Part shown: one piece after another, positions 1 through 64,000 of the stretch
How the letters are laid out: every line of letters starts with the position of its first letter
How positions within the stretch are numbered: position 1 is the first letter of the stretch
Assembly (NCBI GenBank): GCA_947561395.2
Contig: OX387184.1
Span: forward strand, 34,772,766 to 34,836,765
Source: Buxus sempervirens
Lineage: Eukaryota > Streptophyta > Magnoliopsida > Buxales > Buxaceae
Direction: 5' to 3'
DNA: 64,000 nucleotides
Translations under genes and position numbers: made by a program
The notes under the pieces: generated by a model
Told to the model about the DNA's origin: nothing
Seen by the model: only the letters and a program-made list of their open reading frames with translations
Databases searched by the model: none

Positions 1-746
1 CTGGTTTATTGTTTCCGCAGGGCGGATTTGGTTATTGGAATTTAATTATCCTAAGTCCATGTACTCAGTGGGAAAATGGTTATTTGGTTATCCTAATTCG
101 TGTATTCGGTGGGATACTTCCTAATCCGTGTACTCGGTGGGATACTTCCTAAATCCATGTAGTCGGTGGGAAGCTGGTTACTTTTTATTTGGTTTACTTC
201 CTCAGTCCGTGTACTCGGCGGGAAGCTTGTTGTTTTGTGGCTGGTGCCTTTTATCCTATGTCCGTGTACTCGGCGGGATACTTCTTGGTGTTTGTAATTA
301 TTTTTCATTATGTGATGTTATAGGATGGTATGCTGTTTGCCGTGATTTCTATATTATCACTTTCTAGTTGTTGTTTTGGTTTAATCGTATACCTCATGAC
401 TTATTTATATAAACATGGACTGATTTCATGCATGCACCTTGATACTTGTTGAGATTTATTCTCACTCCAATTTTTCCCAATTTTTTACGTAATCTTGGTG
501 AGGACGACAAGCATTGGGCTAGAATGTAAAACGGGTAGCTAGTTTAGTTGTAGACTAGTTTTATAAGATTAAGGAAATTGTAAAGGTTAAAGATTAATTG
601 TTAGTAAATATTATTTTATGTTTCCGCATATAACTCTGATGATGTAATTAATAAAGGTTTTAATTTGATTTGAATTTTAGTTGCTTTTGCTACTTATTAT
701 AACACCTCGGGGCTGGGGAAATTTGACCCGGAACCGGGGCGTTACA
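1..746 (+). mobile_element. 3' part of a Z-family LTR, cut by the window edge
   Basis: The segment ends in GGGGCGTTACA at 746, the usual 3' end of Ty3/gypsy LTRs in this window. Its last 350 bases resemble the end of the complete Z LTR at 44653-47669: a CATGCATG-like box, a short TGAGA-loop-TCTCA hairpin, an AACTCTGATG..GTAATTAAT stretch, and a final AACACCTCG block. The start lies outside the window. No gene is present. What follows (747 onward) is a different, older LTR, so this copy probably inserted into it. Confidence 0.75.
60..276 (+). repeat. Hairpin array with a shared loop, Z LTR type
   Basis: About six units of roughly 30 bases contain the core TCCGTGTACTCGGYG. Several are flanked by short inverted repeats that differ from unit to unit: TATCC/GGATA at about 87-115 and 256-282, and CTTCC/GGAAG at about 146-174 and 199-227. 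The core is nearly constant and the stems switch between two pairs. The array sits just upstream of the CATGCATG box, the same place as the different array in T LTRs. Confidence 0.6.
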
Positions 747-1001
747 GTTTGGATTTGTGTTTTGGGTCAGAATACCAACTGAAGTTCCATGAGTTACTGC
801 TCTAGTCCTGAGTAACTTGTGATGAGTTTGGTTTGTGTTATTAATGATGATACCAGAGGTTGGTTTACTTTGTTGCTATGGATGAGATTATGCATTGAGT
901 ATTTTGTTTTTGTTTAGCTTGTCCTGGATCCTAGACTAAGCTTAGTAATGTAATGTTATTGCTTCATTGGTGTAATTGCATAGCCTTGTGTGTTGCCACG
1001 A

Positions 1002-1138
1002 CCGGTGTAGAGCAGCCAGAAACCCTGAGTAGGCCTGGTTGTCAATGCCGAAACCCAGGGAGTAGGCCGGCATTGGATGACGAAACCCTGAGTAGGCCGT
1101 CATTTCAGAGTTCCAAAACCTTGAGTAAGCCAGAACTG
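1002..1138 (+). repeat. Four-hairpin constant-loop array (T LTR)
   Basis: Four tandem inverted repeats share the loop AAACCCTGAGTAGGC with small variants. Stems are CAGCCAG/CTGGTTG, CAATGCCG/CGGCATTG, ATGACG/CGTCAT and AGTTC/GAACT. Related arrays occur at 3340-3480, 10659-10799, 17660-17780 and 60505-60635, and in reverse at 12735-12842, 39025-39150 and 57128-57265. Confidence 0.85.
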
Positions 1139-1268
1139 TGTACATGGAGGTGTGGATGTCGCCTTGGCATGTCAATTAACCAATTTAAGCAACTACATGA
1201 CATTGACCAATGTTGGTATTTGGCTTTATTTGACATGATATGTTTTATTCGTTGGTTTATTAGTACAA

Positions 1269-1356
1269 AGTAGCCCATGATAAAATACTCTATTGGTGCG
1301 GAGTAGCCCATGATAAAATACTCTATTGGTGTGGAGTGGCCCATGATAAACACTCC
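1269..1356 (+). repeat. 33-bp tandem repeat, about 2.6 copies
   Basis: The unit starts AGTAGCCCATGATAAAATAC. Starts are at 1269, 1302 and 1335, with one or two changes and a truncated last copy. It lies inside the old T LTR fragment. No coding meaning is evident. Confidence 0.8.
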
Positions 1357-1683
1357 AGTATTTCAAAACCCTGAGTGATTTGAAATTATGATTTCATCGA
1401 TGTATGGTTACCTGGTTATACGTGATTTCATGGCTATATACGAGATTTGATGCCGATGTTATTAATTTGGGTTATATGATGGATTTATGCGTTTATATCG
1501 ATTGGATTATTGGAATGTTGTCGGATTACTCGAATTATACGTGTTATCGTCACCGTGTATTGTAAGACCCTGATTATTTTGTGGGGTTATCCATGGTTTA
1601 TTCATTCTGTTGATATACATAAACTGTGTTTATCAGGTGTTTAGTGTGGTTTGAGGGCTTAGCCCATGCTCGTATGTACAGGC

Positions 1684-1693
1684 GTTATATAGC
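1684..1693 (+). promoter_or_regulatory. Probable TATA box of the T element LTR
   Basis: TTATATAGCC lies about 125 bases into the LTR, with an AT-rich stretch after it. Its copy is at 9014 in the 3' LTR. A more distant T LTR has TATAAATAC at about 15823. Transcription would start shortly downstream, which puts the rest of the LTR in the leader. Inferred from sequence only. Confidence 0.5.
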
Positions 1694-2502
1694 CAATTTT
1701 TCGGAAAAATATTTATATTTATCGTATGATTTTTATTGTATGGTGTCTACGTATTTATTAATTTAATTAAGATGTCGATGCCGCGAGCATGTGAGGTTTT
1801 GGTGGGCGAGCGCGCATCGGATAAGAGAAAAAAAGGATATGCATACAGCGGCGTATTTCTCGTAGGGTAAAAATGGGTAAAAATTTCCGAAGGGGGAAAG
1901 TAGGGTTTGGGTTGTAGGGATACGCGTAAGTTACGGAGGAAAACTTCATTGGAGTTAGAGCTGTGGCGACTGCGGCGGAAATGGCAATTGGGGTTATTCT
2001 CAGGAAGAGAAAGAGTCTGAGGAACTACTAGAAGCTCATTCGAGTGGGATTTAGGCGGGTTTTCTCTCTCCTGAGCAGCGAACAGTTCGACTGACATTTA
2101 GGCTACCATTTCGTCTTCGCGCATTCGGGATCGCGATCGGCCGACTTCGAGGACGACTACCATTCTGGGATTATCGCGCACACGAGTGAGTGGCATTGTT
2201 TTAGCACCGAGGTTTTCGGATTTATTCGTATATGCATTGAATGAATATCATGGTATTGAATTGCATGAATGTTGGGGTTTTCTGGGAAACACAGTTACGA
2301 AGGGTTTTAGTTACGGAGGGTTTTCGTTTTGCACAGTGAAATTGGGGATAACTGGGAAGTCATTTAGATTAAATTCAAAATTGGTTTGGATGTATCCTGG
2401 GAATATTAGGAGGCCATATAAGTGGTCACAGACTGAAAAATTACAGCCAGAGTTGGATTTCCGGCATTAACAGAGACCTGGAAATCGAACTGGGTTACCG
2501 CC

Positions 2503-2765
2503 TAGCTACCGCCTACCTAGCGCCCACCTAGGAGGTGAGCGCTAAGAAAAGCAGACCTGGCGCCTAGCTAGCGCCCACCTCGCGCCTAGCTGGCGCCTAC
2601 CTCCAATTCTTGCGCTTATCTCGTGCTTTTCTCCCGCCCGTCTGGCGCTTAGCTAGCGCCTACTCATCCACGGGTGAGCGCAAGCTAAGATTTATCAAGG
2701 GGACCTACCGCCCACCTGGGGCCCACCTGGCGCCCACCTCGGGAAGTGAGCGCCCAGTGGTTTTT
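2503..2765 (+). repeat. GCGCC/CCTAGC palindrome-rich block in the 5' LTR
   Basis: Many short overlapping palindromic words of the type GCGCCTAGCTAGCGCC and GGTGAGCGC, far more GC-rich than the flanks. The matching block in the 3' LTR is 9823-10075. Similar blocks lie about 250-350 bases after the predicted donor in every other T or Z LTR here. Confidence 0.7.
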
Positions 2766-3081
2766 CATACAGAATCCTAAATTTCGGAAGAGCCAAGGGT
2801 GCTCTGGACAATAGGGGTTCTTCAACCATTCAACCAACAAATAGAATTCGACATTAGAGGCAATAAATATTACTGGGAAGAACAATGTAGATAGGTACTA
2901 GTTTTAGTACAAGCTTATGAGGTAGGTGTGGAGAAATATTTCGAGGATGTTCGGGATGTTCACATATTAGTGCTTTATTCTAGTCCTCTTGAAACATGCA
3001 TTGCTTGGTACCTTATTTGGTTTATCGAACCCTGTTTGATGGAAAGTTTGAATGAGGTGGTAATTATTGTTTATTTGATTA

Positions 3082-3201
3082 CTTGTGTGAGTTTCTGTTC
3101 TGGTTGGAACACTTGTGTGAATTTCTGTTCTGGTTGGAACACTTGTGTGAGTTTCTGTTCTGGTTGGAACACTTGCGTGAGTTGATGTTCTGGTTGGAAC
3201 C
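3082..3201 (+). repeat. 30-bp tandem repeat, four copies
   Basis: The unit is ACTTGTGTGAGTTTCTGTTC plus TGGTTGGAAC, repeated four times; the last copy is diverged. The same array is at about 10401-10520 in the 3' LTR. Repetitive short frames on both strands come from this unit and are not genes. Confidence 0.9.
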
Positions 3202-3339
3202 ACGGGTGATGTGTACTAATGCAGAGTTTTAAACAAGTAATTATCGGTTTGGGTTTAGCTTCCCATGGATCCTTGTTAAGCTTAGTAATGTGATGGTATG
3301 TGTTGGTTGGTGTAATTGCATGGCCACGTGTGTTGCCAC

Positions 3340-3480
3340 GACCAGTGTAGAGCAGCCAGATACCCTGAGTAGGCCTGGTTGTCAGTGCCGATACCCGGAG
3401 TAGGCCGGCACTGGATGACGATACCCTGAGTAGGCCGTCATTTCAGAGTTTCCGATACCCTGAGTAGGCCGGGAACTGTG
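3340..3480 (+). repeat. Four-hairpin constant-loop array (5' LTR of T element)
   Basis: The shared loop is ATACCCTGAGTAGGC. Stems are CAGCCAG/CTGGTTG, CAGTGCCG/CGGCACTG, ATGACG/CGTCAT and AGTTTCCG/CGGGAACT. Compared with the array at 1002-1138, the second stem has changed on both sides (A-T to G-C) and stays fully paired. The same array is at 10659-10799. Confidence 0.88.
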
Positions 3481-3655
3481 TACATGGAGGTGTGGAGTGT
3501 CTACTTGGCATGTAAATTAATCAATGTAACCATATGCATGGCATTGACCCGGTTTGAGTTGTTATCGAAATTTACGCGGTTATTATCATTGGTTATTTGT
3601 CGAAGCATGTCTTATAACTGTGTTAACTATTTTATGCATGCATGTGTCACTCGCT

Positions 3656-3671
3656 GGGATATTCGTATCTC
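3656..3671 (+). repeat. Short hairpin with a TTCG loop
   Basis: GGGATA-TTCG-TATCTC pairs over six positions with one G-T wobble. At 61002 the copy reads GAGATA-TTCG-TATCTC and pairs perfectly. It sits between the CATGCATG box and the T-rich CAG acceptor in every T LTR. UUCG is a known stable RNA tetraloop sequence, though its usual closing pair is different. Confidence 0.6.
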
Positions 3672-4016
3672 ATTCCCTCGTTGTTACTTGTTTTTCAGAT
3701 ACTCGTGGTGAGGTGCCTACAGGGGTAGATCCGGCTGATACATATAGGGAGGAGGATTATTACTACCGACCTTAGTCCAGCAGGTTACTCGGTCTTAAAC
3801 TGTTAAGTTGAATTTTGAGGATTGTAATAAGATAGTAAACTTGGAACCATTTGATGATTTCATAACTTGCCTGGATAGAAATGTTGAATTGTGCACTCTG
3901 ACATGATATAAAGGCGGGTGATTATCCAGCGATCACCATCATTGAGATCCTTAACTAACCCCTAGGAGACGTGTTATATCTTTAATGAAGAACACGGATC
4001 CGGGGCGTTACAGAGA

Positions 4017-4028
4017 TGGTATCAGAGA
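4017..4028 (+). other. Primer binding site (tRNA-iMet type)
   Basis: TGGTATCAGAGA starts four bases after the 5' LTR end. It matches the 3' end complement of plant initiator tRNA-Met at 11 of 12 positions. Confidence 0.9.
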
Positions 4029-4168
4029 CCTTAAAGCTGGAATTAGAGATTCCTAGGTAGTACGACCTTAGGAAACCCGGGGAAAATTACTGTGTGTACG
4101 CTAGGGTGAACCATGAGGTATAGAAGAGAGCTCTTAACTAATATGGTGTTTGTTGATTTCAGGAAATC

Positions 4169-7100
4169 ATGGCTGGCAGAGGCAGAGGCCGACCCCCGAG
4201 AGCTCAGGAGGAGGATATACCGCAGGAGCAGCCCCCTGCACCTCCGCGAGAAGCTCCACCTGCCGTTGAGGATATCTGGGCTGCAGTTGGCTCCCTTGCC
4301 AACCTCCTTGCCTTGGAGAGGGAGGAAAGGATGAGTCACACGGGAAATGGAAATGGGAATGGCCACAGGAATGGTCAGGGAGCAGATGTAGAGCAGCAGC
4401 GAAGAGGAGATGAGTTGTCCTTGAGGGACATTGATCAGTTTCGGAAGTTGACCGCGCCACCCTTCCATGGAGTCCCCGATCCCTTGGAGGCAGAGAGCTG
4501 GGTGGCCAGGGTTGAGCGTATGTTTGATACCATGGACTGCCCAGAGGACCGGAAGGTGCGATTAGCCACTTTCACACTAGAGGGCGAGGCCCAACACTGG
4601 TGGCAGTCTTTGAGGAGGCGGACAGCAGAGGGGATCCAGATGACATGGGATCAGTTTAGGCAGGTTTTCTACGAGCAGTATTTCTCAGCCGAGGTGAGGC
4701 TGCAGAAGGAGAGAGAGTTTATGGACGTCTCTCAGGGTTCATTGACCGTGGCACAGTATGAGTCCCGATTTGCGGTACTTTCTCGATTTGCGCACCACAT
4801 CGTCCACGATGAGCAGAGACGCACTCAGCACTTCGAGAGGGGGTTGAGGGCCGATATCAGGCGTATGGTCTCAGTACTGATGTGCACTAGGTATTCTGAC
4901 CTAGTCGGGAGAGCACTACGAGTTGAGAGGGAGATCCGCGATTCCGGACCAGAGCAGAGCAGAGGGAGAGCGCAGCCTAGCGTTCCAGAGCCACGAAGGA
5001 TGCCTGACAGGGACAAAAGGCCGAGGCTTGATACTGGAGGTTCTGGGTCTTATGGAGATAGAGACAGGAGGAGTTATGGAGGTTGCTTTAACTGTGGCAG
5101 ATTCCATATTCCGGGTCCCTGTGTAGCACCACCCGGAACCTGTTTCAGATGTGGTCAGCACGGTCACCGCGTGGCAGGATGCCCACACCCGGCCTCGTAC
5201 CAACTGCTCAAGACCGTTAACACAGTTCCGGGGGACAACCGGTCAGATACTGCTCCCCGATTCCAGTATCCCAGGCCTGCACCAGCATTACCGGCACCGC
5301 CGAGGTTTCAGGGTCAGAGCAGCGGCGGACGTCAGGGCAGGCAGGCACCTCAGGGGCCGCATGCACCACTTATGCACCCACAGCAGCAGCAGACGAGAGT
5401 GTATGCCGTGGCAGCCCATGAGGAGGAGGTAGAGAGGGGACTTACAGAGGAGGCTCGAGAGGAGGAGCCGAGCGCACCCCAGCTTGTCGGAGGTATTCTT
5501 TTTATACATGGTAGATCGGCCATATGTTTGTTTGATTCGGGTGCCTCTAGATCTTTTATTGCTCCACCTTGTTCGTTTCGTATTGGTTTGGTTCCTGCCA
5601 CACTTGAGTCTGAGTTGGTTGTACACACACCATTGGGGGAGACAACTAGAGTACAGACTGTGTTTAGAGACTGCATGATCCGACTAGGTTCCTTAGAGTT
5701 GCCAGGGGACTTAGCGGAGTTGAGCTTTGGGGAGTTTGATGTGATTTTGGGCATTGATTGGCTGTTTAGGCATCATGTGAATATAGATTGCCATCGGGGT
5801 ACTGTTATGGTATGTCGACCCGATCAGCCTATACACTGTTTCCGATGTGACGGACTAAGAGCACGGATCAGTTTGGTTGCTTCCATTGAAGTTGAGGAGG
5901 CAGAGTCTGGGGCACCTAGTCTCTCTAGTGTGCCTGTGGCATTAGAGTTTGAGGACCTTTTCCCTGAAGACTTGCCGGGCTTACCGCCATCTAGAGAGGT
6001 TGAGTTCAGTATACGACTCTTACCTGGTACGGCACCGGTGTCCAAGCCTCCATACCGAATGTCACAACCTGAGAACCAAGAAATGAAGAAGCAGTTAGAG
6101 GAACTGGAAGCAAAGGGCTTCATTAGGCCCAGTGTGTCACCATGGGGTGCACCGGTCCTGTTTGTTCAAAAGAAGGACGGGTCGATGCGGATGTGTATAG
6201 ATTACCGCCAGTTGAATCAGGTCACCATTAAGAATAAGTATCCTTTGCCTCGGATCGACGATTTGTTCGATCAATTGAGGGGAGCGTCATGGTTCTCTAA
6301 GATTGACCTCAGATCGGGTTACCATCAGTTGAGAGTAGCGCCGGATGATATAGATAAGACGGCCTTCCGCACCCGATATGGGCATTATGAGTTTTTGGTT
6401 ATGCCATTTGGGCTGACTAATGCCCCGGCTGTCTTCATGAATCTTATGAATCGTGTATTTCACCCTTACCTAGACAGTTTTGTGGTCGTGTTTATCGACG
6501 ATATTTTGGTGTATTCCCAGAGTAGAGAGGATCACATGCAGCACCTCAGGGCAGTGCTACAGACGTTGAGAGAGCACCGACTGTATGCAAAATTCAGTAA
6601 ATGTCAGTTCTGGTTGAGGGAGGTGAGCTTCTTAGGGCATGTGATTTCGGGGAATGGTATAGCAGTAGATCCAGCTAAAGTGCAGGCCGTTGCAGAGTGG
6701 CCTAGACCTTCATCTGTGACAGAGATTCGGAGTTTCTTGGGGATGGCTGGGTATTACAGGAGATTCATAGGAAATTTCTCACGAGTGGCATCACCTTTAT
6801 CCAATCTCACTAAAAAGGCAGTGAAGTTTGAATGGAGTGAGAAGTGTGAGACCAGTTTTCAGGAATTGAAGAGTAAACTGTCTACAGCTCCAGTTCTGAT
6901 TGTTCCATCAGTGAGCGAAGGATTTTCTATATATTGTGATGCTTCACGAGTGGGGCTGGGCTGTGTTTTGATGCAGCAGAGGCGAGTAGTAGCGTATGCT
7001 TCGAGGTTACTACGTTCTCATGAGAAGAATTATCCTACCCATGATCTGGAATTGGCAGCGATCGTGTTTGCACTCAAGTTATGGAGGCATTATCTGATGG

Positions 7101-8851
7101 GGGCTTCATTTGAGATATTCTCAGACCACAAAAGCTTGAGGTATATATTTTCTCAGAGGGAGTTGAATATGAGACAGAGGAGATGGATGGACCTCCTAAA
7201 GGACTATGATTTTACCCTTCATTACCATCCTGGTAAAGCTAATGTAGTGGCAGATGCTTTGAGCCGTAGGAGCGTTTCCCAAGAGGAGGTGGCCACATTA
7301 GCTAGCTTTATGGTTAGTCAGTGCACTCTAGTTGATACAGTGGTAGACTGGCCAGGAGAGTTCAGCACCCACGGTCATGGGTTGATCTTGTCACGAGTTC
7401 AGGTGGAGCCTGAGTTGATACAGCAGATTCGTGATAGGCAGTTGACTGATGTGGAGTTGACACGTACCCGAGAGTTAGTATCCAAGGGGGATGAAGCAGC
7501 TAGAGACTTTGAGATCAGGGATGGACTGCTAAAGTTTAAGGGTCGTATGTGTGTTCCAAATGACGAGGAGATCAAAGGAGTGATACTTAATGAGAGTCAC
7601 AGGTCTAAATATGCAGTTCACCCGGGGGGCACCAAGATGTATCGGAATTTGAAGGGGGTATATTGGTGGTCGGGTATGAAGAAAGACATTGCGGGGTTTG
7701 TAGCTAAGTGTCTCATATGTCAGCAAGTAAAAGCAGAACATCGTAGGCCTCCAGGATTGATGAGACCACTACCGGTGCCTGAGTGGAAATGGGAACATGT
7801 CACAATGGACTTTGTGAATGGGTTACCACCTACAGCTAAGAATCACAATGGCATATGGGTAATTGTCGATAGGTTGACCAAATCCGCTCATTTCTTGCCT
7901 TATTCGACTACTCAAAATCTAGCATCGTTGGTTGAATTATATACACGGGAGATAGTCAGGTTACATGGGGTCCCAGTGTCTATTGTGTCAGATAGGGATT
8001 CCCGGTTCACATCTCACTTTTGGCAATGCTTCCAAGAGGCCATGGGTACCCAGCTGAGTTTCAGTACTAGTTTCCACCCACAGACCGATGGACAGTCCGA
8101 AAGGACTATCCAGACTTTAGAAGATATGCTGAGGTGTTGTGTTTTGGATTGGGGTGGCGGCTGGAGTAAGTATTTGCATCTGGTGGAATTCGCCTACAAT
8201 AATAGCTATCAAGCTAGCATCCAGATGGCACCGTATGAGGCTTTGTATGGTAGAACATGCAGATCACCAGTATGTTGGGTTGAGATTGGGGAGAAACAGT
8301 ATTTTGGGCCAGAAATCATTCAAGACAGTATGGAAAAAGTAAAACTCATCAGACAGCGGATATTAACTGCACAAAGCCGTCAGAAAAGTTATGCAGATAA
8401 TAGACGCCGAGAATTGAGATTCGAAGTGGGAGATATGGTCTTTTTGAAAGTTTCACCATCCAAGGGAATTAGGAGATTTGGGAAGAAAGGAAAACTATCA
8501 CCCCGGTTTATTGGTCCATATGAGATAGTGAAGGAAATTAACCCAGCAGCATATCGGTTGGCTTTACCGGGCCACTTGGAAGGGGTGCATGACGTGTTTC
8601 ACATTTCCATGCTACGAAAGTACATATCTGATCCTAGTCATGTGATAGATTCCGAGCCTTTAGCGATTCGAGAGGATTTGTCGTATGAAGAAAAGCCAGT
8701 GCAGATTTTGGATCGACGTGAGCAGATCCTTCGCACCAAGATTATACCTTTAGTGAAAGTGTTGTGGCAAAACCATTCCACTGAGGAATGCACTTGGGAA
8801 AGCGAGGAAGAGATGAAGAAGAAGTATCCGGACTTAATTGTTCCTTCTTGA
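4169..8851 (+). CDS. Gag-Pol polyprotein, Tekay/Del-type (1560 aa, intact)
   Basis: One uninterrupted frame starts at [10 protein letters not shown], 157 bases after the LTR. Order: retrotransposon Gag domain about 85-250; CCHC zinc knuckle [14 protein letters not shown] at 325-338 (a degenerate CFNC motif lies just before); aspartic protease with D456-S-G-A; reverse transcriptase with FIDD at 775-778; RNase H with YCDAS around D924; integrase with HHCC (H1144, H1151, C1181, C1184) and catalytic D1214, D1275, E1311, the last two 35 residues apart; C-terminal chromodomain-like stretch from about 1500 ([14 protein letters not shown]). All catalytic residues I can check are present. It would make virus-like particles, copy RNA to DNA and integrate it. 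Gag and Pol are in one frame, so no frameshift is needed. Confidence 0.97.
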
Positions 8852-8876
8852 AATAAATTTCGAGGGCGAAATTTTT

Positions 8877-8890
8877 GTAGGAGGGGAGGA
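8877..8890 (+). other. Polypurine tract
   Basis: GTAGGAGGGGAGGA directly abuts the 3' LTR at 8891. It is the standard priming site for plus-strand DNA. Confidence 0.9.
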
Positions 8891-11331
8891 TGTAAGACCC
8901 TGATTATTTTGTGGGGTTATCCATGGTTTATTCATTCTGTTGATATACATAAACTGTGTTTATCAGGTGTTTAGTGTGGTTTGAGGGCTTAGCCCATGCT
9001 CGTATGTACAGGCGTTATATAGCCAATTTTTCGGAAAAATATTTATATTTATCGTATGATTTTTATTGTATGGTGTCTACGTATTTATTAATTTAATTAA
9101 GATGTCGATGCCGCGAGCATGTGAGGTTTTGGTGGGCGAGCGCGCATCGGATAAGAGAAAAAAAGGATATGCATCCAGCGGCGTATTTCTCGTAGGGTAA
9201 AAATGGGTAAAAATTTCCGAAGGGGGAAAGTAGGGTTTGGGTTGTAGGGATACGCGTAAGTTACGGAGGAAATCTTCATTGGAGTTAGAGCTATGGCGAC
9301 TGCGGCGGAAATGGCGATTGGGGTTATTCTCAGGAAGAGAAAGAGTCTGAGGAACTACTAGAAGCTCATTCGAGTGGGATTTAGGCGGGTTTTCTCTCTC
9401 CTGAGCAGCGAACAGTTCGACTGACATTTAGGCTACCATTTCGTCTTTGCGCATTCGGGATCGCGATCGGCCGACTTCGAGGACGACTACCATTCTGGGA
9501 TTATCGCGCACACGAGTGAGTGGCATTGTTTTACCACCGAGGTTTTCGGATTTATTCGTATATGCATTGAATGAATATCATGGTATTGAATTGCATGAAT
9601 GTTGGGGTTTTCTGGGAAACACAGTTACGAAGGGTTTTAGTTACGGAGGGTTTTCGTTTTGCACAGTGAAATTGGGGATAACTGGGAAGTCATTTAGATT
9701 AAATTCAAAATTGGTTTGGATGTATCCTGGGAATATTAGGAGGCCATATAAGTGGTCACAGACTGAAAAATTACAGCCAGAGTTGGATTTCCGGCATTAA
9801 CAGAGACCTGGAAATCGAACTGGGTTACCGCCTAGCTACCGCCTACCTAGCGCCCACCTAGGAGGTGAGCGCTAAGAAAAGCAGACCTGGCGCCTAGCTA
9901 GCGCCCACCTCGCGCCTAGCTGGCGCCTACCTCCAATTCTCGCGCTTATCTCGCGCTTTTCTCCCGCCCGTCTGGCGCTTAGCTAGCGCCTACTCATCCA
10001 CGGGTGAGCGCAAGCTAAGATTTATCAAGGGGACCTACCGCCCACCTGGCGCCCACCTCGGGAAGTGAGCGCCCAGTGGTTTTTCATACAGAATCCTAAA
10101 TTTCGGAAGAGCCAAGGGTGCTCTGGACAATAGGGGTTCTTCAACCATTCAACCAACAAATAGAATTCGACATTAGAGGCAATAAATATTACTGGGAAGA
10201 ACAATGTAGATAGGTACTAGTTTTAGTACAAGCTTATGAGGTAGGTGTGGAGAAATATTTCGAGGATGTTCGGGATGTTCACATATTAGTGCTTTATTCT
10301 AGTCCTCTTGAAACATGCATTGCTTGGTACCTTATTTGGTTTATCGAACCCTGTTTGATGGAAAGTTTGAATGAGGTGGTAATTATTGTTTATTTGATTA
10401 CTTGTGTGAGTTTCTGTTCTGGTTGGAACACTTGTGTGAATTTCTGTTCTGGTTGGAACACTTGTGTGAGTTTCTGTTCTGGTTGGAACACTTGCGTGAG
10501 TTGATGTTCTGGTTGGAACCACGGGTGATGTGTACTAATGCAGAGTTTTAAACAATTAATTATCGGTTTGGGTTTAGCTTCCCATGGATCCTTGTTAAGC
10601 TTAGTAATGTGATGGTACGTGTTGGTTGGTGTAATTGCATGGCCACGTGTGTTGCCACGACCAGTGTAGAGCAGCCAGATACCCTGAGTAGGCCTGGTTG
10701 TCAGTGCCGATACCCGGAGTAGGCCGGCACTGGATGACGATACCCTGAGTAGGCCGTCATTTCAGAGTTTCCGATACCCTGAGTAGGCCGGGAACTGTGT
10801 ACATGGAGGTGTGGAGTGTCTACTTGGCATGTAAATTAATCAATGTAACCATATGCATGGCATTGACCCGGTTTGAGTTGTTATCGAAATTTACGCGGTT
10901 ATTATCATTGGTTATTTGTCGAAGCATGTCTTATAACTGTGTTAACTATTTTATGCATGCATGTGTCACTCGCTAGGATATTCGTATCTCATTCCCTCGT
11001 TGTTACTTGTTTTTCAGATACTCGTGGTGAGGTGCCTACAGGGGTAGATCCGGCTGATACATATAGGGAGGAGGATTATTACTACCGACCTTAGTCCAGC
11101 AGGTTACTCGGTCTTAAACTGTTAAGTTGAATTTTGAGGATTGTAATAAGATAGTAAACTTGGAACCATTTGATGATTTCATAACTTGCCTGGATAGAAA
11201 TGTTGAATTGTGCACTCTGACATGATATAAAGGCGGGTGATTATCCAGCGATCACCATCATTGAGATCCTTAACTAACCCCTAGGAGACGTGTTATATCT
11301 TTAATGAAGAACACGGATCCGGGGCGTTACA
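8891..11331 (+). repeat. 3' LTR of the complete T element (2441 bp)
   Basis: It matches the 5' LTR apart from about a dozen substitutions and an 11-bp deletion in the GCGCC block. The predicted donor is at 9516 and the acceptor ends at 11017. The hairpin array is at 10659-10799 and is identical to the 5' LTR copy in its stems. It is followed by the target duplication TGTAT. Confidence 0.95.
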
Positions 11332-11336
11332 TGTAT

Positions 11337-11647
11337 GCTTTTACTGTGGCATGTTTAGAACTGAACTAAATGGTTTTGTGCATGCATGTGCTGCTCACTG
11401 GGATATTCGTATCTCATTCCGTATTGTTTTGTTTTGTTTTCAACTGCTCTTAGAAAGGACGATACCTGTGGGTAGTTGCTCGATCATGTGAGTTTATTTC
11501 GGTTTGGGGATTTTTAGCGTACTCTGATTATCTAGTTATTGTCATTCATGTTTTTCCTTCACTCTGATATTGCGATCCTATGTTATATATTAACCTCCGG
11601 AGATGAGTTATGGTTTCCTTTACGTAACTCAAATCCAGGGCGTTACA
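11337..11647 (+). mobile_element. 3' end of the older T-type LTR split at 1560
   Basis: It continues the LTR fragment of 747-1560: GTGGCATG..CATGCATGTGC, the GGGATA-TTCG-TATCTC hairpin, a T-rich CAA(C) acceptor-like site, and the terminus CCAGGGCGTTACA at 11647. The acceptor reads TTTTCAAC instead of TTTTCAG, so it has probably decayed. Confidence 0.8.
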
Positions 11648-11810
11648 GTTCAGCATTGGCCGATACCTTACACTACTAAAGTATGGCTATATACATCTGG
11701 CGCATCATCCAATTACGCACACAATACCTTGCATGCTTAATCAATCGTCACCAATTTCCTGCTTCAGATATGATCATCAAACAATTAAGATTATCTCATA
11801 ACCCCTAAAT
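11648..11810. other. Short unassigned stretch between LTRs
   Basis: I see no gene. It appears to be the sequence into which the 11811-18351 LTR inserted, because TAAAT at 11806-11810 is duplicated at 18352-18356. The flank continues at 18357. Confidence 0.5.
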
Positions 11811-12124
11811 TGTAAAACCCCCAGTTTTAGAGAGTATTTATTTAAAATAATTAACTAATAAGCTTAATTAAATTTTGTGAGTAGAGATCTCGGACTATAG
11901 AGTATCAGAGGGAAATTTTAAGTTTGATTTAAATTTTGTAAGTACATAAAATATAATTAAGGGTGATTAATATCTTAAATCCAAATTCATATTATTCTAA
12001 AACATTAAAGGAGGGTAAATATGAAATTTCGAAGGTTGAATTAGGGCGGGCAATAAATAAATTAGGTTAAGGGTCTGCGAAACCTATAAATAGACTAATA
12101 GGTTAAAATTTCGGAAGAGAGGGG

Positions 12125-14387
12125 TGTAACGCCCCGAATCCGAGTTACTTAGGAAAACCCATAACTCGTCTCCAAAGGTTATTATGTAACGCAGGACCGC
12201 ACTATCAGAGTGAAGGAAAACATGAATATAATAATAACTATAAAACAGAGTGCGCTAAAATAACCCCAAATTAATAAACTCACATGACCAAGTAAACTAC
12301 CCGCAAGTATCGGGCTCTCCGGGCGTATCTAAGAAACAAACAAAAGCAAAGGAATGAGATACGAATATCTCAGCGAGCAACACATACATGCACAAATACA
12401 ATTTTTCTAGTTGTAAAATATGGATCGAATAATTTCACGAGTAACGATGGCAATAACTCGATTAATCCGACTAAACTCACAGTAATTCATTAGACACAAT
12501 GATATAGCTAATGAAAATCCATATGTATTTAAATCTGAATACAGTTGTCAACAAATCCAAATAATCGCAAAAAGAACCAATATCCTTATAACCACATCTC
12601 GAGAAAACCAAATTTCTGCAACAATCCAATAATATGTCTCATGCTAAATAAAACAAAACCCAACATTTGGTCAATGTCATGTAGTTGTTTAGATTGGTCA
12701 ATCAACACGCCAGAGCGACATCCACACCTCCATGTACACAGTTCCGGCCTACTCAGGGTATCCGATACTCTGAAATGACGACCTACTTAGGGTTTCGGCA
12801 TTGACAACCAGGCCTACTCAGGGTTTATGGCTGCTCTACACCGGATGTGGCAACACTCCATGGCCATACCATTATCCCAATAAAAAAAATACATCACATT
12901 ACTAAGCTTAAACTCTGGATCTAGGACTAGCTAAACCAAAATAGAAAACCATTGCATAAAACTCAGTATTTGCACAACAAATAAACCCACACCGATTACC
13001 ATCATGTGTATCCCAATACACTCATCACATGTCATTCCAGCCAGAATAGCAACTCATGCAATTTCAGTGGGTATCCCAACCCCAAAACAACAAACCTCAT
13101 TAGCAGTAAAATTCTTTTACTCACACAAGAAAATTTACAATACTATTCAGCCCTTTGATATCAATCAAATCCAGATTAAACAGATTCATAATCAGATAAC
13201 AAATGTAATACATAAAGAAAAACTAACACATTATCTTATAGTGTCATGAACACCCCATGACCTACTCAAACTCCTTCAATTTCCACTTCAGAAACCTATA
13301 TAAATACCAAGAACTTGATTTAAGACTCCCCCAATTGTTTTGAATAGATATACTATTTCTAATATCCTAATCTAGTCTTTGGCTAAGAGGTTGAAGTCTC
13401 AAAGTATCAAAAATTGGCCTAGATTGGTCAAAAACAACTTTCGGAAATTTCTATTGGGTGCGCTGACCTTTGGCGCTTGGCGCGAGGTCGGCGTGGACTC
13501 GGCGCATACGACATCAGCATCTCGCGCGGACTAAAATGACTTGGCGTGAGACAAGCGTGAACTAGGCGAGACTAAAATGTACTTCGCGCACGATTAGAGC
13601 GAACTTAGCGTGAACTCGGCGAGAAGACATAACATTCCTTGTGCTAACTCTAACACTTGGCGCTAGGTAGGCGCCAAGTCAGCGGACATTGCCTCCGACT
13701 CGCAACTCTCTGTTAATCTCAGAACTCCATGACTGGCCGTATTTTCGACCTCTGTAACCACTCATCTATACTTCTACCATTACCAAAACACTGTTAAACA
13801 TGTTTCGAATTCAATCCAAACAACTTTATGATCACGACTCTAATCCATCAAATACTCACGCTCGATAAATAACTTATTCAGAAAAACATGTTTCCGACTA
13901 ATCTCAGAGATCAAAACCCACCATAAAATCAAAACGATGCTACTCACCGAATAGAGGATTTTTCTTCTAGCTTCCAATCCTTTTGATAGTCTCCTCTAGA
14001 GATCAAAGCTTATCGGCCGACGCACTCAGGTTCCAGGCAGCGGCCAATCTAAATACCTATGAGTTCGGCCTCTGGCTTCTTTTCCCCAACCTCCGAAATT
14101 TTTAACTTAGCAATCTATTTATAAACTTCACAAACCCTAAACCTAATTTATTTCTGACCTTAACCTTCAAAATTCCCTATCTACCCCTCCCTAAAGTTGC
14201 GGTTAATATAAAATATTTATTTGTTAAGTTCCTAATCACTACAAATTCTAAATTTCGCACTCATTTTCTTAATAAAATTCTAATTATTTCTTTGCCACCT
14301 AATGACCCAAATCTCCACACAAATTAATTTAATTAAATCTACTAATTAATCCTTTAATTTAATTCCTACTAAAACTGGGGTTTTACA
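12125..14387 (-). mobile_element. Solo T-type LTR, reverse, TSD AGGGG
   Basis: Read on the minus strand it runs from TGTAAAACCCCAG (at 14387) to GATTCGGGGCGTTACA (at 12125), 2263 bp, flanked by AGGGG at 12120-12124 and 14388-14392. It contains a GCGCC block (about 13450-13690), a donor-like GTGAGTAGCATCG near 13940 and a degraded hairpin array at 12735-12842. No internal region follows, so it is a solo LTR left by LTR-LTR recombination. Confidence 0.92.
12735..12842 (-). repeat. Degraded constant-loop hairpin array in the solo LTR
   Basis: Three loop copies (CCTACTCAGGGT type on the plus strand) remain. The second and third hairpins seem fused by a deletion, and stems are only partly paired. 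Confidence 0.65.
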
Positions 14388-15507
14388 AGGGGAGAAACCA
14401 GAAGCCTAGCTCAGATGTAAGTAGATCTGGATGCTGCCTTGGACCTGGGGTCATCGGCCGATAAAATTTTCTTTCGGATGCGATTATCAAGAAGGTTGGA
14501 AGCTAGAAGAAATTCTCAATAAATCAAGTGAGTAGCATCATTTTGATCTGCTGTTTTGGGTTTTGTATTATGAGTTTAGCCGTAATGCATGATTTTGGGA
14601 AATGCTGTTTCGAACATGGTTTTTGGAATAATTTTATAGGCGTAATATAAATGTTTGTAGATTAATTTCGAATTATGTTTAATAGTCTTTTGACGATGGT
14701 AGAAGTATAGGAAAGTCGTTACAGAGGTGAGAAACCAGGACAGTCATGGAGGTTTTGCATTAACAGTGAGTCGAAAAACATAAGGTATGTCCGCCGAGCT
14801 GTCGCCAACCTCTTTCCTCTCAGCGGTAGCTCAGCACAATTGAATTCTTGGATCCGCCAACCTGGCGCCAAGGATCCCGAGGTCAACGCACCCACCAAAA
14901 TTCCCAGTGAAGTGCGGCTGACCATTTTGAGCCCATTTTTGGTATTCTAATGATCAAACCTCTTAATTAGCTAAAAGTTCAATTAGGTTGCTAGAAATAT
15001 TTCAATCTATTCCAAACCTTCGGAGATCATTAGGTAAATTATTGGTAGTTTTATGAGTTTTCCAGAAGTGATATTCGAAGAATTGTCTATAGTCAAATTT
15101 ACTATTCTTGATACCCTTAATTTGTATTAAAGTTCTATTCACATTTTACAAATATTTTCTGGGTTGTGAACTTGTTTAACTTGAGTTTAAACGGATTGCA
15201 AGGTGTTGAACCAGATTAAGAAAATTGTCTTTGTGTGAGTAAAGGATTATATTATTGCTATGAATTTGTGTTTTGGGGATTAGAATGTCTTTTGAAGTTC
15301 CATGAGTATTATTCTGGTTCGGAGTGACCTTTGTTGAGTAGTATTGTGTTATACATGATGATGGAGATGTTTGGTTTAATGTGATGTCAGTGTTGAGTTT
15401 ATGAAATTGTTTTCTGTTTTGGTTTAGCTTCACTTGGATCCATGTCTAAGCTTAGTAATGTGATGGTATTGTTTGTTGGTGTAATTGCATGGCCTTGTGT
15501 GTTGCCA

Positions 15508-18351
15508 TGTAAAATCCCGAATTTTAATAACATAAAAATATTTTAGATTTTGTTATTAATTAGTTTAATTAATGAAAAATTTTAATAATTGAGAAGAGGA
15601 AATTAATTTGAGCTAAATTTAAAATCTAAATAGGATGAATTATTTAAAATGGGAAAATTTTATTTATTTGGGGAAGATGCTGGTGTAGGTTATCTGTGGA
15701 GTGGCAGGTACCTGATCGCACACTTAAATGAGTTGAATAGGTAGGAATCCTTGCGTGGGCTAGCATGCACCAAATCAAGTGGTTTTAAAACTCGTCGAGC
15801 GGCAAAGTGTATTTAAAGTAAGTATAAATACTTAGCGTATTTAGACTCTAGGGTTTTCATTTTCACATACTTTTGGAGTTCGAAGGATTTCGGCTGGGAG
15901 TCCTAGGGCGTTCGGGAGAAGAGCAATATTGTGTGTTCCAGTCAATCGAAGGGCTTTCATTGTGTGTTCCAGTCGATCGAAGGGTTTTCATCGATTAGAG
16001 GGTGTTCAGAAAAATTTCCGTGCAACCAAAGAAGGTTTTGGGCGACGATTGATGTTTCACTTCCAGTTCCCTGAGTTGCAATGCAAGGGTTTGAGTGTGC
16101 AAGAGGTGAGTAGCATCGTTTTAAAACTGGGTTTTCGTATTGATTCGTGAGTTTAATCTAAATGCATGTGTTTTTTGGAATGTGTTCTTTGGAAGAAGAC
16201 AGTCCGAGTGTGGGTTTTCTGATTGAATGAGATAAATAAAAATGTGGTTAGAATAATTTCAAAAGTGTTTTAAATGTCTTCTGGGGATATTAGGAGACTA
16301 GGAAAATTGTTACAGAGAGAAAAATTCCGGCCAGTCGTGTAGATCTGGAAATAACAGAGAGTGGAAATTCCAGGGTACCATCCGCCGAGTTGGCGCTATC
16401 TAGTGCCAACTACATGTAGTCGGCGCAAAGGATCTTTCCCCTATCCGCCGAGCTCACGCGAACTTGTTTTCTATCCGCCCATCTCGCACTAGTTTCGCGC
16501 TAACCTTGCGCCTAGTCCATTTTTAGTAAGCGCGAGGTGTATTTGTTTTATTGAGTTCTCACGCCTACCTCGTGCCAACCTTCCTGATAAAAATAGCGCG
16601 AGGTGTATTTGTTTTATTGAGTTCTCGCGCCTACCTCGTGCCAACCTTCCTGATAAAAATAGCCCCCTTAATTACATGAAAGACATTTAAGTAAATGTCA
16701 TGTGTATTTATTACTCCATTTACTTAAGTCTTTACATGTAAATAAGGTTTTACCCCCCATTTGGAACCAATAAAAATACTTCCAAGGTCTAATTCCCAGC
16801 CAATAAAAAGTCAACTTTCTAGTTCATGCCTAAATCTCGGTTTTTATCAAAAAGCCCGGTTTGGGTTTAATACCCAGATGAGTGATTCAGGAGCCCATAA
16901 AATTCTATGAGATGTGTTTACCCTTCAATAGCCTACAACCAAAATTTGAGCCCGAAACTCCTTGTATATTTATCTAGAAAAATTATATACCAAAAGTCAA
17001 TGTTTTTAACCAGACTTAGAATATTTTGAGGTCCGAAACTTTTTGTCTCAGAATTGATTGCTTTTTGGTATGGTGACCTTATAGGGGATCCTAAGACTAT
17101 TCTACTCATCCAAAATGTGTTTACAGGGTTTTATAACATTCTTTTGATTGATTTGGATTATGAAAGCGAAATTGAGAATCTAGGAGCTGTTTTGCTAGTT
17201 TATGTTTAATCGAAGTTTGGATGCTGTAGTTGAATCTGTATAATGTGTTTACTTCTGAAAGTCAGTTTTGAAACCATATTTGTTTTACTGAAATTTCATC
17301 TACACTATTATGCTAGTTCACCTTTGAATGCACGGTGCACTTCAGGAATGATTTACTTGAATATTGTTTTATATTGGTGACCGGTTTAGGATTATCTCTT
17401 ATTCTGTTCTGGGGAAATTATTTGAAAATTTACTTTGAGGACTCCATGAGGAAGTAAGCTGGTCCTGAGTGACCCATGTTATGCACTTGAACATGTTGAT
17501 CTATATGTCAGTTTTACATGATGGAAAACACCTTGGGTTGAATTGCTAGTTTTATACTTACTGCTGGTTTAACTTGTCCTGGATCCAGAGTCTAAGCTTA
17601 GTAATGTGATGTTATTGTTTCGTTGGTGTAATTGCATGGCCTTGAGTGTTGCTACTGCCGGTGTAGAGTAGCCAGAAACCCTGAGTATGCCTGGTTGTCA
17701 ATGTAGAAACACGGGGAGTAGGCCTGCATTGGATGACGCAGTCATTTCAATATCCAAAACCCTGAGTAGGCCGGATATACATTTGGAGGCGTGGGCATGG
17801 TTATGAGAAGACTTTGTGTTATATGACATTGGTATATCTGGAATTATATCTTGAGATACGAAATTATGGTTATTCGCTATGTTGTTATCAGTTAATCATT
17901 ATTTTATCGATATCTTCGGGATTGGAAACGGATTGTTATTGCTTGATTTACCTGATGGTTTTTCCGCACTGATATGAATTGGATTATTGAAGTTTAGTCG
18001 GATTATTCGGAATATGCGTGTTATCATCATTGTATATGGTTTATAACCGTGGCATGTTTTAGAACTGAAATAAATGTATTTGTGCATGCATGTGCTACTC
18101 ACTGGGATATTCGTATCTCATTCCGTATTGTTTTGTTTTGTTTTCAGCTGCTCCTGGAGAGGACAATACTTGCGGGTAGTTACTTGGTCATGTGAGTTTA
18201 TTTCCGTTTGGGATTATTCTAGCGCACTCTGTTATGTAGTTATTGTTATATTCATGTTTTCCTTCACTCTGATATTGCAGTCCTGTGTTACATGCTAACC
18301 TCTGGAGACGTGTTACGGTATAACTACGTAACTCGGATTCAGGGTGTTACA
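15508..18351 (+). repeat. Second LTR unit of the chimeric T locus (2844 bp)
   Basis: It starts TGTAAAATCCCG and has TATAAATAC at about 15823, a predicted leader donor GAG|GTGAGTAGC at 16106, a GCGCC block at 16378-16665 and a hairpin array at 17660-17780. The GGGATA-TTCG-TATCTC hairpin and a TTTTCAG acceptor ending 18147 follow. Within the GCGCC block an approximately 60-bp segment is tandemly duplicated (about 16540-16660). No gene is seen in this 2.8 kb. Confidence 0.8.
17660..17780 (+). repeat. Hairpin array variant with one loop deleted
   Basis: The first, second and fourth hairpins keep the constant loop. The second stem is CAATGTAG/CTGCATTG (one wobble) and the fourth is ATATCC/GGATAT, a different but paired stem. 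In the third the loop is gone and ATGAC-GCA-GTCAT remains. Confidence 0.75.
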
Positions 18352-18356
18352 TAAAT

Positions 18357-18763
18357 ATTCATATTACTATTTATCTCAAAATCAACTACTTCTCCGAATC
18401 CTTAATTTCCTTCTGAATGGAACTTCAATAACTTTACTCTAATCATGCAAAATTAATAATAATAATACTTTACATCACAATTAACAACCCATATCATCAC
18501 AGATAGATATATCGTAAAGGAACCAGTAACTTACCTTTAATAATAATGATTGCTGCTATATTTGTAGAAGGAACACTCTCAACCTAAATTTCCTATGTAA
18601 ATGGTGCTATCTAGTGAGCACACAACCCCCAAGGTCATCCTAGGGTTTCCTTTTCCTATATCATGTATCCTTTCAAACTTTGATATATCATTGGCCAGTA
18701 GCCTTTGAATTTCAAGCTTTCATAATCCTTAGGGAAGCTTGAGTAATTCCCTAACCTCATAGA
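18357..18763. other. Unassigned 0.4 kb between LTRs
   Basis: I see no open frame of note and no match to the LTR families here. On the minus strand TAAAG|GTAAGTTACTGG near 18532 looks like a splice donor, but nothing else supports a gene. Confidence 0.4.
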
Positions 18764-18969
18764 TGTAGACACCCCAAATTGGACCAAGATATGAGAAAAT
18801 GGTAGAAATAATTCAGAGATAAAATACACATGTCAAAACATATAAAATCATTAAATTTATAAAGCACTGTATAGGTTATACTGTTATATTATTTATTGTA
18901 TTCACCGTATTATTAATACGGTTGTAACCGTATTTCCAATACAGTTACATCTCATGCTTTTTAAGTGAG
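18764..18969 (+). mobile_element. Start of a forward A-type (Tat) LTR, continued at 32256
   Basis: It begins TGTAGACACCCCAAATT, the same terminus as the minus-strand A LTR ending at 56137. Short palindromes follow (ACCGTATT..AATACGG at 18904-18921, GTAACCGTAT..ATACAGTTAC at 18924-18948). It breaks at GTGAG (18965-18969), duplicated at 32251-32255 around the inserted B LTR. Confidence 0.8.
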
Positions 18970-19379
18970 TGCTGACGTGGCGTACGGAAGATTCGGCTGT
19001 TGCGAGTGTGCGCATCCGATTTCGGTCGCACGACGAGGCGCATGCAAAATGATGCGTGCCTCGGGATTGGTTTGAAGTCGCCACTGCTTGATGGGGTGCA
19101 GGCAGACACCTGGGTGCCTAAGTTCTTCTATTAAAGCTTGGTCTGCGGCTTGAGATTCTAAGTACGTTCTCGGTTGCGGTCTGGGGAAGTCCATAGACAC
19201 CCCTATCCACCCCGTCAAGTGACAGGTCCCATAGGTTCCTGGTTTGAGTCAACTTTGGTCTCTCACTCACCCGGTTTCTAATCCAGCATTTAATTCGGTT
19301 AAGTTTGGTGGGACTGCCAAAGCGGTGTAGGTCCCTTTACTTGATTTTATCTTTTTAGTTAAAGATGAGATGAGTATGA

Positions 19380-19702
19380 TTGGGGCGGGCCCCGTTGGAA
19401 GGCCCGCGGATTCCTTGGTGGGCTTGGTTGAGCCCATGTGTCCCTTGGTGGGCCTCGGTCTAGCCTGAGAGGCCCTTTGGGCTTGGTTCAAATGAATTGA
19501 TTTTATTTGATGGTTCAAGTTTGATTATTAAATTTGATTTCCATGAAAAAAATGGTGAGTCTGGATTGCTTTGTGGGCCCCTGAGTGGGCCACACAGCTG
19601 GTTGCCAAGTGATTTTAGATTATCTTAATTAACTGTGCCAAAATGGGCCAGGCCTTGGGCTTGGGGCCCTTTACCTGGGCTTGGGCTTGAAAGCCCAAGT
19701 CT
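19380..19702 (-). repeat. GGGCC-type hairpins in the B LTR leader
   Basis: GGGCC-CCGTTGGAA-GGCCC lies at about 19387-19405, and a CTTGGGCTT/AAAGCCCAAG palindrome at about 19679-19698. The CCGTTGGAA loop recurs between GGGCC/GGCCC stems at about 29908, 29962, 40994 and 41513; a variant with loop CAATTGGAA is at about 43295. Confidence 0.7.
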
Positions 19703-19840
19703 TCATGAGTTAGGGTTTGGAAACCCTAAAATTGGTTCGATTTAATGGGCTTTAGCGGGCCCGATCGACCCTACCCGCAGTCTTGGCCAAACCAAACCTA
19801 GATCTAAACATGCATGTTGCCCCAGTTGGGCTTTGGTGGG

Positions 19841-20869
19841 TGAAAGAGTAGAGGACTACTCTTAAGGTCCACGATCTATAACAATTCAGAATTGAACAAT
19901 GCGGAAATAGTACACAAAGAATTATACGAGGAAACCTGGATCCAGATCCAGGAAAAACCTCGAGTCTATATGAGGCGACTAACCCTTCAAAATCCACTAT
20001 TGAATGAAAAGACAATTACAAAGGAGTACATACTTAACCTTTACAATTTGACTCACTCAACAGCAATCCACAGTTCGAATCCACGAACTGCTACACAGCT
20101 TGAATCCACAAGCTGCAGAACACGATCAATCCAGATCGCAAACAATCACTTACCAGTGATCCACAGTTCGAATCCACGAACTGCAACACAGCTTGAATCC
20201 ACAAGCTGCAGGACACAATCAATCCAGATCGCAGCAATCCTCTCAGAATCCACTGAGACGATCCAATGCAGTAGGAATCCACCTACGCATCAATCAAGGC
20301 CGATCACCAGTCCAGGCGATCACACGATCAGATGAAGTTCCGAATTGAAGAAGAATCCACTGTCTTCAATTCCAGGCGATCTATCTCAGATCTCCCCCTC
20401 ACTCGATCGCCGACTCTCTAAAGAAGATTTGATCGAATCTCAAACACCTCAAGATTCAAAAAACAAATGATCCAAAGGAAAAAGTCTGAATTGAAAATTA
20501 CAACTCGTCTATTTAAAGAATAAAACTCAGATCGCGTCGAGCGCTGGTAGCGTCGTGAAGCGATCGATGTAGACGGCTGGTAGCGAACTCAAGTCCCGCT
20601 CAGAGTAAGTTGAATCAGTTAAAAGCGCGCTGCTAGCGAGCTGCTAGCGGGAGAGTACGCGGCAGGTGCACGAACCTTTCTTTCGACACACGAATTCCCT
20701 TATGCGCTGCCAGCGGGGTGGCAGCGGCGTGGTAGCAGTGTGGTGGCACCAACTTCTTCTTCTTTACTAAATTTACTGAATTTTCATTGTTTAATCTGCA
20801 CATCTTGAAGCTTCATTAGAAATTTGTCAATCATTTGCCATAACAGGAGTGTGAGTTTTCACACTTACA
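19841..20869 (-). repeat. 3' LTR of the copia element (1029 bp)
   Basis: On the minus strand it runs TGTAAGTG..CTTTCA, from 20869 to 19841. Upstream of a TATA-like TTTAAATAG (about 20510) lie palindromic words around GCTAGCAG and CTGCCA..TGGCAG (20555-20750). The hairpin array at 20071-20372 lies downstream, in the probable leader. Confidence 0.93.
20071..20372 (-). repeat. Hairpin array with constant loop AATCCA (3' LTR)
   Basis: Plus-strand reading: CAGTTCG/CGAACTG (20071, 20164), CAGCTTG/CAAGCTG (20096, 20189), CGATC/GATCG (20123), CTCAG/CTGAG (about 20243), GTAGG/CCTAC (20271), each closing the loop AATCCA, and GAATTGAAG/CTTCAATTC (20342) enclosing it. ATCACT-TACC-AGTGAT lies at 20145. 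In this copy the unit at 20216 reads CAATC/GATCG and has lost one pair; the 5' LTR copy keeps it. Confidence 0.88.
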
Positions 20870-20883
20870 ATCTCCCCCTTGGC
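20870..20883 (-). other. Polypurine tract of the copia element
   Basis: On the minus strand CCAAGGGGGAGATT abuts the 3' LTR start TGTAAGTG. Confidence 0.85.
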
Positions 20884-21272
20884 AAATGCCTGACAACAAC
20901 CTTACACCAGAGTTTAATATCAACCTTAGTTAATGATGATTTCCATTCAAGAATTTTAAAACCACACTGTTAACGAGAGACACAATGATTTGGACGAATC
21001 CAGAATTTCATTCATTTACAAAAAGATATACAGATAACAAAATCATATACACTGTTCAAGAAAGAAAGACAGACATTTTCTCCCCCTTACTTATCACTCC
21101 CCTTATACACCCATATTCAGGAGAAAACACCCAGAACAGAACATAACAAAAACAACCATCATATCCACAGCAAAAAGAATAACAGGCAGCAGCAAACAGC
21201 AAACATCAGCAAACAGCAAGCATCAGCACCAACCCAGCCAAACCATCAACAGAAACAGAAACTCTAGTAGCA

Positions 21273-22592
21273 TCATCCAAATTTCTCCCCCTTTCTGGAT
21301 GGTGGTTTGGGTTCCCAAGACCTTGAGTAGTGCTTGTATGCATCTTGGGATCTGGAGTGCAGCCAACTGAGCTTGTGATCCATTTCCAGCTGAGTCTTCC
21401 GAATGCATTCCAGAAAATGATCCGCTTCATTTTGCATACGTTGCTGAGCAGCAACGTCCCTTTGTACTTCTCCACATGTAAAATCGACATCCTTTATCAA
21501 TTGCCCCAGCTTCTCTTGAGTCTCTGATTTGAACATGCTCATCATGAGCATGTGAGACCTAACCTCTGAATAGAAAGCCTCCTGAGAAGCTTGCATTGAA
21601 TTCAGTTTCTCTATGATAGCCACAGCATCAGGGCTGGACAGAGAGGACTGAGAAGAGGAGGGATCAGAAGACATCACCCGAAACGGACTTGCTCGTTTAC
21701 TTCGGGTCAGAGTGGAGGAAGCAATGGGAGGACGGGGATGAATAATCAATTCAGTAGGATCAGGGAGTACCCCCTGATGAACACACATGTACGAGATGAA
21801 AATTCCAAAAGGAAGAGCAGCAGTCTTTGATTTTAAATTCCGAGACTGAAGAATCTGATGGAAGATAATGGAAGGAATACAGATACTTTCTATGTTCCAG
21901 ATGGCATGAAGAAGTCTTGCCCGATGGTGAGAGATCTCTGAGTGATGATCAGAAGGAACAAGAGAAGCACAGACAAACAAGTTCAAGATCCGGAGAAGAT
22001 CTTGAAGAGAGCCATGAGGCAAATAGTTGGGCTTATTCTTAATAGAAGTGGGAGCACCCTGAACGATTAGAGAGGGAATGATGGACTCCATAGGAGGATC
22101 AGTGTGTGACTCAAGAAAGTTAAAAGAGGGAGAGTCAACAAGAGGCAGTTCAAGAAGAGAGGAAATAAGCTTTTTCGAGAAGTCGAAAGAAATTCCCCTG
22201 ACATAGGCTTTTACAGAGCCTTGATTGGCAAGATGGAGATGATGAAGATTAGAGTAAAATTCACGGACCAGGTCCGGATAAGCAAAACCACCAAGTAACG
22301 CAAATTTTTTCCAACCATTGTCCGAAAACAATGAGTAGAAAGGGGATTCAGAAAAAGACTCAAGCTTGATGGCCCTTTCCAGAAGAAGAGGCCTGTGCTT
22401 GAAGAAAGCATTGAAATCAGATAAACCATTCCCCACAAACGGTTCAGAAGAATGAGAAGGGGAAGGAGGTCTCACTGGAGGAGAAGGAATAACAGGAGAA
22501 GACCTCACATGAGGAGACTTCACAGGAGGAGACCTCACAGGAGGAGACGATGTTGAAGGAGAATCAGTTCTCGACTTTCTCTTGAGAGGCAT
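21273..22592 (-). CDS. Third ORF of the copia element, plant transposon-type protein (439 aa)
   Basis: It lies between pol and the 3' LTR, where Sireviruses often carry an env-like or other extra ORF. I start it at MPLKRKSRTD; an upstream Met at 22634 in the same frame would add 14 residues but is less likely. The N-terminus is low-complexity Pro/Ser/Val (tandem PPVRS-type units, about 10-45). A conserved domain at about 60-290 (LLLERAI..., ...LVREFYSNL, YVRGISFDF) resembles the 'putative plant transposon protein' domain found in many plant element proteins. The last 120 residues look coiled-coil (EVRSHMLMM..., DVAAQQRMQNE). I see no clear signal peptide or membrane segment, so an envelope role is unsupported. 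Function unknown. A broken relative lies at 38110-38414. Confidence 0.85.
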   Translation of the reverse strand: MPLKRKSRTDSPSTSSPPVRSPPVKSPHVRSSPVIPSPPVRPPSPSHSSEPFVGNGLSDFNAFFKHRPLLLERAIKLESFSESPFYSLFSDNGWKKFALLGGFAYPDLVREFYSNLHHLHLANQGSVKAYVRGISFDFSKKLISSLLELPLVDSPSFNFLESHTDPPMESIIPSLIVQGAPTSIKNKPNYLPHGSLQDLLRILNLFVCASLVPSDHHSEISHHRARLLHAIWNIESICIPSIIFHQILQSRNLKSKTAALPFGIFISYMCVHQGVLPDPTELIIHPRPPIASSTLTRSKRASPFRVMSSDPSSSQSSLSSPDAVAIIEKLNSMQASQEAFYSEVRSHMLMMSMFKSETQEKLGQLIKDVDFTCGEVQRDVAAQQRMQNEADHFLECIRKTQLEMDHKLSWLHSRSQDAYKHYSRSWEPKPPSRKGEKFG

Positions 22593-22749
22593 GGTAAAAA
22601 AAATGGAAGAGAAAGAGAGAACAGACAGCACCAACCAACAAAACGAGAAAGCCCTAATGGCTGAAAAAACTACTAAACCCTAGCTTCGAATAATGAGAGA
22701 AAACTACAGAACTAGGAAGCAGAAAATGGAGAAGCAGGACGAAGATAGT

Positions 22750-22960
22750 AAAAAAAATTTTTTACCTGAACAGTAGGCAGGAAGGAAGAAGGTGACAGCG
22801 ACAGCAGCACCGAGACACGACGCGAGAGGCGAGGGAAAAGCGAAGAGGGTGAAAAAGAACAGGGGTAAAAAAAAGCGCACTTTCACCTATATATAGGCAA
22901 ACAAAATACGCTGCCAGCGAGCAACTGGCGGCGTAGAAGGTGCACATGCACACACAAAGA
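22750..22960 (-). promoter_or_regulatory. Promoter-like region upstream of the third ORF
   Basis: On the minus strand a palindrome CGCCAG..CTGGCAGCG (about 22914-22942) is followed within about 25 bases by CCTATATATAGG (about 22883-22894). The palindrome uses the same GCTGCCAGCG word as the LTR upstream region (20700-20720). TTCAG|GTAAAA near 22766 could be a splice donor. Together this suggests separate transcription of the third ORF; it is not proven. Confidence 0.45.
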
Positions 22961-23769
22961 AAACTACAGATTCAATGCATAAATTTATAAAAGAGGTTTG
23001 ATCAATTTTTCATGACATCCTCCTACTTCCAAACACAAAGCTGAGATTTTAGCTTAACCAAAAATCATCCAGATAATCAACTTATTCAATCTAAGAAGTA
23101 CTTATCACAAAACTGATCTTGAAGTACCTATCAAAGTTAATTCAGATGTGGTACATTTCATATCAAAGAGCAAAATTTCCTTTATGGTTTCTCATACTAT
23201 AAATTTTCTTCAAGATATTAAGCACATATGCATACTAATGAGTCAATGCTTGTGAGAAATGAGCAACATTTTTTACTTTTACACTTCATACATATAGAAG
23301 GCTATTTCAGTGTAAACAATCTTGAAAAGTATAGACATATCCCAACTTCATTTTGGTGGCTTTCGCACATCAGAGATAGGTAGCCTTTTCTGATCTCTTT
23401 TTCTTTTTAAAGAAGGCATTGACCCTTAAAAAACCTGAGTTTACAGTTCATTCCAAGAATATACCTTCTTTATCTTTTTCTTTTTGAGATTTACAGTGGC
23501 TTTCACTCTAATCTCTATGGCAGCCATTTCCAAAACTTTTCTTTTCACAAAGGTGATAGCCTATAGATCCCAAGCTTTACCACACAATAAGCTTCAATAC
23601 GTACAGGTGTTTCAGACAAAGTTGCTGGTTAGAAATAAGACATTTCTGTCAATATGCATACACTCAATCTTCCTGAAAACAGATCTTAGTAATAAGAACA
23701 CACAAATTCATTTTGAACAGATATGTGAGACATTTTACATCAAAATTAACTCAAAACAGAACCTGATTT
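22961..23769 (-). other. Non-coding spacer between pol and the third ORF
   Basis: No open frame is convincing. Two related segments start GTGGCTTTC (about 23358 and 23497) with RGAGAT and GCAGCC/GTAGCC words, and TTTTTCTTTTT tracts lie near both. I see nothing else. Confidence 0.5.
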
Positions 23770-24573
23770 TCAGTTTTGAGAGCATACTCCTAGGGATTTC
23801 CTAAGAGTTTCAAATCTGTTTTGATCTAAAGGTTTGGTAAAAATGTCAGCCAACTGTTTTTCAGTAGATATATATTCAATCACAACTGTTTTGTCTTCAA
23901 TCAACTCTCTTATAAAGTGATGCCTGATATCTATATGTTTGGTCCTTGAGTGTTGAACAGGATTCTTAGAGATATTTATGGCACTTTGATTATCACAGAA
24001 GAGAATCATTTGATCTTGATCCAATCCATAATCTGATAACATTTGTTTCATCCAGATAAGTTGAGTACAACTGCTTCCTGCAGCAATATACTCAGCTTCA
24101 GCAGTACTCAGAGAAACACAGTTTTGTTTCTTGCTTAACCAGGCAATGAGATTATTTCCCATGTAAAAGCAACCACCAGAGGTGCTTTTTCTGTCATCCA
24201 TACACCCAGCCCAATCAGCATCAGTGTATCCAGTTAGATGTGGGTTTGTCTCTTTGGAAAACCAGATTCCCAGATCAATAGTCCCATTAACATATTTTAT
24301 AATCCTTTTTACAGCATTCAGATGGGATTCTTTAGGATTAGCCTGATATCTAGCACAAACTCCAACACTAAAGCTTATATCAGGTCTACTTGCTGTTAAG
24401 TACAGTAGACTCCCAATCATTCCTCTGTACAGGGTATGGTCTACAACCTTTCCAGATTCATCTTTTCCAAGTTTTAAACTAGTACTCATAGGAGTCCTAT
24501 CATGTTTAGCATGAGTTAAGCTGAATCTCTTAACAAGATTTCTTGAATATTTTGCTTGAGAGAAAAAAATTCC
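23770..24573 (-). CDS. RT tail and RNase H of the copia Pol, after an in-frame stop
   Basis: It continues the gag-pol frame without a shift. The first Met is at 24489 (MSTSLKLGKD). It contains the typical copia stretch LYRGMIGSLLYLTASRPDI and RNase H with acidic residues in TDADWAG, STAEAEY and CDNQSA, ending with the conserved DIFTKPL block and CSQN. RNase H removes the RNA strand of the RNA-DNA hybrid. The TAA at 24574-24576 separates it from the rest, so in this copy it would be made only by readthrough. Confidence 0.9.
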   Translation of the reverse strand, partial: GIFFSQAKYSRNLVKRFSLTHAKHDRTPMSTSLKLGKDESGKVVDHTLYRGMIGSLLYLTASRPDISFSVGVCARYQANPKESHLNAVKRIIKYVNGTIDLGIWFSKETNPHLTGYTDADWAGCMDDRKSTSGGCFYMGNNLIAWLSKKQNCVSLSTAEAEYIAAGSSCTQLIWMKQMLSDYGLDQDQMILFCDNQSAINISKNPVQHSRTKHIDIRHHFIRELIEDKTVVIEYISTEKQLADIFTKPLDQNRFETLRKSLGVCSQN

Positions 24574-27500
24574 TTATTGAGATTGATAAATCTGAAGACC
24601 TAAGAAAAAGTTCAGTTCACCCATCATACTCATTTCAAATTCACTTTTCATTAAATCAGCAAATGAGTGAGCATGATTTTCAGAAGTGGACCCAAACACT
24701 ATGTCATCAACATAGATTTGAGCAATCAAAATATGTTTGGACTCTCTTTGAATAAAGAGAGTTTTATCTACATTTCCTCTCATAAAACCAGATTCAAGTA
24801 AAAAGAAGGTAAGTCTCTCATACCAAGCTCTAGGAGCTTGTTTGAGTCCATACAAGGCTTTGTTCAGTTTATAGACATATTTAGGATGATTTGTGTCCTC
24901 AAATCCTTTAGGTTGCTCTACATAGACCTCTTCATTCAGATATCCATTCAAAAATGCACTCTTAACATCCATTTGAAACAGTTTAAACTTCAAGTAACAT
25001 GCAATAGACAACAGTAATCTGATTGATTCTAACCTAGCTACAGGAGCAAAGGTTTCATCAAAATCTATTCCTTCTACTTGAGTATACCCCTGAGCAACAA
25101 GCCTAGCCTTATTTCTGGTTACTATCCCATTCTCATCAGATTTGTTTTTAAAAATCCACTTGGTTCCTATCACATTCAGATCAGAGGGTCTTTCAACCAA
25201 TTCCCAAACATTATTTCTAGTAAATTGATTCAGTTCTTCATGCATAGCATTCAACCAAGAATCATCTAACAATGCATCTTTATAAGATTTTGGCTCAAAT
25301 TGAGAGAGATAAGAAGAAAATCTTACCTCATTATGTACCTGATGTCTTGTTCTGACACCATCTGAAATATTTCCAACAATTTGCTCAGTAGGATGATCTT
25401 TGAGAGTTTTTGTCAGAGGAACCACTTCAATGCTTGAGGAAGCATCTCTGATTTCATCCTCTTCATCTACAACCTGCAAAAATTCACTGTCAATACTTTC
25501 ATCATCAATTAGCACATTTATAGATTCCATTACAACAGATTTTTTCAAATTAAAAACTCTGTAAGCTCTACTAGAAGAAGAATATCCTAGAAAAATTCCT
25601 TCATCACTTCTAGAATCAAATTTTCCTAGATTTTCTCTGTCCCTTAAGATATAGCATTTACTTCCAAATACTCTGAAATATTTCAAATTTGGCTGTTTTC
25701 CTTTCCAAAGTTCATAGGGAGTTTGTTTCCATCCAGATCTGATATAAACTCTGTTACTAATGTAACAGGCAGTGTTTATAGCTTCAGCCCAGAATTTTGT
25801 TGAAATTTTCTTGGCTATCATCATGGTTCTAGCCATTTCTTGTAAAACTCTGTTCTTCCTCTCCACAACTCCATTTTGTTGTGGGGTCTTAGGAGTAGAA
25901 AATTCATGTTTGATTCCATGTTCTTCACAGAAATTGGAAAACATTTGATTCTCAAATTCTGTCCCATGGTCAGATCTGATTCTTACAATCTTTCCTATTT
26001 GCAAGTTCTTTTCAACTTGAATTTGACAGCACAGATGTTTAAAACAGTTGAAACATTCAGATTTTTCTCTTAGAAAGTCTACCCAGGTATATCTGCTGTA
26101 GTCATCTACAGCAACAAATATATATTTCTTTCCTCCTAGACTCTCAGTCTTTGTAGGTCCCATTAAATCCATATGAATCAGTTCTAATGGTCTTGATGTT
26201 CCTACAATGTTGGTTTTCTTGTGTGTGGCTTTGATTTGCTTTCCTTGGTTGCAAGGACCACACATTCCTTTCTTTTTATTTTTTCCAAACTTGGGAATTC
26301 CTCTAACCAGCTCAGACTTAGAGATTTTTGACAAATCTCTATAGTTAATGTGGCCAAGTCTTCTATGCCACAAATCAATTTCATTGCCTATGGAGGATTT
26401 TAAAGAGCACTCATTGTTTCCAATAATCCCATAGCAATTATCACTTGTTCTTTCACCTACAAGAACAGTTCTACCAGATTTATCCAATATTTTGCATTCT
26501 TTTCTGGTAAAATTAACAAATAATCTGGAATCACATAATTGGCTAATACTGATAAGATTTGCCTTTAAACCAGATACAAATAGAACATTCTTTAAGCAAA
26601 CTCCATTTGGACCTGTAACAGTTCCTTTACCTTTAACTTGGGAAGTGCTTCCATCACCAAATGTAACACTTCCACCAAAATATTCTTCAAAGGTACTGAA
26701 CATATCCTTATGACCACACATGTATCTTGAACAACCACTGTCCAAGTACCACATGTTGACATCATGAGCTTTTAAAGTTACATGAACCACATTAGCAACT
26801 AATGAATCTTTTCTTACCCAAATCTGTTTTTCAGGAGTCTTCTGAAAAGTACTTTCATCAACTACTTGAGTTTTTGAGGAAAGCTTCTTTGACAGATTTG
26901 AAACTTCCTGATTTAATGTTTCAGTCATTTTTAACAGAGAGTCAAATCTGTTGTATAAGTCCAGAGACTGACTTTGGTTTACCTTTCTCTTATTTTCAAA
27001 ATATCCATCAGGAAAACCATACAGTGCATAACACTTTGGTCTTATATGACCCTTTTTATTGCAGTGATGGCAAACAGGTATGAACCTATGTTCAGACAAA
27101 TCAGCATTTCTAGACTTGTCAGTTTTTCTAAACTGAACAGATTTAAATTTCTCAGAAGTTGAAGATTTACCTGTTGGTCTTACTTCTCCAGCAGAAATTT
27201 TCTGTGAAGATTCCATGTTTTGATTACTTACACTCATTCTCTTTTCAGCAGAATTTGAGCTTTCAGGAACTTCCTTTGAAATTGATTCCTCATTTATTTG
27301 AGGATTTCCTGCAGAAACATTTGAAACATCAGATTTACTTAAATTTGAAACTTTCTCAAGTTCACTCACTTTACCTTGAAGTACAGAGATCTGAGCTTCC
27401 TTTTCTTTTAGTTTTTCAGTTTTTTCAGTTAAAGAAGTTACCAGAAAATCTTCTTTGGCATGTCTTTCAAGTAACTTCTGGTTTATTGAATCTATTTCTG

Positions 27501-28734
27501 CAAGAGCTTTATTTTTCTCTGTTTCTGATTCCTTCAATTTTTTACTCAGTTTCTTGACTTTCTTCTGAGCTCTATTGAATTCCTTATATAGCTGATTGTA
27601 GGCTTCTTGTAGTTCTTCTTCATCATCTGATAAAGTCTCTTTATTATCTCCTGCAATTCCAGAGATTGAACTACCAGAAGAGGATGAGTAAAATGAATTG
27701 AAAGCAGTAAAATTAGCAGAAATATCCTCATCAGATTGAGAAGAATTATCAGTGTTACTGTCATCCCAAGTAACCTGATAATTAGTCTTTTTCTTTTTAT
27801 CCTTTGAGGGACAATCAGATGCAACATGTCCAAAGCCTCTACATTTGTAGCATTGGACTTCATCATTCTGAGAAAATTTCTTCTCCTTTCTTGGATCAGA
27901 CATTTTCTTATCAGATCTCCTATTTGATCTGTCCATGGATGATGAAGAATTGAATTGTTTCTTTTTAAACATTTTCTTAAACTTTTTGGCTAAGAGAATA
28001 AGTTCATCCATATCAACATCAGAATTATCTGATTCTTCAGTATTTACAGATTTTACAGATTTTAGAGCTATTCCTTTATTTCTTTTTGGAATATTCAGAT
28101 CTAGCTCATAAGTCTGTAAAGATCCTACCAGATCTTCAATTCTCATGTTATCTACATCTTTTGCCTCTTGTATTGCAGTTACTTTAGGTCTGAATCTTTC
28201 AGGCAAAGATCTTAAGATTTTTCTTATAACCTTTGATGTAGAAATTTTTTCTCCAAGATTAAAACTAGAATTAACAATATCTGAGAGTTTAGCATAAAAC
28301 TCATCAAAAGACTCATCATCTTTCATATACAGAGTTTCGAAAGATGTAGTAAGTCTCTGAAGTCTGGAAAGCTTGACAGCTGAGGTTCCTTCATGAGTGA
28401 CCTCAAGAATGTCCCAAGCTTCCTTAGCAACTTCACATGAGGAAATTCTCCTGAATTCCTCAACACTAACAGCACAAAATAAGGCATTCATTGCCTTTTT
28501 ATTCCATCCACATTGATCAGATTCAGTTTTAGTCCACTGATCATGAGGTTTAGGGATCACAACACCTACTTCTGTTGTGATCACAGGTGGATGATAACCA
28601 TTACAAACCGAGAGCCAGACACGCTCATCGATTGATTTCAGGTAAGCTCTCATTCTTGCTTTCCAGTAAGAATAATTGTTACCTTCAAATAAAGGAGGTC
28701 TAGAGGCAGATCCTCCTTCTTTTCCAAAATCCAT
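24574..28734 (-). CDS. Copia Gag-Pol (Gag, protease, integrase, RT; 1386 aa to an in-frame stop)
   Basis: It starts MDFGKEGG, 46 bases downstream of the PBS. Order: Gag about 1-230; CCHC knuckle [14 protein letters not shown] near 295; a coiled-coil Glu/Lys-rich stretch about 365-470; second knuckle [14 protein letters not shown] near 555; protease with D665-S-G; integrase with HHCC (WHRRLGH, CGPC) and D856, D922, E958 (35 residues between the last two); RT with YVDD at 1341-1344. The frame ends at TAA right after LGLQIYQSQ, a point where relatives continue into the RT thumb. Otherwise no lesion is visible. Gag and Pol share one frame. The long Gag with two knuckles is larger than the copia norm and fits Sireviruses. 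Confidence 0.94.
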
Positions 28735-28780
28735 GCTATAGATCTAGATCACACTATGTATAGCAATTCAAAGTGAATAG

Positions 28781-28792
28781 GCTTTGATACCA
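28781..28792 (-). other. Primer binding site of the copia element
   Basis: On the minus strand TGGTATCAAAGC lies two bases after the 5' LTR. It matches initiator tRNA-Met with one change, as is common in Sireviruses. Confidence 0.88.
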
Positions 28793-28794
28793 CT

Positions 28795-29828
28795 TGAAAG
28801 AGTAGAGGACTACTCTTAAGGTCCACGATCTATAACAATTCAGAATTGAACAATGCGGAAACAGTACACAAAGAATTATACGAGGAAACCTGGATCCAGA
28901 TCCAGGAAAAACCTCGAGTCTATATGAGGCGACTAACCCTTCAAAATCCACTATTGAATGAAAAGACAATTACAAAGGAGTACATACTTAACCTTTACAA
29001 TTTGACTCACTCAACAGCAATCCACAGTTCGAATCCACGAACTGCTACACAGCTTGAATCCACAAGCTGCAGAACACGATCAATCCAGATCGCAAACAAT
29101 CACTTACCAGTGATCCACAGTTCGAATCCACGAACTGCAACACAGCTTGAATCCACAAGCTGCAGGACACGATCAATCCAGATCGCAGCAATCCTCTCAG
29201 AATCCACTGAGACGATCCAATGCAGTAGGAATCCACCTACGCATCAATCAAGGCCGATCACCAGTCCAGGCGATCACACGATCAGATGAAGTTCCGAATT
29301 GAAGAAGAATCCACTGTCTTCAATTCCAGGCGATCTATCTCAGATCTCCCCCTCACTCGATCGCCGACTCTCTAAAGAAGATTTAATCGAATCTCAAACA
29401 CCTCAAGATTCGAAAAACAAATGATCCAAAGGAAAAAGTCTGAATTGAAAATTACAACTCGTCTATTTAAAGAATAAAACTCAGATCGCGTCGAGCGCTG
29501 GTAGCGTCGTGAAGCGATCGATGTAGACGGTTGGTAGCGAACTCAAGTCCCGCTCAGAGTAAGTTGAATCAGTTAAAAGCGCGCTGCTAGCGAGCTGCTA
29601 GCGGGAGAGTACGTGGCAGGTGCACGAACCTTTCTTTCGACACACGAATTCCCTTATGCGCTGCCAGCGGGGTGGCAGCGGCGTGGTAGCAGTGTGGTGG
29701 CACCAACTTCTTCTTCTTTACTAAATTTACTGAATTTTCATTGTTTAATGTGCACATCTTGAAGCTTCATTAGAAACATAATTTGTCAATCATTTGCCAT
29801 AACAGGAGTGTGAGTTTTCACACTTACA
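28795..29828 (-). repeat. 5' LTR of the copia element (1034 bp)
   Basis: It matches the 3' LTR apart from about seven substitutions and five extra bases (ACATA near 29777). Its hairpin array at 29025-29326 is complete, including CGATC/GATCG at 29170. Confidence 0.93.
29025..29326 (-). repeat. Hairpin array with constant loop AATCCA (5' LTR)
   Basis: Same order and stems as at 20071-20372, with every stem intact. In RNA sense the loop reads UGGAUU. It would lie about 100 bases after the predicted transcription start. Confidence 0.88.
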
Positions 29829-30060
29829 GTGGGCCTCAAAGGGTCTGGCCCACTCAACTCTCTTAATCATCTTATTCAAGCACAATAGGTTTGTCGGGCC
29901 TGGTGGGCCCCGTTGGAAGGCCCACCGGGAATCAATTCGGACCGGGTCGGTCCATGGCCCATGGCCCCGTTGGAAGGCCCTACTGGTTCACCCGGATTGA
30001 TCAAACAAACCAAAAAATAGCACAAGATCAGAAAATGGCGAAAAATGCTATTCTGGCAGT

Positions 30061-30162
30061 GTAGCCGGCCTGAGATGCCGGTTACACACAGAGCTCAGTG
30101 TATCCGGCATCTTTTGCCGGCTACGAATGGGGCTCTGTTGATCCGGCCTGAGTTGCCGGATC
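30061..30162 (-). repeat. CCGG palindromes, downstream cluster of B LTR copy 1
   Basis: Three inverted repeats are built on GTATCCGGC: 30061-30085 (GTAGCCGGC/GCCGGTTAC), about 30099-30123, and 30138-30163 (TTGATCCGGC/GCCGGATCAA). The same GTATCCGG word builds the promoter-side cluster at 31464-31678 of this LTR. Confidence 0.8.
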
Positions 30163-31445
30163 AACATACAGAAGCCTTTTTTTCGGATTTTTGCATTGGG
30201 GTTGGGTTCCTAGGCTTCTCAGGAGTTCCAAGGATTGTGTGGGCCCCTGTGCGCGCCCACAGTGGTTCAAACCACAGCCACTTGGCTTCTCTCAAAGGGG
30301 ATTTCGAACCCTAAGGGAAACAAGGGGACCAAGAGTGTATCTCCCCCTTCCCAACCAAGACAAAAAAATGAGTAGGGATCTGTGTATCCCTACTTTAGTC
30401 TATGCTCTCAAAAGAAACAGAGCCTCACATGTATGAGATAGTAACAAGCCAAGAGCACAATTTAAATCTAAGATTGGGCTAATATGGACAAGATGGACAA
30501 CTTAGCACATCAAATCTGATTTTCATGCATGTAAATTCATGCTGGATAATGATATATACAACTACCTAGACATGTTTCTAGCATGCAAGTGAGATCCCTT
30601 CCATGCCAAGCAAGGGTGACCTTAGGAGGTCCGAACAGCCAACAAAAGTGATCAAAACATGATAACAAAGGTTCACAAGGTGATAAGAAAGCTAAAGCAT
30701 ACATGCTTTACATGTTGTGGAATAACATGAAGATTATAGGCATGCACGAAGGGGATACTAACCACATGTCAAATAGGATTCTCAGCATGCTAAGATTGAC
30801 TTATATGACTCATTCAACCCAAAGAAAAGGGCATCTAAGAGAAGGGAAGAGAAAGGGGGTTACTTGGAGGGATACATTGGAAAAGCACACAAAGGGAACA
30901 TGCTCCCTTCAAAATTGGAATCCAACATACCATACAAAAGCCACAAATACCAACCCAAAAAACTATGTGAGGAGGGTCTCATCCTCCCTTGAGATTATAC
31001 GTGTACTCCCCTACCTTGGGAGATTTTCATGTTTCCAAAAATAAGAAGCAAACACTTGCAGAATAGGCATGGGGACAAACTTTATACTAAGAAGAAACAC
31101 ATACTTAAGAAAAACTTCATTCTCACATATGTTCAATGAAACATGGTAAGAAACCTTACCCTTGGGTTTTAGGACCCTTTTTGAGGTGTGTGGAGCTTCT
31201 TTGGAGTGAAGGAAGCAGCTGGAGCACCTTTCTTCTTGCACCAACAGCAGCCGGAAACCTCCTCCTTTCAATGTCCGAGTGAAGAAGAAGGAGATGGAGG
31301 AGGGTAGGGAGGTGTTGAGGTGGTGTCTTGGATGATATGGGGGCAAGGAGAGGTGGAGGAGAGGGGATTCAGACCAGTAAGGGTGGAGAAGAAAGGGGGA
31401 AAACAGAAAAGCCAAGCCAACCCCGGAAATGGGGCTGCTGTTGCC

Positions 31446-31453
31446 TTTTTATA
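31446..31453 (-). promoter_or_regulatory. TATA box of B LTR copy 1
   Basis: Minus strand TATAAAAA. Equivalent boxes are at about 42831, 48089 and 61540 in copies 2-4. In every copy a palindrome begins 10-14 bases upstream. Confidence 0.7.
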
Positions 31454-31463
31454 GAAACATTTT

Positions 31464-31678
31464 TGTATCCGGCATAATATGCCGGATACACTACACTTCC
31501 TTTGTATCCGGCATATTATATCGGATACAAACACAATTATTTCGAAAATTAAATGCCGCTGCGAATTTGTCGGGGAATCGGCGCGAATCTCGCCGAGCAA
31601 ATCTTTGTATCCGACATTTGATATCGGATATACACAAACCTATGTGTATCCGATATATTTGACCGGATACAAATCAAA
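31464..31678 (-). repeat. CCGG palindromes abutting the TATA box, B LTR copy 1
   Basis: Four inverted repeats. The first is TGTATCCGGCAT-AAT-ATGCCGGATACA without mismatch (31464-31490). The others, at about 31503, 31605 and 31653, keep the outer TGTATCCG/CGGATACA with looser centres. Confidence 0.88.
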
Positions 31679-32255
31679 AAATTACGGATTTGCCCCTCGA
31701 CTTGACCGATTCGACCGATTTGACACTTTTGGATATCTACGGATTGGCCCCTGCGAAATTTTGCTTTAAACCCTGGGATATTTTGCATGTTTAGATATTT
31801 ACGGATTGCCCCTCGAGATATTTTCTTGCGCCACTCGCCACGTGTGCGGCTTTTCTCCATGTGTGCAGTTTCCGGTTTTTCTGCTCGGAAACTTCGACGG
31901 CTCATATCTCCTTCATCCGGACTCCGATTTGAGCAAACTCAGTTGCGTTGGACTCGTATCGAAGCCCTCCATCCAATGATCTAGAGCTAAGCATCTGGCA
32001 CAGGGTTCAAAAAAGTCAACTTTCGGCTCACCCTCAAGTTTGACCGGCCCACAGAACCTTCATCTGGACTCCAATTCCAGCAAATTCAGTTGCGTTGGAC
32101 TCGTATCGGGATTCTCTATCCATTGAGATAAAGCAAGGTGGCCAATCATCGCTTGATCAAAAGGTCAAATTTCGACCCCTTAGGGTTTAACTTTCTGGCC
32201 GGGTTTTGCATTTTCAGCACTTCCAGGGGTGCAAAAATAAGGTGCTTACAGTGAG

Positions 32256-33809
32256 CATAACCGAATTGCAATTGTACTTTAAGTACAGTTGCTTAAGAAC
32301 CATATTTTAAATACAGTTCTTAAGGAATTGTATATATAATACAGTAGTTCTTCACTGTTTTGCCAATTTTTAGAGAAGCTGAGATCTGTGCTCTATTTAC
32401 ACTCCCTACCTCTCTCTATGAGGTTTGATCTGCCCTATTTGCCCTCCGAAATTCCTTAAATTCCTTCAATTCATGCTTTTGGCTTGAATTGGAAGAATCT
32501 AGATGAATATTTTGAGCTATCCTTGGAACTTTCTTGCCCTTCCTCTTGCCTATAAATAGAGGGTCTCTCCTTAAGCAAATGCTACAAATTTGATGATCAA
32601 GAGCCTTACCAAGAGGAGGGGAGACTCTACTGGAATTTATGCTTGAAGGATTCCTTGCTTGGAATCAAGAAGGAGCTCACAAGGTATAATCTCCTTTTAA
32701 ATTCAGTGCTCCCTTTCAATTCCAACACTCTCTACTCCTACCTTTCTGTAGAATAAGGCCTCTTTGTGATTGTGGCCTCAAACCCTTGATCAAATTAACT
32801 TAAGTCTTTCTCTAGCCGTAAAACGTGAACAGAAGGCTAGGAGAAACGATCTATGGGGATAGATCCTTTAGGATTAGAACCTTTGCTTGTGATTTTGGTT
32901 TTTCCTTTTGATAGTGCTTTGATTGTTGTTTTTTTGTGATTTTCTTCCCTATTGATTGAGTTTTTTTACGCACTTTGTAAGTGCACACACTCACTTGTAT
33001 TATTTTCTCAAGCATAGGCATGAATTCTTAGATCTACCATGCTCAATAAGGTAGATATGAGAATTTAGCCTTAAAGCAATATCTCAGGATTCTTATGATG
33101 ATTTTAAAGTGGTTTTGATCTCATGAAGGAGGCTTCATGGCCAGATCTCCTTAGATCTATGTAATTCCAAGCAAAAGTAAGCTCTCCTTGGCTCATACTC
33201 TCCAAATCATGAGAGATTTGAGTAAAGCCTTTGCTCTAAATTCTTTTTAAGTTTTAACACTTCATTCCAAATGGTATTGCTTTGATTTGAGGAGCTGGAT
33301 GCATAGATCAAATGATTTTTTACTTGATTTCATTATTGTTTTCCAAATCTTGACAGAACCTATGCCCTATCTTGTATCACTTCATCATATGGATGAATTT
33401 TTGAATGATTCTAGTGGCGTAAGAAAGGTGACAAAGTCTAGTTTAATCCTGTAAATTTTGAGCAATTTATATGAAGCTGTTTGCTCACACCATTTGATTA
33501 AAGTTGATAAGTCAAATCTATATAGTTTGTTGTACTTGTCACTTTGATTGAGCACCAAAGGCTCATTTCAACTTTGTTTTGGATGATTTTAATTTTTGAG
33601 TCTTCCTTTATGAATTTAGTTTCAAATCCAATTAGTTTTATCAGTTTTTAATCAAAATTGAGCTATATGCGCTTGATTGACTCTGTGTTGCTCATTAGCA
33701 AATTACAGAGTTAATTTGTGATCATTTGAGCATGTTTGGGAGAGCACACAAGCCACATGGATGAAGTTTTGGGTGAGGCTTATGCCATTTGAAAGATGGT
33801 GCCTCATAT
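32256..33809 (+). mobile_element. Rest of the forward A-type LTR
   Basis: It resumes after the GTGAG duplication. Palindromes GCAATTGTACTT/AAGTACAGTTGC (about 32269-32293) and CTTAAGAAC/GTTCTTAAG (about 32291-32323) lie upstream of the TATA box TATAAATAGA at 32551. After it comes CACAAG|GTATAA (about 32680), donor-like, then a GAATAAGGCCTC..CTAGCCGTAAAAC block also present at 55270-55560. The LTR is cut at 33809 by the Z LTR. No gene is seen. Confidence 0.7.
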
Positions 33810-36645
33810 TGTAACGCCTAGAACCCGAGTCAATGCAAAACCGGCACTCAACCTGAATCTGAAATGCTACTGTAACGCCCCGAATCCAGTTCAACAACCA
33901 AAACCAGAGTGTTACTTTTGAATTGGGTCTCAGAACAAACTAAAATTTATGCAGAATTAAAACTTTTCATTTATATCAGAGCACAATTGAAACCATAACA
34001 TAATATCTCAATTAATACAATTTAGTTTACAATTACATGTTCTTTAATCTGGAATAATCCTAAGCATGATTACAATTCTACCCGTGAGTACACTACCCCA
34101 ATCTTGACGATCTCTCCAAGCATGCTTGAAAAATAGGTGAAAACGGGAGTGAGATTTACATCTCAACAAGTAGCAAGGTGCATGCAATTAAACAGTCTAA
34201 TTTTATGAAATAGTCATGAGGTATATCGACAAAACAAGGCAAAGGCAGATATATCAAATTCATGTAAATGTTCCAAGATAAACAATAAAATATAAACAAA
34301 CAGCACAGGTGACATCGTAGGACTCATATAGCAAGATAAGTCTTTGAATAGATACTCGTCATTGCCATGCCACCATGCGACTTAAGGGCGAAGCTACTAT
34401 GACCCTCAAACCTATATATCACTGAAACAAGAGGCGTAGTCATCGACTTATTGCGCACGAAACTTACAAAGTTTGGCATGAACCACCAGCATGCATCACC
34501 TGAATCAATACATGGAAATGGCTGCTTATCCGCACATACTGGACTCACCAACAAGGCTCGAAATGACCCTACAAACATGCAGACCCCCCAATGCAAACTA
34601 ACTTGCGAAGAAGAAGGAAGCGCGAGATCAACCCAAAATAAATACCCCTCCACTATCTAGCTTAGCCTATGGATCCATATACAGCTATGCTCGCTAGACA
34701 CCAATCACACAATAAAACAATTTATTCTAATTACGATTGATTACCAATACATATGAAATATCCGTAAACCATGATCTTAAATCAATTACCATAACTCATT
34801 TTCAAGTGATATACATGTATCAATCTCATTAATCCTGAATCAATTCCGTTTGAGAAAACACCATCAAAGCCACAAATAAATCTCCAAACCAAATTCCATA
34901 AATTGTAATGCACCCAAAACATGATTATTAAAGTTTTAGACCAATTATAGTTCACAATCATAAACACTAGTGAGTTTCCTAATTCTTGACTAAAACATCT
35001 CTAATTAAATTACTTTTTAGTGTTTCACTTCTATATTTAAAACCTAAGGTATAATATTCTGTATTTTCTGTTATCTTTTACTTTCAACAATTAACACAGA
35101 CCCAAATTGAATCTTAGGGGTCAGTTCAAATTCCCGAATTAATGTTTAACATAATCTAGTCCATTAATTCCAAAATCTTGACCTTTGATTCACCCACTTG
35201 CATTTATTATTCCAAATTATTCGTTTTTATACCAAATTAAATTTCATCAATTCCTATACTTAAATTTAACTCTCATACAGATGTTACAATAATTAAATTA
35301 CTGGAAAATTTATTAAACATTAATTTTATACTCAAAATCCCCAAATTCTAAAATTTCTATTTGGGTTGCTCAGCATGGTCGCCCAGGCGACTTGCTGGGC
35401 GCCTATGTAATTTCAGCAGTATTTCCTAGATTTTAAAATTTCTGATTTTGGGTGTTTTTCTTGGTTTCTAATTGTTCTAAATTTATTTCTTATGAACCTA
35501 AATCACACTTACAACACCCTAGATATATTTGTATCAATTAATTACAATTCCTTGGCCATCTACAAAGATCAAACATATATTTTTAACAATTTTATATCTT
35601 TCTTACAAGAACATGAAAACTCTTCGATGAAAACCAACCAAATCCATGAAATATATTTTCGTCTAACCAAATCAATCAAGAGTAAATCAAAACACAAAAT
35701 CATGCGTTTCCTCCAGTTTTCAAGTAATTGCTACTTGCCTTATCATGCAAAAATCCATCTTTTCTTGAATCCCGCATTGAATCCGATTTTCTGTTCTTTA
35801 TTGCACTAACCTATGGCTCCCCAAACAAGATCTCCACCGTTCAGATTGTAATCCTGCCAATTATGAACAAAACATCCAAATGTGAGGTCGATCCAATGGT
35901 TGGATTTTCCCGATCTAAGTTTGATGGTTGCTGGTCGAAGGTTTCAGCAACAGCCCTTCTTCCAAAATCTTTGATTTTCTTCCCTTTCTCTTTTCCTATT
36001 TTGTTCCACACAAATTTTCCCTCTTTTCTCTCCTTTCCTCTCTATTTAGTTTGATTAGAAGAAACCCTAAACTAGCTTTAATGACTTACTTAAAATAGAC
36101 TAGCTTTAGGGGAGTCCTATTAGGATTAGGAAACCTTCTAATTAATTCCTACTTTCTCTCCTCCTAATTCTCTTTAAAGTGTTTTCCCTACTAAGTCCCT
36201 TACTAAATAAACTCCTTCCTTAGACCAATTTTCGTCCATATTATATTTTTAATTCCAAATATTACCTAAACACCCAATTAAGTCACTTTCTCTCCAAATT
36301 AAGGCCACTAATTAAGTATAATTACCCAATTGCCCTTTTTCCATTCTTTTTTACTATAATTATTACTATTTAACTTCAAACTTAACCCAATAAGTTTTAA
36401 ATTTCTACTTTCCAATTCTATTACTTAGTAATTTAATTCATCAATTGCCCATTTGGAAATTACTAAAATACCATTTTCTTCTTCTAAATTGATTTCCTTT
36501 GAAAATTTTCTTTTCTTTACGAATTATTATTTATTTGAATTATTAATCCTCTAAATTTTATTCTTTTATTTCCACTATACTCAAAACCCTATTTTCTTTT
36601 ATTTATTAATACCTTTATTATTATCCAAAATTTCGGGGTTTTACA
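33810..36645 (-). repeat. 3' LTR of a reverse Z-family element (2836 bp)
   Basis: Minus strand, starting TGTAAAACCCCGAAATTTTGG at 36645 and ending GGCGTTACA at 33810. It is homologous to the plus-strand LTR at 44653-47669. It keeps AAG|GCAAGTAGC near 35740 and a GCGCC word cluster at 35370-35410. To its right is a polypurine-like GTAAGGTGAGTACGA and a block resembling the sequence before the T element 3' LTR (TTTCGAGG..GAAATT), so this is the 3' LTR of an element, not a solo LTR. No target duplication was found. Confidence 0.8.
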
Positions 36646-37429
36646 TCGTACTCACCTTACAAATGAATTTCGACCTCGAAATTCAAAACATTGAATCTCC
36701 TGCAACATTTCAAAACAAAATTCAAGAAAAAAATTTCGTCTCAATTTCATTCTCAAAATATAAGTTCACTTCAAAAATACTTTAGAAGAAATCCACAAAT
36801 CTTCTATCATCAATCCATACATATAAACGCGTCCGCTTATACGCAAGCTTGAGAAGAAAATCACAAATTCCTTCTAGTTTAACTTGTATCAAAATACCAT
36901 ATCCACTCTATATATTTACACACCTATTCATACTAATACATATCCCATATTGCATTAGGTTCTACACACAAGTGTAGTTCCTCATTGTACACTACTTCAC
37001 CACCTTTAGGCATGTCCTAATGCAATTAGCTCAACAAACACCAACCAATATTCAACAATAATAATGTATTTATTCATCCATCTTTAAAATATAATTTATG
37101 ATCGTATATATAACGTCTCATACCATACAATTTATTGATTAATTCCTATCATGCATCTGTATTTCAACATAAAGCAACTAATTTTTATCAGAAAGTGATG
37201 GTTTACAACTTTTAAAATTTTCTAGATTAATTTTACAAATCCCATTTGTTATTCCGAATTAATTCTAAATCTTTCCTATATTTTCAAATTCACAATTATA
37301 ATATTTCAATTGTTTATATTATTTATACGTCAATATATATTTTATTTTTTATCTCTTATTTTATTATTTTATTTTATTTACGGTCGCTTAGCACCCTACG
37401 CGAAGGGCGCCTAGGCGATCGACTTGAGT
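36646..37429 (-). other. Non-coding 3' internal region of the Z element
   Basis: AT-rich. Only the first 50 bases are recognisable (polypurine-like tract and the TTTCGA..CGAAATT block). On the plus strand it grades into an AT-rich promoter-like stretch with TATAT runs (37310-37345). A GCGCCTAGGCGATC word lies at about 37406-37422. No Pol coding remains. Confidence 0.5.
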
Positions 37430-38414
37430 GATCGCGTGGATTTATAAACCCAAGCCACACTCAACAGTATCCAACTGTTCTAAAAAAAAAAAAAACTTAA
37501 CTTGCGCTCGCCTACTCTCTCACAGGCGATCTTACTTGCTCGGCTTTAATCAATCATCTCCAACTCCAACTTCATTCCAAAGGTAAGTATTCAACCTACA
37601 TTCATCTCTTTGATTGCATTCCTCATGAAAATTTTGCTTGATAGGTTCTCTGTTTAGGGTTTTGGTTTTCAAATCGTCATTTTAACTTCAATCCTTAGGG
37701 TTTTTTGTTCAAAATCGTTTCTTTTACTTCTAAACACTTTGTATTGTTGTTTTAGATTAGTTTTGATTGAAAATTTCATCGATAATTTCGTTTTCTACAA
37801 AATCCCCAATTTTAAACATTTGGCATGAGTTAGGCGCCTGCCTAGGTTGCCTAGGCGATCTGGGTTGAGCGCCTGGCCTGTTTCAAAATTTTTCTTGTTA
37901 TTTGTTTGCAATTTCGAATGGCTTCAAATTTTTAATTAATTTTTGTATTTTTCCAACCTAGAATTACACACTTTCAATTTGTTTTAGGCCTCTTTTATTT
38001 TTATTCATTATATTAGTAGTTTATCCCTAACTTTTCTTGTTTGATGTTTGACTTTCCTTTCTTCTTCTTTCTTTTCTTTATTTCTATTCCTTCTATTCCA
38101 AAATCTAGATGGCTAGAACTTCTGTTGGGAATCCCTCTAAGAGGACTAGAGTTGAGAGATGTCAGATTTCACTCTGACACTCAGAAGGATTTATATGAGA
38201 AACATCTAAGTCGTAGGACTATCCTCCTAGAGAGGAGTGTTACCTTTGAGGATTTTGATCCTTCCATTCAAAGGACCTTTAGGGATAGAGGGTGGTTGTC
38301 CCTTTTTCTGATTTCACCCTTCCTTGCGAGGAGTTGGTTAGGGTGTTCTACAATAATATCCATGATATCGCCCCTGACCACTCTTCCTTCAAGGGGTATA
38401 TTAGGGGCACCCAA
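37430..38414 (+). pseudogene. Broken antisense gene in the Z element, relative of the copia third ORF
   Basis: On the strand opposite to its host element: GGATTTATAAACC (37439), a leader with GCTCGCCTACTC, donor CCAAAG|GTAAGTATTC at about 37581, acceptor TCTAG just before ATG at 38110. The peptide begins MARTSVGNPSKRTRVE, hits TGA after about 23 codons, continues in another frame (LSRRTILLERSVTFEDFDPS..RDRGWLSL) and shifts again (CEELVRVFYNN..SSFKGYIRG). These pieces match the copia third ORF in order (LLLERAI.., ..LVREFYSNL, YVRG). The T LTR at 38415 cuts it off. Plant Ty3 elements are known to carry extra ORFs, sometimes antisense. Not functional. Confidence 0.7.
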
Positions 38415-40602
38415 TGTAATGCCCCGGATCCGTGTTGTTCAATAAAGATATAACATGTCTCACGAGTGTTAGGTATGGACCCACAACTTTTGTGATCGCT
38501 GGATAATCACCCGAGTTATACCATATCATAGTGCACAAACAATTTATCAACTAGGAAGCTCATTAGAAAGTATTTGATTATAGTCAAATCGATCCACCAT
38601 CAATCCACTTTATTACATTTTCCAAACCAACAAGGCAATATTCCCAATCCAAAATGAACATACTAGTCTATGGGATGTAGTAATAATCCTCCTCCCTATA
38701 AGTGTCTGCCAGATCTACCGCAGTAGGCGCCTCACCACGAGTATCTGAAAACAAAACAAAAACAAACGGGATGAGATACGAGTATCCCAGCGAGTAGCAT
38801 ATGCATGCAGAAATAGTTATCATCAGTTATAAATATGCCACGATGGATAACAAGCACAATTAAGTCAATAGAGACAATCCTGAAGTTTGCAATCCAAAAC
38901 CCCAATAATAGTTTCCAACAAAGACCGACAACAATACCGAGTAATCATCAAATGGTCAATGCATGCCTATTGCTTTAATTGGTTAATTGACATGCCAAGG
39001 AGACATCCACACCTCCATGTATACAGTTCTGGCCTACTCAGGGTTTCGGAACTCTAAAATGACGGCCTACTCAAGGTTTCGTCATCCAATGCCGGCCTAC
39101 TCCCCGGGTTTCGGCATTGACAACCAGGCCTACTCAGGGTTTCTGGCTGCTCTACACCGGTCGTGGCAACACACAAGGCCATGCAATTACACCAATAAAC
39201 AATACCATCACATTACTAAGCTTTTTCAAGGATCCAGGTTAAGCTAAACCAAAAATAGAATACCAAATACATAACTCACCACTGGCAACACAAATAAACC
39301 AACCTTTGTCCTCATCATGTATTACACAATTTAAACTCATCACAGGTCACTCCGGACCAGAAATAGTAACTCATGAAACTGTAGAAGATATTCTAACCCA
39401 AAACACAAACCCAAATCGGTAGTATAATCCTTTGCTATTTTTCATAAATCCACTCAGCACTTGGCAATCCGCCAAAACCCTGGTTAATCAAGTTCACAAA
39501 CTAGAAATTAACTATAAAACATGGATAAACAAAAACACTAACTCATGGTATCAAGAATAGCAAATTAGACTACCAACAGCCCTTCAAACTTTACCTTTGG
39601 GAACTCATAAATCCTACCAATAATTGACCGAATAATCTCCGAAGGTTTTGAGCACTTTAAAATACTTCTAGAATCCTAATCTAGCTTCTAGCTAAGAGGT
39701 TTAGGCATTAAAGTACAAGAAATGAGCTCAAATTGGTCAACCGCACTTCACCAGGAAAATTGGTGGGTGCGCTGACCTCGAGCCAGTAGGCCCCAGGTTA
39801 GCGCCAGGTCGGTGAACCCGGAAATCTCTATGCGCTAAGCTGCCGCTGAGTGGAACAGTTGGCGGCAACCCCAGCGGATGCTCCCCTGTTTTCTCGGTAA
39901 CATTTTTACTCACTGTTAACTCAATCTAGCTATGACTGTCTTGATTTCAAGCCTCCACAACAGTTGTTCTATGCTTCTACCACCTTCAATAGAAGTTTAA
40001 ACTCAAATCGAAATTAATCCTAACACATTTCATGTTACGCCTCGAAAATCTCTTCGAAAAACCAAATCCGAATCTAACAATTTCCACAATAATGCATTTC
40101 AGCTATTCTCAAGTAATCAAATCCAATACACGGAGTAAAACGATGCTACTCACCTGATATATGCTCAAATCCCTGCAACTACAACTCCTGGAACCAAAAG
40201 TTCAGATATCAATTTCAGCCCAATTTCTTCTCTGATCAGAAAATGTTTTCTACAGATAAATGGCACTCCGATTAGATCTAATTCGTATTTCGATCCTCCT
40301 ATGATTCCTTTACGAAATATTGATCCACTCATACTAACCTAAACACTCGCTGATCAGCAAGAAGGTCAGACGAAACCTCAGAAGTCGTTAAACTGAGCAG
40401 CTTCACTTAGCCTTCGATTCAGTTCTTCCTTCACTTCACACTCCGATCGGCAGCAAAAACCACACTTCTGCTCTTATCCAATAGCCCTAGAAATCCAGCC
40501 GCAATTTCCTCAAGCTCAAGGTGTGAGAAAACCTAAGCACCGAAATTCACTAAGTATTTATACTCGCCCTATTTTTGTGCTCAACCAAATAAACTCATGG
40601 TT
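38415..40602 (-). mobile_element. T-type LTR, reverse, truncated at its 5' side
   Basis: The plus-strand start TGTAATGCCCCGGATCCGTG is the reverse complement of the complete T element's LTR end, with CG changed to TG. It contains a hairpin array (39025-39150), a GCGCC-type block (39765-39885), a donor CAG|GTGAGTAGCATCG near 40150, and a TATA-like AGTATAAATAC at about 40555. The LTR start is missing; B-type sequence begins at about 40603. The right boundary is approximate. Confidence 0.75.
39025..39150 (-). repeat. Four-hairpin constant-loop array, reverse T LTR
   Basis: All four stems pair: AGTTC/GAACT, ATGACG/CGTCAT, CAATGCCG/CGGCATTG and CAACCAG/CTGGCTG. Loops are of the GCCTACTCAGGGTTT type. 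Confidence 0.85.
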
Positions 40603-42960
40603 CACTGTCTGTGCACATGTGAAATCTCACACGGCAAGGCGCACGCGAAATGCAAGCCTCCGAATGGGTAAATCGGGAAATTTGGAGTCGCCACTACCTG
40701 ATGGGGTGCAGGCAGACACCTGGGTGCCTATGTTTTTCTATTAGGCGGTCTGAGGCTTGAGATTCTAAGCAAGTTCTCAGTTGCGGTTTGCAGAAGTCCG
40801 TAGACACCCCAGCCCACCCCGTCAGATGATGGGTCCCATAGGTTTATCCTGGTTTTGAGTCAACTTTGGTCTATTCACCCGATTCCTATTCCAACATGCA
40901 CATTTTATTGAGTCTTGCGGGACCTCCTGAATGGTGTGGGTCCCTTTGCTTGATTTTATCTTTTTCAACTTAAGGCGATGTGAGTCTGGTTGAGTGGGCA
41001 CCGTTGGAAGGCCCGCAGATCCCTTTGTGGGCCGAGTCCAGCCCACATGCCTCTAGTGGGCCTCAGTCTAAGCCTGGGAGGCCCTTTGGGCTTTGGTTTA
41101 ATGAATTGATTTACTTTAAAGTTCAAGTTGAAAATTAAGTGATTTGCATGTAAAGGTGGGTCGGGATTTGTTCGTGGGCCCCTGGCTGGGCCTCACAATA
41201 GTTGCCAAGTGATTTCTGAATTATCTTGATTAACTTATCCAATTTGGGCTAGGAACGGGCTTGGGGCCCATAGCCTAGGCTTGGGCTTGAAAGCCCAAGA
41301 CTTTCTGGGTTAGGGTGTTGGACCCTTACCCGTGCTTGATTCAATGGGCTTAGTGGGTCCGAAAGGCCGGTGCCCCCAGTCTCGACTAAACCAATCCTAA
41401 GATAAGCCTGCATGCTTCCAAATTGGGCTTTGGTGGGCCTCTGAGGGTTTGGCCCATTTGATTCATTTTAATTGTCTTGTTTATTTTCTCAAATGATCTT
41501 GGATAGGGTGGGCCCCGTTGGAAGGCCCACAAAGGAATCAGATTGGGCTTAAGAGCCCATGTCCCACTTTGGGTTTCCGGTTCAACCAGAAACCCTGTTG
41601 GTTCACCCGATTCGACTTAAACAATCACAGCAAATCAATAAGCATCAAAAAACTGGTTTTCATTAAATTTTCAAAATAACCGAAATTTATTTTCGGTCAA
41701 ACATAAAATACAGTATAACCAAAAATACATTTCGGTTATACTGTGTTTCTAGCTTAACCGAAATCTAATTTCGGTTAGGCCAAAAAACACACATAACTGA
41801 CCTGCGTTTTCGGTCAACCTGCAGAAACTCATTTCTTCACTTTTATAGCAGAAAACCAATCCTTGAGGCTTGTGAGCATGTATGTGGTCTATGTGGGCCC
41901 CTGTGTGGGCCCACAGTGGCTCGACAGCAAAGGGGATGGCCACTTTGGTCATTCCTTCGGAACTTTTTGGGATCAAAGGGGAAAGGGGATCATGCTATCA
42001 TGCAATGGGGGTGAGACTTCAAAGAAACTAGCATTCTTCCTACGTGCGTGTGTGCGCACATAGGTGATATTATGCACAAAATATACATGGAAAGGCAAAC
42101 CAAAACATTAAACATATCAAGTAGAGGTGGGCATGCTTACTAGCTAAGCCTACTAGTACCACATCCATTTCCTAGCATGGCATCACATGGAAACATGCGC
42201 ATAAGGACTTTAGCAAACAAACAAAGAAGGGAAAGAGGAAGTTTTATAGGGGTACACGAGATGGAAATAAGGGGAACACACTCCCCCAATAAAATGACAA
42301 CAAAAAATAGCAATGATATTACAACGAGATGGTGACTTTAAGATACTTAACACTACACCTACCCCCTCTCTTTGGTTCGATCAAGGCCTCCACCTTACCC
42401 TAAGAGGATGGCCACTATGATGTGCAAGAGTGGTAACACTAGGGAACAAAGCATGGACATCATGTACAACAGAAAATATACAACATACAAAATACCATCT
42501 ATGCTTCAAATCATGCTATATTCACATATGTTAAATAAAATGTCGTACAAGTGCTCACCTTGGGCTTGAATCCTTGTCTAGAGTGCTTTTACCCCCTCCT
42601 TAGGCCAAGACTCCAAGTGGACAGCACCTCCTCCTCTCTAAGAGCACTTTGAAGACTTGTCTTTATGCTTGAGATGAAGAGAGAAGGGGGGAGAGAGGAT
42701 TCAAAAAAGCTTTTAGGGGTTTATGGCTTAAAGACAAGAAGAAGGAGGAAGGACCAGTGGTTCGGACAGAGTAGGGGGAGAGAGGGCAGAGAAAAACGGT
42801 CCAACACCCAAAAATGAGCTACTTAGCAGCTTTTATAGACAAAAAAGAGTAACCGGAATTAAATTCCGGTTATGAAGAAAATATAGTATAACCGAAATTT
42901 AATTTCGGTTATACTATAAATGTGTGTAACGAAATTGAATTTCGGTTACACCTTTTCCCG
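40603..42960 (-). mobile_element. B-type LTR, copy 2, truncated
   Basis: It shares the GTCGCCACT..CAGGCAGACACCTGGGTGCC block, GGGCC hairpins (40994, 41280, 41513, 41895) and the promoter layout with copy 1, but its palindromes are AACCGAAATT-based: 41687-41778, and 42850-42951 next to the TATA box (42831-42837). Donor-like CCCAAG|GTGAGC is near 42557. The LTR start beyond the palindromes is missing, where copy 3 begins. Ends are approximate. No gene is seen. Confidence 0.75.
42850..42951 (-). repeat. AACCGAAATT palindromes abutting the TATA box, B LTR copy 2
   Basis: TAACCGGAATT/AATTCCGGTTA (42850-42872), TAGTATAACCGAAATT paired with its complement (42884-42916) and GTGTAACGAAATT/AATTTCGGTTACAC with one bulge (42924-42951). 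Related palindromes are at 41687-41778 in the same LTR. Confidence 0.88.
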
Positions 42961-44652
42961 ATGTGGGCACGTCGAGAGATGCGATGCGAGGGCGCACGCG
43001 ATGATAATGCGATGGGAAAGGAGTTTAGGAGTCGCCACTGCCTAATGGAGTGCAGGCAGACACCTGGGTGCCCTAAGGATTTCTACTTTGTTCTACGGCT
43101 TGAGATTCCAGTTAAGATCTCGGTTACGGTCCGGGGAAGTCCGTAGACACCCCGGTCCGCCCCGTCGGTTGACGGGTCCCTTGGGTTTCCCTAGTTCGAG
43201 TCAATCTTGGTTCAACTCACCCTTATGTCGTAAACCATCATGCTAACTAATTGATTTTATCTTTTTTTGTCCAGGTGATGTCGATCTGATGTGGGCCCAA
43301 TTGGAAGGCCCATGGAATGCCAAGTAGGGCTTAGGTCAAGCCCAATTCCCATTTGGGGTTATGTTGGATAACCCCGTCTGTTGGATTCGGTTATGTGGTT
43401 TAGAGGTTAATGGAATGTACAAGGTAATTAGTGGGTTCAGTTATTGGAAATGGGGGTTTACACATGCATTCAATGGGTTTGAGGGCTAAGCATGCTAGGT
43501 AGATTTCATCATGAAAAGACCTGTTGTAGATGTTGAGAACAGCAGCCCCCGGAGGAAGTGTAACATGCTAATGGGGGTCATGGGGGACGTGGTGGCATTC
43601 ATACATGGCATTTGGGGTGGAGCTGCCCTGGAGGTGCAAACAGGTGGGTAAACCTGATGGGTATAGCAGCCGAACCACAGGGGGTTTAGGCATGCTAAAA
43701 TCTACAAGTGTAAAATGGGGAGGGAATCATGCTTATATACACAAAAACAGCAAGTTACAGGGGGAAGGGGTGCATGCATTCACATGTTAGTGTGTTGGGT
43801 TAAGGGGAGTGCACATGCACTTTAGGAAACCTGCTGGAGGGTGCAGTACAGCAATCAATAGTAGGGATTTACTGCTGTCTCCAACAGCAAACCTATGCAA
43901 TCAAGTGCATGGGGATTGTGGGGGGAAGGGCTGCATTCTTATATGGTGCTTGGGAGTGAGATTTGGTGTGCCAATCAGGTGAACAGCCTGTTGGAACAGC
44001 TGCTGTCCAGGGGATTTTATGCATGCTGAAATCAGCACATGTAAAAGGGGAGGGGATCATGCTCATCAAGCCAAAACAGTAAGCTAAAGGGGGCATACAA
44101 AGGGGACACATTAATAACTCAAAAACAACAATCCAGGCATGCAAAACAATAAAAATTAGTAACACATACGTACATATGTGTGTTCATCACACTCTTTTTC
44201 AAGAACATTTGGAAATCAGAAATGGGACCATGAGATAGGACAATGTAGAAACTATAAGGGGCTGCATTCCTACATCCTACCAGCAAGTGATGCCATGCAC
44301 CCTTCTTGATAACAAGCCCACGTATATATGAGAAGAAATCAACAAAACCATATGCATGCACAAAGAACATGGAAATGACTTAACATGAATCCCCATACAG
44401 CTTCTAGAAAAATCTGAACCCAAGCTTCATGCTCAAAACAAAAAGGCATTTAGAGAAGGGAGAGAGAAGGGGGGTTATATAGGGATATAGTGGATCATCA
44501 CACAAGGGGAGCATACTCCCCATTCGAATGGAGCAAGGCCATGACAGAACAGCACCTAAAAATTCTCTAGAGACATATGGAGACCCCACTCATACTCCCT
44601 TGGGACTATACAAACACCATCTCTTACCTTGGAGACTCTCATGTGACATGAA

Positions 44653-47600
44653 TGTAAAACCCCGAATTTTCACATAATAAATAAATAAATAATAAATAAA
44701 GGAAATATGAGTTTAAGTCCTAGTTGAAATAAAAAAGTGAAGATTAGAGGATAAGTAATTCAAATAAGTAGTAAGCTGTAAATAAAGAAGGAATCTTGAG
44801 GAAATTAGCCAAAAAGGGTAAAAAGGGTATTTTGGTAATTTTTAGAAAAGGATAATTAATAAATAAATCATTAAATAATAATTTGGATTAGAAAATAGAA
44901 GGAAATAATTTATTAAGTCAAGTTAGAAATACAATAGTGATAATTAGAGCATAAAAGAGGAAAAAGGGTAATTAGGAGATTTCAAGTCTTAATTTGGAGA
45001 AAAAGTAACATAATAAGGTTTTAGGTGATATTAAGGTTTAATTAATTATTATGCACGAAAATAGGTTGTAAGTAGGAGTTTAGATGATAAGAGATTTAAT
45101 TAGTAATGTTTTAGTAGAAAAATAGAATGTGGAGAAAAAGTAGGAATTAATTAGAATGAGTTAGACTTTAATTAGACCTTGGTTGGGTTAGCCCAAATTA
45201 AAGGAGCCTATTAGGGTTGGTTTAGGACTTCTAAAGCCAAGTATAAATAGGAGATTAAGGTGAGACAAGAGAGAATTTTCCTGGGTTTTATAATGAGAGA
45301 AAAGAGGGAGAGAAAGGAAGAAGGCTGTTAATGGAGTTGTCCGACCAGTCTCCATCAAATCAAGATTGGGGAAAATCCGTACGGTGGATCAACTTCAAAT
45401 TTAGAGGTTTTGATCTTCACTGATGGAACTACAATGTGAGCGGTGGAGATTTGAATTGGAGAACTCTAGCTTGGTGCGTTTGGGAGCAAAATTCAGGTCC
45501 AGAATTAGAAACTTCAATGGAAGATGGATTTTAGCGTATAAGGCAAGTAGTAACCCTTGGAAAACTGGAGGAACTGCATGATTTCGTTTTGCTGTGATTT
45601 AATATGGTTTGAATGGATTAATCGGAACTGTTTTTACATGGAATCAAAATGTTTGTATTTTAGTGATTGGTATTCTTGAAGGATTTGTTAAAATAATGAA
45701 GAAAACTTGGTTTGATCATGCAAATAATTGTAGGATGGTATTTAATTAATGAGAATTACTCTAGAGGGCTTTAGGTATGTTTTAGAATGTTAATAGATTA
45801 ATTTAGGCCAAGGAAACATATAGCAAAAGCCTAAAAATCCAAACTTTGTAAATCTGGAAATTTCTGTTAAAATTTGCACAAGCGCCTAGGACCGCCTAGG
45901 ACTGCCCAGGACCGCCTAGCCCTATAGAGGTAGGCGCTCTATGCAGAATTTGTAGATTTTGGTGATTTTTGTAATACGAATAAATATCCAATAATTTTTC
46001 TAATAAGTGAAGCAAACTAGCATCTTTATAAAGACCTAATCAAGGTATAAAAATTTATAAAATTAAATTTGAAAAATTAACCAATTAATTGAAGGTTATA
46101 ATATAAGGTTTGTGCATAAAAGGATCAAATGGTATGGGATATTGATAGAAATAATACTACTGGTAATTATAGGATAAAAACACCTTCTAAACTATATTTT
46201 AGGTCTGTAGGATATTCTAGAGAATAAAAATACAGAAAACCTAAATAGAAACTATCTTAGGTGTTAAGATGGGAAATTGGATTCTAATAAAGGGATTAAT
46301 AGGGAAACTCTAAGCAAGACTTGAATTACTTTTGGTTTATATTTTAAACATGAATATTAGTTCTGGAATTGCATAAACTCAGATTTTATCGGATTTATGA
46401 TTCATGAGTTTTATTTTGACTATAATTGTGAAATTGCATATGTTATTCTGAAAAAGGCTTTATTGGGATTTTAAGGATTGAATCATGTTTTTCTATTGGA
46501 ATTGAATATTTTGGTATGAAATGGTATGTGATATGATGTTATTCGCTTTTCTTTTACGGTTGATTGGTACGACTTCTGTGGTTGAGTTGATACTAACTTT
46601 TACGGCAGAGATGGGTAATCCTCTGTGTATAGATGTGTAATCCTTTACGGGAAAAGTGTGTATACCTCCTACAATAGCGTGTCCTCCCGTATATGGTTTT
46701 ATCGTGGTTTGTGTCAGTGGGCTTAGTTGTATATGGATCCATAGTTTTGGCTGGTTAGCTAAGTGATATTTAGTTTGGGTTAAGTTACTCCTATATGCGA
46801 GCGCGCTTCCTTTGCAAGTTAGTTTGCTCTGAGAAGGTCCTATGTCTGGAGGGACACCCCGGTAAGCTGCTAGTGATTCTTTGTACATGTGGATAAGCGA
46901 CCATCTCCATGTATTGATTCCGGTGCTGCATGCTAGTGGTACATGCCAACTCTGTTGAGTTCGTGCGCAATAAGTCGGTGACTACGGCTCTTGTCTATAG
47001 CTGCGCTGCATGGGGCTTGAGTATCATTAGTAGCACTGCCCCTAAGCCGTACGGTGGTATAGAATTTAGTAGAGTGTCATCTCAAATACTTATCATCTTT
47101 GTGAGTCCTGCAATGGCACATGTTTTATCGCTTTCGTTGGTTTTACCCCGTTAACATCCAATTGCTGGTATTTATACATGATTATCTGTTTTATCTCTTT
47201 ATTTGGAATTGCCATGGATAACTTGAATTTCTCGCCTTATCGTTGATTAATCGCATACCTCATGAATATTTGCTTACATTGGATTGTTTCTAATTGCATG
47301 CACCTACTACTTGCTGAGATATAAATCTCACTCCGTTTTCCCCTATTTTTCAGGTTGCTTGGAGAGATCGCGAAGATGGGGTTTATTTGACAGGTAGAAT
47401 TATAATTGATAATATTGTTCACATTTTGATTAGACCACCCTATTGTAAACTTAATCAATATTATTGAATAAAGAATTGTATTACTTCCCACCAGAACTCT
47501 GATGTAATTAATTAGTTTAAAAATATATTGTGAATCTTAGTTTGTATCTGACCCTAGCTTCGTGGTAACACCTCGAGTTTGGTTATTGAACCGAACTTGG

Positions 47601-47669
47601 GTTGTTACAGTAGCGAACCGGGTTCGGGTTGTGTGCCGGTTTGCACTGACCCGGGTTCGGAGCGTTACA
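44653..47669 (+). mobile_element. Z-family LTR, complete, plus strand (3017 bp)
   Basis: It starts TGTAAAACCCCGAATTTTC and ends GGAGCGTTACA at 47669; an internal alternative end is TTGTTACA at 47609. It has a GC-type donor AAG|GCAAGTAG at about 45543, a cluster of GCCTAGGACC words at 45880-45940, GAGAT-ATAA-ATCTC hairpin near 47320 and an acceptor TATTTTTCAG ending 47353. No exact target duplication: ATGAA on the left against GAGAA on the right. Probably a solo LTR. Confidence 0.8.
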
Positions 47670-48108
47670 GAGAATGAGAAGGAAAGTGAACTAAAGCATG
47701 TATTTAAAAGAGGCATTTCGGCAAGGAGAAACAGGCCATTCGTATATATTCAAAACACCTCCATTTTTATATATGTAGCATAGAAGATGCTAGAGAATAT
47801 TACCTTGGGGTTTTAAGACCCTCTTGTGAGGGGTGTGGACTCCTCTTGAAGTTCCAACAGTAGGTGGAGAGTTCCTTTCCAGCAGCAACAGCAGCTCAAA
47901 CCTCCTTCTTCAAGCTTGGTAGTGGTCGAGAAGATAGGTGGAGGGCTTAGGAGGTCTTAGAAGTGGGTTTGGGAGGTGTAGGAGGCAAAAGAGATGGAAG
48001 AGAGGGGGTTCAGAGGTTCAGTGGGCAAGGGAGAAGGAGAAGGAACAGTGGAAAACCAACCATCCTTATCCCACTGTTCGGATTTCGCTTTTATAGAAAA
48101 CAGGGTCA

Positions 48109-48283
48109 AAACCGCATACTCAGTGCGGTTTGGCCGAAAATGAACAGTAATCGTACATACTATGCGGTTTGGTCGAAACCGCAGGTTATGTGCGGTTTTG
48201 GCCTCGTCTTTTCAGCATTTAATAGGGGGACAAATTGGTCAGCGTAGTCTAGTGCACCATGCAACCGCACTATAAGTACGGTT
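48109..48283 (-). repeat. AAACCGCA palindromes abutting the TATA box, B LTR copy 3
   Basis: AAACCGCA/TGCGGTTT at 48109-48131 and 48175-48197, with looser relatives at about 48149-48170 and 48263-48283. Confidence 0.82.
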
Positions 48284-48724
48284 ACTTTTTGCACACCGCT
48301 TACTCTGATTGGCTCGCGCGGGCGGTGGCCGAAAAATCAACCACACTTTATATGCAGTCGGGAATTTTTCTCCCCCTTTTTTGGTTGAGTTGATGGCTGA
48401 GGTGACTCAGCAGCCCACTCGGAAGAATTTGACTTCCCCAATCTCATTATTTCCTATTTATCTTAATTAGTTTAATTAAGATATTTTAACTTTGACTGAT
48501 TTGCCCCTGGGACTGTTTTGCTCATATCTTCTCCATCCAGGCTCTGATTCCTGCAAACTTAATTGCGTTGGAACCGTGTCGGGATGCTCTACCCATTGGG
48601 ATAGGGTATAGTAATCAATTTGGGTTCAAGGGGAAAGTCACCTTTTGCTCCTTAGGGTTTAGACCTGTCTTTTAGGGTTTTACTTTCAGGCTTTTTAGAG
48701 GGGTGCAAAAATGAGGTGCTTACA

Positions 48725-49089
48725 ATCACCTCAAATGTGATATTAAAGATATACGGTCCAATAGTGACCGGCAGTTCAATTTCCCATAGGGAGTGTGTTT
48801 TAGAGTTATCAAAGGCTCTTATGATTCTCTCATTTTGTTTGATTTTATTTTGCTCCAGACCGAGCTTTACAAAGGTTATTAACGGACAAATGTTCAAAGC
48901 CGACCCGTTGTCTATTAAAACCCGGGCTATCATGCAACCCTTACAGAGCACAGCTATATGTAAAGGATCAACATGATGGTACCCTACTGGGCTAATTTCG
49001 GTTTCTGAAAAAGATGACATTGGGAGATAAAATTTGCCCAACCATCCTACCAAGTTGGTCTGGTTCAATATTTTTAGGCACATGTGCAC
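48725..49089 (-). pseudogene. Tat-type retroelement protease, truncated
   Basis: The frame has PVGYHHVDPLHIAV and the aspartic protease motif LIDNGSALN, then IGPYIFNITFEV, typical of Ty3 Tat-clade protease. Beyond 48725 it runs into the B LTR, which supplies a foreign tail and a stop, so the rest of protease and all RT, RNase H and integrase are missing. A frameshift near a T5 run at about 49012 separates it from the upstream segment. Not functional. Confidence 0.88.
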
Positions 49090-49486
49090 CCTGAAGCACC
49101 ATTAACAAAGAGTTCCTATGCTTTTCTGAATTCAACAATAATCCCAGTATTGAAATCTGGGTAGGGACTTTATTTAATTGCTTGACAACATTAAATTCAC
49201 TCTTTTTAATTAGTTTGATGAGGTCAGCAGCCTCACTGTCAATTACTTGAGGGGTATCATCCCCTATCTTGGCCTTTCCTTTTGCTTTCTCTTCTTCCCC
49301 TTCCTTCTTTTCTTTCCCAGTTTCCTTCTGTTTCTCTCCTTCTCCTACATATTTCCTTGACTTCATCATGAGGTTTACTTCTTCCTTGTTTTCTCCCTCA
49401 ACTGCCGAAATTGTAGTTGTGAAGCCTTCACTGTAATTCCATGTTATAGCTGATTCAGAATAAGAAGTCTTTGGGACATTTATCAC
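48992..49486 (-). pseudogene. Gag-protease linker of the Tat element
   Basis: This 164-codon frame reads MINVPKTSYSESAITWNY, then a Glu/Lys-rich spacer (EGEKQKETGKEKK), then SEFNVVKQLNKVPTQISILGLLLNSEKHRNSL, which resembles the block before protease in Tat elements. It ends just after the frameshift that precedes the protease motif. Confidence 0.8.
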
Positions 49487-50313
49487 GAGAGGAGGAAGCT
49501 TGGTCCTGGATGAGGAAGTCTAAGTAAGAGGAACATCCACAACCAAGGGTAGAAGTTGTTTTGGTTGAGGGGATGAAGAAGTAACTGACGCGGTGAGATG
49601 GTCGCAGTTAATGACCAATGGTGGTTTTGACGGAATAGGTGAAGAAAAGGTGGATGGACTGCAATTGATAACCAAAGGTGGTTTGGCTATATTCATTTAG
49701 GCCATGAGAGATGAGACCCAGTCCAAGGAGAAGCTAATGTTCTCAGCAGCACGATCATTCCTTTTTGAAATCACGTTTATTTCTTTATCCTTATTTCCTC
49801 TGTCAAAATAAACTTTGACCGTTGTCCCTATAGGAGCAATTAACTGGGATGGGTCAAAGGTTATTTCATCAGAGGAGATGGCCCCTATAACATTGGACGG
49901 GCTTGCCCCATGATGCTAAGGCAACGGGTTTTGACCAATATCTGCTCTGGTAGGATTAGGAGCCCCTGTATTGAAAGACAGGGTATTCTGGTCAATTAAA
50001 TCCTGAATGGCATGTTTCAGTGGCCAACACTTGTCAGTAGGGTGCCCTGGTGCACCCATGTGGTAATCACAAGTGGTAGAGGGATCAAAATTTCTTCCCT
50101 TTGATGCATTCGGATTCGACTCTCAAAGTAACATACTCTGCTTGCAACAAGGTGGTTAACAGTTGGGAAGGGGACATTGGAAAGGTAAAAACCCTATTCC
50201 TTCTTGCTGCCATCCAGGCATCCCTTTCCTCATTATTAAAAAGGCTTCTTTTGGTCTGAGGGTGCTGCTGGAATATTAACCCTCATGGGGGCCTGCTGGG
50301 TAGGTGGAGTGGA
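49487..50313 (-). pseudogene. Gag C-terminal region of the Tat element, several stops
   Basis: In the gag direction, pieces read CDYHMGAPGHPTDKC, a zinc-knuckle-like motif typical of Tat Gag (about 50050-50095), then WPLKHAIQDLIDQ, and further on FDPSQLIAPIG..VKVYFDRGN. Stops interrupt these pieces, so no frame is long. The order matches the surrounding gag and linker. Confidence 0.75.
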
Positions 50314-50535
50314 TTATACTGGAGTATGAAAAGGAGTGGGCATATTGAATTGTATGGGCGTGTTGGGGACAGATGGTTGCTGTACCATGTTCACCTCCCC
50401 TTCTTTTTTGTTCCCATTCTTTTTTATCCTACTTCCCTTCTTCAGATTGGGGTCCTGTTGACCGACCATGGCAGAATGGTCAATTATTTTACCCGATCTA
50501 ATACCGTCCTCGATTCGGTTGGCCACTTGTACCAA
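50314..50535 (-). pseudogene. Gag segment of the Tat element
   Basis: It begins after an in-frame TAG at about 50563 and includes ALVQVANRIEDGIRSGKI, a conserved Tat Gag block, then a Pro-rich tail ending at TAA. It is part of one decayed gag frame with the neighbouring segments. Confidence 0.78.
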
Positions 50536-50643
50536 GGCAGCGAAATTAGTGGTGGTCTAACCCACCAAGTGGCTGTAGAATGGTTGGCCCAGTGTACTAA
50601 TAAAATTGAAGATCATTTCTAGCTCCAGCATAGGTGACCTGAC

Positions 50644-50931
50644 CTAAAAGGCAGTCTCCCTCCATCTTTTGGCATACTGCCTTACAGATTCATTTCTTCC
50701 TTTGCTCATTCTCATTACATCGTACCTATCTGACACGATCTCTGAATTAAACTTATATTGAGCTAAGAAGGCATCCGCTAGGTCTTTCCATCTTTTGATT
50801 CTTCCATGGTCTAAGGTGGCAAACCACCTTAAAGCAGTTCCAGTCAAGCTCCTTTGGAAGAGCTGAATCAGTATGCCGTCATCCCGGCCGAATTGGCATA
50901 GGGCCCCGCAGTACAACTTCAAGTGGCTCAT
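50644..50931 (-). pseudogene. Gag core (retrotransposon Gag domain) of the Tat element
   Basis: MSHLKLYCGALCQFGRDDGILIQLF..GTALRWFATLDHGRIKRW..FLAQYKF.. is the classic Gag capsid region. It is separated from the N-terminal part by an in-frame TAG at about 50971 and ends at another TAG after RETAF. The frame is otherwise conserved. Confidence 0.88.
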
Positions 50932-50970
50932 GGGGCAGCCAGTGCCATCGTATTTGTTCAGGTCTGGGCA

Positions 50971-51510
50971 CTAGAACTTGGCTGGTAGGTTAACATCTGG
51001 GTATAGGCACAAATCTTCAAAGTTGGTGCCCCCAAAGTTATTTACCCCTTTTACCTCCCTCAGTTCATCCTGGATCATCTCCAACCTGTGCTTGAATTTC
51101 CTTTCAATCTCATCCCTCATTCTCTCTTTTTCCTTCTTTTTCTCAGACTCAACCATCTCCTCCCTGATCAGTATAGGTTCCGGGGTGGGTTCAGAAATGG
51201 GTTTAGGAATAGGTTGAACCGGAGGTGGAATATTGATTTGAGGTGGAGGTGCTTGGTTGGAAGTGGAGGCTTGGTTCTGGGCTTGGACTTGCTGGGCCTG
51301 CACCTCTAGTAAGTTTTCTAGCATTCGGGCAAGTCCTGACAGTTGCTCTTGCAACAGGGCAATGTCTGGACTAAGACCATCGGTTTCATTCTCAGCGGGA
51401 TTCATGGTGCGAGCTCTTGATCTGGTCACAAGAGCTATGGCTGAAAATATATTGGTATCTGGCAAAATAAAAATAAAGAGAAATATCAATACCAATTTAA
51501 TCTCAGTCAC
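50971..51510 (-). pseudogene. N-terminal Gag of the Tat element
   Basis: The likely start is the second methionine, in the ARTMNPAENETDGL context (about 51405), rather than the hydrophobic upstream extension. It has a glutamine-rich coiled region (LLEVQAQQVQAQNQAS), a proline-rich stretch and a charged helix (EKKKEKERMRDEIERK). It ends at TAG after YPDVNLPAKF; the same frame continues into the Gag core, so the stop is a lesion. Confidence 0.85.
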
Positions 51511-51580
51511 ATACCTATAAATTCATGTACGCAGGTTAGGTGAACACGAGTTTGGGTTTTTTTTTTTTTTTTTTACAATT

Positions 51581-52375
51581 GGTGGAATATTTTAGGGCTT
51601 CCAACAGGTCCCACAAAAAGGATTGATTGGTATGAAAAAGACCAACCAAAGGGTTATTGGAATATTTTAGGGCTTCCAAAGGTCTCACAAAAAGGATTGA
51701 TTGGTACGAAAAAGACCAAACAAAGGGTTATTGGAATATTTTAGGGCTTCCAAAGGTCCCACAAAAAGGATTGATTGGTATGAAAAAGACCAACCAAAGG
51801 GTTATTGGAATATTTTAGGGCTTCCAAGGTCCCGCAAAAAGGATTGATTGGTACGAGAAAGACCAATCAAAGGGTTATTGGAATATTTTAGGGCTTCCAA
51901 AGGTCCCACAAAAAGGATTGATTGGTACGAAATAGACCAAACAAAGGGTTATTGGAATATTTTAGGGCTTCCAAAGGTCCCACAAAAAGGATTGATTGGT
52001 ACGAAAAAGACCAATCAAAGGGTTATTGGAATATTTTAGGGCTTCCAAAGGTCCCACAAAAAGGATTGATTGGTACGAAAAAGACCAATCAAAGGTTTGT
52101 TGGAATATTTTAGGGCTTCCAATAGGTCCCACAAAAAGGATTGATTAGTATGAAAAATACCAATCAAAGGGTTATTGGAATATTTTAGGGCTTGCAAAGG
52201 TCCCACAAGGAGAATTGATTGATACGAAAAAGACCAGTCAAAGGGGTATTGGAATATTTTAGGGCTTCCAAAGGTCCCACAAAAATGATTGATTGGTATG
52301 AAAAAAACCAATCAAAGGTTTGTTGGAATATTCTAGGGCTTCCAACAAGTCCCACAAAAATGAGAAAATGATCTA
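51581..52375 (-). repeat. Approximately 74-bp tandem repeat, about 11 copies, in the Tat leader
   Basis: Each unit has TTGGAATATTTTAGGGCTTC, a GGTCCCACAAAAAGG part and, in most units, an inverted repeat TTGATTGGT..ACCAATCAA around a GAAAAAG loop. It lies between the PBS (54358) and gag (51510). Several short repetitive frames run through it on both strands; they are by-products of the repeat. Confidence 0.93.
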
Positions 52376-52760
52376 AAATTCAAAGGCTTTCAGAGGCCCA
52401 GGGATATTTTTTTGAAAAAGATCTGAAATTCAAAGGCTTTCAGAGGCCTAGGGATATTTTTTTTAAAAAAGTTCTGAAATTCAAAGGCTTTTCGAGACCC
52501 AGGGATAATTTTGAAAACAATCTGAAATTCCAAGGCTTCCAGAGGCCCATGGATATTTTTAAAAAGGTCTGAAATTCAAAGGCTTTCAGAGGCCCAGGGA
52601 TATTTTTAAAAAGGCCTGAAATTCAAAGGCTTTCAGAGGCCCAAAGATTTTTAAAAAAAGATATGAAATTCAAAGGCTTTTAGAGGCCCAGGGATATTTT
52701 TTTGAAAAAGATCTGAAATTCAAAGGCTTTCAGAGGCCTAGGGATATTTTTTTATTCAAG
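52371..52760 (-). repeat. About 50-bp tandem repeat, about 8 copies, next to the 74-bp array
   Basis: The unit is TGAAATTCAAAGGCTTTCAG plus AGGCCCAGGGATATTTTT with A/T spacers of varying length. It takes over directly where the 74-bp array ends. Confidence 0.9.
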
Positions 52761-54337
52761 AAATTTTGTTTCACATTTTTATTTTATTTTACTCATTTTC
52801 CATTATCATCTATTGGGTTAAGTTACATGTTCAGATCAGGTCAAATTTCCTAAAATGAGCTTAACCTGTTGATTTGAATGAGTTTTAAAAGAATTTGAAT
52901 GCCTCTTACCTTTATTAAAGTGTTTATTATATGTTTGTATCACTTAAAGGTTAAAGGAATAAGATTTGGTGGAAAAAATTGAATTTTCCGCGAAAACCGT
53001 ATACATAGTGAAACTTGGCCTTGCCCGTAATTAAATTGCGGGCAAGGGTGCCCATACTTAAGTTGCGAGCAGGGGAGCCCGTACTTAAATTGCGGGCAAA
53101 GCTGCCCGCATAGTAAATACGATTTTCGGAGTTTTTTTCTTATTTTTCATTTTTTTTCCGTTTTTACATGATTCGATCACTTTGATTGCTCATCCAAACA
53201 TACGGTTCACCCTCGCAAGGCTTCTAAACTGTCCCAAAGTGGACTTTGACCCTACTTGCAAAAATGCATGCTCATGAGGGTACATGTTCCCTCCAAATTA
53301 GACACCATATTCAGGGATTTTGTACCTTTGGTTGCCTCTTATATGAACTTTGGGTAGGATCAATTCTGATAAGAGTTAAAAACTCTTCCTATGAGCTACA
53401 CCAATTTTAAGATACATACCTCATTGGGAACAATTTCATCCCAAACAGATGGACACCATGACACCTACATGACATGAAAATAATGCTAAATTTAAGGTTA
53501 CCTTGTTTACCTTCTATATGGCATCCACATTATGCCTTGGCTTGTGAACCATGCAAACGGCATTTCCTCAATTATAAACCCATATCCCCACGTAATTGTG
53601 TACTTTAGCCAAAAACATGTATCTCCACCTTCAAGCATAGGGGTTTTGGGTTTTGGCTTAATGGCAACTTAGAACTCAAGCCTAGTGATGACCAGAATCA
53701 AATCACAGATCCACATTGTCATCACATCACTAGCCCAAAGTTCTAAGGTGAATGTTTTCACTTTCACTTTCCGATGTAAGGACCTCGTTGCGCCAAGCTA
53801 CACAACTTCAGGTTCAACTTCCTATAGGTTATGGGTAGGCTGTGTAAAAATAAAATGTGCATAGTGCATTTGTAAAAATTGGGTGCATTCCCAACGTCCC
53901 AGTCCCTTGCCACTCTTTTTCGCAGCCATGCATTATACAAACCAAGGCATAATAAGAAGCATATTTGAAGCAAATAAACATAAGTAAACAAGGCAATCCT
54001 ATAGCACCTAAACATGCTCACAAAAATCACCCAAACATACCAACATGTGCTCATGTTATACAACCAAAATACATCATGGAGAACATGCTGAAAATTAAAA
54101 CATGGTATTATTAAAATACAGCAAAAAATAAACATGGTTTATCAAAGCCAACCCCCCTACACATGCATCTAGAAACAATCCTATAAATCAAAATTAAGCA
54201 TGTTTCTACCCCCATGAACATTTTTAAACAGTAATTCAGATTTATAACATGTCAAACATGCTTAAGAACACCAAATAGCAAGCAAAACAAAAACATCAAA
54301 AACATGAACAAATACACCAAAAGGCTGAAATCCACAA
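52761..54337 (-). other. Leader of the Tat element between repeats and PBS
   Basis: No coding frame is convincing. It contains a hairpin cluster at 53010-53125 (CCTTGCCCG/CGGGCAAGG and two relatives) that uses the same GCGGGCA/TGCCCG words as the LTR cluster at 55925-56035. The rest is AT-rich and I see nothing else. Confidence 0.6.
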
Positions 54338-54358
54338 GTCCCCAGCAGAATCGCCAAT
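54338..54358 (-). other. Primer binding site of the Tat element
   Basis: On the minus strand TTGGCGATTCTGCTGGGGA follows the LTR end CTCACA after one base. This is the primer site type of Ogre/Tat elements. Confidence 0.88.
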
Positions 54359-56137
54359 TGTGAGATATGGAAAATCAATTTAATGACTTCCTAATCATCA
54401 CACGGGATTCATTAGAACAAGGAGTCGCCACCATTCTATTTAGGTGTGAATGGACACCAAAAACATCAAATCAAGGAGACAGAACTTAGAGTAAAAATAA
54501 CTCAGTTTAAAACACAAAACAAAAACAAAACAACCAGAGATGGGTAAGGGGATTAGGTTATGAACAGGGGAAGGTGTTAGGCACCCCTATTCATCTACAC
54601 AAGGTGGTTGCCAGGTATTGTTCATGTTAAAAACAAAGAAAGCTTGCTTAAAAAAAAAGAAAAATAACAAAATTGTATGGTTTTTCATATGAATATCCCA
54701 ATTAATTCAGAACTTTCAATATGATCATACCATTCTAAGGGTTTCATGATTAAAATAAAATTGAGATAAAAATCAAATAAAACCAATCTAAAGAGAAACC
54801 TGAACAACTAGATTGTAATCTCTTGATTAAAACGTTGAAGAATAAAGTTACTTGGAGTACAGATCTGATCCGGATCTCTCATTAGTGGTGAAATAGAACC
54901 CCCACTCAACCCATGTTGATGAAAAAACATCAAAAGGGAGAGTTTAGACCATAGGATCCTTTCTCCGAGATTAAAACAATTTCAAAATCACATTATGAAA
55001 CCCTACAGGTTACTTTCAGGCTTTTGGTTTTAGATCTACCATATAGATCATGGCAGATCCAGAATCCTAGCCAAATATTACCAAAACCAAGAAAAACAGT
55101 GATGTAGGTGCAATGGTGTGAACAATCCAAACTATAGAAAGAAGTGGGGATCTCATGCTATAAACATCATGGATTCATAGAATCCCTCCAGATTCAGAAT
55201 AAAACTATTAAAACATTAACAGGATAGTAAAAGCCACCATATATAACAGATTATAGCACATGGGGGTCTACCCTACGGATCCACCTATTCTCTTTTCCCT
55301 TAGCTCTCTTTTCATGTTTTATGGCTAGAGAGGAGTCTTGAGGTACTTGGAGGTAGGTTTGAGAATACAAACACAATCAACGGCCTTATTCTATAAAAAA
55401 AAAAAAGAACAAATTATAGGGTTCTATTCTATGGATCCAGCTGTTCCCCTTTCCCCTAGCTCTCTCTTCAAGTTTTACGGCTAGAGAGGAGTCTTGAGGT
55501 ACTTGGAGGCAAGTTTGGGGATATAAGCATAAGAAGGCCTTATTCTATAGAAATGGAGAAGATCTAACTATCTCTAGAATTAAAAATAGAAAATAAAAGA
55601 GAAAAGGGACTTACCTGGATTGAGAAAGCAGAAAAGTAAGGATTCCCTTCTTCACTTGGAGCTCTTCAAGCTTCAGATTCTTGGCCCTTTGCTTGAGGAG
55701 AAGCCCTCTATTTATAGGCAAACCCAAGGGCATGGTTGGTCCAGGGTTTGCCAAGATAGGGTTTTAGATTGAATTTAAAACAGAGATAATACAAATCCAT
55801 TGAACCAAAGAGGATACACAAGATGATTCGAATGGATAAACAAGAGGATTCGAATCTCCCAGACAGAGATTTGGGTGCAGATAAGGCTCAAAAATCGAAA
55901 AAGGATAAATTCACACAAAAACCACCGTGCTCGTATATATAATGCGGGCGTGTGTTGCCTGCATTCTCAATACGGGCACGGCATGCCCGTATATCAATTG
56001 CGAGCACGACTAGCCCGCAGATAAAATACGGGCACTGCATGTTTGACCAAATTTTACACATTTTTGACCTGTTTCAAATCCCAATTACATATTTTCAATT
56101 ATTTTCTCATTTTGTAGTGCAATTTGGGGTGTCTACA
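54359..56137 (-). repeat. 5' LTR of the Tat element, A type (1779 bp)
   Basis: It starts on the minus strand at TGTAGACACCCCAAATT (56137) and ends CATATCTCACA (54359). It has palindromes on GCCCGTA (55925-56035), a TATA box CCTATAAATAGAGGG (about 55705-55720), donor CCAG|GTAAGTCCC at 55614, a duplicated approximately 140-bp module (55270-55405 and 55417-55555), and the GGTGGCGACTCC segment at about 54427. The matching 3' LTR is not in the window. Confidence 0.88.
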
Positions 56138-56541
56138 ACTCGGATCTGGGGCGTTACAATTTTATCGAGCATTAAAGTATAACTATTTTATATATTATAA
56201 CTGTTTATTCATGCATGTTGTTACCTACTGAGATATTCGTATCTCATTCCTATTTTGTTTCGTTTTGTTTTTCAGCTGATACGCGTGAAGGAGACTTGGG
56301 GTTTGCTTCTTGGGGCGAGTTTACTAATTTTCTTCCAGAGGATTATTATTATCCTGAGTAGTTAGGTTTTCGAGGTTGATATAGTTATTCAAGACATTGG
56401 CTATTTATTTGTTATTTTATGGATTGATGTTTATGAGAGTGAGAGTGATAGAACCTGTTTTACCAGACTTGATTTATTTTTGATGAGATGGTTTGGATGA
56501 CTTTTTTCCCACGCTTATTATTGGTTTTTATTGATGATAAA
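56138..56541 (+). mobile_element. Ends of two nested T-type LTRs
   Basis: ACTCGGATCTGGGGCGTTACA (56138-56158) is only the terminus of a T LTR; the Tat element separates it from its body. The rest (56159-56541) is the 3' part of another T LTR: CATGCATG, GAGATA-TTCG-TATCTC, a TTTTTCAG acceptor ending about 56275, and GAGGATTATTATTATCC. It is interrupted by the reverse LTR at 56542. Confidence 0.65.
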
Positions 56542-58690
56542 TGTAATGCCCCGGATCCGTGTTATTCAATAAAGATATAACATGTCTCACGGAGGTTATG
56601 TATGGGCCCACAATTCAATTACATTCATCAAAGTGCGGAATATTGATTCATTTATTTAAGCACGGGAAATCGACTCAACATGAATATTCTCAATTCTAAA
56701 CATTTTGAATACCAATCTAAAGATTATTCTATTACAAATTTAACGGATCAAATTTCTCAGGAAAACCTACTAAGGCTATGGAAGATTATAATCCTCCTCT
56801 CTATAGTAATTCGCCGGCTCTACCCCGATAGTCGTATCCTCACCAAGAGTATCTGAAAACAAAACAAAAACAACGTAATGAGATACGAATATCCCAGCAA
56901 GTAGCACATGCATGTAGAAAACAATTTGCTTTAATTCTAAAACATGCCACGAATAATATTCGATTACAAGTAACCAATAGAAATATCATCAAGTTGGAAA
57001 TTCATAAGTTCTCAATAACCAGTAGCACAAATGTCCAACCAAATAATAAACCATTCACACTGTGGCCAATGTCATGTAGTTCACTTCTATTGTGTAATTT
57101 GCATACCAAAGTGACATCCAAGCCTCCTTGTATACAGTCTGGTCAAAATTGACTCGGTACTCTGAAATGACTGCCTACCCAAGAACTTTGTCATCCAATG
57201 TCGGCTTACTCCGGGTTTTGACATTGACAACCCGGCCTACCAAGGATACGGACTGCTCTACACTGGTCATGGCAACACCCATGGATATGCAATTACCCCA
57301 ATAAAGCCAACTCATTACATTACTAAACTTAAGACATGGATCCAAGGCAAGCTAGACCAATAGCTTGTAATCAAATCAATAAGTGTTCCAAAAGTTCAAT
57401 TAAACCATGGATCAACCATGACCCAAAACCATTCCATCATGGAGTATCACAAATTTATATCTTTCGATGTAAATGACTTTCTCAAACCAGTTCATATATT
57501 CAATCATTCATATGAAATAAAACCACATTTCCTTTTTGAATAAAGTGACTCATCACAAACCAAAACTCATGCAAGTACTTCATCAATCCGATGTAAAACA
57601 AATAATTTAAAACCAAATCACAATTCAACTTCTCAATTATGACCAAAAGCATGTTCTCACCGACTGAAACACTTACAAGTAATGTAGGATAAGAGATACC
57701 TATGTAGAATTCCTACAACTGGATTTGATAACCTAAAATCCTCTTTAAATTCCCAAAAGTGTACTAACTCATAGATAAAGTGGACAATTAATTAATATAA
57801 ACTCCTTAATATAATTGGCTTTCAAAGGCACCTTAAGAATGATCTTATAGAAGTGTTACAAGTGGTGGAATCAACAAAATCTTGTCCTATAAGGATTTGG
57901 GTATAAAAGTGTCTCAAAAATCTAATTTAGGAAAATGTGCAAAAACTCTTCATTTTATTGAATTTTAATCTAGTTCCTGTGCAAGCACTTTCTAATTACC
58001 TAAATCTTACTTGTACATAAGTTGGATTTGGTTAAAAGTAATTCCATGGTCAAACTCATCTCCAATTGGAAAATCTAGGTTTACTAGTATGGTTGCTCAA
58101 ACTAAGGCTGGCAATGGGTCGGATATATATCCGAATCCGACCCGAATCCGATCCGAAATTACCGAATTTGGATATAGGATTTAGATCCACAGTTCGGATA
58201 CGGATCTCGAATTTCGGATCCGAATTTTTTCGGATTCGGATTCAGATATACATATATCCGATCCGAACCTAAAACATACTTATAATATATATAAACTTAG
58301 CCCAGACCATGGTTCAACCATAAATTAAAAGGGTTAAATCATCATTTGATCATTAGACACTTGGATTTGTGTTAAAATTTACAATTAATTTTACTTTAAT
58401 TGTTAAAATTGTTTTTTAAAGTTTCAGGTTCAAACAGGCTTGAATTCGGATTTCTAATTGAATTCGGATTTTGGTTTTGAATTCGGATTTAGGATCGGAT
58501 ATCTGATCGAATTCAGATTTTGGATATTCATTGAATTTCGAATTCGGATTTAAGTATTAAAGATCCGTCAGATATCAGATCGAATTTGGATATCGGTCAA
58601 TTTTTTTTGGATCGGATTCGGATCTTAGCAAATCCATATCATATTCGACCGATTGCCACCCCTAACTCGAACCGGCGCTCGAGCCTATTT
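56542..58690 (-). mobile_element. T-type LTR, reverse, old and truncated
   Basis: It starts TGTAATGCCCCGGATCCGTG, as at 38415. A diverged hairpin array is at 57128-57265, where the second stem is CAATGTC/GACATTG. A hAT-like MITE interrupts it at 58103-58664. The right end is unclear; the B-type LTR seems to begin shortly after 58672. No gene is seen. Confidence 0.65.
58103..58664. mobile_element. hAT-like MITE (562 bp) rich in CGGATCCGAAT words
   Basis: Terminal inverted repeats are TAAGGCTGGCAATGGGTCGG on the left and TAGGGGTGGCAATCGGTCGA as the complement of the right end (about 19 of 23 match). Flanking 8-bp duplications GCTCAAAC (58095-58102) and ACTCGAAC (58665-58672) match at 6 of 8; both differences are transitions. 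The 8-bp length and TAGGGGTGGCAA-type ends fit hAT elements. The interior is a mosaic of TCGGAT/ATCCGA inverted repeats. There is no transposase. Confidence 0.78.
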
Positions 58691-58910
58691 CGAGCGGCCA
58701 ATTAATTTAAAGATTTTAGCATGGTCCTTCAACCATCAATGAGTACCCACTCTCCTCCCATTCACATCGATGAGCTCCCCTTACCATGGGAGTGTAAAAG
58801 GGATGCCAAGAAACAAAAAAGAAATCGGGAAGCAATAAAAAAGGCATACTCCAAGTAATAAATAAGAGGAAATGGTTAGAAAATCACTATTCTTATATAT
58901 GTTGAATAAA

Positions 58911-61243
58911 TGTAAAACCCCAGTTTTGAGTAGAAAAAAAATATATTAATAAAATATAAATATATAGACACATGGATTAATCAGTAGGTTTAATCAAAAA
59001 TTTATGTAAAGCTGGAGATTGTGGTCAATAGTTGGCAAAGAAAATAAGTAGAATGCTATTAAGTAACTAAGTGCGAACTTAAAAAAATTTTGTAGTGAAT
59101 AGGAACTTAGCAAATAAATAATCCTGGTAACCTCAACTTTAATGAGGGGTAGATAGGGAATCCCGAGGGTTAATTTAACGCCGGGGATAAATTAGGTTAA
59201 ACCTTGCAACGTCTATAAATAGATTTCTAATGTAAAAATTTTCGGAGGTTAGGGAAAAGTTGCTGCCAGAAATTAGGGCGTCGACCGAAAAGCTGGATCT
59301 CTAGAGGAGTACATCAAAAAAGGTTGGAAGCTAGAAGAAGATCCTTAATACCGGTGAGTAGCATCGTTTTAAAACTGGGTTTTCATATTGAATCGTGAGA
59401 TTAGTCTGAATGCATATGTTTTCTGTGTTTTCGGGAAGAAGACAGTCCGAGTGTGGGTTTTCTCTCTAAGATTGAATGAGATAAATAAAAATGTGGTTAG
59501 AATAATTTCGAAAGTGTTTTAAATGTCTTCTGAGGATATTAGGAGAATAAAGAAATTGTTGCAGAGAGAAAAAGTTCGGCCAGAGGTGTAGATCTAGAAA
59601 TAACAGGGTCGGAAATACATGTTAGTATCCGCCGAGTTGGCGCTAACTAGCGCCAACTGGAGGTAGTGGGCGCAAGGAATTGATCTCTATCCGCCGAGCT
59701 CACGCTTAGTTCGCGCCTAGCTCACGCGGACTTAACTTATACCGGCTCTTTCCGCGCGAAGCGTGCGCGAAGTTCGCGCCTACCTCATGCTCATCTCGCG
59801 CCCACTCGATATTAAGTAAGCACATACTATATTTTTACCCACGACATATCCGCCGACCTCGCGCCTAGCGCAGGAGGTCAGCGCATGGTCCTAAAATTTG
59901 CCGAATGTAGAGTTTTGACCCAATTAAGCTGGTTTTGATGATTCTGAGGGTTTGAGCACTTGAGTAATGATTTGTTTAGGACTTTAGAAACATTATTCCC
60001 TATTAAATTTTCTTTGAGAATAATAAGTGGAAATTCTAGAAATTTTTAGAAGCATCCAAGATTATTTCGACAGGGTTAATGATAGATGATCTCATTGTAC
60101 CTAATCCTAGGAGTACCTGATTTAGGTTCCTGTTATTACATACTATAGTTGACTGCGAATTTATTTCATCTGATTTTTTTACCTGATTGCAAGTTTCTGA
60201 AATGTATTGTAAAGAATTCTTTTGGTGTGAGTAAAGGGTTTTATTACAAATGAACATGTGTTGTGAATTGTGAGTAACTGCTGGAGATACATGAGATGCT
60301 GTTTTGGTCCAGAGGGACGTGTGGCGAACTGGTTGAGTTACACATGATGTTGAACGTGTTGTTTTGCTTTGAAGTCAGAGTTGTGTTTTACGTTGGTTTA
60401 CTGTTTTGGTTTAGCTTGTCCTGGATCCAAAGTCTAGGCTTAGTAATGTGATGCCTTTGTTTTATTGGGTAATGGCATGGCCATAGAGTGTTGCCACGAC
60501 CGGTGTAGAGCAGCCAGAAACCCTGAGTAGGCCTGGTTGTCAATGTCGAAACCCTGAGTAGGCCAGCATTGGATGACGAAACCCTGAGTAGGCCGTCATT
60601 TCAGAGTATCCGAAACCCTGAGTAGGTCGGAACTGTGTACATGGAGGTGTGGAGGTCGCTCTGGCATGTTAATTAACCAATCAAATAATTACATAACATT
60701 GACCATTGTGGGATTTTTGTTTATCTAGTTTTAGATATATTATTGGATTATAGTAGAATTTGGTTTTTCTAGGAGCGTGGATATAATGATATTGTTTCTT
60801 TGAAACCAATTGGAATTTTGTTGACAAAGGTATTCCGATTTTAAATACGTACAGATTTTCATTATCTATATCCTTGTGTTAAATAAATTACTAGGGGTTT
60901 TCTTCGGCTCCATCGAGTTATTGCCTGCTTACTCGTGTTATTATTCGACTCATAATGTACAACTGGTAAATTGTATTTGTGCATGCATGTGCTGCTCACT
61001 GAGATATTCGTATCTCATTCTGTTGTTTCTGTTTTGTTTTTCAGATACATATGGAGAGCCGATACTTGCGGGTTGTTTATTGGGCCATGTGAGTTATTAC
61101 TTTGGGGTTATTGTAGCGCACTCTGTTTCGTAGTAATATTGAGTTCATATTTTCTTTACTCTGGTAGTGCGATCCTGCTATTAATAATAACCTCTGGAGA
61201 CGAGTTACGGGTTTTCTTTGTGACTCAGATTTGGGGTGTTACA
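58911..61243 (+). mobile_element. Solo T-type LTR (2333 bp), TSD ATAAA
   Basis: It starts TGTAAAACCCCAG and ends TTGGGGTGTTACA, flanked by ATAAA at 58906-58910 and 61244-61248. It has a predicted donor CCG|GTGAGTAGCATCG at 59354, a GCGCC block at 59630-59890, a hairpin array at 60505-60635, a perfect GAGATA-TTCG-TATCTC hairpin at about 61000, and an acceptor GTTTTTCAG ending 61044. Confidence 0.93.
60505..60635 (+). repeat. Four-hairpin constant-loop array, solo T LTR
   Basis: The loops are AAACCCTGAGTAGG in all four units. Stems include ATGACG/CGTCAT, CAATG/CATTG with weaker inner pairs, and AGTATCCGA/TCGGAACT with one bulge. Confidence 0.82.
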
Positions 61244-61555
61244 ATAAATCACCAAGAAGAACGTACGTTGGGGTAACAAAGTCCCTTTAGAGATGTGGCA
61301 GCCCCTGGATGGATGTGGACATCAACTAGGAGGTCTCTTGTTCCAAAACAGCCTCCTCCTTGTCCTCTTGTGGGTGAAAATGAGAAGAAAGGAAGGAAAG
61401 GGGAGATTCAAGGGTTATTTTGGTGATGTAATGGGGCTTGGGTGAATGGGGAGTGGTCACTAGGGTCACTGGTCACAGGGGGCTTGTGGGGATGAAGGGG
61501 GAGGAGAAGCAACCCTGAAACAAGGGGGCTGTGGACCCTATTTATAGAAAAAGGT

Positions 61556-61674
61556 CTCGTCCGCACTTGATGTGCGGACGAGATCATCCTTTGCGTAATG
61601 AGTGCCACATCTGCCATGTGGCGATTCGTGCAGAGGAAAATATTTTCCGTGTCCGCACATGAAGTGCGGACGAG
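61556..61674 (-). repeat. GTCCGCAC palindromes abutting the TATA box, B LTR copy 4
   Basis: CTCGTCCGCAC-TTGAT-GTGCGGACGAG without mismatch (61556-61582) and GTCCGCAC-ATGAA-GTGCGGAC (about 61650-61672). Two more lie at about 63557-63580 and 63588-63611, beyond the Harbinger-like insert. Confidence 0.88.
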
Positions 61675-61710
61675 ACAAATTTAGTTCATTTTTCTCTGTC
61701 CGCACACTAA

Positions 61711-63505
61711 TGCTCCGTTTGTTTTGATGTAGAATGTTTTCATCAGAAAACATTCTACATCAGAAAATGTTTTCAGGAAAATCAAAGTTTTTCAAGTGTT
61801 TGGAGGGACATTGGAAAATAAACTTGAAAATGAGAAATTTTCGTTTCTTATGTTTGGAACAAATGAAAATAATCAAGGAAAATGACCTGAAACTTGCTGT
61901 AACCTATCGGTTCAAAAAAATTGGACCAACTAAAGAACTATCAACAAGCTCTACATAAAAAATTTTAAGAACACAAAATCAAAAATTCTAAATAATAATT
62001 AACACCATAAGATAGAACAAAGCACCAATGTTAAAGTATGTGCGGCAAATTGGTTTTTTCCACAGCTTGGCCTGGGTTAAATGAGTGCATCTGAATCACA
62101 TAAAGGGCAGGAGCTTTTACCGTTTAAGGTATCTAGGAAACCCTCATGGTCTTGGCAAAAACTATGATTTCCTAAACCATTCTCTCCCTCTCTCTATAAA
62201 CCGAACCATAGGCTTTTAAACCCAAAAAAAAAACCATTGGTTTCTCCAACTATGGTTTCAAACATTGAAACCTTTCCCCTTTTTTCTTCTCAGAAACCAT
62301 GGTTTAATTGAAACTACCGTGGTTTCAACTTTCCTTACAGAAGTTGAAACCATGGTTTTAATTTTAGTTGAAACTGCATTTTCAGTTTCAAAAACCATTA
62401 CAACGATTTCTGAAACCATTGTTCAAATCCATGATGGAAAATGCGATTTTCTCTTTCAACTCTCTCTTCTCTCATGAAAAACAAGAAGAGAAGACCTTGG
62501 TAGCCCATCCTCATCCTCCTCTCTGTTTCTAGAGAGCACGAAGGAGGAGAAGCTGTTCTCAAGTAATTATCGGTGCCTCCCCATCTATCGGTTTCCGGAA
62601 TGCAATAAAAAAGAAAACACGGAGGAGGAACACTAACTCTCGGTTGATTATTGTTGTTGCAATTGAGAGTCAAATCACCATGAATGAACAGCGGTGGAGC
62701 TAGAGCAGCAGCTGAGGCTGTCTACTAGGTGATATCGAGGAGCTCGGACTCGGAGATACAATGAATCCGTCTTCTTCAATGAAGAGTTTCAGAAACTTTG
62801 GAGAGATTCAAGAGTTTCAGTAATATAATGGAGAAGGAGGCGTAGAGTATAAACATGAGGCAATGAATCCGGCTCATTTTCTCTTCCGGACTAGAAACAG
62901 GACCAGAAACAGCCAAACCCATCACCAATAAATCGATAAGCAAGCAATCCCAGGAAAATACCAGATTCCGAAACACTGAAAAACACCACAACAAATATTA
63001 AAAAAAAGGAAATTGTAGGATGCTAATGGAAGAGATTGAAAAACGAGAGAGGGTATAGAAGCTACAACGACTTGATATTCTCTCGTTTTGTTTTCCTGTT
63101 AGCAAAGAAAAAAAACAGGGTAAATACGTACCTTAAATCGTTGGAGAAGGAAGAACTATTGATTTACAACTATGAAACAACTCTTGAATATGGAAGATGA
63201 TATAACAGCCTTGTAGCGATAGAAGAGAAGCTCGAAGATGGAAGACAATAGAACAACCTATAGAAGAGAAGTTACCAATCGGGCTCTCGTGTTTTTAGGC
63301 TACAGATAGATACGAGCGTGATTTTGTTTTCTGGAAAACGACATAAAGGATCTTGGACGGTGAGTCGTTTTCCAGAAAATTGCTATTTTTAAGGAAAACT
63401 ATTTTACATTATATTGTATTTTACATGGAAACAAACACTTGGAAAACCCTACTTTACCCCAAAAACATTTTCCATATTAAATTTTACATCGAAACAAACG
63501 CAGCC
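61711..63505. mobile_element. PIF/Harbinger-like non-autonomous element (1795 bp), TSD TAA
   Basis: Ends are TGCTCCGTTTGTTTTGATG on the left and GGCTGCGTTTGTTTCGATG as complement of the right (about 21 of 25 over the full repeat). TAA duplications lie at 61708-61710 and 63506-63508. A perfect 16-bp inner inverted repeat, GATGTAGAATGTTTTC around ATCA, sits at the left end (61727-61762). Many GAAACCATGGTTTC palindromic words occur at 62230-62420. I see no transposase. Confidence 0.8.
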
Positions 63506-64000
63506 TAAGTGTGGATTTCAAGATTTTTCGAGATTTACGGGATTTCGGATAAGATTTCGTCGGCACATGATGTGCGGACAAGGCACGTCTGCACATGATG
63601 TGCGGACGATCACGTGTAAAATGCTTGATTTGACCTTTCTCTTTCCTCTGTTGGACGAAATCTTCTTCTGATTTTCTTTTTATTTAAATTATAAAAAGTG
63701 AGATATTTTTAGAAAAAATATTATTTTATTCCCGATTTTTATTTGCTTGTCCTTTTCTACATCTTTGCCACGTGGACAGTTTTCCTAAAATCTTGAATTG
63801 TCCATAACTTTCTCATTCGAGCTCCAATTCTGGAAAACTCAGTTGCGTTGGAACCGTGTCGGAATTCTCTGTCCACTGGGACAGGGTTGAGCAACTAATC
63901 CAGGTTCAAACAGAAAGTCAATTTCTGCTCCCCTGTGGGTTTGACCAGCCCATAACTTCTTCATCCGGATTCCGATTCTAGCAAACTCAATTGCGTTAGA

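Follow-up and report, generated by a model that had tools for sequence, protein, structure and literature searches.

A constant-loop, variable-stem hairpin array with covarying stems in a chromovirus LTR of Buxus sempervirens

HIV-1 SL1–4 and the gammaretroviral double hairpin are sets of several packaging hairpins that share a short loop motif and are bound by zinc-knuckle Gag. Among plant LTR elements, the palindromes in the LTRs of Sireviruses (maize Opie/Prem-2 and others) are described, in the part of PMC2829016 used here, as repeats of a single dyad-symmetric palindrome lying 5′ of the TATA box, and BARE, in the part of PMC3735527 used here, as an element with separate translated and packaged RNA pools. 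The array described below, four neighbouring hairpins with one loop and differing stems, bears on the question of how plant LTR retrotransposons choose RNA for packaging or export. A literature search found no paper describing such an array; it took in mostly titles and abstracts, with subscription journals and preprints little covered, so that absence from print is not implied. Matches in the literature to the letters of the loop were judged to be chance from titles and abstracts.

The stretch of DNA analysed, hereafter the window, is 64 kb long (G000:C4:34772766-34836765, in a 676.5-Mb genome of 247 contigs) and holds one intact LTR element, of the Ty3 type with a chromodomain. By self-BLAST its 5′ LTR of 2,452 bp (1561..4012, + strand) is 99.1% identical to the 3′ LTR (8891..11331, +); the termini were read, and the target site duplication TGTAT stands at 1556-1560 and 11332-11336. 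A primer binding site, TGGTATCAGAG (4017..4027, +), which we take to be of the initiator-Met tRNA type, follows the 5′ LTR, and a gag-pol ORF of 1,564 codons (4157..8851, +) carries Retrotrans_gag, RVP, RVT_1, integrase and chromodomain. In three pieces of this ORF, Pfam families for gag, protease, reverse transcriptase, RNase H, integrase and chromodomain were all matched (PF03732, PF08284, PF00078, PF17917, PF17921 and PF00385), the rve match staying under its cut-off at 28.8 of 32.6 bits, and a CCHC knuckle was found in gag. With these domains in one element and a pair of LTRs, the element is a Ty3/gypsy chromovirus. LTRs of the Tekay-clade Bongo measure 2.6-3.0 kb in five of the six listed in the part of PMC3605345 used here; the 2.45 kb found here is alike, but no proof of membership in that clade. 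Elsewhere in the window, at 51583-52752, a 74-bp tandem repeat of 10.5 copies is followed by a 47-bp repeat of 8 copies.

The array of the 5′ LTR spans 128 nt (3353..3480, +; LTR position 1793-1920), as delimited by sequence, fold and profile. Its four hairpins, hereafter H1–H4, each carry a 15-nt loop of the form RNACCC(T/G)GAGTAGGC, H2 loops being sometimes 17 nt. H1 (3353..3381, +) has a 7-bp stem (3353-3359/3375-3381) around loop 3360-3374, H2 (3383..3413, +) an 8-bp stem (3383-3390/3406-3413) around loop 3391-3405, H3 (3414..3442, +) a 7-bp stem (3414-3420/3436-3442) around loop 3421-3435, and H4 (3444..3480, +) a stem of about 10 bp (3444-3454/3470-3480) around loop 3455-3469. A coding role for the array was rejected, by reading, on the varying unit length (15- and 17-nt H2 loops) together with stops in the frames, and an Rfam covariance-model search of window 2800-4200 gave no match at E 1 or better.

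A sequence-only reading of the window had claimed eight arrays, and all eight are present, with refined limits (array proper 3353-3480). Besides the array of the 5′ LTR and that of the 3′ LTR (10672..10799, +), which belong to a single element with LTRs 99.1% identical and are not independent, they lie at 1013..1140 (+), in an LTR fragment, and at 12737..12833 (−, copy 12735), 17670..17776 (+, copy 17660), 39022..39149 (−), 57133..57255 (−, copy 57128) and 60511..60637 (+, copy 60505). Its description of four hairpins per copy fails in three places: copy 12735 has lost one unit, copy 17660 lacks the H3 loop, and the divergent copy 57128 has an altered H4. The H2 stems that it quoted are found as CAATGCCG/CGGCATTG, CAGTGCCG/CGGCACTG and, in copy 57128, CAATGTC/GACATTG; H2 of copy 60505, CAATGTCG/CAGCATTG, is imperfectly paired, with one U·G and one C·A. 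The H4 stem ATATCC/GGATAT, read there as a change within H4, does exist, in copy 17660, but marks a ‘second array’ type and is no simple H4 variant; this type makes up 5 of the 64 arrays sampled (see below), and L017_4870 has the same H4 with H3 intact. At five loci (L002, L017, L039, L040 and L065) two arrays lie about 300 bp apart, the second being without the H3 loop in four of the five and having the different H4 stem, of the ATATCC/GGATAT type, in all five.

Allowing up to two mismatches, we count 24 places of the 14-nt loop core in the window, where shuffles predict 0.29; the exact 15-mer loop has 11,578 places in the genome, its reversed control none, and a flank-anchored pattern independent of the loop finds 3,488 arrays genome-wide. 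The sample comprises 64 arrays from 357 kb of DNA, in which the stretches of contig C1 were chosen by exact loops and the window and C4 stretches were not. Once the twin in the 3′ LTR, two loci that are duplicates and a further identical row are set aside, 60 distinct arrays remain; 15 of these had hairpins that were fused, replaced or impossible to align, and such hairpins were treated as gaps. Unit loss or fusion affects 7 of the 64, apparently through recombination between repeats. L008, L009 and L010, spaced about 61 kb from one another on contig C1, have the same array, apparently a segmental duplication. In L033, at 150-600, tandem repeats of about 117 bp carry the same loop on a fifth stem, ATTCCG/CGGAAT, beside small GGTC-CTGAGT-GACC units. 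A C(T/G)GAGT hexaloop hairpin was rejected as a general module, with a perfect 5-bp stem at 1 of 392 sites; shorter such units are seen by eye in L033.

Among the 60 distinct arrays, 8 of 32 pairs take at least two Watson–Crick forms, and they fall in all four hairpins (positions numbered along the array): 6/24 in H1; 33/59, 36/56 and 37/55 in H2; 67/85 and 68/84 in H3; and 92/128 and 101/119 in H4. Pair 6/24 is altered on both sides in three distinct arrays, and the second form at each variable pair of H3 and H4 comes from one array only. The pair cells comprise 1,386 Watson–Crick, 155 G·U, 33 A·C and 43 other; 101 of the 155 G·U cells fall at two constant G·U pairs, 3/27 and 62/90, where G·T is retained in 49 of 53 and 52 of 52 arrays. 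The inner H4 pairs 97/123 and 98/122 mostly fail to hold. At H2 pair 37/55, A–T stands in 18 of 54 arrays of the sample, and genome-wide, with the stem otherwise fixed, C–G numbers 1,291 versus 23 for A·G and C·T together. Reading by eye, which took in 91 of 100 listed flank-anchored places of 80 nt each and made no full tally, brought further paired changes at C1:19428568 (35/57 A–T) and C1:19446531 (37/55 T–A) and a counterexample at C1:18781593, with C·T at 37/55.

These paired changes exceed what trees, random partners and slid partners produce, in line with the covarying, selected base pairing that the sequence-only reading had claimed, the contribution of H3 and H4 coming through single arrays. 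Paired cells, with gaps imputed, number 1,821, more than in any of 300 tree-based nulls (mean 1,610, maximum 1,805). Two-sided changes from one paired state to another occur on six branches of the core tree, where a null with re-placed changes has a mean of 1.99 and reaches six in 2 of 300; the array tree of 60 has four, matched by 2 of 1,000 random partner sets, and a first set of 38 arrays had five, where random partners gave at most four in 300. Slid partners yield only 0–1 paired-to-paired double changes; two-sided changes of any kind, in the first set, number 7 at slide −2 versus 6 observed. Single-side changes on the array tree of 60 kept pairing 51 times and broke it 40 times, a near-even division to be expected if most of them are post-insertion decay. 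Compensatory changes thus go beyond the phylogenetic null in several stems, and a selected RNA secondary structure is supported.

The array lies in the most conserved block of the LTR (3247..3549, +; LTR 1687-1989), defined by an alignment of ten LTRs with which BLAST coverage agrees. Mean pairwise identity in the block is 0.73–0.95 per 30 columns, and elsewhere mostly 0.2–0.6 and at most 0.75. Just upstream of it, both LTRs of the intact element have a 30-bp tandem repeat of four copies (3081-3200 and 10400-10519). A second, moderately conserved block at window 2363-2753 (LTR 803-1193) is GC-rich, with repeated GCGCC(C/T)ACCT units, and nowhere else in the LTR is the sense-strand folding z as low (−3.1 and −4.3 here). 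TATA-type boxes occur within the first 175 nt of seven of the ten LTRs, reading TATAAATA in L014 and L002 and followed by TTAGGTTTT in L014, L002 and L016; L011 and L004 have none in that stretch, and the first of L017 is at 351. The window’s own LTR has TATATA at 126, a context resembling TTAGGTTTT follows only some 200 nt further on, and its TATA box is ambiguous. Where such boxes are seen, the array is about 1.4–1.7 kb downstream, so that from this putative promoter it would be transcribed as 5′ leader. Its earlier placement in a transcribed leader agrees with these boxes and with intron-like signals round the array, both predicted from sequence.

The predicted intron, about 1.5 kb long (2186..3698, +), runs from GTGAGT (donor context CACGA/GTGAGT) to TTTTTCAG and contains the array. 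Donor-like GGTGAGT(A/G)GCA, sought with up to two mismatches and the GT required, lies about 1.0–1.6 kb upstream of 27 of the 32 arrays with enough flank, counted by hand from the list as a raw number that includes twins and duplicates; acceptor-like TTTTCAG lies 216–408 nt downstream of 25 of 41 with enough flank, likewise a raw count. The array is probably inside this candidate leader intron, in which case only unspliced RNA would keep it. A hairpin, TGGGATA-TTCG-TATCTCA (3655..3672, +), immediately precedes the candidate 3′ splice site, and another, GTGAT-TATCCAGCG-ATCAC (3918..3936, +), reads ATGAT/ATCAT in another LTR group, one paired change. The 78 nt from the last acceptor base (3698..3775, +) form a possible coding exon reading DTRGEVPTGVDPADTYREEDYYYRP and a stop; in one LTR group the stretch reads DTRGE..YREEDYYYxP and a stop, an acidic, tyrosine-rich type of C-terminus, and in another it stops early. 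As to spliced, intronless LTR copies, a T-rich tract precedes 21 of 21 matches to the exon-2 start in the sampled loci. In the first group pairwise differences by codon position are 129/122/240, but the per-site count, 18/21/18, has no third-position excess; joined to exon 2, the exon-1 frame has stops in some families, by reading. The frame suggests that the stretch may be coding.

Taking the observed pairing, loop constancy and conservation together with the predicted promoter and intron, we infer a role and a partner: the array would be a cis-acting structured element in the sense RNA of the retrotransposon, most likely a packaging mark bound by Gag, a proposal to which we give a little less than an even chance. 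Four close hairpins would display the same loop and offer a single RNA-binding partner several sites to bind, the sequence of the stems being free provided that pairing holds; lying in a leader intron, the array would be kept only by unspliced, genome-length RNA. The most likely partner would be the CCHC Gag that the element itself encodes, which would mark genomic RNA for packaging, with an export factor as runner-up. A constant loop, free paired stems, four units and a candidate intron fit an RNA that binds protein multivalently and labels unspliced transcripts. More tentatively, such a constant-loop, exchangeable-stem signal in a predicted leader intron may let chromovirus Gag, or an export factor, tell genomic from spliced RNA, a possible retroviral-style genome selection.

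The same position in a candidate intron, ahead of the acceptor-like site by 216–408 nt wherever one is present (25 arrays), would also suit an export or splicing-control element, whose loops recruit a host factor so that intron-containing RNA exits the nucleus unspliced. The MPMV CTE likewise repeats identical 16-nt loops in intron-retaining RNA (PMC4377836, in the part used here), but plants are reported to use TREX and not the TAP/NXF1 receptor (PMC12786077, in the part used here), and we regard this role as unlikely.

A packaging mark or an export element would act as RNA, and the sense RNA is favoured only moderately as the paired molecule. The one-step intermediates from C–G number, genome-wide, 221 U·G versus 71 C·A at pair 36/56 and 148 versus 121 at pair 37/55. 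They were counted in mirror-image contexts, for which neutral decay should by argument give about 1:1; the genome copies behind these counts are not independent, and an amplified U·G subfamily probably contributes. Tree events in the stems and inner mini-stems run G·U 67 to A·C 38 (binomial p 0.006), and on a second tree 61 to 37 (p 0.02). The core control, which leaves out stem columns yet includes mini-stem columns, gives 222:215, with Fisher’s test of stems against control at 0.017 and 0.044; unpaired columns within the array have G·U-type versus A·C-type changes at 22:20 and, on one tree, at 22:16, the same lean. Sense asymmetry on internal branches was rejected as proof, being 13:3 on one tree and 6:5 on the core tree, which shows no internal/tip difference in G·U:A·C (p 0.75). 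Folding of the array’s sense strand barely surpasses that of dinucleotide shuffles, with a median z of −1.03 sense and −1.84 antisense, and the sense strand is more stable than the antisense in only 6 of 50 arrays. Mean pair probabilities are 0.47–0.62 sense and 0.23–0.74 antisense, and the LTR windows that cover the array have z of −1.03 and −0.51, several windows elsewhere in the LTR folding more strongly.

That the antisense strand folds equally well or better is what a DNA-level element would lead one to expect, with a protein bound at the constant 15-mer (as a promoter, insulator or telobox-like site) and the dyad stems acting as DNA, as a cruciform or paired half-sites. The loop’s AAACCCTGA is one base off AAACCCTAA, which we take to be the telobox. 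Palindromic repeats also stand upstream of the TATA box in Sirevirus LTRs (PMC2829016, in the part used here). The array, however, lies downstream of the putative promoter, the four different stems have no half-site in common on reading the alignment, the telobox match is lost in the 37 of 209 loops that have T for A, and U·G exceeds C·A, 221:71, at pair 36/56; we find action as DNA quite improbable. A simple telobox array is further weakened by ATACCC loop variants.

The loop itself has a nearly invariant GAGTA core, with 202–209 of 209 loops agreeing at each of the five positions, a statistic that shares the sample bias of C1 stretches chosen by exact loops. A mini-stem within the loop, C5–G14, C6–G13 and T7–A12, is plausible, with two T6–A13 double changes, but position 7 of H2 is G in 40 of 54. 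For dimerisation, which the sequence-only reading had offered as one possible role beside packaging and Gag binding, reading of the sequence shows no long palindrome of the kissing-dimer kind in the loop. Within the roughly 9.8 kb of the element, only two distinct 9-nt matches offer the loop a long-range partner, near chance by estimate, and a scan of IMG/VR for the loop gave single matches in 19 stretches, which we attribute to chance. At loop position 2 the four loops change together, with 35 T–T pairs versus a shuffled mean of 8.7 and maximum of 19 (2,000 shuffles), so that there must be short-tract conversion between loops or else selection that favours like loops.

Such concerted shifts, the likely loop–loop recombination in the 7 of 64 arrays that show unit loss or fusion, and the small number of independent double changes would all accord with pairing kept up free of selection, by palindrome correction or template switching between arms and descent from few master copies. 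Correction should erase a fixed wobble, yet G·T is kept at 3/27 and 62/90, positions that may be unselected; the excess of U·G over C·A at 36/56 and the two-sided change of pair 6/24 in three distinct arrays also speak against this origin, which we hold to be very unlikely. With stems of only 7–11 bp, short for Dicer substrates, the array is scarcely credible as a host-silencing substrate whose hairpins feed small RNAs in the manner proposed for Sirevirus palindromes, which would also leave the element’s preservation of pairing unexplained. A small-RNA role is proposed for Sirevirus LTRs in the part of PMC10760457 used here.

The covariation suggests that the non-coding LTR sequence of an abundant class of plant DNA is moulded by selection and not by descent alone. 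A Gag-bound packaging mark, if true, would amount to a covariation-supported genome-selection signal in thousands of plant LTRs, and the array is a short, specific RNA suited to testing for Gag or host-factor binding. As in Sireviruses, inverted-repeat units are repeated inside plant LTRs, but here the stems differ between units, the loop is constant and the putative promoter precedes the array. BARE, in the part of PMC3735527 used here, is a Copia element with a 104-nt intron in gag and no such array described, whereas the present element is Ty3 with a predicted leader intron. The MPMV CTE is alike in its repeated identical loops of about 16 nt in RNA kept unspliced (PMC4377836, in the part used here), and differs in having two internal loops in one hairpin of a 3′ UTR, where the present array has four terminal loops in a candidate 5′ leader intron. 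Compared with retroviral packaging signals, which lie downstream of a splice donor, the array has 15-nt loops and four units, belongs to a plant chromovirus and follows a donor that is only predicted; like them, it consists of neighbouring hairpins with G-rich loops, here in a putative leader.
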